Shown piece after piece: positions 1 through 64,000 of a DNA stretch of 64,000 nt. Source of the stretch: Tilletia caries (Eukaryota > Basidiomycota > Exobasidiomycetes > Tilletiales > Tilletiaceae); the NCBI GenBank assembly GCA_032718865.1, contig JALUTQ010000028.1, positions 620,001 through 684,000 of the forward strand, in the 5' to 3' direction. The position numbers were made by a program, and so were the translations under genes. Each line of letters begins with the position of its first letter. Position 1 is the first letter of the stretch. The notes under the pieces are model-generated. The model was not told where the DNA came from. It did not search any database and saw only the letters and a program-made list of their open reading frames with translations.

Positions 1-898
1 GAAACCAGTCGATAAACAGCATGGCCCTCGTCTCTGGTCGGTACACAGTCCACGCGGTCGAGACACTCAGCATGATGCACGCCTGGATGATCTATGCACT
101 CTGCCAGGCCTTTGACTTGCGTGCTGTCCAGGCCGAGTTCAAACACAAGCTGGCCGAGCAGATTGAGGAGAGCAGTGAGTGTGACATTCTCCATTGTTCT
201 TTCTTGGTCGATGCCTCCTGACACTTTCGACTTCTCTCACACTTATCAACCCCATAGTCGAGAGGTTCTTCTCGACCTGGATCAACGGCCAGGACCAGGT
301 CGCTCTTGCTAAGAAGATTGCGCTTCGACTGGTGAGTCTGATACCATCCTCCTTTCCCGTCCAACCATCCTGCTCTCGCTGTGCCGGAGACATACATACT
401 GATCGACTCTATGGGGGCTTATAGATGCGCCGCCTGGACGAAACCTCGGCTCGAGACCTCCACTCGCGCCTGACCGACGCCTACACGTTCGCCGGATACG
501 AGCTCATCGAGTACTTCACTTCGCTGCCCTCGGGCGGCGGCGCAGACCCGCTGCGCACGATCATGTCCTGGCGCGACTACTCGGCGGAGCAGACGGCCGT
601 GCTCCACCGGCGCGTCACACAGCGCTACCTCGACGACCCCCGGGGCTGTCACGCAAGCCCGATGCTGGGCCGGTCGAAGGCGATCTACCAGTACGTCCGC
701 CGCACGCTGAATGTGCCCATGCACGGCAAGGAGAACGCGCTGGAATTCAATGGCGAGGGAGGGAAGATGAATCACTCGATCGGAGGCTTCGTCTCTGTCA
801 TCTACGCTTCCATTCGGAACGGTGATCTGTACCAGGTTTCCGACGAGCTCGCCCGCAACATTGCAGAGGCCAGCCCTTCCCCCCAGAGTCGGCTCTGA
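1..898 (+). CDS. PAL: Phenylalanine (tyrosine) ammonia-lyase, 3' end only
   Basis: PAL converts phenylalanine (and in some fungi tyrosine) to cinnamate (coumarate) plus ammonia, using an MIO prosthetic group. Only the C-terminal part is present; the gene enters from the left edge already in frame. Exons <1-174, 258-331 and 425-898 join in frame through introns starting GTGAGT and ending AG. The first codons read NQSINSMAL, a family signature near the helical core (QSINS.AL.S). Exon 3 ends with the usual C-terminal block GRSKAIYQYVRRTLNV ... GGFVSVIYASIRNGDLYQV. The MIO-forming Ala-Ser-Gly motif lies upstream, outside the window. No frameshift or stop is seen, so the gene looks functional. Substrate preference cannot be judged from this part. 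Confidence 0.9.
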
Positions 899-1169
899 AG
901 GCTGAACGCTGAACGCCGAATGCCAAACGTTGAGCATGGACGACATAATTCGTTCCCGTCGCCTGCGCTTCTTTAATCCCTGTGTTTAACGACTTTCCGC
1001 CTTCGTCTCTTTCGCCACATTGCGCTCTGTTTGTCCCCCCTTTTTCCCCATCTGTCACCCGCTGAACGCTCTAGCCTCTCCCACTCAACAATGACGATTC
1101 CCTCGAACTGTAGCCACGTCTAGCGATACGTTCGTGAGAAATGGACGAACCGTATGATTGATTCGATTA

Positions 1170-2746
1170 TACAGTGACTTCCAAAACTGTCCAGTGGTTG
1201 CTCCAAAATTGAGAAAGGCATGCCACACTTCGTTGAAACCCTCAGAAGTTGACAAAACCATCCGAGATGAGCTCAGAGAACCTTCCAGAATCTTCTACAA
1301 CGATCCGCTCACCGCTACTTGCAGACATCCACTCAAGAAGTGCCACAACATAAATGGACAGTACTGACGCTTTATTTGCACAGCTTCTTCGTGCTTGAGT
1401 TTTTCTACCTTTGCTCACTTCTTTCACCCATCCATCCGCTGAACGCTCTTCTTTGATGTCTCTAGAGCCCACACAGCCTCTTGCAGCTCCTCTCTTCATT
1501 TCCAATTCCCCTCGCACGCAACGCGTCAAGTCCGACCTTGAGGCAGGTCTCTCCGTGCGCCAAATCTCCGCAGATCGAGGCGTCAGCAAGTCTTGGGTCG
1601 GCAACCTGCGCTTACGACTCAACAACCTGAGTGTCCAGGCACGCCCCGGCCGCCCTCGCAAGCTCACCGAGCACGATCGACGTCAGATCGTGCGCTCCAT
1701 CCTCACCGGTCGCCATCAAACGGCTGCCTCCGTCCACCGCGAGTTACTTCGCAACGGAAACGCTCGATGCTCGGTCACGACAGTCCGGAGGGCTCTCAAA
1801 GCTTCTGGCTTGAGGGCCCGAGTCACGAAGAAGAAGCCCGCGCTCACCAAAGCGCACAAGCGCGCCCGTCTCGAGTGGGCACGTGCACATCGGAACTGGA
1901 CGGCAAGCGACTGGAACAAGGTCGTATTCTCGGACGAGACCAAGATCAATCGCTTTGGTTCGGACGGTCGAAAGTGGGTCTGGGCCGTGAAGGGGTCACC
2001 GTTGACCGAAAGGGAAGTCACGCCGACCTACAAGTTTGGAGGAGGGGGAGTCATGGTGTGGGGGGGTGCATTACCTCCTCCTCTGTGGGAGGTATGGCCT
2101 TCATACAAGGCATCATGGACTCCAAGAAGTACACCGACATCCTCCAGGACCGCCTTTTGCCAACCCTTGATGCTCTCGACCTCCTCCCTCAAGCCGTTCC
2201 TCAGCAGCAATACATTTTTCCAGCACGACAACGACCCAAAGCACAAATCCCGGCACACAAAGGCGTGGCTCGCTCATCTCGAAATCTCAGTACTCGACTG
2301 GCCCGCTCAGAGTCCGGACCTTAATCCAATCGAGCACCTCTGGCGTCGTCTCAAGGAGCAATTGAAGGGATATCGTACTCCCGCGGCAAATCTGGACCAG
2401 TTGCGCGATCGTATCCTCGAGCAGTGGCCGCTGATCCCCCAGGACTACATCGAGAAGCTGTATGCTTCTATGCCGGACAGGATTCGAGCGGTTATTAGGG
2501 CCAGAGGTGGTCCCACACGATACTGAAGCAGAATTGCTGCTTTTTGCGCCATAACTGTCCAAATGCTTCCAAGCCTCTACCACCACTCAATCTCATTACT
2601 CTGCATATTGCGTCAGCCAGGTTACTTCTGAGACCCTCCTATGCGTGATCATGCGGTTTTGGAAATCGTTCCTTAGTGAGAGAGGGGGGTTGGACGGGGA
2701 AACAGGTAAATGAGATTTTGAATGGACAGTTTTGGAAGTCACTGTA
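1170..2746 (+). mobile_element. Tc1/mariner-type DNA transposon, complete ends
   Basis: The ends are perfect inverted repeats of CAGTGACTTCCAAAACTGTC (22 bp in all), at 1172-1193 and 2723-2744. Each is flanked by the TA dinucleotide (1170-1171 and 2745-2746), the target duplication of this superfamily. The 1573-bp body carries one transposase gene with a conserved DDE domain. It lies about 270 bp downstream of the PAL stop codon. Perfect repeats suggest a recent arrival or recent mobilisation by an active relative, although its own transposase is damaged. Confidence 0.93.
1411..2526 (+). pseudogene. Tc1-type DD34E transposase with two compensating frameshifts
   Basis: The open frame encodes 371 aa. 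The N-terminal half has helix-turn-helix DNA-binding segments (VRQISADRGVSKSWVGNLR). The catalytic triad is visible: D in FSDETKI, D in QHDNDPKH and E in SPDLNPIEHLW, with 34 residues between the last two. Residues coded by about 2066-2215 are in the wrong frame. The genuine Tc1 sequence (CITSSSVGGMAFIQGIMDSK ... QQQYIF) is in the frame beginning at 2064. The shift occurs at a run of seven G (2060-2066) and reverses at a run of five T (2215-2219). The uninterrupted frame is therefore misleading: about 50 core residues are replaced by unrelated sequence, so activity is unlikely unless the runs are sequencing errors. Confidence 0.88.
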
Positions 2747-3056
2747 TCTGGTGGTTCAAGCTAATATCGTTGTGTTTTCCCACGCTCTCACAACGCACGT
2801 AACGTTATTCTGACTGAAAAGTCAAGCCCCTGCTGATGAACTCGGCCTTCCTATACATTTAAAGGAGATGTCACGGCGACCGACCGCTGCCACGTGGCGA
2901 CGACGTATTTTCAAAATGCCCTCTTCCTAACAATGCTTTCCACCGCTAAAATAATGCTTGCTCTCTCATCTCTCGGCCTGCCTGCTGCTTGATTGTGAAT
3001 TGTGATGACGACTGACGTGCCTTTTGTGTTGCAGTGAAACATAGCGATTGTACATT
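2747..3056. other. Intergenic, no gene seen
   Basis: No coding frame with family-like sequence and no convincing repeat or promoter was found between the right end of the Tc1 element and the SINE-like unit. Confidence 0.5.
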
Positions 3057-3297
3057 AGATCACTCTGTGGCTTAGTTGGTTGGACGCTTCCTTTCTAGAC
3101 GCAGTGAGACAAATGTCCGGGGTTCAATTCCAGGTGCGACCAAAAATGGTTGCGAAAAAAATGGCATTGCATGGGATTGGTGACTTAACCATAGGTGGTC
3201 ACCATGAACTATGAGGGTTGGGGAGAATTGGGGGAGCCCTTTGGGCGTTCTTTTATTGCCCGAAGGGCTCACTTCCAATTCGCGGGCGCATTTTTTT
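3057..3297 (+). repeat. tRNA-derived SINE-like unit
   Basis: A perfect Pol III A box (TGGCTTAGTTGG, 3068-3079; consensus TRGYNNARNNGG) is followed 41 nt later by a perfect B box (GGTTCAATTCC, 3121-3131). Possible Pol III stops are TTTT at 3251-3254 and seven T at 3291-3297. A cloverleaf cannot be drawn: the 5' side does not pair with the 3' acceptor-like GTGCGACC, and the T stem has a mismatch, so this is not an intact tRNA gene. A SINE or decayed tRNA copy fits best. The 3' border is set at the T run and is uncertain; no target duplication was found. Confidence 0.45.
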
Positions 3298-3567
3298 GAA
3301 CCAATACTCGATGGGGAGCAAACGTTATTGTTATCTCAAGTCTGTATGTGGCTGGTGGCCCGGTGCTTCTATGCGCAGATCATGCTCACCACGTGACCGG
3401 CGCGTGTCACGTGTAAGAGCGAGCCTCCGGCACCGGACGGTAATCGGGCGCAAGTGTTGAAAGGCTCCGAAGTGCGAGCTCCTTCACAGCAACAACTACA
3501 AGCTGCAACAACACCCTCTCACTACTTCACGTCCAATCGTCCACACGCTACTTTCCCGACTATCAAC

Positions 3568-6500
3568 ATGCCTCCGAAGTCGAACGAGGAGTACCTGACC
3601 AATCTGCGAGAGGCGCGCCGGGGGAAGGCACGTGAGCTCACCACTGAGGAACTGCGCGCTCAGCGGGAGCAGCGAAACGCTAGGGACCGAGCACTTCGCC
3701 AGCGTCGCCTACAATCCGCCCAGCCGTCTTCGCCGGCAACTCTTCTTTCTCAAACTCCGTCGGGCTCATCTATTTCCAACCCTTTTGCGCCGACTTCAAC
3801 GGTCGCGGACGTGTCATCTACTCCCTCCACCAGTTCTCCCTCCGTGTCCGGTTTCACCTCCGCCACCGTCATCTCTCCTGCGTGGGAGGTCCGTGGGTCG
3901 TCCTCACGGCTGCAACCAACACCACCCGATACGCTCAGCACGCCGACGCACACCTCGCCTGCGCAGAATGTCACAGAACCCGCAGACGACAGCTCCACGG
4001 ACTCCGGCGAGGATTCACAGCCAACATCCGACAGGGTACGTGGTTTTCGTTCAGTGCCGTTCCTTTCCCTCTTCCATCGTCCACGTACTGATAATGATAC
4101 CCCCTTCCCACCTCCCAGGCCGGCAACGAGTGGTGGCTACAGCATTCCAGCATTGTGACGCGCCTGCTCGCCAAGCAGCCGGACCCGTTCCAACAGACAT
4201 GGCGTTCCGAGCCATGCCGGCACTGCGGTGCTCTGTTGTTGCAGTCCGAACCCCTGTCTTTCTGCTGCAAGAATGGCACCAAGGCTTTACCGCCACTGCC
4301 AGCCCTTCCACCGTTCCTCAACAGCATCGTTGGCCACCCCCACGCAGGGTCACGATCGCTCAGCCTCAACAATGCCGTCCACTTCGCTGCGCAGGGCTAC
4401 CACGGCGATCGAATCCAGTTCGGGCAGGGCGTCCCGGCCGTCGCACTTCAGGGGACGATCTCTACTGCCCGCGGACCAGGATCGGTCTCCACTCAACCTG
4501 TTCTTCCACAACCGGCGCGCACAAGAAACTCTTGGCGGTGCAGACATGCCGCGCCACTGGGTACGATCGCTTCGCAACGAGTTGGAGCTGTTCAACCCTT
4601 TGGTCGGTCTCTTTAACATGCTCATGACGGAGGCGGACGGTGTAACCCCAGCCACCCTCGAAATCCAGCAGCAAGGTCCCGCCGCTGAACTCGCAGGGAT
4701 CCTTCACTACGGCGCGTCGTCCAGGAAGGACCGACGGTCAATCTATGTGAACAAACGCACCGACCAAGGGCCAACGAGGATCTCTACCGACCATGCGCTC
4801 TACGATGCGCTGTGCTATCCACTCCTCTTTCCGCACGGCACGGCGTCACCGAACTCTCGACAAGTTACCCTGCGGGACGTCGCGCGCCTTCGACTTCTGA
4901 TGGAACCTCGCTTTCAGACGTTCTGGAAGGTCGGCAACATGTACATGATCGACATCGTCTGCCGTCTGGAGGAGAACCGACTCGATTTCATCTGCCGGAG
5001 CCTTGCCAATCTACACAGGGGATCGCGGGTCCAACCAGCATCTCACGAAATCGAAGAGCTCGATGTGCAACAAGAAGGCCACGCGACGAGCGGATTCATC
5101 CCGCGCTCCCCAGCTCCTTCGTCGGCTCTCGCTCGTACCGGGCAGAGCAGGTATCGGACGCACTCGCTCTCGCTTCTCGCTTTCAGCGCCCTCAGGGCAT
5201 GGTCACCGTGACCACAAATCCCAACTGGCCGGAGATCAGGGTGGTCCTCCGTCCCGGACAGAACGCCACAGTCGTCCCGCAGATCACGGTGCGCATATTC
5301 TCCGCCCGGCTGAAGCGTTTCATGGCCGCCTTCAAAAGGTACTTCGGAAGCATCTTCTACGTCATTAAAGTTGTTGAATTTCAGAAGAGAGGCCTACCGC
5401 ATGCCCATATCGTGTTCTCAGTACGCTTCATCTTCCTCACTGTTGTACTGCGGCGAACGACTTGACTGACACCCACGTTCGCTTCCTACCCTCAGACCGA
5501 CTCGGAGTTGCCGATTGCCGCCATCGACCATGTGGTGTCCGGGCAGATGCCCGGAACGGATCAACCGCGGTTGAGGGAGTTGGTGCAGCAATTCATGATC
5601 CACCCTGACGATCACGTCTTCAGACGAGACGGATCCCTGAATGAAGCTTCCCGTTGTCAAAAGAATGGAGAGTGCTCCTATGGGTTTCCACAGCCGCTCA
5701 CGGAAACCACGTACCTCGACCCCTCTACTCAACGAATCGTCTACCGACGCACGCGCCCGGAAGACCAGATGGTAGCGCAATACTCACCCATTCTCCTCCT
5801 GTTGTGGAACGGGCATTGCCATGTCGACATCGCCGTTTCCCATCATACGTTTGTTTACATGTTCAAATACGTCTCAAAGGGGCCCGACTACGCCGCATAC
5901 CGAATCCGTCCAGCGGAGGAAAATCCGGAGAACAACCCTGACCCCGAATCCCAATACGCAAAGGCCGGGGAGGACTACATTCGTGCACGATATTTCTCTG
6001 CCACCGAGGCAGCGTGGCGCATTTTCGGGTTCGAACTGACGCATAAATCGCCCGCCGTCCAGCGCCTGGCAGTGCACGACGTCCAAGACAGCCGACCGCA
6101 GTTCACCGCAGGGGACGCCGCCCGATCAGACGCCAGCATGCTGAAGAGATACCTCCTCCGGCCGGACGCGTACAACCACCTCACCTTCATCAAGTACGTA
6201 GAGGCAGTTGTCTTCCGGCCTTCGACAGAGGCCGAGCGCGCCGACCCGGACTCCCTTCCCGACGGCGCTGCACTCGAACACACCGAGCCGGGAAGCACCT
6301 TCCTTCTGAAGGTGGTCGTGGAGCGGCAGGTACCTACCGTCGGTCGGATCAAGAGCATTCGGCCGTCTGCCGGAAATGCGTACTACATTCGCCAAATCCT
6401 GCTCCATCGGCCCGTTCGCAGCTGGCTCGATATGAGGACCGACTCCACCGGCACAGTCCACTCTACATTCCGAGAGGCAGCTCAGGCAGACGGTATCATT

Positions 6501-9166
6501 GACGGCAACGACGAGTACTCCAACGTCGTCCAAGAGGCGGTCGACATGCACTAAGGAAGAGCACGGAGTGCCCCGGAATTTCCGCACTCCGGGGAGGACC
6601 TCCGCAGCAATTCCGGGGCCTCTCAGGGCATTCCGCATTCCGGTTAAATTACTCTTCTTTCGGGCGCAGAGCTCCGTATTCCGGGGAAAGATTCAAATTC
6701 GTACATCTGGAATTCCGGCTTCCGTCAAAATTTAGGCTTTGATCAATTTTTCGATTCCGCATTCCGCAGCTCCCGGAATGCGGAATTTCGCCGGATTCCG
6801 GGACTCTCCTCCGCAGTCGCAAGATCATATGAAAAACGAGTCGACCCCTTTCTAAATCGGCTTTGTACTCGTCCACAGTCTACATTGAAGCTCTGCATTG
6901 GCCATTTGATGCCTCACTCGCGTCCATTTGCTCCTCTTCAAGCCTCATGTGTCCTGTTGAGACCACAAGACTGGGTCTCCTCATATGTGAAACTCGCCGG
7001 AGAGTCTCATTGATAAATGAAACCCCGAATGAGACCCCACATCACGTGACCCCCCGGAATCTCCCGGAATCCGGCGGAATTTCGGGAGAATGAGCTTGTC
7101 TGACCACAGATTCCGCATTCCGCAAGAAAAAGTTACGGCCAAAGCAAGATCTATTCCGCATTCCGGCTGAGCGGTACCAGGAAATTCCGGCTTCCTGCTT
7201 AAAAGGACTAAACTGACAAAAATTGAAAATTAGCATTCCGGGTTCCGGGTACCGCCGGAACTCTGCCCGGAGTGCCCCGGAATTCCTGCAAACCCATTCC
7301 GGGGTCTACTCCGTGCTCTTCCTTAACATGCACAATTCACCAGCCAACCTGCGCTTTCTATTCGCCCTGCTCACCCATGAAGGCGCTCCTGCCGCAAAAC
7401 TGTGGGAGTCGTTCCGACAAAACTTTAGCCGCGACTATCTGCCATACAACCACGACTATGATTCCGCACCGACGCTAGCAATCGAACAGGCGTTCCAATC
7501 GTGCCTCAACACGATCGTCGAAATCCTCGCGTCCTTCGGCCTCTCCAACACAGCGGTGGGACTTCTTCCCGCACACGAGCGGCCCGCTGCCGACGAAAGC
7601 GAGCAAGAACACTTCGCACCGAAGCGACAAGCATTACGTTCCAAAGCAGCGGCTGCCTTCCAGCAATTCAATGATCAACAAAAGCAGATCTATACGGACG
7701 TGCTGCAGTCCATCCTATCCCCCTCTCCGCACACACTCCACCTCATTCAAGGGAGAGCCGGCCGCGGCAAGACGTTTCTTCTGCAGGCGATCATCAACAA
7801 CCTGCGAGGGCACGGTCACCTGCTCATCATCTGCGGCGCCACGGGACTTTCTGCTGCCACCTTCGACCGTGGCACCACCGTGCACAAGCGGTTTGCCATC
7901 CCGGTCATCGAACAAGGCACCGAAACCGAAGCCGTGCTGCAATCGACCATGCGCGCCAACTCTCCAAACGCAAGGTTCATCCGAGCCGCAACCGCGATCG
8001 TGATCGACGAACTCTGGAGCCTTCCGCGTGCCGTGATCGAGGCCGTAGACCGTCTCCTCCGCTCCCTGCTTGACGACTCCAAGCCGTTCGGAGGCAAGCC
8101 GCTCATCGGCGTTGGGGATCCCCGCCAAACCGCCCCCGTCACGACCGAGAACACGAAGCAAGCGACGTTGGAGAACTCTTTCATTACCAGCGAGCTGCTC
8201 TCCAACTTCACCATCCACGAGCTCGAAACCTCGCAACGCCAATCGAGAGACCCCGACTTCTCCGCCTGGATCGACCTCATCGGCGACGGCAGCACGCTTT
8301 CGACGGTTGATCTCGGCGAGATGTTCGACATCACGGTCATGCCCGAGGACGCGATGGATTTCCTCTTTCCCCCTGACGTCCTCATCCAGCCCGCACGAGC
8401 GGTGGAGCGCTGCATGCTCAGCCCACTGAACAGCACCGTGGATTCCTTCAACAACATCATTCTCCAAAGGCTTCCGTCCGAAATACGTCCGTGCATGCCG
8501 CACCCGCTCGACGCATACAACCACACTCTGACAATCCTCTTCCCACTCCTCGCAGACACGAAAGACGCAAGGGATACAATTAAAGATGGGGAAAACGCCA
8601 ACGAACTCGACGTGCAGGCGGCACTCGAGACGCTTGCTCTGATCCCTCACGTCGGTGTGCCTCACCGAACTCTGCACTTGAAAGACGGACAGCTGTGCTC
8701 GATCATGCGGAACTTGAACGTCGAGCGCGGGTTGGTCAAGCACGCTCGCGTCTCGATCGAGTGCATCTACCAGCGCTCCATCAAGGTGAAGCTGCTATCT
8801 TCCGGGATGACTTACCTCCTTCCCAGAATTAATTTCACATTCCAGCCAAAATCATCCCCCTTTGTCATTCATCGCTGTCAATTCCCTTTATGCGCCGCCT
8901 ACGCAACCACGTTCCATGGCTGTCAGGGCCTCACGCTCTCTCGGACCGTCATCGACTGCGGTACACCCATCTTCGCACACGGGCAACGCTACGCCGCCAC
9001 TTCACGAACAAGAGCGCGCACTGACACGTGAATTTACGTACCTGCCGGGACAACTTCGATCGTCAACAACATCGTCTACCCCGAACTCACGACCTTCAGC
9101 TCCTCCGGTCCAGCCTCTGACTCCGGCCCCCCCGCCGACACAGACATGCCAGCAGCATGATCGAAC
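3568..9166 (+). pseudogene. Helitron Rep/helicase (RepHel), degenerate and interrupted
   Basis: RepHel is the rolling-circle transposase of Helitrons. In order I see: a charged N-terminus (MPPKSNEEYL, 3568); a CRHCGALLL...FCC zinc-binding motif near 4215-4270; the Helitron-like N domain with NPNWPEI and the HUH motif GLPHAHIVF (near 5400); a C..NGECSYGFP motif; the Rep tyrosine region FVYMFKYVSKGPD (near 5880); then a PIF1-type helicase with Walker A GRAGRGKTF (7751-7777) and DEL-type Walker B near 8010. Likely introns are 4038-4120 and 5421-5495. Frame breaks near 4455 and 5090 damage the N-terminal half. A hAT MITE (6552-7325) splits Rep from helicase; removing it and one target copy restores frame exactly. 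The last codons (near 9045-9166) resume in another frame. I could not find the Helitron TC or CTRR ends. Confidence 0.85.
6552..7325. mobile_element. hAT-type MITE, copy 1 (inside the Helitron)
   Basis: A 774-bp non-autonomous element with ends TAAGGAAGAGCACGGAGT / ACTCCGTGCTCTTCCTTA and an 8-bp target duplication ACATGCAC (6544-6551 and 7326-7333). Eight-base duplications are typical of the hAT superfamily. It is full of ATTCCG/CGGAAT hexamers in both orientations, likely subterminal transposase-binding repeats. It has no coding capacity; frames through it are chance. A near-identical copy lies at 13742-14511. Confidence 0.9.
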
Positions 9167-9348
9167 CTTCATCTCCTGCTTTCCCCTCCCCCACCAGCAA
9201 GCAAGATAAGCGCATCCACCGAGCCCACACCGCACCAAGCCCGTTAATGATCAACCCCCGACTACAAGCGACAAACACACAGCACCGCACAACAACTACG
9301 TTCGAAAGGTCAGATTCCCCCGCTCCGTTCCCCCTCCCAGACCTAGCA

Positions 9349-9355
9349 TATAAAA
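9349..9355 (+). promoter_or_regulatory. TATA box of the 9496 gene
   Basis: TATAAAA lies about 147 bp upstream of the ATG at 9496, followed by a pyrimidine-rich leader typical of fungal promoters. Confidence 0.5.
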
Positions 9356-9495
9356 GAGACCAGAACTCATCCTGCTATCTTCTCTTCCCCTCACACCCAG
9401 CCGAACAGACGTACCTCACTCCACACTTCATACTCCACAGAGCCTCTCTCACCTACCCAGTACCCAGCATCTCCCCGACTCCCCATCATCCCACC

Positions 9496-10418
9496 ATGGC
9501 CAACAACAACGATTCCATCTTTAACTGTACTTTTTCCGGCGAGATCCAAGTCGACAGCATCGAGAAAGAAGGACAGAACAAATACAACAACCTTAAGGTC
9601 ACTGTGAGTCAACATCATCAGGTTACATACTCACCGCCCCACGCCCCCTCTCACTGACTCCCATCTCCGTGTTTCCAGTTCCCTCTCGGCCTCGACCCCG
9701 ACGTGGACATCGACGCCAAGGCCACCGCGTTCTGAGTGCAGAACGCCGAGCCGCCTATCGTCGCCAACATCACAGGTAAGCATAGAGGCGCCGCATGACA
9801 TACTGCACTAACATCTCGCTGACGACACGCACCTTTCCAGCCGGATTCACCACGGGAGCCACACCGAAGCTAACTATCCAGCGCTACACCCACCTTTATG
9901 ACGCCGAAAGCGAGCCTCCCGATTACACCATTCCATGCCCAAAGATCTCCGGCGTCGGGCGAGTGACACACATTGACGAGGCCAACAAGGCCATCCGATT
10001 TGTGACCGCGGCATGGTGCAGGGAGGTGCGTTCCGCAACACAAATCCCAAGCTCACCACGGCCTGCTCACGTTGATCGTTTCCCCTTTCCCCAGACCGGA
10101 ACAAAGCGAACGCAGGAGATGATCGGATGGAAACTTCCCGAGATCCGCTACAAGAACTCTCCTTATCCTCCCGTCGGAGCGCTCTTCTACTACGCCGGCG
10201 AGCTGTACTCCCAGCAAGCCTCCTCCGGCATGTTTACGATCATGCTCGACGACTTTACGTGGAGCGCAGCTGCCGGAGCCGGAGCCGCAACCAACTCCGA
10301 CGGCTCCAACAAACGCCGCCGTCTCGGACGCGGTAACGGCAAGAAACAAACGAAGACGAACGAGACTGCCGCAAGCCAGGCCAAAACCAGCGGCTCCAGC
10401 ACCACTGAGGCACGTTAG
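9496..10418 (+). pseudogene. Small Helitron-adjacent protein gene with one in-frame stop
   Basis: Exons 9496-9603, 9679-9775, 9841-10025 and 10095-10418 join in frame through standard introns and would give 237 residues, except for TGA at 9733-9735 (after KATAF). The start has a good context (CACCATGGCC). The product is beta-rich (SIFNCTFSGEIQVDSIEKEG ... VGALFYYAGELYSQQ) and ends in a basic nuclear-localisation-like tail (KRRRLGRGNGKK). Size and strand pattern are compatible with an OB-fold ssDNA-binding protein such as accompany some Helitrons, but I do not recognise the family and give this only as a suggestion. It lies 330 bp downstream of the RepHel remnant on the same strand, so it may be Helitron cargo. 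Confidence 0.5.
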
Positions 10419-10972
10419 AAGCCCCGAGAGTCGAGACCCAAGTCCCATAGAACTCTAAAGTCCCACCCACACTCACCACTCTGACCCAACGTCTCTCAAA
10501 CTCAATAATCAAATTCTGCTCCAAAAATTCTCCTCCTATTGCAATGACAATAACTTTTCACTGTTGTACGAGTCTCCGACCGCGCGCCGCCGAAGGCGTC
10601 TCTAACTTGTCCCTTCTCAAAGCACCTCCGAATGACGCCCCGACGCTGCAGCAGCCGTCTTGCGACAGCTCCCTTGATTTCGCCAAACACCTGCTCCTCT
10701 TACCTCATCTGACGTTCCCGCTGATATCGGAGCACATCCTGGTATCGTTGATGCTCGCGTCGATACTAAATCTCTTCGGAGTGCTGGCGACCTGCTACAT
10801 AATTTGGGGGCTCACTACTCTTCTCTTTTCTTTCCTTCCATCGCAGCCCCCAGAGTACTTGCAGAGTCCTGACTCCCTCGTCAGTGCCACGACATCAAAG
10901 AACGAAACACGAGCGTACGGGGACGAAAGTTTGTCCGAGGGTTACGTATGTATGAGCAACACAGTCCCGGGG
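10419..10972. other. No supported gene
   Basis: A 145-codon frame (10544-10981) has one hydrophobic stretch around 10735-10850, but no recognisable family, no supporting promoter and it runs into the neighbouring MITE. I do not call it a gene. Confidence 0.4.
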
Positions 10973-10982
10973 CTGAATTGAG

Positions 10983-11108
10983 TAGTCTGGTCACACCAGA
11001 CCGTCGACGCACGTGATGACAGGACTGATCCCGTGCACCGCGGCGACAGTTCTGATAAGCGCGTGGAGGTGACTCTTTGATCACCGCCGGTCTGGTGTGA
11101 TCAGACTA
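10983..11108. mobile_element. 126-bp MITE with 10-bp target duplication (MULE-like)
   Basis: The ends are inverted repeats of about 21 bp, TAGTCTG(G/A)TCACACCAGACCG, with one mismatch. They are flanked by CTGAATTGAG at 10973-10982 and 11109-11118. A 9-10-bp duplication points to the Mutator-like superfamily. The exact end is ambiguous by 2-3 bases because the flank overlaps the repeat. Confidence 0.7.
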
Positions 11109-11324
11109 CTGAATTGAGTATTCAGACAAGTATTCAGTGATAAGTAGATACATAAGTACTCAGCCAGACTCCAGGATTGGACGAAAGTTCTTCCGTCGGG
11201 GCGTCAAACGCGATCTCGGACCCTCATTTCAGCTGCTACTTCATCAGCGCTTCAGCCGGCATGCTCACATCCAGACTGTAGCTTCAAGCAGCCATCTATG
11301 TATGTACGGTGAACCGGTGAAGGG

Positions 11325-11332
11325 TATAAATA
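11325..11332 (+). promoter_or_regulatory. TATA box
   Basis: TATAAATA sits in front of a pyrimidine-rich leader (about 11340-11450) and upstream of the small gene ending at 11898. Confidence 0.45.
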
Positions 11333-11532
11333 CAGGCGGTCTGCCCATACTGATCCAAGTTCTCCCCACTCCATCTTCACCAGACTTCTCAACTTCCCAC
11401 CACAGCTCGCCGTTACCCCTGCTTTCACATCATCTTTACTACATCAACAACGATGTTTTCTCCTCGACAATCAGGCATTTGACATGTTCTACTTTCGTGA
11501 CACACAGCTTGAATCCCGCGCAGGACCCTGGG

Positions 11533-11898
11533 ATGGAGCAGGAGCAAACCGAGCACATCAATATAATAATCTATTGGTCGCTGCACCAGACACGCGAACT
11601 GGCTCAGGTATCCAGGCCGATTTACATCGTGAGTATTCACTTGTCAGGAGCTCCGACCGTTCCCAAATACCGAGCACATCTGAAATTGGGCCGCTTTGTC
11701 TGCTGTGGCCGCGGAGCAGGTGTCCAGAAGGAAGCTTCCGACAAAGTAAAGGAAGCGATTCAAGATGTAGGCGAGGGCAAGCCGTGGGAACAGTTCACGG
11801 CCGACGAACGCGCAGCAATCCAACAGACCGCGGACAAGGTCACAGGGCACACTCAGGCCACACAGACAGTCGAGAAGCTGCTTGAAATCATCCACTAG
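11533..11898 (+). CDS. Hypothetical small protein
   Basis: The frame from ATG 11533 gives 121 aa. The last 60 residues are helical and charged (KEASDKVKEAIQDVGEGKPW ... TVEKLLEIIH). The frame stays open upstream of 11533, and a very short intron (11629-11648) is possible, so the start is uncertain; other ATGs lie at 11453 and 11485. No family was recognised. A TATA box about 200 bp upstream and the left end of the Harbinger element 160 bp downstream bracket it. Confidence 0.3.
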   Translation: MEQEQTEHINIIIYWSLHQTRELAQVSRPIYIVSIHLSGAPTVPKYRAHLKLGRFVCCGRGAGVQKEASDKVKEAIQDVGEGKPWEQFTADERAAIQQTADKVTGHTQATQTVEKLLEIIH

Positions 11899-12124
11899 GC
11901 TTGGGCGCGGCTGGTGATGATGACATGTACCTGCACTCGTTCCTCCTCTATGTCCCCATCCTCCAACTCCCTCTCAAAAAGATCATTTCTCTCTTCTCTT
12001 TCTCTGCGTGATGCAGTTTTTTCGCCTTGCGCGGGCGGCGACGTTTGAATGCTTCACAATAGTGCTGTTCACACGTAGACCTTAGTCTCGCCCACCCTCT
12101 CTTGTTCTCGCCTACGCTCGCTCA

Positions 12125-12170
12125 GTTTCGCTGCGCGACGCGAAACCTGGAGGACCTCAAAAGGTCCTCC
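12125..12170. repeat. Two adjacent perfect hairpins near the Harbinger left end
   Basis: GTTTCGC...GCGAAAC (12125-12146) is a 7-bp stem with an 8-nt loop. GGAGGACCT-CAAA-AGGTCCTCC (12149-12170) is a 9-bp stem with a 4-nt loop. They lie 65-110 bp inside the left terminal repeat, among repeated TTCTCGCC motifs, and have no counterpart I can see at the right end. They may be transposase-binding or structural sites. Confidence 0.6.
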
Positions 12171-12431
12171 TGTTCTCGCCTCGCCTCGCTCCGCCTCACC
12201 ACAAATCACCTAGGCTCGCTCAAGCACACTTGCATTACAGAATCCTAGATAGATGCACAATCAGACCGAACTGGTACAGATACAGTCTGGAAGCAAGCGC
12301 ACTTCGACTGCTGGCGCATAACCGATTGGGAAAGAAGCTGAAATCGAGGGGAAAAATGGTAGTGAAGCAAACGGGATGGTCTGGACGTTGAGCTCGCCCG
12401 AGTAGAAGATATTCACGCTCGAACTCCAAAG

Positions 12432-12745
12432 CTAGATGTTGAGTGAGACCACAGCCGTGTCGATGGCCTTGATGTTACTGGACAGGGAGGCGTAGTCGGC
12501 TATGGCGACGGTAGCCAGGGAGAGAAGTGCAACGAGGTTGTGAAATGTGAAAGAACTGCATCCTGAAGAATGAGAGTATGGGTGATTTGAATTTGAATGT
12601 GAAGAAGGGTAAAGCTTGGGGGGGTAAAGGCGGGTTAAGCCTGTCTTTGAGAAGGAAGCAGAAGTGTAAAGTGAGGAAGGAGTGGTTAGATGACGAGGAT
12701 ACAGCAAAAGTGAAGTTGGCACATTGACCGCGGCCTTTTATGGCT
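12432..12745 (-). pseudogene. Relic of a small secreted protein (HsbA-like?)
   Basis: On the minus strand a TATA-like ATAAAA (near 12740) precedes a pyrimidine-rich leader and an ATG near 12557. With one base removed just after the ATG, the frame reads as a hydrophobic signal-like segment (HNLVALLSLATVAIA) followed by DYASLSSNIKAIDTAVVSL and a stop at 12432. Small fungal hydrophobic-surface-binding proteins begin this way (secretion signal, then a repeated serine/isoleucine/aspartate helix), but the match is short. The frame break and early stop mark it as a relic. It lies inside the Harbinger element, so it may be captured cargo. Confidence 0.35.
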
Positions 12746-13733
12746 TTCCGAAGGACGCATTCGGATACCCCCTCGAATGTTGCACCACGCTGTAGACAGA
12801 TTACGTTTAGCTAAACTGTCCTCGACGACGCTGAAACCTCAAACCTCTTCCGCCAAAAAAGGAGAGCGTGTGAACTGTGAAGAACCTGTGTTGAAGTGAA
12901 GCGAAAAGGTTAGCTGAGTCGGCATCAAAAGACGTTGTGCGGTGTGCCTCGTTCCTTGACCCTTGCACTTCAGCCAGCCAGCAAGGTGGAAGACATCAAA
13001 TGCACAATGCACAATGTCAGCAGAAAAAAAGGGGAAACATGAGCTCAAGCGTCAACAGTTGGGAGCAGTTGGGAGCGGTTAACTGTTCACCTCGCAGTGA
13101 TCAGTGACCCCGAGACCCGAGTTCCCGACACCTCTCGCAGTAGTGTTTGCTAGACGGAGCCGATCGATCGATGCGGTACCAGATGCAATAAGGGGGTGGT
13201 GGTCTCTTCTTGTATGAGCAGGCGGGTTCCGGATAGAGAAAAAGTGAGTGGAACAACAAGCCAGGTCAGATTTCAGAAGGGTCAATCACGTACAGCTAGT
13301 GCGCACGACGCAGAACTTGGGCATGAATGTACCTGACGGAAGACAGGCGCAGCAATGGAGCAACAGGTTCAGCAAAAACAGTTTATCCTCTGAGACTCAG
13401 TATGAGCAAGCGGCGCGCTACGGTTCATACTCACATTTTGTGTTTTTGACTTTTGCTCGATCTTGGTGAGGAGCTGTAATCCCCTACCGACCCATGGTAG
13501 GCGATGCGCAGTGGGGGGGGGTGCGGAGGACTGGGGAGATCGAAACAGAAGAAGGAAAAGCTGCATGAACCAAATAGGTGGGGCGTGGGGCAGGGTTGAG
13601 GATCGTCAGCCGTCTGGAGACGTGTGGAGGGGTCTGAGGAAGAGGCAGGGGTGATCTGTGATGACTGGTGGTGGTGACATAATACTTAATAAGATATGTT
13701 GAACCGCGCCACTTGCCAGACACTGTGGAAGAT
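12746..13733. other. Harbinger interior without a recognisable gene
   Basis: Only short unsupported frames occur here. A GATC-rich stretch and tandem TTGGGAGC (13057-13075) were noted, without a clear role. Confidence 0.4.
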
Positions 13734-13741
13734 CTCACGGT

Positions 13742-14511
13742 TAAGGAAGAGCACGGAGTGCCCCGGAATTTCCGCACTCCGGGGAGGACCTCCGCAGCAA
13801 TTCCGGGGCCTCTCAGGGCATTCCGCATTCCGGTTAAATTACTCTTCTTTCGGGCGCAGAGCTCCGTATTCCGGGGAAAGATTCAAATTCGTACATCTGG
13901 AATTCCGGCTTCCGTCAAAATTTAGGCTTTGATCAATTTTCGATTCCGCATTCCGCAGCTCCCGGAATGCGGAATTTCGCCGGATTCCGGGACTCTCCTC
14001 CGCAGTCGCAAGATCATATGAAAACGAGTCGACCCCTTTCTAAATCGGCTTTGTACTCGTCCACAGTCTACATTGAAGCTCTGCATTGGCCATTTGATGC
14101 CTCACTCGCGTCCATTTGCTCCTCTTCAAGCCTCATGTGTCCTGTTGAGACCACAAGACTGGGTCTCCTCATATGTGAAACTCGCCGGAGAGTCTCATTG
14201 ATAAATGAAACCCCGAATGAGACCCCACATCACGTGACCCCCGGAATCTCCCGGAATCCGGCGGAATTTCGGGAGAATGAGCTTGTCTGACCACAGATTC
14301 CGCATTCCGCAAGAAAAAGTTACGGCCAAAGCAAGATCTATTCCGCATTCCGGCTGAGCGGTACCAGGAAATTCCGGCTTCCTGCTTAAAGGACTAAACT
14401 GACAAAAATTGAAAATTAGCATTCCGGGTTCCGGGTACCGCCGGAACTCTGCCCGGAGTGCCCCGGAATTCCTGCAAACCCATTCCGGGGTCTACTCCGT
14501 GCTCTTCCTTA
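13742..14511. mobile_element. hAT-type MITE, copy 2 (inside the Harbinger element)
   Basis: A 770-bp element almost identical to 6552-7325, with the same ends and its own 8-bp duplication CTCACGGT (13734-13741 and 14512-14519). By eye the length difference of four bases comes from four homopolymer runs each one base shorter than in copy 1. Near-identity shows both moved recently from one source. Confidence 0.92.
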
Positions 14512-14519
14512 CTCACGGT

Positions 14520-15177
14520 CAAGTTCAGTCAGTCATTGTCAGCCGGCCAAGCGTCACGGCGCAGCAGTCACTCATCTTCAAATCGAAGCCAGGTTATCTC
14601 CGCGGTCTGAGGAGTGAGAGCATGGAAGCAAGTCGTGGCAGGGGACTGGTCAGCATTAGCATCGCACATGGAGAGAGTAGTGACTGGGTTTGATACTCGA
14701 CGGTGCTGGTGGCCTGGTGCTGACTTCCGGAGCGAGTGGTGGGGGAAGTCGGCAGCTGTCGGGGCTGTGTTGCCGTGCTGTGTTCTGTGGTGCGATGCTG
14801 CTGTTGAGCGGCAAGGGGGGCGAGGGAGGGGAGGAGAGGTGCTGAACATGTGTCAGGAACAGTTCACAGTTGGGAGAGAGTGGGAGTACGGCTCACTGGC
14901 TGTGTGGAGTGTGGACGTGTGGTGGTAGGCGGATGCGTGAAGGGTGTGGTCGGGAGAGAAGAAAAGACGACCTGTGGAGGGGAAGAAAAAAGGGCGACAC
15001 GTGCACCCCGGCAGTCAGCAGTCGGCAGAGAAGGTCCGTAGTGCCGAGTGTCGGGGTTGTCCTGCAATAGAGAAGAGCAGGTGTCAGCTGTCACCAACGT
15101 CTGCAGCAGCATTGAGAACTCACCTTTCAGCTCACCTCTGTGCGGTGCTCCTCCCCGCTCCTCCCTCTCTGTCCCAC
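14520..15177. other. Leader region of the Harbinger Myb-like gene
   Basis: No family-like coding frame is seen. The last 60 bases before 15178 are pyrimidine-rich (CTCCTCCC-type), like a fungal 5' leader. Confidence 0.4.
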
Positions 15178-17110
15178 ATGTCCGTTCCTCCCGGCCCCGG
15201 TCCCGCTCGGGCTCGTCCTCGTCAGGTCGCTCCGTCCCGCACATCACCCCGGAAGGTGGCCGCAAACGCTCCCGCACCTCAGGCAACGGGACAGCCCTCC
15301 ACAGCTGCCGCTGGGATCTTGAGTGGGGCTCTGGGTCCTGCCGCTGGTGGTGGTGCCGATGCAGCTCCGGCACCGGCCGAGATCGAAGAAGGCGCCTCCA
15401 AAATGCGCTGGACGCGCGTAGACGAGGAAAACTTGGCGGAATGGCTCTGCAAGAGAGACAAGTCTGGATTAGCAAGGAATCTGGCTCTGTTCATCTCGCA
15501 CAAGAACGATGCCTGCCTGCGCATGATAAAGGAACTTCGTCTGGCGGATCAGCATCCCACGCTCGCCGAACTGCTGAAGGGTCAGCAGAAACTCGCTGCA
15601 AAGAGGGTCGGAGACAAGGTCAGCAAGATGATTGAGCGCTACAACTCCGTTGTGCAGCAGCTAAGCACAACTGGAGGTGGCATCGGAGGGGTAGGGGAGG
15701 ATGAAGAAAAACGCCCTGTTCAAAGGTGCGAATGGAAGAAAGGGGGAGACGATTCAAGGTCAGTCCTATACTTATTCCCACCGCGCTATCAGAGGAACTA
15801 GATCGCTGAGATGCTGGAATTTAAAGCCTACGTCGAAAGGACCTGCCATTGGTACTATACCCTTGAAGATGTTATGGCCACGATGTCCAACGTCCGTCCG
15901 CCCGTGGTAGCCAGCAGTGCAGGTCTCGCGCAGCAGCCTCGGGCGGTCCCCGAGAATTCGGACGCCGATCTAGAGGCGTATGGGGATGCCAATTCTGCGC
16001 AGCGGATCTTGGACGCAGATTTTCCTGTTCCGGATCAAGGAGGCGATCTGGAACAAGGAGACGAGGCTCTTGGTAGTCCAGCTGCTGCTGGAGAGGAGCG
16101 TGGCCAACCACAGCAGAAAGGAAAGGAACGGGAGATCAGTGGCAGTCAGCACCCCGAAAAAAGCCAAGATGGTCAAGAGAGCCAGAAAGGTCCAACGATC
16201 AAAACCCAAAGCTCTTCGCGCGGGCCCGTTCTCAACAAAAGGCCCGGTCCCAACCCCCTTTCTACGCCAAGCAAGTCCTCCAGCATAGCGGACGTTATCG
16301 TGTCTCTCGATGCCAACAGAACCAAAAACCAGCAAGAACGCGAACGAGTTGCAATGGACCGCGATCGGGCTGCGTTGTTGGAGGCAGCCGAAGCCAAGAA
16401 GGCGGCTGAAGCTGTGGAAAAGACCAAATGGTCTGGGGACCAGGCCTTGCGATGGGCGGAACATGAGGCCGAAAAGAAGGAGAGGGAGAAGGAGCGCGAG
16501 GACAGGAGGATGGAGCTAGAGGCCAAAGAGACCAGAAGGGAAACAGAAATGCGATGGGAGCGACATCGACGTGATGAGCAGCGGGAGGCTGATCGGCTGC
16601 GAAGAGAGGAGGAACGGGAAGATCAGAAGGCGCGTAGAGAGGAGGAGAAGGAGGAGCGAAGGGAAGAGAGGGAGGAACGAAGGGAGGAAAGGCGTCAGCA
16701 AGATAAGGAGCGAGCAGAAGAAAGGGCGTTGGAACGAGAGAGGCTCAGACTGGAGATGTTCAGGGCACAATCGGCCACCAACGCGCCTCTCGTCAACCCT
16801 TTTTGGAGCACATGGTACGAGCTCGGTTCCACATCTCAGCTGAGAATTAGGTTACTGATTCTCTACGTTCTGACACTATTCCTTAGGTTCTGCCGGTCCT
16901 CAGCAGCAGTGGGGACCTCCTCCGCCCTGGTTGGCTCAGGTTCTGTCTGGGGGCCCACCGCAATGGCAGTCAGCGCTTTCGAACCCAGGGCAAGGTTCGA
17001 TGTCGTCGTCTCGACCAGAACCAGGAGCAAGGATTGATCCGTCGAGCACGTTCTCGTCGTCTCGGACAGAACCAGGAGCAACGCTCGGTGCGTCGAGGCC
17101 CGAGGGATAA
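15178..17110 (+). CDS. Harbinger Myb/SANT-like DNA-binding protein (frameshifted)
   Basis: Harbinger elements encode a Myb-like protein that helps the transposase bind DNA and enter the nucleus. Exon 1 starts at ATG 15178. After an Ala/Pro-rich leader comes a SANT/Myb-like three-helix segment (MRWTRVDEENLAEWL ... VGDKVSKMIERYNSVVQQL, 15402-15665). Intron 15759-15801 links to IAEMLEFKAYVERTCHWYY (exon 2 from 15802), but only after a one-base shift near the A run 15707-15711. A long Glu/Arg coiled coil (about 16300-16780) follows. The C-terminal exon is uncertain: a possible intron after 16814 ends at 16886, and the stop is 17037 or, in a more plausible Pro/Gln-rich frame, 17110. Confidence 0.65.
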
Positions 17111-17252
17111 GGTCGGTCAAACATTACAAACTTCCAATGTCCATCTACAGGCTGCAGAGACTGAATTCAAAAGCTGACAACATTTTTGAATTGCAGTGAA
17201 TCAAAGCCCATCCGTTGTTTGTCGTGGTTCCTTTTCGCCTCCCTCTTCGCCA

Positions 17253-18588
17253 TCAATCCAAACGACGTTGAAACTGCAGCACCTCCCTTTGAACGTTTTT
17301 CCGTCGCCGATCCTGTGCTCTGTCCTCAACAACATTGGCACCCTCTTCCCCCTCTTCATTCTCCCCCTCTTCAAGGCGTTCGTCCTCCCAATCGTCCTTG
17401 GCCCACAGCATTATGTTGTGGAGGACGCAGCAGGCGCTGACCCATCGGCATACGAGTTCCATACTGTCGTCGTTCAGCACCCGCAATCGCAATCCTCTCA
17501 GACTGGACCATCGATTCTTCAGCAGTCCAAACGCGTGCTCAATATCGATGCGCAATGAAGACAGCGCGCGATTGAAGTTGCGATTGTCGGGGAGCCGAGA
17601 TAGAGGACGCTTGTATGGGGCCACCAAGTGATCGCCACAGGGGTATGCCGAGTCGGCGATGAGGTATTCGTGAGGGGCAAAAATACTCATCAGGTCGCAT
17701 CGCTACATCTGTATTCGACCACACTCGACTGTCATGAACAGAGGCCGGCCATCCCGTACTGATAAAAGTGAATTGCTTCTTCCTGTTGCAGACTGCAGTC
17801 AGGTTGATAGCATACTTCTTCTTGCGTGTGAAGAATTCTTCGCCTGTCATCGTACCGCCTGATTAGAAAGATGATAAGTCTACATCAGCGCTGCCATACA
17901 TGAGCATGATTCAACCATCGACGCATAACATGACAAACCTGGTTTCTCGTAAAGAACAACATCCGTACCGTCCAGCTTCCCGATCGCCCCCCTTAAGCCC
18001 GCCCTGTTGTAGGAGTCTTTTTGATTCTGCTGCTCTGTCGTCAGCGTCTGGCCACTGAATCCAATCCTGCATGATATCGCTGAGAGCTCGTGTCACCCGC
18101 TTCATGCACTTGACAATATGTCCCTCCGATGTGGCCCAGTGCCCCGCCTCGATCCGAATCCCACTTCCCGAGCCACTCATACCAAATTTGTGCAGCGCGA
18201 TTGCCAACTGTTCCGCTACGGAAGATTGAGGAGACCTCGCAGTCGCCGACGTGCCAAAGATGGGATTGCTGGCGATGAGATCGTGGACTAGGCCGAACGT
18301 CGCACGGTCCATCCTGACCCAGGTCCGGAATCGAGAATCATCGAGCTCTGGCAGCACCATATCCACCCAGGCACGCGCCTTTGGAACAGGCAATCGATCC
18401 TCAAGATATCGAGTTTCGTAGAGTTCCGCAAGCATGATCATTGAGATTGTTGAGAGAGAAGGAAAGGACACAGATGACTCTGTGTCGCTGTCTGTGTTGG
18501 GGAATGACTGCGCTTCGTCCAGCACGAGGAAAGCAGTGAGGCCTTCTGCTTCTTGTATGAGTCGAGCTCGATCTGTACGCGGTCGCAT
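17253..18588 (-). pseudogene. PIF/Harbinger DDE transposase, two frameshifts
   Basis: The N-terminal part (from 18588) has the family's PVPKARAWVDMVLPELDDSR and FRTWVRMDRATFGLVHDL helices and a helix-turn-helix. Then GAIGKLDGTDVVLYEKP (catalytic D), an intron with acceptor near 17852, TGWPASVHDSRVWSNTD (catalytic D), LIADSAYP and RIDIEHAFGLLKNRWSSLRGL (catalytic E region). Two one-base shifts break the frame: at a run of six C (17987-17992 on the plus strand) and a run of five A (17679-17683). Each is repaired by removing one base. It converges with the Myb-like gene, the usual Harbinger arrangement. Confidence 0.85.
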
Positions 18589-18904
18589 GGCTGGTCAACG
18601 TTGTGGTTGCACGTAGCCAAAGTGAGGACGGAAGCGCGAAATGGCCAAGTTGTGAGCTCTGTTGTATTGGACGCTGTGTTGTATTGAGCGTAGGGCAAGG
18701 CATACAAACTGTTACAAAAATGAGGCGAACTCAGGAATTTAGGCGCGGCGCGGGGAGGCGCAGCGAGAATAAGGGCTACGTGTGAACAGCACTAATGACT
18801 CATCAATAAATTCTTGGACACCAAAAGCCGAAAGGGATTGAACCAGGGAGGGGAGGGTGAACATCAAGGGCTGACAGAAGGGCGTCTATGGGGGATCGGC
18901 TCGT

Positions 18905-21442
18905 TCAGTTCTCGTTGGTCGACTTGGTCCAGCGGAAGAAGATTCGCTTCGCAGGCGCAGTAGCTGCATCGGCGCTGCCGAGCGGTGACTGCGATTGCGA
19001 TCGTTGGCTTCGTCGCTCAGTCAGTCTTGAAGAGACGGCCTCTGGTGATGCTGGTGTGTTGCTTCCAGCGTCGGAGCCTGCTGGGACGGCCAAGGTTGCG
19101 ACGCCTTCCTTGCTTTGCTGTTGGTTTTGTGACGATCCGGCGGCGGCGGCGGCCATGGCTGCCTTCTGTTGGGCAAGCCGCGCTGTCTGATCGGTCATAC
19201 CCGACACGTTGGCCCACTGCTAAGGGAACCCCCAAAGACGGCTCTCCAATATCGATTGCATCGGAGCTCTGTCATTCCGTGTCATGTCCGCAAGACCTGA
19301 TATACATTGCCATCTGCAGCCTCGTCTTCGGTAACCTTGAGCACCCACACCATGAGCACCTTGAGACTGTTGAAGCCAGATTGCGACGTCAGCTCTCTCT
19401 ATACATGTAGACGCCAGCCGTGTACCCGCAGCATGCGCCGTACTCACGTCAACAACACATGTCTTAGAGCCCGTGTCCAAGTCTCGTCTTGTCCAAACTG
19501 AAGCCGAATACAAGCCTCTCCAATTCGGTCCTTGTTTACGCTGCACCAGAGAGGATATTCAGGACAGGAAATGTTAGCATGGTACACAGCTCCTTGTGAG
19601 GCTACGCACACACTCACGCATGCGGTAACCTCAAACTTGGATCTCTCTCGCTGGCGAAGGCCATCAGTTGACGGAGACACTCCAGGTAGGCGACCATACC
19701 ATGGTCGAATCGCCTGGATTGGAGCAGCCGGGCTACTTGCCAGTCGCCTGAGCCATGCCTATGGACCGATGGGGTCGGACAACAATAATTAGCCATGAAA
19801 CTATATTCGGGTTGGTTCCGAGCACCACGTCCAGCGCGGTACTTACAGCTCGTACGTGGCCTTGTCAGGACCCAGCTTCTCGATACCGCTGAAGGAGCCC
19901 TTGGGATGGAGCACGTAACTGAAGGAAAAGAAAAGACAGGTCCCCTGTCAGAATCCCTAATTCCACAGCCTTAGGCAGGGTGCCAGCGTGAACGGAGGCA
20001 AAACTCACCCCTTGAACACAAATCTGCACTTCCGCGCCAAAACACTGAGCAACAAAGTCGTCTGCCCCCACGCCGCGTTGATCTCGGTCCATTCCACATT
20101 GGCACCGGGCAACCGGCCCAATCTCAGCCCGTTAATCGTCGCAAATCCGCCATCGTGGCCGATGCAGAAGGCGTCGTTGTACACGTTGGTCAACTGAAGG
20201 CGGGCGAGGGTGAGCTTGTCGTGGGCGATGGACGAAGATAATGCGCTATGGGTATCTTGAAGGGATGCGAGCCGCGAGCTTAGGGCAGAGTACGAGACCC
20301 AGAAGCTGAACGGATCGGGAGAAATTCGACATTCGGAGAAGGAGAGTGTGAGCAGGCTCAAAGCTCAGTACCAGGGGCCTGAACTACCTGTATGCGAGAT
20401 AAGGGACGCAGCTTACCTTTCCTCCTCAGCTTCCAGCTCTTTCTCCTCTGCGTCCATTTCTCGCAATTCTGCATCGAGAGCGTTCTTCATCTCTTCCGCT
20501 TGCCGTAGTTCACTGATCAGCTCCTGCTCTTGACTTGACAGCTGCATGACCGAATCAACGCAGACGCTGGCGTCAGCTCTTGTGATGTAATAGGCATGGG
20601 TGGTTGGTCAATAGATTCGACGGTCTGAGGCGTACCTGTTCGATTTCAACCTGCATCGCATTCACGTCCACCTCTTCGTCTCGATATTTGACGAGCTCAG
20701 CCTCGACCGCGAGGTAGGCGTCCTTTTCCCTCTTCAGATCGTCAATCTGTTGCCGCATAAGCTCAACAAGCGCATTACAGCAATCCCGACAGAGCTCGTG
20801 CTCGATCAGGACGCCTTTCTGTCCATCGGCGGCACCGGTACCGGGGCTTGAAGAAGAGCCAGCGCTTTCATCTTGATGTTGCGGTAGGAGCGAGGCTGCG
20901 TGCGGTGAAGGTGACGAAGCCAGGAGTTGGGCGAGCTCTTCGGTCAGCCGGAGCCGTGCGGAGAGCGAGTTTCGTGAGGCAGCGGGTACCGAGGCCGTCC
21001 CAGAGGCTGATGCTTTTGTCGCGATGCCGCCTTCTGCATCGCCCGCTGAGGCCGCCGATACTGTTCCCAGCTCCGGACCGTCGCCAGTGCCGTTTCCGCC
21101 GTTAGGAGAGCTGCTCTTCTTCTTACTGAGCTCTTTGCCTCCCGCTGTCGCCGCCGCCGCCGCACTCGTCCCGCCTCCGCCCGCGCCAGGCTCGTCCAGG
21201 TCTGTGACAGCAAGTGCACTACGTCGGACCAAGTCGTACGTATCGCGCAGCTCGGCGGAGGACGAGGGCGAGGTGCTCAAGTCTCCCGCTCCCGAGTTTC
21301 CGTCCTGACTGTCGTCCTCTCGCTGTTGAGGATTCCGTCTGCTCCCGCTCGGACCCGCCGCCGCTGTGTCCCTGGCCGCCGATGCTGAGCTGCCGGCGCG
21401 AGCGTCTGGAGCAATTGCTCTGCGACACTCTTGACACTTCAT
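18905..21442 (-). CDS. ATG6: Autophagy protein Atg6/Vps30 (Beclin 1)
   Basis: Atg6 is a regulatory subunit of the Vps34 phosphatidylinositol 3-kinase complexes for autophagosome formation and endosomal sorting. Exons (minus): 21442-20636, 20541-20417, 20305-20009, 19918-19847, 19758-19618, 19540-19448, then 19366 onward; all phases agree. The start MKCQECRRAI gives the N-terminal CxxC, paired with LCRDCC before a long coiled coil (LMRQQIDDLKREKDAYLAV...). The C-terminal evolutionarily conserved domain is clear (NVYNDAFCIGHDGGFATING ... GSGDWQVARLL). A 13th upstream codon (ATG 21478) is less likely. Ending: either stop at 19282 (539 aa) or, by splicing the CAG at 19292 to 19216, a low-complexity tail to 18905. 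About 200 disordered residues sit between the CxxC pairs. Confidence 0.92.
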
Positions 21443-21690
21443 GACTGCTGCGCGCTCGGGGGGTTGGCTGCACGACAAAGCTGAAGCAGGAGACTGTGTT
21501 GACTGTAGATCGTGGTCGGCTTGCAGCTCGAGGAACTTGGAACTTTCTGGACCCTACGCTCAGACCTTTCCCTCATGAGCGCATGAGCATGCCTCTGTGA
21601 GCAAACGATGGCATGCACAGCAGACACAGGCAGACCTTCAACAAGAGGATGAGTTGCAACTGAGGAGGCTCTTTGCATTCTATCGCGGGT

Positions 21691-22657
21691 TCAATAGTAC
21701 AGCGTCTCGACTTTCAAAGGAGATCCATCGGCATCAATCACTGACTTTGCCGGCACCTTGAGCGACCCTGTCCTCGCCTCGTCGCCGTATGCCAGCGCGC
21801 CGACGTGCGGCATCGCGTTCCACTTGAGTGTGAAGGTGACATCGGTGATGTTGCTGTACATCAGAATCAAACGGGTCAGTGCACTGTTCTTTCGCCAACC
21901 TTGTCTGGGATCGCTGTGAGAAGAGATCTGGCTCACCGGAATGACTTGTTCACTGCCTTGAACCCGTACTTGTTGGGTTGGCCCTCAATAGCGATGTGCG
22001 CATCTTGTTTCCGTCGGACAATACGGTCCCAAATGACGGCCTGGTTCACAGCCTGCCACGAGAGAGGGAGCAAGAGGTTATGTGCGTGAGCCAAAGACAC
22101 GTTCCTGTTGTTCATAGACTCCCCCAAGAGCACACTCACATGCTTCGGAGAGACGTATTCAGCTGCAAGGCTGACGAAGACCTGCTTCGTGTTCCAGTTG
22201 AAAAGCGGAGTAAAGTCGGCATCGATGTCAAAGGTCGCCTTCATGTAGTCCTGTGTCCTTCGGTCCATATGCCATCGTGCCTTTGCTTGGACACTGTTAC
22301 CGAAACGTGCGCATACACCCCAAGACCATGCGCAAAGGACGAAGATGGGCGCGCGCGCACAGGGAAAGGAAGCAGAGCTCGTGAGCATTACATCCCCCGC
22401 TACTCCATCATGCCGCCGTCCCATGTCCACTTACACTTCGAGGCGGTTCACCTGGACGGTGCCAGATGGCTTGTGCATGGGGTAGGAAATTGCTGCAATG
22501 AAGATGAGCATACCGAGCACGACCGAGGTCGCGAATGCCGAGACCGCATTGAGGCGTTGTAGTGAGCTGCGACAGAGGGAGGGTAGGAGTAATGTCAGTG
22601 CGTGTTGGCTTCCCATTGTTCGCCGGCTCAGCGCAGTCCAGCTTCTCACCTGTGCAT
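21691..22657 (-). CDS. SPC3: Signal peptidase complex subunit 3 (SPC22/23 family)
   Basis: Spc3 is an ER membrane subunit of signal peptidase. Exons 22657-22650 (only ATGCACAG), 22566-22435, 22293-22140, 22052-21937 and 21853-21691 join in frame to 190 aa. The N-terminus (HSSLQRLNAVSAFATSVVLG) is a single type-II membrane anchor. The lumenal part has the family hallmarks FDIDADFTPLFNWNTKQVFV, NQAVIWDRIVRRKQDA and FTLKWNAMPHVGALAYG. The 8-nt first exon is unusual but keeps the conserved MHS start. It is transcribed divergently from the glucosyltransferase gene 380 bp away and lies upstream of ATG6 on the same strand. Confidence 0.93.
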
Positions 22658-23038
22658 GGCGGCAGGTCACTTGGAATACGTGCGCTGCCTTGAACAGTAC
22701 CTATAGTGAGGAGCGAGTGCTCGGTTGGAAGCGCGCGAAGAAGTCGAGATGGACGACGTGGAAGATGAGGAGGATGGACGTGGAAGATGAGGTCGACGAA
22801 GGAAGCGTCAATCGGCGTTCCATAAGCGTCTGTGCGAAGAATGAATCACCATGACCATGTCCACCAGTAGAGTGTGTACATATATGGTATGATCCTCTGA
22901 CGCTTTTCCCTGCCCAGCTTCCTCTCCTTGACCTTGATCTCCCCTGCCGCGACAGGCAGACGGACGAAGGGATTCCCAAACTATTATCCTGCAGATTTTT
23001 CTCGCTCAGAGCAAAGCTTCGCCCGGGGAAGGAAAGTG

Positions 23039-24751
23039 ATGCAGATGTGGTCCACGGTGGCATCGAGTGTCTGCGGTGTGTGGTACGTGGCCATCTGGTC
23101 AGTATGCCTCCTTGGATGCTCCGTCGCCAGGTCCAAGTTCCGCTTCCATAAACGCAAGGCCGACGATGAGGACGACCCCGGCGGAGGGCCTGTCCTTGAT
23201 CCGAACACTTGCGAAAGGGTCTCCATCTTGCGGCCGCTCGCCGGACTCGATTGCAACCTCTTCACGAATCTATGCTCGAGCTTCGAGCAGGAGTACCCAT
23301 CGGAGGCGTTCGAGGTCATTATCAGCGTCAAGAGCGACGAAGACAAGGCGTACCCCATTGCGAAGGCAGTGAGGGAACGTTATCCTCACATTCGCAGCAG
23401 GATCATTGTCGGTGAGTCTCCGCCGGGAATGCAAGAAAGGTCCAAAAGAGCTTCCTGACTCTAGACTTGGTCTCCTTACCCAGGCGATGAGGATGCTGGG
23501 GTGAATCCCAAGATCAACAACCTCGTACGGTCCTACGCAGTGGCTGCCCACGATGTTATCTGGGTTGTCGACAGTCAGATCTGGTCACCTCCGGGTGCTC
23601 TGGCAGAGGCGGTCCGTACCTTGACCTCACCGCCGCCAAAACCGCTGCCGTCTTTCCCACCCCGTTCGCCACACGGCCCACGAGTCGGCCTGGTACACCA
23701 TGTTCCCTTCGCGGTGAATCCGTCCAAGTCATGGGCCTCTCAAGTCGAACGGGTGTTCTTGAGCACAACTCATGCCAAGATGTACCTCGCCATCAACTCG
23801 GTCGTGGTCGACTCCTGCATTGTAGGCAAGAGCAACATGTATCGCAAGTCGGATCTTTCCCGTGTGCCCGACAGTCGCTTCGGTCCGGATCATGGCGCAT
23901 TCTGGCGAGCGCGAGCGAGTCTCGGTAAAGGCAAAGAGGAAGCTGCCATACAGATTCAAGAAGGATCACTCGCAGGAGCTATTTCCTCCAAGGCTTTCTC
24001 TACCACGGCCGAGCGCGCAGTCGAGCTCGCAGCCATGGCCACCGCCTCCACATCAGCGACTTCGGAGCCAGACTTCAACACAGCCCAAGCAGGTACCCGA
24101 CCCCTCGCGCGCTTCGGCATCTACCTCGCCGAGGACAACATGCTCGGTCTATCACTCTGGAACGAACCTCTGAATCTTGCCCACGTCATCTCGTCCGCCC
24201 ATCCGGCCCACATGAGCGTGGGGGAACTCAGCACCATGTGGGAATACGCCAACCGGAGGATGCGCTGGATACGGGTCCGCAGATGGATGACCTTCGAGGC
24301 TACCATGGTCGAACCTTTGACTGAGAGCATCGTTGCTGGCCTCCTAGGATGGCGCGCTTGGTGCTTCTTCGTCGTCCCCGCCCTCGCACGGTGGGTCCCG
24401 ACAGGTCTGCTGCAGCAAACACTCCCAGCGCTGGCGACCTGGATCTTCCTACCTCTTCACTTCACGGCTTGGTATCACACCGATCGGCTAGTCCTCGACG
24501 CCCTATCTGGCGGGAAACCGCTGCCGAAACACGAGGAAACACGCTTCTTCCTGGCGTGGTGCACCCGTGAGCTTCTTGCACTGCCCATCTGGTTCTGGGC
24601 TATGTGCGGTTCGACAGGTAAGTTTGTCGTTTCTGACCATGAATCCGCCAGGTTTCTTACGCATACTTCTCCTGACTATGTTCTTATGACAGTCAACTGG
24701 AGGGGTACAGTGTACCGCATCCTACAGGATTCGAGGGCTGCTAGAGCATAG
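23039..24751 (+). CDS. Ceramide glucosyltransferase (glucosylceramide synthase, GT21)
   Basis: The enzyme transfers glucose from UDP-glucose to ceramide, the first step of fungal glucosylceramide synthesis, at Golgi/ER membranes. Exons 23039-23411, 23484-24617 and 24693-24751 give 521 aa. An N-terminal membrane segment (VCGVWYVAIWSVCLLG) is followed by VSILRPLAGLDCNL, the GDEDAGVNPKINNL block, IWVVDSQIW (D2), YLAEDNMLGLSLW (D3) and RRMRWIRVRRW (the (Q/R)xxRW motif). C-terminal hydrophobic segments (AWCFFVVPALARWVPTGLL and others) match the multi-pass end. A stretch of about 70 residues after LGKGKEEAA is low-complexity and lineage-specific. The frame remains open through the last intron, but splicing restores the conserved ...MCGSTVNWRGTVYRIL. 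Confidence 0.93.
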
Positions 24752-24971
24752 GATATACCACAAGACGGGACACGCAATCATACATGCTTTGTGTCGCGAA
24801 GGTTGGTATGTGTAACGTGAATCGTTCGCTCGTAAATTGCCCATGCAAAAGTAGCACAAAAGAATTGGTCCCTTGCCGACGAAGACCAAGTGCCCTGCGC
24901 CGTCTGCGTAAAAGCGAGCGGCGTCGCTGTTTCCTCCGTTCTAACCCGAAAGGATGCTGGTAAGATGGACA

Positions 24972-26033
24972 TCAGACCGTCTCGACAGTCGCTGTGTGAA
25001 GAGATCACTCAAAGTCAGCTCGCTGAACAACACGGAAGGAGACTATCCTAATACTTACAGTATTCAGATGCTACTGGTGGCTCGATGAATGCAGCATGTC
25101 CGAGAATGACGAATGCACTGGATCCGATCAGCCAGAAGAGCAGTGCGATAGGTGATGCGAACCATAGCAGCGGAATGCCTTGTGGAAATTCGACCGCATG
25201 CTTCTCAGTGGACAATACACATCACAGCTCAAGATGGATGGAGGAAACATACCAATGCCGAAAAGTCCTGTGTACAAGTGCTTCTGTGTAATGAGGCGCT
25301 CGCCCACTTGCATTGGTTCGGGTGCTATGGGGAGAATTCATGCACTGATTAGCACTGGGCCAGCATTCAAGATGAATCAGCCCACGGTTCTTTGCCGATA
25401 GAGATCTACGTACCGAATCTGTTGATGGCCGCAAACCCGCCAGTCAAAAACGCGATCGCGACGAGGAGCCACGGGCTCGTGATTCTGCGGAAGAATTTGT
25501 TGTTTGCGGACGCGTGGGCTGTCAGTGATGCGCTCTGGGGGCTCGCGCGAGCAGCAGCACCCACGCAGAAGTAGATTTGAGCCCTACTCACAGGCCATAC
25601 AGGGCCAATGACCCGACGATCACGGCGTAGTTTCCGGAGAAGTATCGGGTGTTGTACGTGATCCGCTGCATGAACGAAATTCGAGATAGGAGGGGCCCGG
25701 AACAGGAGAAGGAGATCAGTCCTGCGGAGCTCTGCAGGCGATAAGGAGGGCGCGTGCGCACGTACCTGGAAAGCCTCGTTCGAGTCCTGTGGCCGACTGA
25801 TCCGCTGGTAGTCGAAGAACTCGTTCAAGGGTCGGAACGAGGACAGACGCTCGCGACGGAACGACTTGATGTACTCCGGTACTGCAAACGAGCGGAAGAA
25901 GCAACGCAGCAACCACAGACACAAAAGAGAGAAGCAGGAAAGAGTTCAGCATTTCTCCTCGCCTTCAATCCATGCTCCTGCGTTCGGAAGGATGCTACCC
26001 ACCCTGTGTTACGATGCTGAGGAGCTGCGCCAT
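24972..26033 (-). CDS. PRA1/Yip3-family prenylated Rab acceptor
   Basis: PRA1 proteins sit in Golgi/ER membranes and act on prenylated Rab GTPases. Seven short exons (26033-26003, 25881-25766, 25665-25592, 25484-25414, 25324-25253, 25178-25059, 24991-24972) join in frame to 167 aa. The family core is clear: YIKSFRRERLSSFRPLNEFF, YNTRYFSGNYAVIVGSLALY, ITSPWLLVAIAFLTGGFAAI. A second hydrophobic pair follows (IPLLWFASPIALLFWLIGSS), then a short tail EYSTVETV. The gene is convergent with the ceramide glucosyltransferase; stop codons are about 220 bp apart. Confidence 0.88.
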
Positions 26034-26408
26034 GACTGCGGGAGGGTTCGTGATCCGGAGCTTTTGGCGTATACGGCGAGGGGATGTGGCGCAGCGGTCT
26101 GCGGAGGGCGAGAGGAGGCGAGGCGAGGGCGGCCTTCGAAATTTGTTACAGCAGCGACAAGGTCAGAGTCAGGTCGATCGATGGCATGCGCTGGGATGAG
26201 GAGGAGCTCGCTGCAACATCCGAGCGCGGGCGAACTTCCACCAAGGCGGAGTGTTCATTATGGACGGCTATTCGGCCCGCTGGCCCGGAGAGCACTCATC
26301 TCAACGCAAGGCGCAGTTGCGGTCGTGGGGATGCGACAGAGAGCAGATTTACTATACAACATGGGAGGAAAGTACAATTGCGGCGAAAATCCCTTGGCCA
26401 TTCGGGAT

Positions 26409-29375
26409 TCATGAATCGGTTCGTTTCCTGCTCTGAAGCCACAGGTCGAGTGTACCAGCTCCGCCCTGCTGTTTCTCCCTCGTCCCTTCCTTCCCAGATT
26501 TCCGCCGCTGAGGCGCTCTGCTGGCGTGCTTCCCATCGTCAACCTGCTCGTCGACCGTCTGCGACTTTCTCGGTCTCGCAGCAGGCGAAGGGTTGACAGC
26601 CGGTCGTTGCAGGGCCGAGTCTTGTTCAGGACGACCAACCTTGCTGTCCTTCGCGTCGAATGATTGGTGTCCTCGGCCCTCGAGGCAAGCATCGATCTGG
26701 GCATTGAGCTCAGCGTTGCTCCAGAACGATAGTGAAGCCTGACAAATTGGGCATGCTGTCGAATGCGGTATGGCAGAGCCGTTCGAGCTGGACTCCTCTG
26801 GAGCGGGGATCGGTCTTGACGCGACACTTTGCGCTGGTGCTGGGGCATGTTGAAATTGCAGTCCTTGCTGTTTCTCGGCAACCTTAGGACGCGGTGGACT
26901 GATGCTTGATGATGTTGCTTGAGGGCCGCTGCGGTCGGCATTCGAACGTTTTTGAGGTGAACGTACTGCATCGTCTCCAGTGGAAAGCGCCGAAGAATCG
27001 CCGCCGATCTTTTTGTGTGTTGATGATGCGCTCGGAATGGCAATTGATTCACCACCATGTTGTGGATCATGTTCTAGAACTGGAGTATGGCGGTCACTTG
27101 CAGTGCCGGCCGCCATGAACTCGTGAGCGAGGTCAATGCCGCGCGTCGGCGAGTTCTCCAAAAGGCTCAGCCGCAGTGCTTCCTCCAGATCATCTTGCTC
27201 TCGGTCATAGGTCGGCCGGCCTCCTTGGTCTGGGTCCGGAGCTTTGGACCCGGCGGCCTCGAAGAGCTTCTTGATTTGATTGTCCGGTGGTTGAAGGTCC
27301 TTCAAGTGTGTCATTCGTACTCCTATCAGCCGCAACGTCAACTTGGCTGCAGGATCCGATCGTGCAAGCTCCGCGATCTCAGCCAACAGCAACGAAAGCG
27401 TGATCTGATACAAGTCCTGAGCGTAGTAATTACGTGTCAGCATTGCAAACTCGACATTCACTTGCCAGCTGAACTTACGTCTGCCTTGTGCAAGTAGGTG
27501 TTGCCGCTCTTGGCCCGTGTGAAGCGTTGGTATGTATCCTTCTTTGCAACCAGAGTCACCTGAGCAGACCAGCTGGCATAAGTGATAGAACTCCATCCCA
27601 CAGAGATGAAAAGAAAACGTACCGTTCGACCTTTGAAGTGGGTCCGTTCCAGATCCTTCTCCACCTGGTCGGCGCAACTACGCAGTTCTGCCTTCATCTG
27701 TTCCAAGTCGTTCGTTGGGCGAAATGTCGTCTCCCGACCCACGCTCTTGCGCTCCCGCCGGTCATTCGGCCTCACGTGCGTACTTCCCAGACCAAGGTAG
27801 GCGGACAAGAGCTGGTCGATGGACGATCCGAAGGTGAGAAAGAGCTCGTGTCTTTGCTTCCATATGTCACCGCACGTCTCGACGTTGACTGCTTGAAGAA
27901 TCCTCTCGGTGACGCGACCGATGCCGGGAATCTTGCGGACCTTGAGAGTTTCGGTGCTGTTGACAGATGCAAGCGATAGGTCTAAATACTGAAGGCGGAA
28001 GGAGAACCAGCAGGGGGAGCACACACTCACAATTGCATTATGCCGTCACGATCGTGAGGCAGATCATACTGGCCGTTCGGCTCTGTGAGTGAAATAGAGG
28101 AGTTGAGCTGAGAAGACTGGCAAGTAGGATAGTGAGAGGTTCTCTGCTCACTATTCTTGTCGGAACAGATTTTCGCCAAGGCTGAAGGAACGGCAGAGGT
28201 CAGAGAAGGCAGGGTTGGTCGAAGCTGGATCCAGACCAAGACGCACTCTTGTTGGCTGCAATTCCGACCGACACAGTCAAGCCCGTTTCCTCTTCGACCT
28301 CCTTCCGCAGCTGGGGGCATGATATGTGTCAGTGACTTTGGGTACGATGTTTGGCACATATTTTGAGGACTTGTACCTGAGTTACCACTTGTTCAGCTGT
28401 CATTTGATGCTGCGTGCAGTAGTCTGTGATATCAAGGTAAGCTTCGTCCAGTGAGGCGGGCTGCAGGTTCTCGTCGTAGGATCCTAATATCTATGGATTT
28501 GGTCATAGAAGAACATTCAGCGATTCCTGTGTGTAGCGGGACGATGCGGGCGCCTGGCGATGTGCTCACCTCCATGATATCACTACTGGCTTGGACGTAT
28601 GCCTTAAAATCGTTGCGAACGACGATGAGCTCAGGACACAGTGCCTTTGCGACAAAGACCTGGATTCAAAATGAAGACATTCAGCTTGATATAAACAGCG
28701 TGAATGCTTGGAACAAGTCGAAATAGTGTACTCACAGCCTGACCTGATCGACAGCCCTTCTGCCGAGCCTCGTATGAAGCTGTGGTCAGAACGCCGGACC
28801 CGACACCGAATGCTTTGCCCTTGAGCGTCGGGTCGCGCTTGAGCTCTACAGCCGCATAGAACTGATCGGCATCGACATGGCAGATCTGGCGGCTGAGATC
28901 CCGCGTGGCCTCGAGTTCTGCGCGACGGAGATCGATCTTCTTCTCAATGGCTCTCCATTCGGGCGAGTCGAGGCTGATCCGGGAGAGCGCATCGTCCCGC
29001 TTGGCGAGGAGGACTGCAATGCGCTGCGTCGTCTCTGCGTCCTTGATGCGTTCGTTTTGGAAAAACTTGGAGCCACGCGAGGCCTCGTAGATCTTGCGGT
29101 TGATCTCTTCCTGATCGGCAGAGAGTCCCGCCTTGCCACTGGACGCTGTGCGCCGGCCGAGGTAAGTATAAGCCAGAAGAGACTGTCAGCGCGTGTGAGC
29201 AAGTAGTGTTGGCCTGCGATGAATGCTCACGTCCTGCCATTCGCTTGCGCAGACTGGCCTCCGCATCGTCGGCTTCAGCTGCGCGCTTCCGGGCAGCGCG
29301 AGACGCAGTCGTCCCTGGACCCGGACCCGGACCCGGGCCCGCGCTTTCCCCAGCTCGTCCTTCTGTCAAATCCAT
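26409..29375 (-). CDS. POLK: DNA polymerase kappa (Y-family translesion polymerase)
   Basis: Pol kappa bypasses bulky DNA lesions. Ten exons (29375-29231, 29145-28736, 28659-28570, 28490-28377, 28310-28247, 28181-28152, 28082-28031, 27956-27623, 27559-27479, 27416-26409) agree in phase and give 775 aa. The catalytic motif is HVDADQFYAAVE (steric-gate F) and the second acidic motif ASLDEAYLDIT. The HhH segment VRKIPGIGRVTERIL and a little-finger domain (GRTVTLVAKKDTY ... RLIGVRMTHL) follow. Near the C-terminus CPICQASLSFW...IDACL resembles a UBZ ubiquitin-binding finger. The end (TLDLWLQSRKR) may be a PIP-like PCNA-binding motif (inference). Confidence 0.92.
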
Positions 29376-29899
29376 CGCTCAGTCCTGCCTCCTGCCCGAC
29401 GCTGACGCTGACGCCGACCGCCGCGTCTTTATGAACGCGAGGTTCGCGACGTGTTGCACACGGGAGGAACACGGAGCTTGCAAAAGCCAGCGCACTCTGC
29501 CTAGCCGCGGACGGATCCTGTTGAATGAGTGAGCGTCGCTGGAAAAGATGATGGGAGTCGATGATGAGACGATGGTCTGCGCTGTCGAGTTGATTCAAAG
29601 CAAAAGAAAGAGAGAAAGCGAGAGAGAAAGGATGTACCCCTATTGAGCGTGGAGGAACCATATGGACCTCACGAGCGCTGGGTCAAAACGGCACTCGTGT
29701 GGTGAGTATAAGCGGGGAAAAGGGTCGCTCTTGCGAAAGTCCGTAAACGTGAGAATGGATGGGGGTAAAGTTGCCATTCTCCGTAAAGTGATTATGCGCG
29801 TTGTGGGAGGGAGAGGGAGTTGGAGAGAAGGGAGGCAGAGGTTGGGTTGGAGTGGAAAAGAGATAGGGGGAGAAGTGAAGCAGAGGGGGAAAGAGAGAG

Positions 29900-32800
29900 T
29901 CAGCCAACGAAGGATGCAGTACTCTTTGTCATAGCAGGCGTATTCTTGCCCGTCTCCGACCATTTCGGCGTCCGGGCACCATACACAGCAGCCGCCGACC
30001 TCGGTGTCGGTCCCTCCAGCCCTTGCCCCGGCCCAGCAAATGACTTGACCCCACTCGGGGCCTGGAACGGAGTCTTCTTGCCGCCGTTGCCATGCCCTGC
30101 ACCCATTGGAGTGCTGGCACCGGCAAAGCCCATGGGAGGCGTTCGCCCTGTCTCTGGCGCCATTCCGCCGCAGGGAGTGCCACCTCCCATAGGTGGTCCC
30201 ATGATACCGTTTGACCCGGAGCTGTAGAGCGTCCTCATGTTGCTCTTGCCTTGCGCAGGGCCAGAGCTGGCCCGAGGCCCGCCGCCGATCGCCAGAGGCT
30301 TTGATTGGCCGGTATCAGGACTGTACAAGGAATAGATCTCAAGGTGAGCCAAGCAGCGCGTTGAGGCAGATAAATGCAGCAGCTCTGCCAAGTAACTCAC
30401 TCTTTCTCCTTCAGGAGTGCGAGAGGGAACGTCTCATTCCTGTTCGTTGTGTGCAGCTCAACGTATGCCTTGTCATCCGCCAACGTCTCCTTGATGATCC
30501 CGCGGTAGCTCTTGAAGGGTCCATTCACCACCACCACGTGTCTGCCCTTCAAGTAGTCCTTCGTTCGCCCACTCAGGGCAACGTGTGGCGTTGGGGTTGG
30601 ACCATTGCCACGCGAAGCCATCAGCTGCATGTTCCTTGCCGGGTTCATCTTGTCGAGACTGTGTTTGACCGATGTGCCGATGTCGTGTGGGGTCAAGGAG
30701 GTCAGGCGGCTTGGAGACGCATACCAGACACCGTTGTTCTCGGATATGTCTCGACTGAAGAGGAAGACTACACCTGTAGGGTGGGTCTGGACGACTTGGC
30801 CAGAGCGTGGAGACTGAAGGTAGAGAGGCAGACACGTGTCAGTTCCGTTAGTCTATAGGATGCATGATGGCGCGAAGTGTTTCTCTAACTCACATCGCCA
30901 ACAGTCTCCTTCATCGTGTCACCCTTACGGAATTCATGACCTTCGCGGTCAATGCAGACACCCAAGTTGTTCTTCGACTGCAATAGCGATCTCGGAGGGA
31001 CCAGGTGCGTATCTCCCTGCTCGTCGAGGACCCAAAACCCTTCGCCTTCAGAGTCGAAAATCACCGCCGGCCGATTCTTGTACATGACCAGATCGTGCAC
31101 CTGGAATTCCTCCATGTTGTTGTCAGCGTCAGCGATTGAGATCTGACTGAAGCCGGCCCGGGCGGCCTGGCGCAAGTCGTTGGAGAAGACGGTAACCTCC
31201 TTTTTCGTTAGATCGGAGAGGAAGATGGTCTTCTCGCCGGCGAATTGGACCACCATACCGGCCTCGTCGGTGTGGTCCCCGAAGCCGACTTTGACGTGGT
31301 CACCGGGTTTCCAAGTCTTGCGGACCTGGTCGAGTTGGACTTCGACCTTGGTGCCGTCCATTTCATCGTGCTCCATGCTGATGATGATGACCTGTCCGTT
31401 GACGGCATCGACGGTACCGCGGACGCCGCGCTGCTCGCCTTCGAAGACCTCGACATGGTCACCAGGCTGGACGACGACTTCGTTGGCCTTCCGCTTGAGC
31501 TGAGCCAAGTGGCGTAGATTGACCGATTCACTCACATTGCCCTCGTCATCGACTTCCGCGGTGATGCCTTGGAAGAGTTCGATCTCTTGTAGCGTAGGCT
31601 GCACATCCTCGACGATGAGGGAAGTTACTTTGACATCCTTCTCGCAGAAGCCGTTGCGGTAATCTTCGTTGTGGAACTTGTAGATATTCTTACCGCGCTT
31701 GGCCACTTCACCAGGATATACCCTCTGAACCTCGCCCATCACGAAGCGTTGTGGCCGTGGTCGTTTGTTGATAGCATTTTTGCCGCTGCCCAAGTTCCGC
31801 CGTCGCTTGACACCGCGCTTGTCCTCGATGAAATCTTGCTCGGATGGATTCATTTCGATGCGTGGCACGAACTTGATTCCGACCTCTTCTCCGTTCTGAC
31901 TGACATCGATGACTTGAGCCAGATCGCCTATGTGCTTCCCCCGCTTGAAGCGTACCCATCCTCCGACCTTGACTTCGTGTTCGATCTTGGTGAGCTTGAG
32001 CAAGTCTGCCATCTCCTCGATGGGAACGAGGAGGAGCTTGTCCGCGGTTCGAGCATAGACTCCGACGATGCCGGCGAGGGCCTCTATGACGGATTCGCGT
32101 CGACGAGACTCGACGTAAATCTTGCCTGGGATCGAGTCGCGGCAAAAGGCGGAGTGGATGGCCATGGGAGATGGAGCCTGACCCTTGATGCCTTGAAGGG
32201 ACGCGCAAGCCTTGCGCATGATGGTCATGACGATTTGGCGCTCTCTCCCAATCTTGACGGACACGGCCCAGAGACTTGGGTCTTCTAGATCGGGCATGAG
32301 GGCATGACGGGGGACGTCGTCGGAGGTGCCTATGTCCTTGCGACCTGCGATACGACGGTATTTCTTGCGGAAGTTGCGCGCCATTTCTTCGGCGTTGTGT
32401 GTCCATTCTTCGGCAGTCTGGTTCTCTTCCAGTCTCCGTATGACATCGAGATTCGCGTTGTCGGCTGCTGCTCGAATGCAGGAGGAAGCAGTGTTGTAGA
32501 TGTCCTCCTCGTCGATGAATCCGTCTGTGGTATCTTGGAGTTGTCAGTACGAGCTCGCGGTTCCACAGAGAAAGAGAGAGATCAGGCTGAGTTGCAGCTC
32601 ACCGTCAGGGCCAAAGCCTTCCTCCTCATCCTCAATCTCCTCGTCGGAATCGTCGACCTCGGCTTCGATATCGAGGTACTTGTTGCGGGCGCGCTTCTGC
32701 TTCTTGCGGCGTCCGCCAACGTCGTCGTCCTCGTCATCGATCTCGTCGTCGATCTCGTCCTCGTTGTCGGACAAGTCCGCAATGCGACGCTCAACCTCGT

Positions 32801-33017
32801 CGGGGTCGAGCTCTTCCTCGTCGTCATTGTCGTCGTCTTCGACGGCTCTGCGCGTCTTGGGTTGGGCGTCGATTGGGTCGACGAGGTGTGGGACTGGCAT
32901 GGACTTCTTCACGACCGAGTTATTTCCTTGCCAGGTGAGGGCGAGCATTGTGGACTTTTTGGCGGAGACCGGAGCCTCGAAGGGGGGGAGAGCGGAAGAG
33001 GAAACTGGGTAGGCCAT
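29900..33017 (-). CDS. SPT5: Transcription elongation factor Spt5
   Basis: Spt5 binds Spt4 and clamps RNA polymerase II. Exons 33017-32603, 32524-30894, 30813-30401 and 30320-29900 give 959 aa. A very acidic N-terminus (DDDNDDEEELDPDEVERR...) leads to the NGN domain (LWAVSVKIGRERQIVMTIMR ... GVYARTADKLLLVPIEEM). Several KOW domains follow (GGWVRFKRGKHIGDLAQVID; PGDHVEVFEGEQRGVRGTV; PGDHVKVGFGDHTDEAG; GRHVVVVNGPFKSYRGII). The C-terminal region has spaced PM-G-G-TP and TP repeats, the Spt5 CTR targeted by P-TEFb-type kinases. Reading frames are clean throughout. Confidence 0.95.
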
Positions 33018-33297
33018 GCTTTGCTGATTGTGGGTAGTGGAGCGCTGTAGCTAGGTGATGGGCAGGCAGCAGAAATGGGGGGAAGGAAGGGGGAAGGAAG
33101 GGGGAAAGAAGGGTGAGCGTGAGCAGTGAACCTTGCTTGCTCTTATACTTTTCCCTTCTCACCTCTTGTGGCCAATTGCAAGCATACAAGCAAGCATGAC
33201 CGAGGTCTCGAACACGTCAAACCTTCGATACATTCCTGAGACAAGCTTGTGAGAGAGTGTGATGAGTGAGAGTGAGAGAAGCGGGGGAATAAGAAGA

Positions 33298-33988
33298 TCA
33301 AGCCTGGCCCGTCTTGCGTGCGAGATCGGGAGCTGCCTTGACAGTGTCGATCGGCTGGTGTTCGTGCTTGACCTCCTCGACGGTAGGCCGGGACTCTGCG
33401 TTCGTATCAGTCTCGTTCTCCTTGGCTAACGCATTGAGCTGGGCGCGAACGTCTGCTGAGATCGGTTCGAGCTCGTCTGCTGATGTTTGAGCGTTCTGTG
33501 CGAGGACCTTGTGAATAAGCTGACTGTCGTCGAGATTGAAGTTGGGACGGAAGGAAGGACAGACAGTCGATCATCAGAGAGGGAGGGATCTGCTCACGCG
33601 AGCTTGCCCATGTAAGCCAGAAAGCGTGACGTCATCCTTTTGTCGATCGAAGTCCGTCTCTCATGGATCGTTGCGCAACGATGACCTCCTCCTCCTCCTC
33701 CTCTGCCGGCTCCTCGCCGCCCTCCTCAGTCTCAGTCTCGCCATCACCCTCCTGTTCCAAAAAAAAGGAAATCAATTGTTCAGTCTCCAGCGCTTTCAAG
33801 TAGGAGGGGGGAAACGCAGCACTGACCTCCTTGGGCTCGTCCTCGCCGTCGTCTGCGCGCGTGGTGGGGAGGAAAGAGGAGAAGAAGGAGAAGACGTTGG
33901 TCAGGACGGAGGATGAGTCCTGCGCTTGTGTCTGGTGCTGCTCAGCCATGGCGGGCGAGGTGGAGGTGGTGGCGGCGTCGGCGGTCAT
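33298..33988 (-). CDS. Small acidic protein, unrecognised
   Basis: Exon 1 starts at ATG 33988 or, with a better context (GCCATGGC), at 33949. It reads SSVLTNVFSFFSSFLPTTRA followed by an acidic Glu-rich run. A probable intron (33826 down to about 33752) is removed in the middle. The last exon (33519-33298) reads LIHKVLAQNAQTSADELEPI ... KTGQA and stop; its junction to the middle exon (an intron beginning with GTGAGC near 33597) is likely but the middle frame is unsettled. The start resembles the mitochondrial hinge protein Qcr6 in style, but its cysteine-rich C-terminus is missing, so I do not make that call. It is upstream of SPT5 on the same strand and divergent from the Fanzor gene. Confidence 0.55.
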
Positions 33989-34290
33989 GTTCTGTGTGTG
34001 CTGGGTGGGCGAGGTGATGGGGAGCGTGATTGGATGAATAATGCGATGGACTGGGGCGGCGGGAGAAGAGGTGAGCGCGGGCGAGTGAGTGAGTGAGTGA
34101 GTGAGTGGCTCGTGGCTTTCGGGTTGCTCGAGCTGATCCTTAGCTGGCTTGAGCTCATCCAGCGTCTGAGATCACCATCACCAGAGAGAGGAAAGGGGGG
34201 GATGAAACTCGCTTCCACGGGCTTCCATGGTATTCGATGTCTGTGCGTTGGTGACCAGTGTGCATTACGTCATGGCTGCAGCCACGAAGC

Positions 34291-34297
34291 TATATAA
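34291..34297 (+). promoter_or_regulatory. TATA box of the Fanzor gene
   Basis: TATATAA is followed by a C/T-rich start region (34310-34345) and, at 34383-34388, by the first of several CACGTG boxes. Transcription probably starts about 30 bp downstream, giving a short non-coding first exon ending at 34445. Confidence 0.55.
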
Positions 34298-34445
34298 GAA
34301 GCCCCATCCCACCACCCGCACCCGCTCTCCTTTTCCCCCCCTTCGGCTCTTCGCCCTGTTGTCCACTCATAGTTTGTTTTGCCACGTGACTGTCTGTCGA
34401 ACAAACTCTTCGGCGTTCACATCCGTCCCTCGGTGAAAGTTCAAG

Positions 34446-34909
34446 GTGAGTGTTTTTCATGTTTTCGGGTTTTGATTCGTTTTTCTGTCTTTTTGTGTAT
34501 TGTTTTCGGCCGTTTTTCGTTCTGTAGTTTTTGTTCGTGGCCATTCTATTTCCGTTTTTTTTTTTTATTTTTCTTTTTTTCTTCTTTTCTCCTTATCATT
34601 ATTAGATTAAAAGACCAACCACGTGACTAGCAGAGTCCAACCACGTGACCAGCACCGCTCCTTCTTTTTTTTCTTCTTTCTTTTCTGCTTATCATTATTA
34701 GATTAAAAGACCAATCACGTGACAAACAGAGTCCAAACACGTGACCAGCACCGATCGTTTTTTCATTCTTTTTCTTTTCTTTTCTTTTCTTTTCTTTTCA
34801 TTTTTTTTCTTTTTTCATTTTTCTTTTTTTCTTTTTTTTGGGTCATCATCGTAAGATCAAGAGACTGACCAGCACCGCTCCTATTTTTTCTCTTATTTGT
34901 TTTATACAG
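34446..34909 (+). other. Probable 5'-UTR intron of the Fanzor gene, with internal repeats
   Basis: CAAG|GTGAGT at 34445/34446 and a pyrimidine-rich TTTTATACAG ending at 34909 frame a 464-bp intron just before the ATG. It holds two copies (34593-34664 and 34689-34757, about 96 bp apart) of a unit reading TTATCATTATTAGATTAAAA ... CACGTGAC ... CACGTGACCAGCACCG, plus a shorter third copy (34844-34881) ending in GACCAGCACCGCTCC. T/C-rich stretches separate them. Four CACGTG E-boxes lie in the first two copies. The repeats may be regulatory or part of the mobile unit. Confidence 0.6.
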
Positions 34910-34915
34910 ATCACC

Positions 34916-36340
34916 ATGGCCGACCCTCCGCCAGCGCCCTGGATTGGGTCAGTAGCACCAGAATCGGTGCTGTGGCCTGGCGTGGAAGGCACACAACAGG
35001 CGGCGGAGTGGCATAATGCGCCCATCAATACTTGGTTTCTACCAAAATACGCCTTCCTGCCGCATCCAGTCGTGCCGGATGAAGATATCGGTGGGATGCT
35101 CACGGAGCTGAGCGCTACACTCCGGCAGCGCCTCGACGCTGTGCCTCCACCGCCGCCGCCTCGTCGGACCAGGCCTGGAGAGCACCAAAACAATTCGCGA
35201 TTGAAGACCTATCGCACCCGGCTTCGGCCGAATACACAACAAAAGGAGGCACTTCGAAAAACGGCTGGAATATTCAGGTGGACGTACAACCGGGCGGTGG
35301 CGTACCTCAAGGCTCACCCAAACGCCTCTTTAACCAACGTCCGGGAACATTCAGTCACAGAAGATGGCCTTCCCCTCATGAACCTGTCATGGGTGACTCC
35401 GGTGCCATACAGCATCAGGGAGCAGGCGTGCCTCGAGGCCCATACAGCGCTTCAGAATGGCTTGGAGGCCGTTCGGGACGGCGATATTCCGAACTTCGAG
35501 CTGAAGTTCCGGAAAAAGCGGGCGCTCTTCTCCTCCTTCCGAATTCGGAAACGTGACTGGGACGGAGGATGCCTCAAGATCTCAAATTTTGGTCTGGGTC
35601 CAGGTCAGCACCAGACCAGGATTCAGACGGGGATCGACGTTCCATCGCTGGAGCATGATGGGGCATGCATCAAGCAGGAGAACGGGTCATGGTTCCTGCT
35701 TTGGCAGAAGGACATGGGGGAACAGAAGATGCGGGTTCCGGCAGCACGTGGCCCAGAAATGTGCGCCATTGACCCCGGCGTTCGGACATTTGCCACGCTT
35801 TACGACCCTTTGCGGGGAATGACGGCAAAATTTGGCGATGGAGACCACAAGCGTCTTTTCCGCCTCGGTACGCACTTGGATCAGTTGATCTCGCGATCAA
35901 CCCAAGCTTCAGCAAAAAAGCGTTACCGTATGCGCCGCGCCGCAAATCGACTGCGTGCAAGAATCCGGCATCTCGTCGACGAGCTTCATTGGAAGCTGCG
36001 TGGCTACCTCAAGCAAAATTTCGACACTGTGCTGCTGCCAACATTCAACGCGCACCAGATGTCTCGGCGAGGTCAAAGGCGGATCGGGCGAAAGACAGTC
36101 AGAGCCATGATGTCGTGGGCGCACGGTCGCTTCAGAAGCCGATTAAATGAAGCTATGGAGGTCGTCGAGGTGGTGGAGGACTGGACATCCAAGGTCTGCT
36201 CAACGTGCGGCACGGTCAATTACAGACTTGGAGGCAGCGAAATCCACCGCTGCCCCGGATGTCTCACAGCCTCGGATCGAGACGTCAATGGCGCGAAAAA
36301 CATTTTCCTCCACTGGAAATATGATTTTCTCAACCAGTGA
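34916..36340 (+). CDS. Fanzor (eukaryotic TnpB-like RNA-guided nuclease)
   Basis: Fanzors are eukaryotic relatives of IS200/IS605 TnpB and Cas12; studied members are nuclear, RNA-guided DNA nucleases using a guide RNA transcribed from the 3' end of their locus. ATG 34916 (CACCATGG) gives 474 aa in one exon. A lineage-specific N-terminus (1-90) with a proline run precedes the TnpB-like helix-turn-helix/REC part (LKTYRTRLRPNTQQKEALRK, 97-116). RuvC-I is AIDPGVRTFATLYDP (D286). The usual RuvC-II site (VLLPTFNAHQMSRR) has no acidic residue; E421 in VVEDWTSKVCSTCG is a good replacement. The zinc ribbon is C428/C431...C446/C449, and RuvC-III is SDRDVNGAKNI (D456). A basic helical insert lies at 332-350. 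No frameshift or stop is seen. Confidence 0.9.
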   Translation: MADPPPAPWIGSVAPESVLWPGVEGTQQAAEWHNAPINTWFLPKYAFLPHPVVPDEDIGGMLTELSATLRQRLDAVPPPPPPRRTRPGEHQNNSRLKTYRTRLRPNTQQKEALRKTAGIFRWTYNRAVAYLKAHPNASLTNVREHSVTEDGLPLMNLSWVTPVPYSIREQACLEAHTALQNGLEAVRDGDIPNFELKFRKKRALFSSFRIRKRDWDGGCLKISNFGLGPGQHQTRIQTGIDVPSLEHDGACIKQENGSWFLLWQKDMGEQKMRVPAARGPEMCAIDPGVRTFATLYDPLRGMTAKFGDGDHKRLFRLGTHLDQLISRSTQASAKKRYRMRRAANRLRARIRHLVDELHWKLRGYLKQNFDTVLLPTFNAHQMSRRGQRRIGRKTVRAMMSWAHGRFRSRLNEAMEVVEVVEDWTSKVCSTCGTVNYRLGGSEIHRCPGCLTASDRDVNGAKNIFLHWKYDFLNQ

Positions 36341-36465
36341 CAGCGCGACAGCGACATATTCTCTTCTTCTTTTTCCTTTTCCTCCACATTTTCCTTTCAC
36401 TTTCTTTTCCTTGCGCTCTTCTCGCTTTCTTTTTCCCTTTTTGCCTTTTCTTTCCGGAAAAATGC

Positions 36466-36487
36466 CGCCGATCACACGTGATCGGCG
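36466..36487 (+). repeat. 10-bp perfect inverted repeat downstream of the Fanzor
   Basis: CGCCGATCAC-AC-GTGATCGGCG can form a 10-bp stem. It lies 126 bp after the stop codon, behind a C/T-rich tract, and contains CACGTG, the hexamer repeated in the Fanzor leader. In Fanzor and TnpB loci the guide RNA begins near the 3' end of the ORF and ends at the element boundary, so this hairpin is a candidate part of that RNA or of the element end. A second small palindrome, CTGTAC...GTACAG, follows at 36530-36544. Confidence 0.5.
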
Positions 36488-36667
36488 TTTGGGAGCTGCA
36501 CCCCTTTGGCTTCGGCCATTGCACTAGTCTGTACATAGTACAGGCTTGAAATGCAGCGTGTTGGCCGGATAAGCGCCAGTCAGAAACATTGCATTACACC
36601 GCGTTTGTAATGGGCAAGTTTGTAATGGGATCTCGATCTCTCTCTTCCTCGGTCTCTCCCTGTCAAC

Positions 36668-36910
36668 ATGTCCGAATTCGCGACGACCATCTCGAGCGCG
36701 CGCGACCGATTCGACTCGCACACAGCATCCGCACGCACAGCACTCAGCAGCCAGCAGTCGGCATCCGGAATCCGGAATCCGGAGAATTCACGGCGCAGCG
36801 CTCCTCTTTCCCCCGGCATCCAGCTGGCCAACCCGCAGGCGGATCAGACAAAAAACACTCCTAGCAATCGCAGCGTGCATCGCGCAGATCGGAGGGCGGA
36901 CAGTCTTTGA
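36668..36910 (+). CDS. Short hypothetical ORF upstream of ATG4
   Basis: An 80-codon frame starts at ATG 36668 in a reasonable context (TCAACATGTC) after a C/T-rich leader and reads MSEFATTISSARDRFDSHTA... It is Ser/Asn-rich, with no recognised domain. It could be the first exon of a gene, an upstream ORF of ATG4 or chance. Confidence 0.2.
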   Translation: MSEFATTISSARDRFDSHTASARTALSSQQSASGIRNPENSRRSAPLSPGIQLANPQADQTKNTPSNRSVHRADRRADSL

Positions 36911-37124
36911 AGACAGTCTGGAAGGAAGCAAATTGGACAGGTGAGCCAATCGCCGTGCGCGCTGCCTGCTTGTTGTTCTTCCCGCTTAACTTCGCTCTTT
37001 GTCTCCTCCTTCTCCCCCTCGCACGGCTTGTTGGCTGTCGCACTCCATCTTTCCGTCTCATTTCATGGCGGTCCTCCCAGTCGCTCTGCCACTGTGAACA
37101 CAGCACATCTCTGATCTCTCCGCC

Positions 37125-40100
37125 ATGTCGACAGGGACCGGCACTCCTACCGACACAGCCGGCTCGGCGCAAGGCTCACCTATCCTCGGAGAGATAACAC
37201 CAGGCCAGGGATCATACTACTCGTCGTCAAGCCGTGTATTCCACGATGACTCAGAAAGCAGTGGGATTCAGAGCTCCACAGACGAAGAGATGATGACTTC
37301 TCACTCCGGCGCACGGAGCGAGGACGCATCAGACACGATGGATCACACTCAGGACTTGACAGAGTCGGCGGACGGCATCGGTCACCTGGCTGAGCCTTCA
37401 GACGATACCATATACAACCATCCCAATGGGTCCCAAATCTCCACAGCCCCGCCCTCGTCTTGGGTTGCTCGTCTCACCGGCCGGAACCGATCTTCGAGTG
37501 TGGACTCGCCCTCACACACCCATTACTCTTTCCCAACCCGTCTGCGGACCACCACCGTCGTAGAAATCGATGCGTCTAGGCAGGCGCAAGCCGCTAATGA
37601 CAACAATCTGGCACATCTTCCCGGAGGTCCGGATATCGTCGTCTCCTCGAGTTCGTCGGTGAAATCTCCGCCCAGTCAGCCGCGGAACAGGATCTCCCTG
37701 TCCCGTCTCTCGCTCAGCCGCTCAGGGAAAAGTGCAGATCGGACCGAGCTGTATATACCGCGACCTTCTCGGCCTCCCACCAGCTCTGGCATCGCGCAGT
37801 CCAGCATGAGCAATCCGTCCGATGTTCACCATCTTCAGCGCACCCTTTCGGTCAATTCGATGCGCGTAGATCCCTCCGCGTCCTCTGAACATGTTGCAGG
37901 CGACTCATTGAATGCGGCACCCGACCGGCAAGGAGGCCGGCGCAAGCTTTTCAACCGCTCATCAAACACGAGCGCCTCGAGCATCCGGACACCGGAGATC
38001 GGGCGGCGAGGTTCGGACCAGAGTACGCAACCGGCTCCACCTCCCTCGTCCAGCGGGAAGGCTCGACAGATCTTGAGGTATCTGGACAGCGCGACGAGCG
38101 GACGAAATGCACAGAATCACAGGGAATACGACCTTGCCAGCATCAAGGGCAGCAATGTTTCATCCGACACGTTGGCCAGCGTCAACACCACAGATGCACG
38201 GCGGCGTTCCGGGGAGAGCACATTTACCACCTCGGTCGCAGGATCGATTCCGGCGTGGGCGAGACGCATCGGGAAGTCCAACAAATCTGGATCTGTATAT
38301 GGTGTTGGGTCTGGCTCTCCTGGCTCCGCGTTCGCGCACGCCTCCCCTAATATGAATTCGGGGAGACCAGGTAGAGGCGATCGAGAAGCGTCTCCGGCAT
38401 TCTCCGACGATAGCAACGCACCGGATGCGAGGTCGTCATACCCGTCTGGAATGTCCGCCTCGACACATTCAGGCTCGGAGAGCACCGGAGCGCACAGCAA
38501 CAGTGGCCGCGGACCGCTTCCGCCCACACCTCAGACAGCTCCACTCGCGCCAGCGCAGCAAGCTAACCGTCCGACTTCGTCAGGAGCTATGGTCAGCTCT
38601 TCGACTTCACGTTTCAGTTTACCGCTGCCCAGTGGCACCGGACTATTCCGGTTCTTCATCGATCCTGACGCCAGTTCTAGCAGCCTTGGCAAAGGCGCTT
38701 CTGTGGTGGACCAGCAGGGTATATGGCTGCTCGGTGTCTGGCACGGTCCGACTCAGCCCGATGGACAACAGGACGGCGACTCGTCGCCAGCGACCTCCGT
38801 GCCCCCGAATGCTGCCCCCATACCAGTGCCCTCAAAGTCAGCAGGTCCGAGCTCGTTCAATCCCAGCGAGCGTCGACAGAGCCCGGCTGCATCTATTCAG
38901 CGAGGCTCCGTGTCTTCCCACTCTCGAAGCAGTGAAACGCCAGTGTTCCCTCGGAATGTCAGCAGTGATGCTCTGAACAGTCCAAGCACATCTGCACCGA
39001 GCTCCTTCTCTGCCCAAAGTTCCCCTGAGAAGGTACACACAAGGCTGCCTCCGACAAGTGTCAGCTCGGGGTCGATCTCGACTCGGTCTAGCCTGGACAA
39101 TGCGAATGGCCCGTATGTCCCTTCGCATCAGAGTCGCTCCAGTGCAGGTAAGGGCAAGAGTGTAGAACGAACCATTCCTGAAGCCCGGAGGAATCGTCCG
39201 CCTGCGTTGGATCGAGGTTCTTCACAAGAGGGGAGCGCGTCTATTGGTGGAACGGACTCGGGGACTCTGTCGGAGCGGTCCATCAACTCGGAAGAGCGAG
39301 CATATACCCCCTCGTCTTCAGATGTCGCGAACACACCACTACAGAGCCCGCCGACACCACAGACGACATCTCGCTTCGAAAAGCAAGCTGCGATTGCCTC
39401 TGCCCAAGCGGCGATCTCCGGCACGCGTCCGGCTGCATCATATACGGGAGCAGAACCTGCAAGACAGACCTCGCTTGAAGAGGCGCTGCGATGGCAGGCC
39501 AATTTCCAGGCCGATTTCAGCTCGCGAGTTTGGTGCACGTACCGGAATCACTTCACGCCGATTGCTCGGGATGGGACCATCTCCGCCCAAGCTGAGGCAG
39601 GGCCACTGCAGCCTGGTGCTGGCAGTGGGACCGGTGATGCGCTCTACCCACTGGCTACGCCTCAGACGGCTGGCGCGGGTGCCTGGCCAGGAGGCCCGGG
39701 TCAATCTGTGCGGCAGTGGATTGGTCGCAGGCTAGGCGAGGGTGGATCATCACATGACCTCTTGAGCTCCTCGCCCAGTCAGAGCAGTCAGATGGGCACG
39801 GTTTCCACCAGTCCGAGTATGAGCACGATGCCCTCCTCTAGCACAACTGCGACAATGGGAGGTCTGATGTCGCCTGGGAGTGCGTTTGCGAGAAGTCCGA
39901 ATGCAAACGCGGGGAGCGCGTATGTTCCAGGCGGCGGGGGTGGATTGCTGTCGGCCACGGGTAGCGTTGCTGGTGGACTCGGTGAGAAGATGGGGATACC
40001 AAATCTGTGGGGCCGAGCTACTGCGGCTGCTCAGGCTGTCGGTCTGACGGGGAGGTCAGGCCTGACCACCGACGCTGGTTGGGGCTGCATGCTACGGACA

Positions 40101-42439
40101 GGACAGTCGCTGTTGGCGAATGCGCTGATGGACATCCACTTGGGTCGGGAATGGCGGCGGAAGGAGAATCCGGTCTCTCAACGCATCACTGCGTTGCAGC
40201 AGGCTTTGCAAACTTCACCATCGGTGGCCAACGCTTTCGCCATGTCTCTACCCCTTCATATGCCTCCAGAGGTGACGTTGCTGGATACCAGTGATCCGGC
40301 GTACGAGATGAAGCGGCAAGCCTTGGAGGAGCACTGGCAGGTCGCCAAGACCGAGTACGCCAAGTACGTCCGGCTGATCAGCTGGTTCTTGGATGACCCG
40401 TGCTTTGCCTGTCCGTTCTCGGTGCATCGCATGGCACGAGAAGGAAAGCGACTAGGGAAGGATGTGGGGGAGTGGTTCGGTCCTTCTACAGCGGCTGGTG
40501 CGATCAAGCAGCTCGTCAACGAGTTCCCTGAGGCGGGGCTTGGCGTTTGTTTGGCTGTCGATCAGGTTGTCTACCTGGCGGATGTCAAAGAGGCGGCTTT
40601 GGACAGTAGCAGGGGCGGAGTGAGCAGGGCTGGCCAGCTCGCGGGGCGATGGGATCGGCCTGTGCTGATTCTGATCAACATCAGACTCGGCATTGACTGC
40701 GTCCATCCGCGTTACTATGATTCTGTCAAGGTGAGTCTCTCGAATCAAACGCGCTAACACGGTCGCGTATTTACCTTCGACCTTCCTTTTTTTTCGCGCT
40801 CCAGAACATTTTCACTTTCCCTCAAAGCGTCGGAATTTCTGGTGGCCGTCCGAGTTCTTCTTACTATTTCATGGGGTGCCAGGAAAACACCCTCTTCTAC
40901 TTAGACCCGCACAACGTTCGTCCGGCAGTCCCGTACCAAGCATCGCCCCGATCTCCTAACCGACACGGCTCGACCCCAGATCTTACTGGCCAAGCGGGCC
41001 AGGAGGGATCTGTCAGCTTGACCGAGCAAGACGTCTGGCAGGACGACTGGTGGTGTCAGGCCTACTCCGAAGCACAGCTGAACACGTTCCACTGCGAGAA
41101 GGTGCGAAAGATGCCGATGAAAAGTCTGGATCCCAGCATGTTGCTCGGGTTCCTCGTCAAAACTGCCGAACAACTCGAAGACTTTTGTGCACGCGTCAAG
41201 AAGCTTCCTGAACCCATCTTCAGCGTGGCGGATCATGCACCGCGCTGGGATGCTGTGGATGATGATGACGAGCTGGACGCCGCGATGGAGAGCTTCTCCG
41301 AATCTTCCGTCGACGTGGACGAGGACAAGGTGGACAGCAACGAGTCAGGGGAGAACAGCGATGACATCGACTTCGACTCTGGTGCTGTCTCGGTTCCCGA
41401 GCCGAAGACGATCGTCGGAAGCGAGGCATTCGCCCCTGGTCCGTCGCGCTCGACAAAGCAACAGACCCGATCCCCCCTCGTGGCCCAGAAGGTAGCTCCG
41501 ATCCAGTTCCCCGTGATGCGTTCGGATGACTTCGATGGCGGTGACGTTGACGCGGAGGATGAGCAGACCACAGTTGGACATGGCACGTACGACGCCAATC
41601 GGCGGCGAACCTCGTCTACGCGCAAGTCGAGCTCTCGACGTATCTCCGGTATCGGCCGACGGAGGATCCAGAGACAGTCTGGGGACGCGTTCCACATGTC
41701 TACGGCATCTTCGAACACTACCTTCGCTCCGACGGGGCGGTATGGATCCGGCATAAGCAGTCGTCAGACGTCCGGCGCTTCTACAGCTCGCGAGTTCTCC
41801 TTCTCGATGCCGGTCTCTCGGCCGGGAGATGGCGGGCCCAACACCAGTACGGGATCGCACTCCGAGATTTCCCCTTCCGCTTCGACGGAGAGAGGCGATC
41901 ACACTTATCATCGGAAAGTGTCGTCCCAGGAGCGTGCGCAGCAGACAGAGTCTGGGAACGACAGCGTTGTAATGGTCGAGGCCCCGGAGTCGTCCGGGAA
42001 GTCAAGGTTGACGAGGATCTCAGCTGAGGAAGCGAGGGAAGCCGAGGAGACGAGCTATGTGGTGACGCAGGCTGGTTCCCTTTCTTCCGACGACGGCGAT
42101 TCGACATGGTCGAATTTGAGTTTGGCGGACCAGCGACACGGTTCTCAACAAGATCGCCTCACGACTCCGAGCAGCAGTGCCGAGGAAGCGGAGGATGGGG
42201 TCGAGGAGGATGAGATCCTGATTCCTTCTGGGGTGCACTCTTCTCATACCTCGACTCGGTCCGCGCAGGAGGAGGAGCCGGTGGGCGAGCAGCGGTACGC
42301 GTATGTGTCCTCGAGCTCGCCGGAGGAAAGGGAAGGGGCGGAGGTTCCGATCCGTCGGCAGGAGTCTGCTGGCGTCGCCCGAAACTTGTCCGGCACGTCA
42401 CTGGGTGGTGGTCCTCGACAACGGCCCAATGTTCAGTAG
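37125..42439 (+). CDS. ATG4: Atg4 cysteine protease, very long form
   Basis: Atg4 trims Atg8 to expose its C-terminal glycine and later removes it from lipid. Exons 37125-40730 and 40805-42439 (GTGAGT...CCAG) give 1746 aa. The protease core occupies roughly residues 760-1300. The catalytic cysteine is Cys988 in DAGWGCMLRTGQSLLANAL, and the Asp/His pair is in FYLDPHNVRPAV in exon 2, after GISGGRPSSSYYFMGCQ. Two further core pieces (ARVWCTYRNHF-type segment near 39520; RIRWFLDDP-like ISWFLDDPCFACPFSVH) match the family. About 750 N-terminal and 400 C-terminal residues are Ser/Pro-rich and disordered, so the protein is three to four times the usual 400-500 aa. The acidic tail (EEDEILIPSG) could hold an Atg8-interacting motif (inference). 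Confidence 0.92.
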
Positions 42440-42711
42440 TAGTAAGGTTTTCTTTTCTCCGCTTCTCCCTTTTCGTCTTCCCAGTTTCCCTATGACCCGC
42501 GGCAGCCTACTTCATTGATCTTGTTGAACGTTGAACATTGCATTCATATTTCATTGCGGTTCCTGAACGAGGTTGTGATGTCCGAGGACAAGTTCTCTCC
42601 AGACAGGCACAAACATGCATGCTGTCGCGGCTCGACGATCGACTTGACATCTCAATTAAAGACGACTTCGTTCATCAGCCACGGTTGAACGCCTCGCGGG
42701 CTGAAAGTTGT

Positions 42712-43775
42712 TGAGGAAGCAGGACACGTGGGTTTTAGTGCTACCTCGAATATGTGGGTAAAGAGAGCTTGTAGGTCTGGGTCGAGAGTCTGCCTGTAGG
42801 GAGTTATATAAGAGAGAGGGAAAGGAGAAGTAAAAGGAGTGTGTGAGCACGCTGGACTTGAATGTACTTCCAGGAGGGAGACAGACTGACAGTTGTGGGT
42901 GCAATCTGGGCTTGATTCTCGGTGCAGAAGGAGGGAAATTGTACAGTGACCGGATTCGTGGGTCTCCTTTTTATCCTTTCTCGTGCCCTCTCCTGATCCC
43001 TTCCTTCCTCGTCTTCTGATTCCCCTCTGTGTCCTCCGCAGCATCCCACTCCCTTACTCTTCCCAGGTTCTCCTCCTGTTCCATCCCGTCGATCCCGCAC
43101 CTCCCCAGTCTTCCACCTCTCCTTCTCCTGTCCTGCTCGGCTGCTCGTCCTGCCTCGAAACCGGGAGACATCCGTCCGTTGATTGGCACTTGCGGAGGAG
43201 GGAACGTGGTCGTGATTGGGGCTGGCCGTGCTAGGGGAGCGCTGAACGTGGTCGTAATTGGGACCGGTCGTGCCCGGGGAGTGCTGAACGTGGTCGTGAT
43301 TGAGCTTTGAGGAGCGTCATGCTCGTCCTGTTGTATGAAGGGGGGGGTGGTCTGGATGGGAAGGAAGGCGAGCTGTGAATGGAAGGATGGGCAATGATTG
43401 CCCGAAAGTGGGCTTCGAACGTGGACGAGATTGGCCTGTTGCTTCTTCGGGTGTGTCTCGACTTGCTCGTCTGGCGCTTGTCCTTGTCCGGCTGCCATCT
43501 TCCAGAGATGAGCAGCGCACGTTGCTGTCGCTTCTCGTTTCTGTGGGAGGAGAAGAGAGGACATCTTGATTGGGCTGGGGGAGTGATGAGTGTGATGGAA
43601 GGGATAGTGGTGTTGGTTCTTGCTCTTATTGAGGATGATGAATTGTCGAGGTTCGAGGGTCGAGGGATGCGGTCCTGTCGTCATGGGATCGATGGCTCGG
43701 TCTTCTCCCGGTTCAAGTAACTCTCCTTTTCGTCTTATGACCCCTCCTTGGACGAGTGGCGGTCCAGCTACCACA
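42712..43775 (-). repeat. 3' LTR of the retrotransposon
   Basis: 1064 bp, TGTGGTAGCT...GCTTCCTCA read on the minus strand. A TATATAA-type box lies near 42804-42811. The interior contains a long open frame (from 43653 leftwards) with three repeats of an ITTTF(S/P)P-like motif; see the 5' LTR. Confidence 0.93.
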
Positions 43776-43787
43776 GCTCCCCCCGGC
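43776..43787 (-). other. Polypurine tract next to the 3' LTR
   Basis: Read on the minus strand, CGGGGGGAGC abuts the 3' LTR, the expected place and composition for the second-strand primer of reverse transcription. Confidence 0.65.
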
Positions 43788-43839
43788 CGAAGTGACTTGA
43801 GCTTGGTGCGAGAGTCATCCAAAAAAGGGAGCGGACCGC

Positions 43840-45149
43840 CTAGTATTGGCCAGCCAGGTCCGAAGGGAAGCGGGACGGCGGGATCCGACCCTGCAGGTAC
43901 GGGTTGTATTGGTTCGCTGTCGGCTGCATGTTTGGTGCGCTCGGAGGGAAGCTGATGCCGTTGTCGAGGATGTATGGCGTGAACTGCGGGTACATGGTCA
44001 CAGTCGGGGGAATGTCCCGATGGGGAAGTGCCGGCCTGGTAATCCGAGCTCTGGGCAGGCGAAGGGGGACCATTGGAGATGTTGAAGACGACGGCGCCGG
44101 TGGAACGGTTTCGATGTGTGTTCCCGAGCCGTCAATGTCCGATGTGGCGCTGATGCGCTGCTCGACGTGGTTGGGAACGGAAGGAGGACTATCGACAACG
44201 CCTGCAGCCGAAGGAACCGGGCGCGAGAAGTAGCGTTTGACGTGCTTGGCGGCATAGGTCCTGCTCATGCGGGTGCCGTCGACCTCCCGTAATGCATAAG
44301 ATCCTCCTGGAAGTTGTCGCTCCACGCGATAAGGTCCGAGCCAACGATCTTGAGCCCGCTGATCGTGCGTCGGGTTGCTGACGATGACCAAGGTTCCCGC
44401 AGGTAGCGGCTCGCGCAGGAGATGAGCGTTGCGGGAGTCTGCATATGTTCGTCCTTGTAGGCGCGAGTGCTCCAATCGAAGCTTGGCTAGATGAAGATCG
44501 TCCATCCGTCGCTTCAACTGTCGTGTTCTTGCCGCGATCAGTTCTGCCGGTGTGGTGATTGTGTCCCAGTCAAAAAGGACGAAGGTGGCCAGCTCGACGT
44601 CCATGGGGATCACCGGCTCCATGCCGTACACGAGTTCGAAAGGGGAAGCTGAGGTCGTACGCCGAGTTGTGATCCGGTCCGCCCAGAGGACGTAGGGAAG
44701 GTAGCTCGCAGTGTTACTGCGGTCATCGTAGGACGCCTTCAGAATGCCTTCAACAAGTGGCCCGTGGCCTCTTTCGACCTCCGTGTTTCCTTCGGGATTG
44801 TATGGCGTAGAGTATGCGTGATTGAATCCCAAGTGCTTGATCAGCCAAGTCGTCTCGCCGGCATTCTCGGTGCCGTTGTCCGTCAGAATGGTTCTGATGA
44901 TACCTCCGTATCGTGACAGAACGTCTTCTTCGAGGAAAGCCCGAACTGATGAAGCGCTCTTGTCCCCCAGAAGCCTGGCCTCTGGCCAGCCAGTGAATGC
45001 GTCACGGGCTACCACTAGGTATCGTTTGGGACCCACGCCTTGGCCGAGGTCGACGATGTCCATGTTAAAGCGTTCGAACAGGTTCGGTATAGGCGCATGA
45101 CGAGCGGGCTCCCTCTGCGAGCGGTGTTCGCGTCGTTGGCAGGGGTCAC
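43840..45149 (-). pseudogene. Retrotransposon integrase, C-terminal portion
   Basis: This part begins just after the inserted array with the second half of the integrase zinc-binding motif (DPCQRREH) and continues through the core: D in NMDIVDLG, D in LTDNGTEN and E in NTEVERGH (about 34 residues apart). A basic C-terminal region (GPYRVERQLPGGSYALREVD) and a Pro/Ser-rich tail end at 43840. No chromodomain was seen. The frame is the same as that of pol on the far side of the array: the inserted 2740 bp plus the 5-bp duplication is a multiple of three, so the break is due only to the insertion. Confidence 0.9.
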
Positions 45150-47889
45150 TGTTATGAACATTCTACCACTATACTAAAAGGTGAGACCAGTCTCGACCCA
45201 AGTGTCATGGATGATGCATATATCCAACACTCCCTCTCATCATCATGACCCTTTGGTCTGAGACGCGAGACCCCATAGGACTAGGGGTGAGACTCTTTCG
45301 GCCCGGAGTACCCGGCGCACGTGCTGTGGAAATCCCGACAAGCACCCGACAAGAAAATGGTCGGAAAAGAAGTCTGGAGATACCGGGAATCGAACTCACG
45401 ACAGAGTCGATCAGACTCTTAATCTGTTGTGAACATTCTACCACTATACTAAAAGGTGAGACCAGTCTCGACCCAAGTGTCATGGATGATGCATATATCC
45501 AACAGACTAAAAGGTGAGACCAGTCTCGACCCAAGTGTCATGGATGATGCATATATCCAACACTCCCTCTCATCATCATGACCCTTTGGTCTGAGACGCG
45601 AGACCCCATAGGACTAGGGGTGAGACTCTTTCGGCCCGGAGTACCCGGCGCACGTGCTGTGGAAATCCCGACAAGCACCCGACAAGAAAATGGTCGGAAA
45701 AGAAGTCTGGAGATACCGGGAATCGAACTCACGACAGAGTCGATCAGACTCTTAATCTGTTGTGAACATTCTACCACTATACTAAAAGGTGAGACCAGTC
45801 TCGACCCAAGTGTCATGGATGATGCATATATCCAACACTCCCTCTCATCATCATGACCCTTTGGTCTGAGACGCGAGACCCCATAGGACTAGGGGTGAGA
45901 CTCTTTCGGCCCGGAGTACCCGGCGCACGTGCTGTGGAAATCCCGACAAGCACCCGACAAGAAAAATGGTCGGAAAAGAAGTCTGGAGATACCGGGAATC
46001 GAACTCACGACAGAGTCGATCAGACTCTTAATCTGTTGTGAACATTCTACCACTATACTAAAAGGTGAGACCAGTCTCGACCCAAGTGTCATGGATGATG
46101 CATATATCCAACACTCCCTCTCATCATCATGACCCTTTGGTCTGAGACGCGAGACCCCATAGGACTAGGGGTGAGACTCTTTCGGCCCGGAGTACCCGGA
46201 GCACGTGCTGTGGAAAAACCCGACAAGCATCCGACAAGAAAATGGTCGGAAAAGAAGTCTGGAGATACCGGGAATCGAACTCACGTCGTGAGTTCGATCA
46301 GACTCTTAATCTGTTGTGAACATTCTACCACTATACTAAAAGGTGAGACCAGTCTCGACCCAAGTGTCATGGATGATGCATATATCCAACAGACTAAAAG
46401 GTGAGACCAGTCTCGACCCAAGTGTCATGGATGATGCATATATCCAACACTCCCTCTCATCATCATGACCCTTTGGTCTGAGACGCGAGACCCCATAGGA
46501 CTAGGGGTGAGACTCTTTCGGCCCGGAGTACCCGGCGCACGTGCTGTGGAAATCCCGACAAGCACCCGACAAGAAAATGGTCGGAAAAGAAGTCTGGAGA
46601 TACCGGGAATCGAACTCACGACAGAGTCGATCAGACTCTTAATCTGTTGTGAACATTCTACCACTATACTAAAAGGTGAGACCAGTCTCGACCCAAGTGT
46701 CATGGATGATGCATATATCCAACAGACTAAAAGGTGAGACCAGTCTCGACCCAAGTGTCATGGATGATGCATATATCCAACACTCCCTCTCATCATCATG
46801 ACCCTTTGGTCTGAGACGCGAGACCCCATAGGACTAGGGGTGAGACTCTTTCGGCCCGGAGTACCCGGCGCACGTGCTGTGGAAATCCCGACAAGCACCC
46901 GACAAGAAAATGGTCGGAAAAGAAGTCTGGAGATACCGGGAATCGAACTCACGACAGAGTCGATCAGACTCTTAATCTGTTGTGAACATTCTACCACTAT
47001 ACTAAAAGGTGAGACCAGTCTCGACCCAAGTGTCATGGATGATGCATATATCCAACACTCCCTCTCATCATCATGACCCTTTGGTCTGAGACGCGAGACC
47101 CCATAGGACTAGGGGTGAGACTCTTTCGGCCCGGAGTACCCGGAGCACGTGCTGTGGAAAAACCCGACAAGCATCCGACAAGAAAATGGTCGGAAAAGAA
47201 GTCTGGAGATACCGGGAATCGAACTCACGTCGTGAGTTCGATCAGACTCTTAATCTGTTGTGAACATTCTACCACTATACTAAAAGGTGAGACCAGTCTC
47301 GACCCAAGTGTCATGGATGATGCATATATCCAACACTCCCTCTCATCATCATGACCCTTTGGTCTGAGACGCGAGACCCCATAGGACTAGGGGTGAGACT
47401 CTTTCGGCCCGGAGTACCCGGCGCACGTGCTGTGGAAATCCCGACAAGCACCCGACAAGAAAATGGTCGGAAAAGAAGTCTGGAGATACCGGGAATCGAA
47501 CTCACGACAGAGTCGATCAGACTCTTAATCTGTTGTGAACATTCTACCACTATACTAAAAGGTGAGACCAGTCTCGACCCAAGTGTCATGGATGATGCAT
47601 ATATCCAACACTCCCTCTCATCATCATGACCCTTTGGTCTGAGACGCGAGACCCCATAGGACTAGGGGTGAGACTCTTTCGGCCCGGAGTACCCGGAGCA
47701 CGTGCTGTGGAAAAACCCGACAAGCATCCGACAAGAAAATGGTCGGAAAAAGAAGTCTGGAGATACCGGGAATCGAACTCACGTCGTGAGTTCGATCAGA
47801 CTCTTAATCTGTTGTGAACATTCTACCACTATACTAAAAGGTGAGACCAGTCTCGACCCAAGTGTCATGGATGATGCATATATCCAACA
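45150..47889 (-). mobile_element. Tandem array of a miniature LTR-like (TRIM-type) element with Pol III boxes
   Basis: The 2740-bp block has a 5-bp duplication GTCAC (45145-45149 and 47890-47894). It consists of ten copies of an 80-bp repeat (TGTTRTGAAC...TATATCCAACA; first 45150-45229, last 47810-47889) alternating with nine internal units of about 195 bp. Repeats start TG and end CA. Read on the minus strand, each internal unit ends in a purine run (GAGAGGGAG) against the next repeat, like a polypurine tract. Each repeat carries a perfect A box (TAGTATAGTGG) and each internal unit a near-perfect B box (AGTTCGATTCC) 44 nt on, so every junction resembles a tRNA gene, ending in ...TATCTCCA. 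No coding capacity. A tandem TRIM is the best fit; a tandem SINE-type repeat is the alternative. Confidence 0.8.
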
Positions 47890-50505
47890 GTCACAGCTGG
47901 AAACGTGCCGTATACAATCCACGGCTAGTCGTTCCCACCAAACGCGCTTGGATAAAAGAGCAATCATTGCATCTCGACCGCGGTGGCCATGGAGTTCATG
48001 TGCCTCGTGCATCAGTCGGTCTTTCAGACTTTGACTGTCGATGACGAGCTGGGGCGCATCGTTCTTCTTTCCCCGTCGGTACAGACGGCCCTCCCGAACG
48101 AAGAACTTCCCAATCATCTGCTTGATCCAATTGCGGCGAGACGGCGGTAGTGGCTTGAGGATCTTGTGGGACAGACCGGAGTGCAGGTACTCTGCCAGAT
48201 GAAGCCATTTGTCCGTGTAGAGGTCTGTCCGCAACGGGATGGGATCGTCAGGGTCGTCACTACTGAGACTCGACGCGGAGTCCGTAGTAGTCACGCCATG
48301 GTACGTAGAGGAGTCGTCGGTATCCTCAGATGCGGTGCCCGAAGGGTTTCCGGTGCCCGAAGGCTCGATATCGATCCCCGCAGGGTTGGCGACGCCTGCC
48401 AATTGCGCTCCAGTTCCTCTTGCACGTCGGTGCCAGTCCGCAACGTCCGATTCCGATGGGCCGAGGGTCGAAGGGGTAGAGTGAATCAGAACATTCGACC
48501 GTGAGTTGATAGACGCATGACCTCCCGGTGTCGCGTGCTGAATCTGCTTCTCCCCTGCCATGGTCTTATCGTCGTCCGAGGAGTCGAAGTTTCGAGGGCG
48601 AACGTCGAGACCAATCTTGTCCGGTGGCCATTCTCCTGCCGGGGACACTGTGTCGAAATCGGTCCTGGACAATCCGTCAGGAAGAGTGTGCCGATGGGCT
48701 GGAACGTGGCGGATCTCGTGGTCGAACAGCTTCAGGTACTGTACCCATCTCGTCATAGCAGCGTTCGGGATGTCGGGGGAGTTGATCATCTGACGAAGGC
48801 TGGCGGCATCAACTTCGAGGATGAAAAAGACCCCGTAAAGACTGTGCCGAAGGTGTTTGACGGCCTTGAAGACTCCGCAGAGCTCGAGTTGAGGTTGGCT
48901 GTAACGGCTTTCGACATCGGAGAACCCGACGGAACCGTATTGATTCAACTTCCGGAGTTGTCCTTCTTGCGTGTCGCCCTGGAACAAGGCCCAACCCGCG
49001 GCCAGCTGGCTGGAATCGACCGCTAGCACTAATGGCTCCGAAGAGGTGTAGTCGATGGCCACAAGGATGGGTTGTGTCTTTGCCGCCTCCTTCAAGTTCT
49101 CCATGGCTGCGCTCGCCCCGTCGTTCCACCGAAATCGTCCTGTCAGAAGCTTGCGGAGAGGGGCGTCGATTGTCGCGAATCCACGGATGAACGGTCGCAG
49201 GTAATTGGCGAGACCAAGGAAGCCGCGGAGAGAGCTGATGTTTGGCGGCGGACAGGGCCAATTCTCCAGCTTGGCTACCTTCTCGGGGTCCGAGTGCTTC
49301 CCGTTCCGATCGATGACCACACCTGTTATCGATACTCGGGGTGTGATGGCGACAAACTTCTCTCCTGAAAGTGTGAGACCGGCGTGTTCGTATCGTCGTA
49401 GGCATCGAGAGTACGTCCGTAAGTACTCCAAGAACCAGAGCCGAAGGTTGGTTCCTTCTAGGGTCTTGTTCCCTTGGTCGCTTCGTGGACCTTTGAAAAC
49501 GATGTCATCCACGAAGACTTGCACGTTCTCGGAAAGCTCGTCGAGGTAGATGTGAGTGCTGACGCGTTGTGCGTATGCAGGGGAGTTAGTTGCTCCCTGT
49601 GGTAGACGAGTGCTTTGGTACATTCCATGGATCGTTCGGATCGCCGTCATGGGCCTGGAGTCGGGATGGAGAACGATTTGATCGAAGAAGGAGTGCCCAT
49701 CTCCACTCCCATAGCACACTCGTCCGGACAGGGCCTCGCAGAAGTCGTTGAGATTGGGAGGAACGTTCGCATCGCGGATGGTCACGGCGTTCAGCGCGGA
49801 CATGTCTACGACCTTCCGGATCGCCCCATTCTTCTTGGCGACAAAGAAGTGGGGGGTAACGTACGGTCCGTCGGCGGGCTCGATGTCTCCGGCTTCGATC
49901 TGTTCCGCGTAGATGTCTCGGATCTCTTTGATGCGAGACTTGGGAAAGGGAATCGTCTTGCCGATCCAGGGTTCGTGGGAAACGGTGCGGATTTGGTAAG
50001 GGTCGGCATATGTCGCCTTCAGGAGGCCTTTTTCGCTCCTGTCGAAGGAAAAGGCCATCTCATGGTGAAGCGTCACCTTGATTAACGCTTCCTTTTCGTC
50101 GTCGTGAAGGAAACCGGGCGGCCCGAAGTTCATCTTGCCTAGGCGCTCCGTGGTGATTCGATGGGTTGAGGGACGGGGTTGTTTCCAGATAGGAACTGGC
50201 CAGTCCAATGGGGTATATTCGATAGGCGGATCAAAAGGAGGTCGTCGAAGGGGCTGGGAGTGCGAGCCGTCGACCTCTACCGCTAAGGGTCGAATCTTCT
50301 TGTCGACGGTCTTGTGTTTTGTGTTTGAGTGTGAATCCCACTTACTTGTATTCTGTTCCTGCTTCGCAATCTTCACTTCCTGGAGCATGTTCGAAAAGAG
50401 AAAGCCGTAAGATTGGAGAGGGACAGTGGTTAACATACAAGTCTGGACAGTTTCGGTGCAGCTGTCCGAGTCTTGGAAATGGTGGGACGGCATTTCCGCG
50501 ACATC
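47890..50505 (-). pseudogene. Retrotransposon pol: reverse transcriptase, RNase H, start of integrase
   Basis: The frame continues directly from gag after one UAG. RT motifs: GAIRKVVDMSALN, CYGSGDGHSFFDQI, LPQGATNSPAYAQ and the catalytic FVDDIVF. RNase H follows (LVLAVDSSQLAAGWALFQG; ELCGVFKAV; LEVDAASLRQM). A linker of about 150 acidic/Ser-rich residues precedes integrase. The zinc-binding motif H..H (HELHGHRG) and first cysteine (HVSSCD) are cut by the inserted array, which adds a few foreign codons and a stop at 47779. The polymerase part itself is intact. Confidence 0.92.
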
Positions 50506-50508
50506 CTA
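50445..50508 (-). promoter_or_regulatory. Possible UAG readthrough site between protease and pol
   Basis: Gag-protease ends with UAG at 50508-50506 and pol follows in the same frame. Eight nucleotides after UAG starts a potential stem GGAAAT...ATTTCC (50497-50492 with 50480-50475), followed by GGACAG...CTGTCC (50467-50462 with 50450-50445), each 6 bp with an 11-nt loop. An 8-nt spacer before RNA structure is the layout known for gammaretroviral Gag-Pol readthrough. The stop could instead be a simple nonsense mutation. Confidence 0.45.
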
Positions 50509-53500
50509 TTCTGAGGCCGAGGTCTCGTCGTCCGAGTCGTCGGCCGTCGTGCGGCGTCGATTGAGGTTAGGGGGCAGGTATCTTCGATCGCGAGGGTCCT
50601 TGGCCTTCACCGCCAAGATCCGGACTCGAACTCCTTCTTGATTCTTGAGCTCGATCCACGACAGGCCTTCCTTGGTGATCTTGCATGCCATGTTGAAGCG
50701 GGTAATGGTGGGCATGCCTAGCAGGAGATCGTAGCTAAGGCCTTCGCGTACCCACGCATGAATCGTGTTGGTGATCCCACCAATCGTCACCGGTAGGCGC
50801 TCGCACACGCCTCCTAACGTCTCGGGTCGGTTGCCGATGCCGATAACTCGGTGCAGACCGTCCCTGCGCACCGCCGCTCGTACCAGTTTGACGACTTTTG
50901 GGGAGATCATATCAAGCTCGGAACCTGTATCGATGAGCGCTTTGAAGACCTGGCCATCAATGGTGACTTCGATCATGGGCAGGCTGTGGGTATAGAAAAG
51001 GAGCTCGTTCTCACCGTCGGTTCCTGCGGTAGCGGCCGTGTTGGAGAAGTGAACCTTTGGGCCGATCAAGGGAATCCGGCGGCTCTTGAACCTGCGGCTG
51101 AGTTCCCGCTCAACTTCCTTGTTCATACCGACGAACTCCTCGACGGTGAGAGTGATCGAACCCTTCTTGAGCAGGCCCTCGACCGCTTTGGTGACGCTGA
51201 ACTGTTCCTGGACCTGGCTCAGAAGGTGATGAGAAGGAGGCTTTCGTTTCTTTGGAGTTTCCCCGGCTCCTTCCGTTAACTCGACGTCCTCCTCTTCTTC
51301 CATAGCGTCCGCCCGAGTCTGTCCTTCGGGAGCCTCCGTCTGGGTTTCGGTTGCTCGATGTTTCTTGGGAGCTCGTTTCTCCAGGGGTTCGCCTCCTCTC
51401 TTCTCGTTGACTTCCGAAGGTAAGGACTGAGCGTTGTGTGAAAGATGGTATTCGTGAAGGTTGGCGGTTCCGATGATGCCTCCTTGTTCTTCTCCGAAGT
51501 CATATTGATGGTGGTTGTTCGTCGACTGGGTTCCTTGGGCCGCCTTCCACTCGTTATAGCGTTGCTGGGCGATGTTGTTCATCTGCCCGGGTCGCCATGG
51601 GAGCAGGCCTCCGTCCGGAGCTCTCATCCGTCCGTCGGGTCCCTCGATCACGATTCCTTGAGCCAGATGTGTCTGGAATTGCTGGCACTGACGCTTCCCA
51701 TGTCCTGGGTCGTTGCAATAATGACAGGCGGTGAAGCTGGTGGTTGGTGGGCCTACATGGGTCGGTTGGGTGTTCGTTTGGCGAGTTGGATCTCCTCGGT
51801 AAGGCGTTGAGTAGGAATTGGCCGGGGGAATGTTCGCAGGTGCTGCTGGAGGGATGTTGCTGTTTTGGTATCCCTGGGTGTTTAGGCCTCTTCGGACAGG
51901 GGGTTGAACGTATCCTTGGTCGATCATCCGGTTTAAGTTCAAGGCCATCGTCTTCATTTGCTCGGTCAACTCCTTCATGCCATCGTCTTCTCGTCTTTTC
52001 GTTGCGGTCCCCGTCTGGGTGACCTGTGGGAGCCTGATTCGGTCCGGGTGCTTCTTCCGATCCGCTTCTTGATCGTTAGTGTGGCGGAACTTCGCGTAGT
52101 AACCTTGAGGGTTAAAGACAGAACGGACATCGTCCTCGATCTGGGAGAAAGAGGGGTTGGTGTATTGTCGACGGGGCTCCATGTCCTGACGTTCCAATCG
52201 TTCCAGCACGGCGAAAGGTAGGCCAGCGAGGAAACTTTCTTTGAAGGTGCTTTCCGTGATCCTTCCGAACTTTTTGAGGGCGTTCCCGATTTCCTTGTAG
52301 CCGACAATGTATCGATTGATTTGTTCGAGCGTGCTCATCGTTCCCGCTCGAGACTGTGCGAGGTAGGCGTCCATGTCGGCAACCGTGTACTTGTCGGCCT
52401 TGTTTTCTTGGAACGCCCGCAGCATCTCGGCTTTGACACCCTCGAAGTCTCCTTCCTCCCATGCGTCGAGATTCTCAGCGAACGAGAGGATATCGTTCTC
52501 CTCTTCATCTGCCAGGAAGAAGTAGAGACTTTCCAACCGTCGGTCAGGAGACAGGTTGCCTGCATTGCACCAGGCGTCGTACCGTTTGAAGAAGGTCCGT
52601 ACTCCCTTGCCTTTGAAGGTGGGTACTTGAGGGGTTCGGGTCGTTCCGATGGTGGTGTTTTTCTTGAAGGGGATCCCATTTGTTTCGTCCGAAGTCTGGC
52701 TGTCCAAGTAGGTGGCTGGATTGCCTGCCGAAGGTTGGGAGGGGAAAGAGTACCCATCCTCAGCGTTTTCAGGCGTCTCCTCCTCTTCTCCATCCGGTTG
52801 TGATCGTTTCATTCCTGGTCCTCCTCCGTGCATTCCTGGGAAGACGTCGATGATTACCCCTTCCTCCATGTTGGCTCCTCCTATGACCTGATGAAGGTAA
52901 AGTCGATCCGAGTCGAGAAGGAATCTGGGTTCCTGATATGGTTTGATTGGGAAGTTTCGATCCCAGATAGCCTTCATCGTAGCTCCGCACGGGACAATTC
53001 GTCCAAGTGGAACAGAGTGGTCGGGGTTGGCGCTTCCGTGTATGTTGAAGTAGATCGCCATGCCGAGTATCGTGTCCGGAAGTACGAGCTCAGGGACTTG
53101 TTCTTCAAGTAAGTGGATCGCCGTTAGATTCGCCGTATGGTACATCCGTTTCTCGAGGGGGGTTTCGTCGTCGGCCAGCTCCTCTCCTTTGTACAGGAGA
53201 GAGATTGAAAGCCCAAACTCCAAGTAGAGATGCTTGGTAACCGCTCCGAAAGGGGTTTCGGGCTGAGCTAGAATCTCCAACTGGGCTTGGGTTCCTTCAA
53301 TCTTGAGCCAGATACCGTCGACAGAGGGATGGTGAGGTCGAAGGTCGTACATCTCCTTGTGGTAGCCGTACGTGAAGTCGCCGGCATCGGAGTTGTTGGG
53401 GTCGTCGAGACCATGTGCTAGAGGTCCTCCTCCATGTTGTTCCTCCATCACAAGGATGTCCATTCCTCCTTCGAAGTCAAGCCTGCCTACGACCTGGTCG

Positions 53501-54393
53501 AGGTCCAAGGTCACGCCTTCATGGAAGAGACGGGGTCGGTAGATTCCCTCGTCGGTGAAGTTTCGTTCCCATACGGCCTTCATCGTGGCTCCGCAGGGGG
53601 CGATGACATGGAGCCTTCGTTGTCCGAACCAAAAGGTGATCCCGATTCCGTTGATCTCATCAGGGAGCCCTTTGTTGCTGGCGTGGGTGAGGACTCGGGT
53701 CTTCTCCTTGTGTTTGGCCTGGACTGCCACCTCCTTGAAGAGCCCAAGTTCGACGAGGAGCTTTGAGTCGTCTAGGACCTCTTCCTCGTGCTCAAGGTCA
53801 AGCTTGAGGCCGAATTCGTCCTCTAGGTATCGAAGCAGGATGTCGAGGGTCGTGTCTGTGTTCACTTGAAACTTGATGTGGACGGGACGGTGATCCTTAA
53901 AGATCCCTTCGATCTTGAGAGGGAGGGCATCGATACGAGGGCCGAAGTTTCCCAGCTTTTCCTGGTGCATTTCCTCGGGGTATCCAAAGCGGACGTCGAT
54001 GGAGGAGTTCTTGTCTTTATCGACATTTCCTGAAGGCGTGGCAGGTTCTTCGTCCTTCTTGTTCTGGAGGGATTCCTTGTCGGACTCGTTCGGCGTCATC
54101 GACCCGGGTTGTTTGTTCGTGGGAGGATGATTCTCGACCTTTTCGTGGTCCTCCTTGGGGGTTCCTTCGGTAGACTCGTCCGGGTCGTGCGTCTTAGGGA
54201 TTTCCTCGTCCAGAGGGACCCCCTTGATGGCCTCTTCAATATCCTTTGTGGGAGGTTCGTTCTTGCAGTTCTTGATGACGTCCTCGTCCTTTCGCACCGG
54301 ATCAATGTGAGGTCCTTGACCTTCGGGAGTGTCCTTGAGGACGTTGGGGGTTTCCTTGAAGTCCATTTTGCCGTTTGAAGGGGGTGAACTCAT
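50506..54393 (-). CDS. Retrotransposon Gag-protease with duplicated SUMO-like modules
   Basis: 1295 aa from ATG 54393, which follows the primer-binding site directly. Order: acidic disordered leader (1-130); module 1 (135-323) and module 2 (340-525), each a ubiquitin-like segment (second: LLYKGEELADDETPLEKRM) plus a SUMO-like segment (second: RFLLDSDRLYLHQVIG then MEEGVIIDVF) ending in EQHGGGP or GMHGGGP. Both modules contain PCGATMKA(V/I)W(E/D)RNF. Then a capsid-type Gag domain (591-760), a CCHC knuckle (C890, C893, H898, C903: CHYCNDPGHGKRQC), and an aspartic protease with LIDTGSELDMIS (D1155). Ends at UAG after DETSASE. Ubiquitin-like and SUMO-like folds are inferred from pattern only. Confidence 0.88.
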   Translation of the reverse strand: MSSPPSNGKMDFKETPNVLKDTPEGQGPHIDPVRKDEDVIKNCKNEPPTKDIEEAIKGVPLDEEIPKTHDPDESTEGTPKEDHEKVENHPPTNKQPGSMTPNESDKESLQNKKDEEPATPSGNVDKDKNSSIDVRFGYPEEMHQEKLGNFGPRIDALPLKIEGIFKDHRPVHIKFQVNTDTTLDILLRYLEDEFGLKLDLEHEEEVLDDSKLLVELGLFKEVAVQAKHKEKTRVLTHASNKGLPDEINGIGITFWFGQRRLHVIAPCGATMKAVWERNFTDEGIYRPRLFHEGVTLDLDQVVGRLDFEGGMDILVMEEQHGGGPLAHGLDDPNNSDAGDFTYGYHKEMYDLRPHHPSVDGIWLKIEGTQAQLEILAQPETPFGAVTKHLYLEFGLSISLLYKGEELADDETPLEKRMYHTANLTAIHLLEEQVPELVLPDTILGMAIYFNIHGSANPDHSVPLGRIVPCGATMKAIWDRNFPIKPYQEPRFLLDSDRLYLHQVIGGANMEEGVIIDVFPGMHGGGPGMKRSQPDGEEEETPENAEDGYSFPSQPSAGNPATYLDSQTSDETNGIPFKKNTTIGTTRTPQVPTFKGKGVRTFFKRYDAWCNAGNLSPDRRLESLYFFLADEEENDILSFAENLDAWEEGDFEGVKAEMLRAFQENKADKYTVADMDAYLAQSRAGTMSTLEQINRYIVGYKEIGNALKKFGRITESTFKESFLAGLPFAVLERLERQDMEPRRQYTNPSFSQIEDDVRSVFNPQGYYAKFRHTNDQEADRKKHPDRIRLPQVTQTGTATKRREDDGMKELTEQMKTMALNLNRMIDQGYVQPPVRRGLNTQGYQNSNIPPAAPANIPPANSYSTPYRGDPTRQTNTQPTHVGPPTTSFTACHYCNDPGHGKRQCQQFQTHLAQGIVIEGPDGRMRAPDGGLLPWRPGQMNNIAQQRYNEWKAAQGTQSTNNHHQYDFGEEQGGIIGTANLHEYHLSHNAQSLPSEVNEKRGGEPLEKRAPKKHRATETQTEAPEGQTRADAMEEEEDVELTEGAGETPKKRKPPSHHLLSQVQEQFSVTKAVEGLLKKGSITLTVEEFVGMNKEVERELSRRFKSRRIPLIGPKVHFSNTAATAGTDGENELLFYTHSLPMIEVTIDGQVFKALIDTGSELDMISPKVVKLVRAAVRRDGLHRVIGIGNRPETLGGVCERLPVTIGGITNTIHAWVREGLSYDLLLGMPTITRFNMACKITKEGLSWIELKNQEGVRVRILAVKAKDPRDRRYLPPNLNRRRTTADDSDDETSASE

Positions 54394-54406
54394 GCAGTCT
54401 CCACCA
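54394..54406 (-). other. Primer-binding site
   Basis: On the minus strand, two bases after the 5' LTR, TGGTGGAGACTGC begins with TGG, the complement of a tRNA 3' CCA end. The implied tRNA ends ...GCAGTCTCCACCA; I cannot name it. The gag ATG follows at once. Confidence 0.6.
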
Positions 54407-54408
54407 GA

Positions 54409-55471
54409 TGAGGAAGCAGGACACGTGGGTTTTAGTGCTACCTCGAATATGTGGGTAAAGAGAGCTTGTAGGTCTGGGTCGAGAGTCTGCCTGTAGGGAG
54501 TTATATAAGAGAGAGGGAAAGGAGAAGTAAAAGGAGTGTGTGAGCACGCTGGACTTGAATGTACTTCCAGGAGGGAGACAGACTGACAGTTGTGGGTGCA
54601 ATCTGGGCTTGATTCTCGGTGCAGAAGGAGGGAAATTGTACAGTGACCGGATTCGTGGGTCTCCTTTTATCCTTTCTCGTGCCCTCTCCTGATCCCTTCC
54701 TTCCTCGTCTTCTGATTCCCCTCTGTGTCCTCCGCAGCATCCCACTCCCTTACTCTTCCCAGGTTCTCCTCCTGTTCCATCCCGTCGATCCCGCACCTCC
54801 CCAGTCTTCCACCTCTCCTTCTCCTGTCCTGCTCGGCTGCTCGTCCTGCCTCGAAACCGGGAGACATCCGTCCGTTGATTGGCACTTGCGGAGGAGGGAA
54901 CGTGGTCGTGATTGGGGCTGGCCGTGCTAGGGGAGCGCTGAACGTGGTCGTAATTGGGACCGGTCGTGCCCGGGGAGTGCTGAACGTGGTCGTGATTGAG
55001 CTTTGAGGAGCGTCATGCTCGTCCTGTTGTATGAAGGGGGGGGTGGTCTGGATGGGAAGGAAGGCGAGCTGTGAATGGAAGGATGGGCAATGATTGCCCG
55101 AAAGTGGGCTTCGAACGTGGACGAGATTGGCCTGTTGCTTCTTCGGGTGTGTCTCGACTTGCTCGTCTGGCGCTTGTCCTTGTCCGGCTGCCATCTTCCA
55201 GAGATGAGCAGCGCACGTTGCTGTCGCTTCTCGTTTCTGTGGGAGGAGAAGAGAGGACATCTTGATTGGGCTGGGGGAGTGATGAGTGTGATGGAAGGGA
55301 TAGTGGTGTTGGTTCTTGCTCTTATTGAGGATGATGAATTGTCGAGGTTCGAGGGTCGAGGGATGCGGTCCTGTCGTCATGGGATCGATGGCTCGGTCTT
55401 CTCCCGGTTCAAGTAACTCTCCTTTTCGTCTTATGACCCCTCCTTAGACGAGTGGCGGTCCAGCTACCACA
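54409..55471 (-). repeat. 5' LTR of the retrotransposon
   Basis: 1063 bp, nearly identical to the 3' LTR. A TATATAA-like box lies near 54500-54507, about 90 bp from the gag side, so U3 would be about 950 bp and R-U5 short. On the sense strand a 237-codon frame (55380-54667) runs through the LTR with three spaced copies of an ITTTF-(S/P)-P motif. It is open in both LTRs but has no recognised family and may be chance in a GC-rich sequence. Confidence 0.93.
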
Positions 55472-56613
55472 TTGTACAAGTCGCCGGCCGCCGAAGCGCT
55501 GATCGCTGATGCGCTGATGCACTGGGAGTGTTGGACGAAGGAGGCTGGAGCGGCTGGATGTTGGACCTAGCACACACATGAAGGCTAGCTCCTCTCATAA
55601 TTCTGAGATCTGAGATCTGAGATGTGCGATCTCTCCGTCTCATTATTTTTCATACACGCACGGCGCGGCGCGCGGCGCACGGAACGCAGAAGAGGATCTA
55701 TCGCAGGGACCGACGAACGTGTGCGTGAGTTTTAATTATTTAATTTCTCAGCCTCTCCAGGTACGGGCGCTCGGCTGATGTTCTTCACGTCATAAGTACC
55801 AATTGTCCATTCATGACGTTTGGAGCCATGCCTTGCGGAAGTCCAGCCCACCGCGGATGTGCTGCCGCGAGTCGAGAGGCGAGAGGATGCTGCTGCCACA
55901 CAAGTCGAGATGTCGAGCAACGGAGCAAGCGATGGAAGGAGTCGGAGTCGAGAGTCATGTGGCTGAGGCTGAGGCTGAGGCACTGAGGCTGCGGTCGGAT
56001 GCCAGGGAATCGGTCCATTTATCCGGACCTCCGCGCTCCGCGGCGACAATTTTTTTTGCTTACGCACGCCGCACGTCCAAAGTCCAAACCTCCATCGACC
56101 GCTCATCTCCTTCCCACACTCTGCGCTGGAAGAGCACGCAAAGAACGAAGTTTGACCGGAGAAGGCGGGAGCTAGGCGGCAGGAGCCAAAGTTAAGTGCA
56201 CGCTAGCGTCTAGCGAGGTCATCAGCATCGCGATTATTCGTCTCACTACTCTCTCGCACTCTCTCTCCTTTCGATCCTTTCCAAGGCGAATTTTTTGTAC
56301 CTGTTGCCCCGTGCCCGTCTGATCGAAGTATGTATTTAAGAGGGTGACGATTTCCTTCTTCATCTATCCGCGCCTTGCTCTGCGTTTCCCACTGTGTTTG
56401 TCAACCTGATCCCTTCTCTGTTCCAGCTCCTTCCGACAGCTGCCTCTCGTTCTCCCATTGCTCTGCTTTTTTTCTTCTATTCCCAGATAGACCTCGCCCG
56501 CTTCCCGTCCCGAACGAACACAACGACCTCGACATCTATCTCAGAGCACAGTGCTGACTCTGCAGCGGTATACTCATCCTTTCGCCCCGCCAACACACCT
56601 TCAACTTTCCAAG
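55472..56613. other. Intergenic and PHO84 leader, no gene seen
   Basis: Contains a CG-rich palindromic patch (about 55660-55680), AG/CT-rich stretches and, from about 56350, a pyrimidine-rich leader before the PHO84 ATG. No family-like coding frame was found. Confidence 0.5.
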
Positions 56614-59309
56614 ATGCCCTTCGGAGCTGACATGGACGCCTATCCGGGGGATGGCTCTAACGGCCTTTCCCTCGTCGAGCGTCAGCAGAAGACATACCTT
56701 GGACTCTCCTTGGGAGAGGTCAAGCTTCTCTCCATCGCCGGCGTAGGCTACTTGCTTGACGCGTGAGTGAAGGCAGATGAGCTTGCTCCCCTCCCAAAGC
56801 TTTGACTTCGTCGGCATCGCTGATCATCGCACGGTCCCAACTACACAGCTACGATCTCTTCGTCATCAACCTCATTTCCCTGATCGTGCCCTACGTCTAC
56901 GGTGATCTGATCCGTGGCGGCCCTCAGCGTGACGCCCTCAACTGGGGCTTGAACGGCGGTGTCTTCAAGGCGTCGGCCAACATCGGAAACGTTCTCGGTC
57001 AGATCCTGTTCGGATTCCTTGGTGACAAGCTGGGTGAGTGTCTCGTGCACTTGTGAATGTTCTGCGATCCACATTCTGACTCTATCTTTGTTGAAACTTG
57101 ATCTGACCAGGCCGAACCGGCGTGTACGGCAAGGAGCTCATCCTCGTGATTGTCGCCGTTATTCTGGCAATCTCTGCGCCCGACTACCTTGGGCGTGGCG
57201 TCACCTACTGGATTACCGCCTTCCGAATCCTCATGGGAGTTGGCATTGGTGGCGGTGAGTTTTTCCCGCGTTAATCAAACACAGCGCGCGTCTGACGCTT
57301 GCTCTTCGGCAATGTCTCCTGCAGACTACCCTATGAGTGCCACCATAGTGGCAGATCGCGCTTCGATCAAGAAGAGGTTCGTATCGAACATAGATGGTAG
57401 CGTCAGTCTCGTGACAGAATTCACTGACGAGCCGAAACTTCACTTCCACCGCGCAGAGGAATCTTGCTCGCCCTCATCTTCTCCAACCAAGGCTGGGGAA
57501 ATCTTGCCGCCGCCATCGCTGGCATAGCCGTCATTGGTGCCTACAAGGGGCCGATCCAGGCAGGAGATCTGCACAAGCTCAGTGGAGCCTGGCGCATTCT
57601 CCAAGGAATTGTGTTGGTCCCCTCGTTTGGCGTGCTGTGAGTGACGCTCTGTCCGAAGGCTGGATCTTGCACGCGTGTGCTGACGATGTGCAATCTCGGC
57701 GATTAGATACTTCCGCCTCACGATGGTTGAAGCCTCGCGATTCAAGCAAGCCCGAGCGCTGCAGGACAACCCGGAACTGCTGAATGAGAATGACACCGAG
57801 AAGGGCTTGAAGAAGGGCAGCGCGGGCCCTGGATCCGATTCGGACACGGATAACGCTCACGGTGTCGAAAACCGCGAAGATGAGCTCGAGAAGCGCGTCA
57901 AGCACGTGCCGGAGACCAAGGCGGCAAAGCGCCACGAATTCTACCAGTACTTCAGCCAGCCCAGACACGCCGCGACGCTGTTCGGCACTGCCTTCACCTG
58001 GTTCCTTGTCGACATCACGTTGTAAGTAGAAGGCCCCTCCTTTCTCTCCTTTACGCTTGAAGACGCAGCGGGCGCTGATCCACCCTTTTATCTTGTCTTC
58101 CAGCTACGGCATCAACCTCAACCAGTCCTCTATTCTGTCCTCCATCGGGTTCAGCGCCGCTTCCACCGACGTGTACGACACCTTGTTCAAGAACTCGCTT
58201 GGAGGTCTCATTGTCACCCTCGCAGGCTTCTTGCCTGGTTACTACATCACCGTCGCGCTCGTCGAGGTCATTGGCCGGAAACCCATCCAGCGTGAGTTTC
58301 TCCTTCTCCGCGAAAATGAGGCCAGCTCAGGGCGGTAAACTGACCCTTTTTGTCCGAGTCCTGTAGTGCTCGGCTTCTTCTTCAACGCCGTCTTCTTGGG
58401 CATTCTGGCTGGAAAGTACGAAACCCTCAAGGTACGTTTGCGAAGAGCCGCTTTCCTGCGTTTTGGTCACCGTTTTGCGTCCGCTGGCTGACTCTCCAAT
58501 CTTCGGTCTCTTCGTGTCATTCGCCCTCCTCATGACTGCAGAACGAGACTGGACCCTTCTTCGTCGTGTTCGTGTTCCTTCAGCTCTTCTTTGTGAGTCT
58601 CTTTCTGATAGGGCCGACGTTCGAGGCTTTCAGCTCAAAGTGCTCATCACCCTCTCGCCGGTCATTTTGTCCCACTATAGAACTTTGGTGCCAACGCCAC
58701 AACATTCATTATTCCCGCCGAAGTGTTCCCCACCCGAGTGCGCGGAACGGCTCACGGTATCTCGTACGTACTTTGAGGGACGATCAAACCCCTCTGCTGG
58801 GACACTTCTCTGCGATCTGAGTACTGACTTGGTCCATTCTTTCCTTCCACTTCTGATTACGTACGACACAGCGCGGCGAGCGGCAAGTGCGGCGCGATTC
58901 TTGCATCTCTGCTGTTCCCTCACCTCTCCAAGACCTCTTTCGGATACTCCGGCGTGTTCTGGGTGAGTCTGAATGGATCTAGTCGCTGACTTGCACGACT
59001 CTACAGGGCGCGCCAAGTCGGAAGCTGACACTTTCATCTCTTTTGTTCATTTCAGGTCATGTTCGGTATCTCCGTCTTTGGTGAGCTTCTGACCTTTCCT
59101 GCCTTCTCCCTTCATTGCTTCTTGAATGCTGACGTAGTTCATCATTTCCTGGCCGCAAAACAGCGTTCTTCATTACCCTCTTCTTCACCCGAGAGACGAT
59201 GGGTCTCGACCCCGACGAGGAGGACCGTCAAGAGCTTGCCAACCCTGACAAGTCTGCGACCTTCAACACGAGCCTTAAGGGCTTCTACCGGGACGGGCCA
59301 TTCCAGTGA
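56614..59309 (+). CDS. PHO84: High-affinity phosphate:H+ symporter Pho84
   Basis: Pho84 is a 12-helix major facilitator protein importing inorganic phosphate with protons at the plasma membrane. Thirteen exons (56614-56762, 56849-57033, 57111-57254, 57325-57376, 57457-57636, 57707-58021, 58104-58291, 58367-58431, 58542-58592, 58681-58763, 58872-58962, 59056-59080, 59164-59309) agree in phase and give 557 aa, the usual family size. Hallmarks: [32 protein letters not shown] (MFS motif), [17 protein letters not shown] (family signature), [49 protein letters not shown]. The long charged central loop between helices 6 and 7 is normal. The ATG has context AAGATGCC after a long pyrimidine-rich leader. 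Confidence 0.96.
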
Positions 59310-60019
59310 TTCTCGGAAATTCTCCGAGTCGGACGGCCCCGCTATCAGGAGTTTTCCTGCTCCAAAGCCTTCACGCCTGCGCCCGAACGTCTTATTGCTC
59401 TCCTTTTCTTTAACGATTCCTTCCTGCTTCACGACATTCGCTGCGCTTCAAGCGCGGCACCAGCCATCCACGTAAATAGACACTCTGACCTGATTATTGT
59501 AAACCGCGCTTCTGAACTTGAGACACTTTGCGCAGCACGCAGAAGCGCAGACCTGCGATCGCGTTCTGCAGTTTTCTATGCAACAGTCGACACTCGACAG
59601 GCAGGCGGTGGTTATCGACGCATCACAGCTTTCACTTGCATTTTGTCAGACTCCAACCCCGCAGATTTCTGAGCATGTCCTCGGCTTCGGGAAGCGTCTT
59701 GCGTCTTTGCACGCGCGTCATTTGGCAGGTTGACGACTTCCCCGCTTTGCGACCATGATCCGCGTCAGTGCTCGGGTTCACCGTTCATCGCCGGACGCCG
59801 ACCCACCGGCGTAACCTTCGAGCCTCGAGACTTGTTCTTCACGCTCAGCATCACGGTGCGCGATCTCCTTTTATTCTTCACACCCCTGGGCCCTGGGCCT
59901 CGCCGCATCCCTGCCATCGCTTTCCTGCGCTACCCTGCAAGCTTCTCCTCCCCCGGCTCGATCAACGTCTTCCAGCGTGATTCACAAACTTTGCTCGCCA
60001 AGAAGAGACGAAGACCGAC

Positions 60020-60855
60020 ATGTCTGCGACAATACCATCGATGTATGACGAGAACGGGCGATTCGTCTTCCGCCTCAAGAACGAAGAAGAACATGCGCGT
60101 CGAGCCAAGGTCAAGCCCGGTGAATTCCTTGCCGACACGGTCGTCGAGGGCGAGCCGCACCTGGCGCTGGTCGTGCCGTTGGTCGTAGCCATCCTGGCCG
60201 GCCTCTACGCCAGCCTTGCTTGGGTCGGCATCTGGCCTCACGAGTTCACCTACTTGGGGCAGTGCGTTTTGACGGCGATGAAAGGCGGCGCGCTGGGGTG
60301 TGTGCTCGTTGGGGGCGCGCTCAGATGGAGTCCCCAGGGTCGGACGGTGAAGCAGAGGATCAAGAAAAAGACGGCGACACAGACGGATCAGAGGGCTCGG
60401 CTGTTGGCGCAGCTGTCGTTTGCGTTCGGAGCGTGAGTGTGATCGTTGTCCTTACGCTGTTGAGGCTTTCCAGAGAGCAAGCGCGATGGCGGGCTGACAT
60501 GCGCTTCCCATCCACTCTACTTTTCCTCCTTGCAGATACTTCTTCGTCGGCGTGTGAGTTCACGAGTCTTATAGCAGACAGACGCGACGCATATACTCAG
60601 CTTCTCAGTGATACTTATACTCACATCCGATTACATCCGCGCGTTCTTAGGACCTTCTTCGAGTTCTTCCCTCACATGACGCAGGGGGCACCCATTTCAG
60701 TGTGGCTCCGACTGGGTCGACACGCAGGCGAGCTTGCGAAACAGGAGAAGCTGTGGAAAGCGTACGAGCGCTGGGCAACCGCTCCCGCTGCAGGAGCTCA
60801 GATCCTCCGTCCGATGCGGCTCGTGCAGGCATGGAAGGCGTACATCGCGGCCTAA
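60020..60855 (+). CDS. Unrecognised integral membrane protein
   Basis: Exons 60020-60432, 60536-60553 and 60651-60855 join in frame (211 aa). The middle 18-nt exon codes YFFVGV. Two hydrophobic segments are clear (LALVVPLVVAILAGLYASLA and CVLTAMKGGALGCVLVGGAL), a third around AYFFVGVTFFEFF. The C-terminal 60 residues are soluble (GRHAGELAKQEKLWKAYERW). Tandem orientation downstream of PHO84. No family was recognised; it may be a small organelle membrane protein. Confidence 0.6.
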
Positions 60856-61371
60856 GGCTCTCGCAGCATCGGACACCCGTCATCACTCTGGACGCGCGAG
60901 GCGAGCACGAGGAAGAGGTGGAGCCGCCTGCGCCGCCGGGTTGGGAGGGGGCGGGAGGGGGAAGGGCGTTCGAGACGGACGCGGGGGCTCACTCAACAAA
61001 ACGACGAATGAGGCTTCCGCGCTCGTGCTTCACTTCCACGACGGCATACTCCCTCTACTTTTGCACCCTCGCGCGGTGGTGGAACAAAGCCACGCTTCAG
61101 CAGCAGCCGCACTCACACCCAGCCGCCACACGTGGGGTAACATCTGCCCGGGACTTTGAAGCAAATGTCAAGGTGTCTTCATGTTACACATGTCACACGT
61201 GATGTATACACCTCTGTTGACGCTCTCTGTGAGGCTGTCAGTCCCAAACACCCAAGCAGGCTATGTACACTCTGCAAGCGCTGGCCAGCAGGTTCACTAT
61301 ATTTACATGTTCAATTGGCAAGGTTGCGGAACAGCACGACAATAACGATCGATGTTGGAATCTATCTGGAA
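60856..61371. other. Intergenic, no gene seen
   Basis: Short frames only. GTCACACGTGATGTATACAC near 61193-61212 contains overlapping palindromes and resembles the TGTATACAC near 63950, consistent with the inverted repeat pair described separately. Confidence 0.4.
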
Positions 61372-61640
61372 GTCTACACCGCCAACTTGTTCAAAGGGCC
61401 TGGGGACCCTTCCCCCCGGAGGTTGTGGGAGGGTCTCCCAAATGGACCCTCCGAAGGTAGTCTCCTGCCCGCGACTGAGACCCTCCTGACCAAAAATGTG
61501 CTGAGAGCCTTTTTGCCCAAACATCCTGGGACCATTCCATCAAAGGGTCCTGGGAGGGTATGAGCGACTGACTGAGGATCCTCTCATAGGGGAGGGTGGT
61601 GGGAGGGATCTGGGTAGACACCCTCTTCGGACACTCAGAA
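61372..61640 (+). repeat. Diverged repeat, left copy
   Basis: The stretch beginning GTCTACACCGCCAACTTGTT and rich in GGGAGGGT/ACCCTCC matches, in reverse orientation, the end of the window (about 63560-63960), which starts GTATACACCGCCAATGTTTT on the minus strand. Similarity is clear over the first 70 bases or so and then patchy. No terminal structure or target duplication could be fixed. Confidence 0.45.
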
Positions 61641-62194
61641 TCAATACCATCTCAGTGATTAAATGCTGCTATATAACGGAAGAAAGAGATCACACTACAG
61701 ACGATCCCGAAGCCTGAAGCACAGTGAACAGCCAAGGAGGCAGAGGTCAGAGTCGGAGGACAAGTCACTTACCTGTAAGTATATCGGAGAGAGAAGCAGG
61801 AATGCATGGCTCAGTGTCCTTGCCGAACGCCGCCCCCCGGACCAAGAGGCAGGAGCGGGAAAAAGAATGAATCACTCACAAGTCACAATGTACTGTGGCC
61901 GGAAAACTGTGGGAAGGATGAGAAGGAGAAGGAAGTCTGAGAAGAACCCGAAAGGAGAGTAAGGAACAAGAATCAGCCGAGCGAGAACGCACCATTGCCA
62001 AGACTGAGGACTGACCTGCGAGCATGTGCCATGTAGTGATGTAGTCAGCGAGGAGCAAAGAGCGGACCACAGAGAGGAATGACAGGAAGAGAACTCACCT
62101 GAGCTTTGAAAAAGAGACCTATAGGAGAGGGTGCAAAGAAGGTTGATCAGTGTCAGTGTCAGTGTTAGTGACGCGAGTGAAAGAGGGAGGCAGA

Positions 62195-63022
62195 CTACAT
62201 GCATGCCCACAGTTCTAAGGCCGGTCTGCTAGGGGGCAAACTTCGGTCTATGAGAATGAGAGAGAACGGAGGTGATGGGACATGGGTCAGTGAGTTGATG
62301 GCCCAATACATGCGCCTAAACCAGTCACGTTGCCAGCGCACCTTACGGAGACTTGAGCTCGCTGTATGCACATCTGCATCAAGGAAAAATAATGAGATCA
62401 GAGAGAAAGTCTGCGACACGTACCTTGACTCTTGAGGACTTCATCCGACCTGGTGACGATAGGAAGAGGTTAGCGCGTGAGGGCAGCAATGCCTCTGTGC
62501 AGTGACCAGAACGAATGACGCTCACCATGCGTGATGCGCGTCGCGCGCTTGTATGCGCCTAGGCCTGGCAATGAAGACGCGTCAGATGACGGGAAGAGCA
62601 CGAGGAAGTAAGGGCACACTCACCCAGCTGGTGTGCTTTGGTAGTTGCCATCGCTGCTTTGCTGGCCTGCTGCTGTGTAGTTGATGATGGTGATGGTGAA
62701 TACCAACAGAAGCAGAAGAGGGGATGGATGCACTCACTCTATTGATGTTGCTGTTGCTGGGCTGTTACTGCTGTACTGTTGTCCTGACTTGGTTCAAGAT
62801 GAGCGCGAAAAGAGACAAACGAGGGAATGAGGGTGTACTCACCTTGTCGCTGTTGTTGCTGTGCTGTTGCTGCTGCTGATGTGATACTGGTGTTGGTGGC
62901 GGTGTGGTGATGTGGTGTGATAATGTGGTGTGGTGATGTGGTGTGGTGATGTGGTGTGGTGATGTGGTGTTGTTGGTGGTGGTGGTGGTCGTGCGGAAGA
63001 AGAGAATCGATGGAATCCGCCA
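62195..63022 (-). CDS. Multi-exon hypothetical gene with short exons, Gln/His-rich start
   Basis: On the minus strand a row of GTGAGT/GTACGT donors (near 62839, 62736, 62623, 62527, 62421) alternates with pyrimidine-CAG acceptors, defining exons of 26-50 nt. ATG 63022 opens MADSIDSLLPHDHHHHQQ and a minisatellite-coded HHITTP run. Downstream exons read QQSSDGNYQSTPAG, PRRIQARDAHHAW, SDEVLKSQDVHTA and LRKVRWQRDWFRRMYWAINS in one consistent phase. The junction between the first two exons leaves a one-base phase conflict, so the model is incomplete. More donors (62095, 61999, 61872, 61775) suggest it continues towards 61700. No family recognised. Confidence 0.35.
62893..62990. repeat. Minisatellite of about 13 bp (TGTGGTGTGGTGA)
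   Basis: Degenerate tandem copies of GTGATGTGGTGTG run for about 100 bp and grade into GGT/GTT triplets. On the minus strand they code a His/Thr/Pro run inside the first exon of the gene above. Confidence 0.75.
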
Positions 63023-63539
63023 TCTTAAATACACGAGGTGGCAGCACACACACGCTGCAGGCGCGTGTGCTAATCCGAACGACGCGCGGCCCATACTGAA
63101 ACGCATCCTTGTTGAGCCAATGCTGTGCCTGGTTCACGAAGGTGATGACTGCTGTTGCTGCTGAGGAAGGGTGCTGGGTACGTTGAGCAGGCGGCAGCAT
63201 GTACGCGTCTCAAATGGTCGACTCACCAGTCAACAGCCTGAGCGCATCCGAACGTGAAGAATGTCGTGGCCGCCTGGATGCGCCGGTGTTGGACGCCTGG
63301 ATCACGAGACTGTCGACGAGAGCGCAGCCAGTGAGTGGGGAGATGCTGGCGTCGCCGGGCTGATGAGCGAGGAAGTGAGGTCGACGCGAGGGGCGGGGGA
63401 CGCAGTGACGCGCGCAGAGGGCGCGATCGCCGATGAGCGCGCGTGAAGACCCGAGGATGAGAGAGCGCGTTCAGCTGTGCGGAAGCTACGCATCCATCGT
63501 CTGCACTCACAGTGCTGGTGCTTGAAGGTTCCGGCTGCT
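63023..63539. other. No supported gene
   Basis: Upstream region of the minus-strand gene; an ACTCACC donor-like site near 63226 may belong to an upstream non-coding exon. Nothing else is supported. Confidence 0.35.
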
Positions 63540-63960
63540 GGGACGGCCCTGGGGGGAGGGTCCCCGGCTGGTCCGGGATGTAGAGCCTCCTCGGAGGGCT
63601 TCACCGAGAGGGTCTTGACGTATCCCAGCCGAAAGGGTGTCGAGAGCGCTGCGTCTGGGAGGGTGCCGAGAGGGCCTGAGCCGTGAATGGTCCCTGGTGG
63701 GCCTGCGTGGAGATCGTCTTGGGATCCCTTATTGCATAGGAAGGTCCCAGGATCCTTCGTCCCAGAAGGTATGAGAACCCTCCGAGGCGCAGACACTCTC
63801 AGGGCCATCTCAGAAACGGTCTCAGGATGGTATCTCCAAAATCCCACAAGGACCCTTTTCAAAAACCTCTTTAGGACCCTTCCAGCATAGAGTCTTCAGA
63901 CCCTCCCAGCGTCCAAATCCTCCCCATACCATTTGAAAACATTGGCGGTGTATACACCAT
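63540..63960 (-). repeat. Diverged repeat, right copy (inverted)
   Basis: Inverted relative to 61372-61640 and likewise dominated by GGGAGGGT-type motifs, ending outward in ACCGCCAAT...TGTATACACC. Frames through it are low-complexity and not called as genes. Confidence 0.45.
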
Positions 63961-64000
63961 CAGTATAGCAGATGTGAATTCTGCTAGACGCGAGATGCGA

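What the first reader, a model, noticed from the sequence alone, without database searches (positions are those of the whole stretch)
34916..36340. Intact Fanzor with a relocated RuvC-II glutamate
The ORF has D286 (RuvC-I), a CxxC...CxxC ribbon (C428-C449) and D456 (RuvC-III), but the normal RuvC-II position reads VLLPTFN with no acidic residue. E421, just before the TSKVCSTCG ribbon start, can supply it. Fanzors are known to have such a rearranged catalytic site, so this looks like a functional eukaryotic RNA-guided nuclease rather than a decayed TnpB. It has no frameshift, unlike most transposon genes in this window, which suggests it is maintained or recently arrived.
Basis: partly seen in the sequence, partly recalled or inferred. 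Interest (0 to 1): 0.88.

Follow-up and report, generated by a model that had tools for sequence, protein, structure and literature searches.

The report
Fanzor nuclease on promoter-capturing mobile element
A wheat-bunt-type fungus carries an intact copy of Fanzor, the eukaryotic relative of CRISPR nucleases; its odd active site is normal for Fanzors, but its copies share one exact end and run a variable distance into captured host-gene DNA at the other, which hints at an unusual way of moving.

Summary

The element is less ordinary. I group about 20 related loci in this Tilletia-like genome; five keep a full open frame, dN/dS 0.29-0.60 between them. Copies share a nearly invariant, foldable right end (36454-36558) followed by different DNA in 17 of 17 distinct flanks. 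Left ends vary: 15 of 16 copies examined carry different lengths of the 5' region of host gene QCR6, whose hinge-coding gene elsewhere lacks Fanzor at that point. Later groups carry other host-gene DNA. No serine recombinase or Y1 transposase was found; Helitrons are common. I read this as right-end-anchored ("one-ended") mobility of a Fanzor2, described before for Fanzor1 Helitrons. The mobilising enzyme and DNA cleavage are untested.

The parts
33682..34123 (-). Captured fragment (442 bp) of host gene QCR6: promoter side, start codon and 5' exon, divergent from Fanzor. Left part of the mobile unit in this copy.
   Evidence: 92% identical over 450 columns to the gene at C22 (L046), where homology stops at both ends of this stretch; the C22 gene has the UCR_hinge domain; the window fragment does not. 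T. laevis protein P0122 has the same fragment and run-off end.
34124..34915 (+). Fanzor upstream region; TATA-like stretch 34292-34298 and a possible 5'-UTR intron 34446-34909 (GTGAGT...ATACAG), both read by eye from the sequence, not from a tool.
   Evidence: Junction 34123|34124 is shared by 14 of 16 copies examined and absent from the C22 gene; sequence.
34916..36340 (+). Fanzor2 ORF, 474 aa.
35771..35773 (+). Codon of D286 (RuvC-I, DPG).
   Evidence: D in 61 of 61 aligned sequences.
36176..36178 (+). Codon of E421 (relocated RuvC-II glutamate).
   Evidence: E in 60 of 60 with a residue.
36197..36262 (+). C4 zinc ribbon, C428-C449.
36281..36283 (+). Codon of D456 (RuvC-III).
36454..36558 (+). 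Conserved right end, presumed omega-RNA scaffold; closing stem GCTGCA/TGCAGC ends at the boundary. Element ends at 36557 (C) or 36558 (G).
   Evidence: Nearly invariant in 17 copies, MFE -40.5 kcal/mol; 2 of 300 shuffles as stable; flanks beyond it differ in 17 of 17 distinct copies. No transcript seen; no Rfam match.
36559..36578 (+). Predicted start of the guide segment (flanking DNA); inferred from TnpB/Fanzor biology, length arbitrary.
   Evidence: Inference; sequence.

Best explanation
An intact Fanzor2 with the active site normal for Fanzors is the only protein I found in a mobile unit (33682-36558 here) that is fixed at one end only. Shown by sequence: the protein family; a multi-copy family; a sharp, conserved, foldable right end with different DNA beyond it in every distinct copy; left ends that stop at different points in host DNA; a Fanzor-QCR6 joint shared by nearly all copies examined, so one founding event; capture of further host-gene DNA in later groups. 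Inferred: the right end encodes the guide-RNA scaffold; copies are made from the right end leftward until the process stops and are joined elsewhere without a target duplication, as in one-ended rolling-circle transposition by an enzyme supplied in trans (Helitrons are candidates); the nuclease cuts guide-matched DNA and so favours retention of the element, as is thought for TnpB. I put Fanzor2 identity near certain, right-end-anchored copying about 0.75, and the rolling-circle-in-trans step about 0.35.
For: Protein. Selection: dN/dS 0.29-0.60 in 10 of 10 pairs of the five open copies and 0.19-0.78 in 18 of 18 comparisons with the window copy; catalytic and ribbon residues kept in every piece that covers them (D286 18 of 18, the others 12 of 12) among the 19 pieces used. 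Right end: 17 of 17 distinct flanks differ; 0.77% divergence against 5.4% at four-fold sites in the same 12 copies. Left end: seven clearly different limits within QCR6 in 15 of 16 copies, shared joint in 14 of 16; QCR6 gene without Fanzor at C22. Second round: c03 carries ~1.2 kb of the c09 flank with a proteasome gene, right flanks differ; other groups. A second Fanzor2 family shows a sharp right end and differing left limits in 3 copies. No serine recombinase or Y1 transposase; 60 Helitron_like_N matches. One-ended transposition is described for Fanzor1 Helitron2 elements (PMC3627910, passages).
Against: The ORF tree does not group copies by left flank as a simple copying chain predicts (F1 copies c10 and c19 fall apart from c04/c16; F2 copies are scattered), so recombination between copies or weak signal is needed. 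Four copies (c07, c08, c11, c17) have other upstream DNA from about the ORF start. No Helitron sharing the 29-base terminus (up to 3 mismatches) was found, the one Helitron 3' end located differs, and the end is not CTRR. For four copies (c04, c06, c13, c18 groups) the QCR6 or flank match runs into a GTGAGTGA repeat, and for c06, c13, c18 it is only 33-36 bp. Several copies are interrupted by other insertions, so pairing of left and right ends up to 9 kb apart (c05, c10, cC5b) is presumed. No RNA, transposition or cleavage data.
Confidence: 0.65

Rival explanations
1. RNA-mediated copying: an unspliced transcript starting at variable points upstream is reverse-transcribed from its 3' end by a LINE-type enzyme, giving a fixed right end and variable left ends.
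For: Fixed 3' end, variable 5' end. In c11 homology starts just at the predicted exon boundary.
Against: The possible 5'-UTR intron is kept in most copies; no poly(A) tail; no clear target duplication in the 11 and 13 copies checked; the captured genes lie antisense.
Confidence: 0.2
2. DNA-repair capture: fragments of the locus were pasted into double-strand breaks by end joining or copied in by break repair, perhaps at breaks made by Fanzor itself.
For: Left junctions show little or no microhomology, no target duplication, variable length.
Against: Does not explain a right end exact to a base in 17 unrelated sites; if guides placed the copies, right flanks should resemble each other or the DNA next to the QCR6 joint at C22, and those printed do not.
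Confidence: 0.1
3. Ordinary IS607-type Fanzor2 element moved by a serine recombinase that has since been lost or is supplied from elsewhere.
For: Of the 14 best viral-contig relatives tested, 13 have a Resolvase-family gene on the contig; right end fixed, no target duplication.
Against: No Resolvase match in the 38.1 Mb genome (the control rang in 10 of 14 genomes; intron-split genes could be missed). Precise site-specific recombination does not give variable left ends with captured genes.
Confidence: 0.1
4. A dead remnant of a TnpB without function.
For: Most related loci are broken or interrupted; no activity data.
Against: Five open frames, dN/dS below 1, catalytic residues kept.
Confidence: 0.06

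Closest known systems
Fanzor2 proteins, e.g. mimivirus L79 (PDB 9b0l)
   Same: DPG, relocated glutamate, C4 ribbon, fold.
   Different: About 18% identical over the aligned part. In print Fanzor2 genes sit in IS607-like elements or, in algae and molluscs, in cut-and-paste transposons (passages of PMC3627910 and PMC10711439).
Fanzor1 elements CRe-1, -2, -3 of Chlamydomonas (Helitron2, one-ended transposition)
   Same: 3' end intact, 5' end variable, occasional extra DNA captured upstream (passages of PMC3627910).
   Different: Fanzor1, share ends with resident Helitrons and often have 7-19 bp target duplications; here Fanzor2, no shared Helitron end found, no clear duplication, long host-gene captures.
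Fanzor2* (Fanzor2 in eukaryotic cut-and-paste transposons; PMC10711439)
   Same: Fanzor2 outside a detectable IS607 element.
   Different: Those have inverted repeats and target duplications (passage); copies here have no common left end to carry an inverted repeat.
Helitron gene capture
   Same: Movement of host promoter and exon pieces; possible chimeric genes (recalled; listing).
   Different: Right end is AATGCAGC(G), not CTRR; no Rep/helicase in the unit.

Membership tests
Fanzor2 protein | DPG in RuvC-I and glutamate six residues before the C4 ribbon | tested here: met
   pattern.
Fanzor2 protein | TNB zinc ribbon, RD of RuvC-III and N-terminal HTH_OrfB | tested here: met
Fanzor2 protein | Closest to Fanzor2 rather than Fanzor1 in sequence and fold | tested here: met
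   9b0l Fanzor2 best (E 1.2e-21), SpuFz1 chains E 1.4e-4 or weaker; no tree with Fanzor1 was built.
Fanzor2 protein | Guide RNA encoded at the right end | tested here: inconclusive
   Conserved, foldable right end; no transcript data.
Fanzor2 protein | RNA-guided DNA cleavage | not testable with these tools
   Needs a biochemical assay.
IS607 transposon | Serine recombinase TnpA in the element or genome | tested here: not met
   0 Resolvase matches in the genome; intron-split genes could be missed.
Helitron / Helitron2 element | Helitron enzymes present in the genome | tested here: met
   60 Helitron_like_N matches.
Helitron / Helitron2 element | Terminus shared with a resident Helitron | tested here: inconclusive
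   29-base terminus occurs in 16 places, all assigned to this family; only one Helitron 3' end was located and it differs.
Helitron (canonical) | CTRR 3' end | tested here: not met
   Right end reads AATGCAGC(G).
Cut-and-paste transposon | Target-site duplication | tested here: not met
   No clear duplication in 11 and 13 copies; c06 and c13 have doubtful 5-6 base matches.

The most novel reading that the evidence does not exclude
The Fanzor2 ORF and its RNA-encoding right end are by themselves enough, with host repair, to make this unit move: the guide-RNA end is the only fixed terminus, no dedicated transposase serves it, and each round can carry promoters and first exons of host genes to new places and make chimeric genes (the annotated T. 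controversa protein P0124, a QCR6-like start joined to a methyltransferase, is a possible example).
Probability: 0.12. Interest if true: 0.88.

Novelty: new variant of a known kind. Interest (0 to 1): 0.55.

Why it matters
If right, a Fanzor2 outside IS607 has spread in a fungus as one-ended units that carry promoters and 5' exons of housekeeping genes. That would tie eukaryotic RNA-guided nucleases to gene capture, known mainly from Helitrons, and it offers a natural multi-copy system of right ends, guides and empty sites in which the role of Fanzor in the survival of its element can be tested by comparing isolates.

Tried and rejected
Rfam on 33000-38000: three matches, all below their gathering scores, none credible. 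Target-duplication search: in 11 copies the longest repeat of the right flank on the left was 9 bases for the window copy, about 4.5 kb from its left junction; at 13 junctions 5-6 base matches for c03, c06, c13 and c15 only, those of c06 and c13 nearest the junction. Guide-directed placement of copies: not supported, right flanks unrelated by eye. Naming the left-hand ORF by Pfam failed; the homologue search and the C22 gene settled it as QCR6. My interim note that the window held the founder at the native QCR6 locus was wrong: the hinge-coding gene is at C22 and the window has a captured fragment. A tree of 18 copies did not reproduce the left-flank groups. The Helitron-end test covered one family. 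Paper searches: Fanzor with Tilletia 0 papers; Fanzor 79 papers since 2023, 40 listed; at least two of Fanzor, Helitron, IS607: 13; at least two of TnpB, one-ended transposition, gene capture, transduction of flanking, rolling-circle: 85, 15 listed. I saw no report of this pattern for a Fanzor2, on those open-access listings and the passages read only.

Limits: left flanks were fetched for 16 copies and the C22 gene; other loci were seen through their first-look stretches only. Pfam on left-flank genes covered c09, c18, c15, c19, family-B L051 and C22; other left flanks (c02, c05, c06, c12, c13, c16 and the rest) were not scanned. dN/dS used 19 pieces (18 copies, c19 in two pieces); c09, c21 and others were left out. 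c14's right end stops 17 bases short and was not counted among the 17 flanks; c21 duplicates c17 and was counted once. Copy counts are lower bounds by the tool's own warning.

Full report
What was claimed and what is there. The window ORF 34916-36340 (+) is open for 474 codons. D286, E421, C428/C431/C446/C449 and D456 are as stated. Pfam gives Cas12f1-like_TNB (1.2e-11) and HTH_OrfB_IS605 (1.7e-10) over their cut-offs and OrfB_IS605 (2.4e-4) below its cut-off. The best solved relative by sequence is mimivirus Fanzor2, 9b0l (E 5.1e-17 from the single sequence; 6.2e-61 from a 61-row profile).

The organism and the family. The window is G000:C23:620001-684000 of an unnamed 38.1 Mb assembly. The closest proteins are from Tilletia laevis (90% over 88%), T. 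caries (94% over 63%) and T. indica (63%). The genome gives 53 matching pieces, which I group into about 20 loci of one close family (82-98% aa identity) and a few of more distant families. Five loci, the window copy included, show a full-length frame without a stop. Between those five dN/dS is 0.29-0.60 in 10 pairs; against the window copy 18 comparisons lie between 0.19 and 0.78. D286 is kept in 18 of 18, and E421, the four cysteines and D456 in 12 of 12, of the pieces that cover them. The lineage looks constrained.

The right end. Copies end in ...CTGTAYATAGTACAGGCTTGAAATGCAGC (small variants in single copies), followed by G in 14 of 17 and A in 3 of 17, then by DNA that differs in all 17 distinct copies. 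The 213-base right end matches 20 places and the 29-base terminus 16. One of these, C5:897797, has no Fanzor ORF match near it, but family left-end DNA 9 kb away. The last ~108 alignment columns differ by 0.77% between 12 copies whose four-fold degenerate sites differ by 5.4%. The last 105 bases fold at -40.5 kcal/mol (2 of 300 shuffles reach it), and a closing stem GCTGCA/TGCAGC ends at the boundary. This is what an omega-RNA scaffold would look like, but no transcript was seen and Rfam gives no credible match.

The left end. It has no fixed position. Fifteen of 16 copies examined carry a piece of host gene QCR6, with nine left limits by coordinate, of which seven are clearly separate; in c06, c13 and c18 the piece is only 33-36 bp, in c14 45 bp. 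The QCR6 gene with its hinge domain is at contig C22 and has no Fanzor at that joint. Fourteen of the 16 copies contain the joint CTTTCGGG|T(C/T)GCTCGAGC (one base short in c04), which C22 lacks. So Fanzor joined the QCR6 promoter once, and copies then ran different distances into it. The window copy is the longest: 442 bp of QCR6, 33682-34123. The same fragment is annotated as a protein in T. laevis (P0122).

A second round is visible. c09 lies beside a proteasome subunit gene (Pfam PF00227); c03 carries ~1.2 kb of that flank, with the gene apparently frame-shifted, and then other DNA, while right flanks of c03 and c09 differ. Other groups share extra left flank but have different right flanks where seen: c04/c10/c16/c19 (ATG5 match in the c19 flank), c06/c13/c14/c18 (proteasome match in the c18 flank; c14's right end is broken and c18's was not paired with certainty) and c15/cC5b (ribulose-phosphate epimerase match in the c15 flank). 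Left junctions show little or no microhomology and no clear target duplication.

A second Fanzor2 family repeats the pattern. Three copies 99.2-99.7% alike (L051, L052, L028; each with a broken frame) end at ...TTTCTAATGTAGCCG with three different right flanks. L028 starts 261 bases further in than the point where L051 and L052 part. DNA to the left of L051 includes an ATP synthase g subunit gene. Its right end is less convincingly folded (9 of 300 shuffles).

What moves it. Of the 80 viral-contig relatives fetched I tested the records of the first 14: 13 have a Resolvase-family gene on the contig; in the two whose coordinates I compared it adjoins the TnpB/Fanzor gene, as in IS607. This fungal genome shows none and no Y1 transposase, but 60 Helitron_like_N matches. 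Bao and Jurka (PMC3627910, passages seen) described one-ended, 3'-fixed transposition for Fanzor1 elements on Helitron2 in Chlamydomonas, and Fanzor2 only in IS607-type elements. What I see is the same kind of behaviour in a Fanzor2. Against a simple Helitron ride: no shared terminus found, the one Helitron 3' end I located differs, no CTRR, no target duplications. Against a simple copying chain: the ORF tree does not group copies by left flank, and c07/c08/c11/c17 have other upstream DNA from about the ORF start.

Verdict. As a protein it is ordinary: a new member of Fanzor2 whose active-site layout is fully explained. As an element it is a new variant: a Fanzor2 unit anchored at its presumed guide-RNA end and open at the other, carrying promoter and first-exon pieces of host genes. 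The mobilising enzyme and nuclease activity remain to be tested.

Noticed in passing
window 47779-54393 (-) and 43840-45063 (-): Gypsy-like retroelement with long open frames: 904 aa (RT, RNase H, integrase zinc binding), 1295 aa (aspartyl protease) and a 407-aa integrase core.
   Followed up: no
window 5103-5414 and 7223-9031 (+): Helitron_like_N match and a 602-aa PIF1-like helicase frame: a Helitron remnant.
   Followed up: no
window 33632-33988 (-): Fragment ORF of QCR6 that T. laevis annotation lists as a protein (P0122); a pseudo-gene made by capture.
   Followed up: yes
window 37125-42439 (+) and 30885-32384 (-): Host genes beside the element: ATG4-like peptidase C54 in two frames and SPT5.
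   Followed up: no
protein P0124 (T. controversa): Annotated protein whose first ~35 residues are QCR6-like and whose rest is a methyltransferase; possible chimeric gene from a captured QCR6 start, or an annotation error.
   Followed up: partly
G000:C34:442116, 675845, 1328658, 1447686, 1622646, 1702127; C4:750840; C9:363514: Eight weak TNB-domain matches, several with identical scores: perhaps another multi-copy TnpB/Fanzor-related family.
   Followed up: no
L007, L008, L011, L017 (upstream of the ORF): Subclade of copies with unrelated upstream DNA from about the ATCACCATGG start; in L011 the break falls at the predicted exon boundary.
   Followed up: partly
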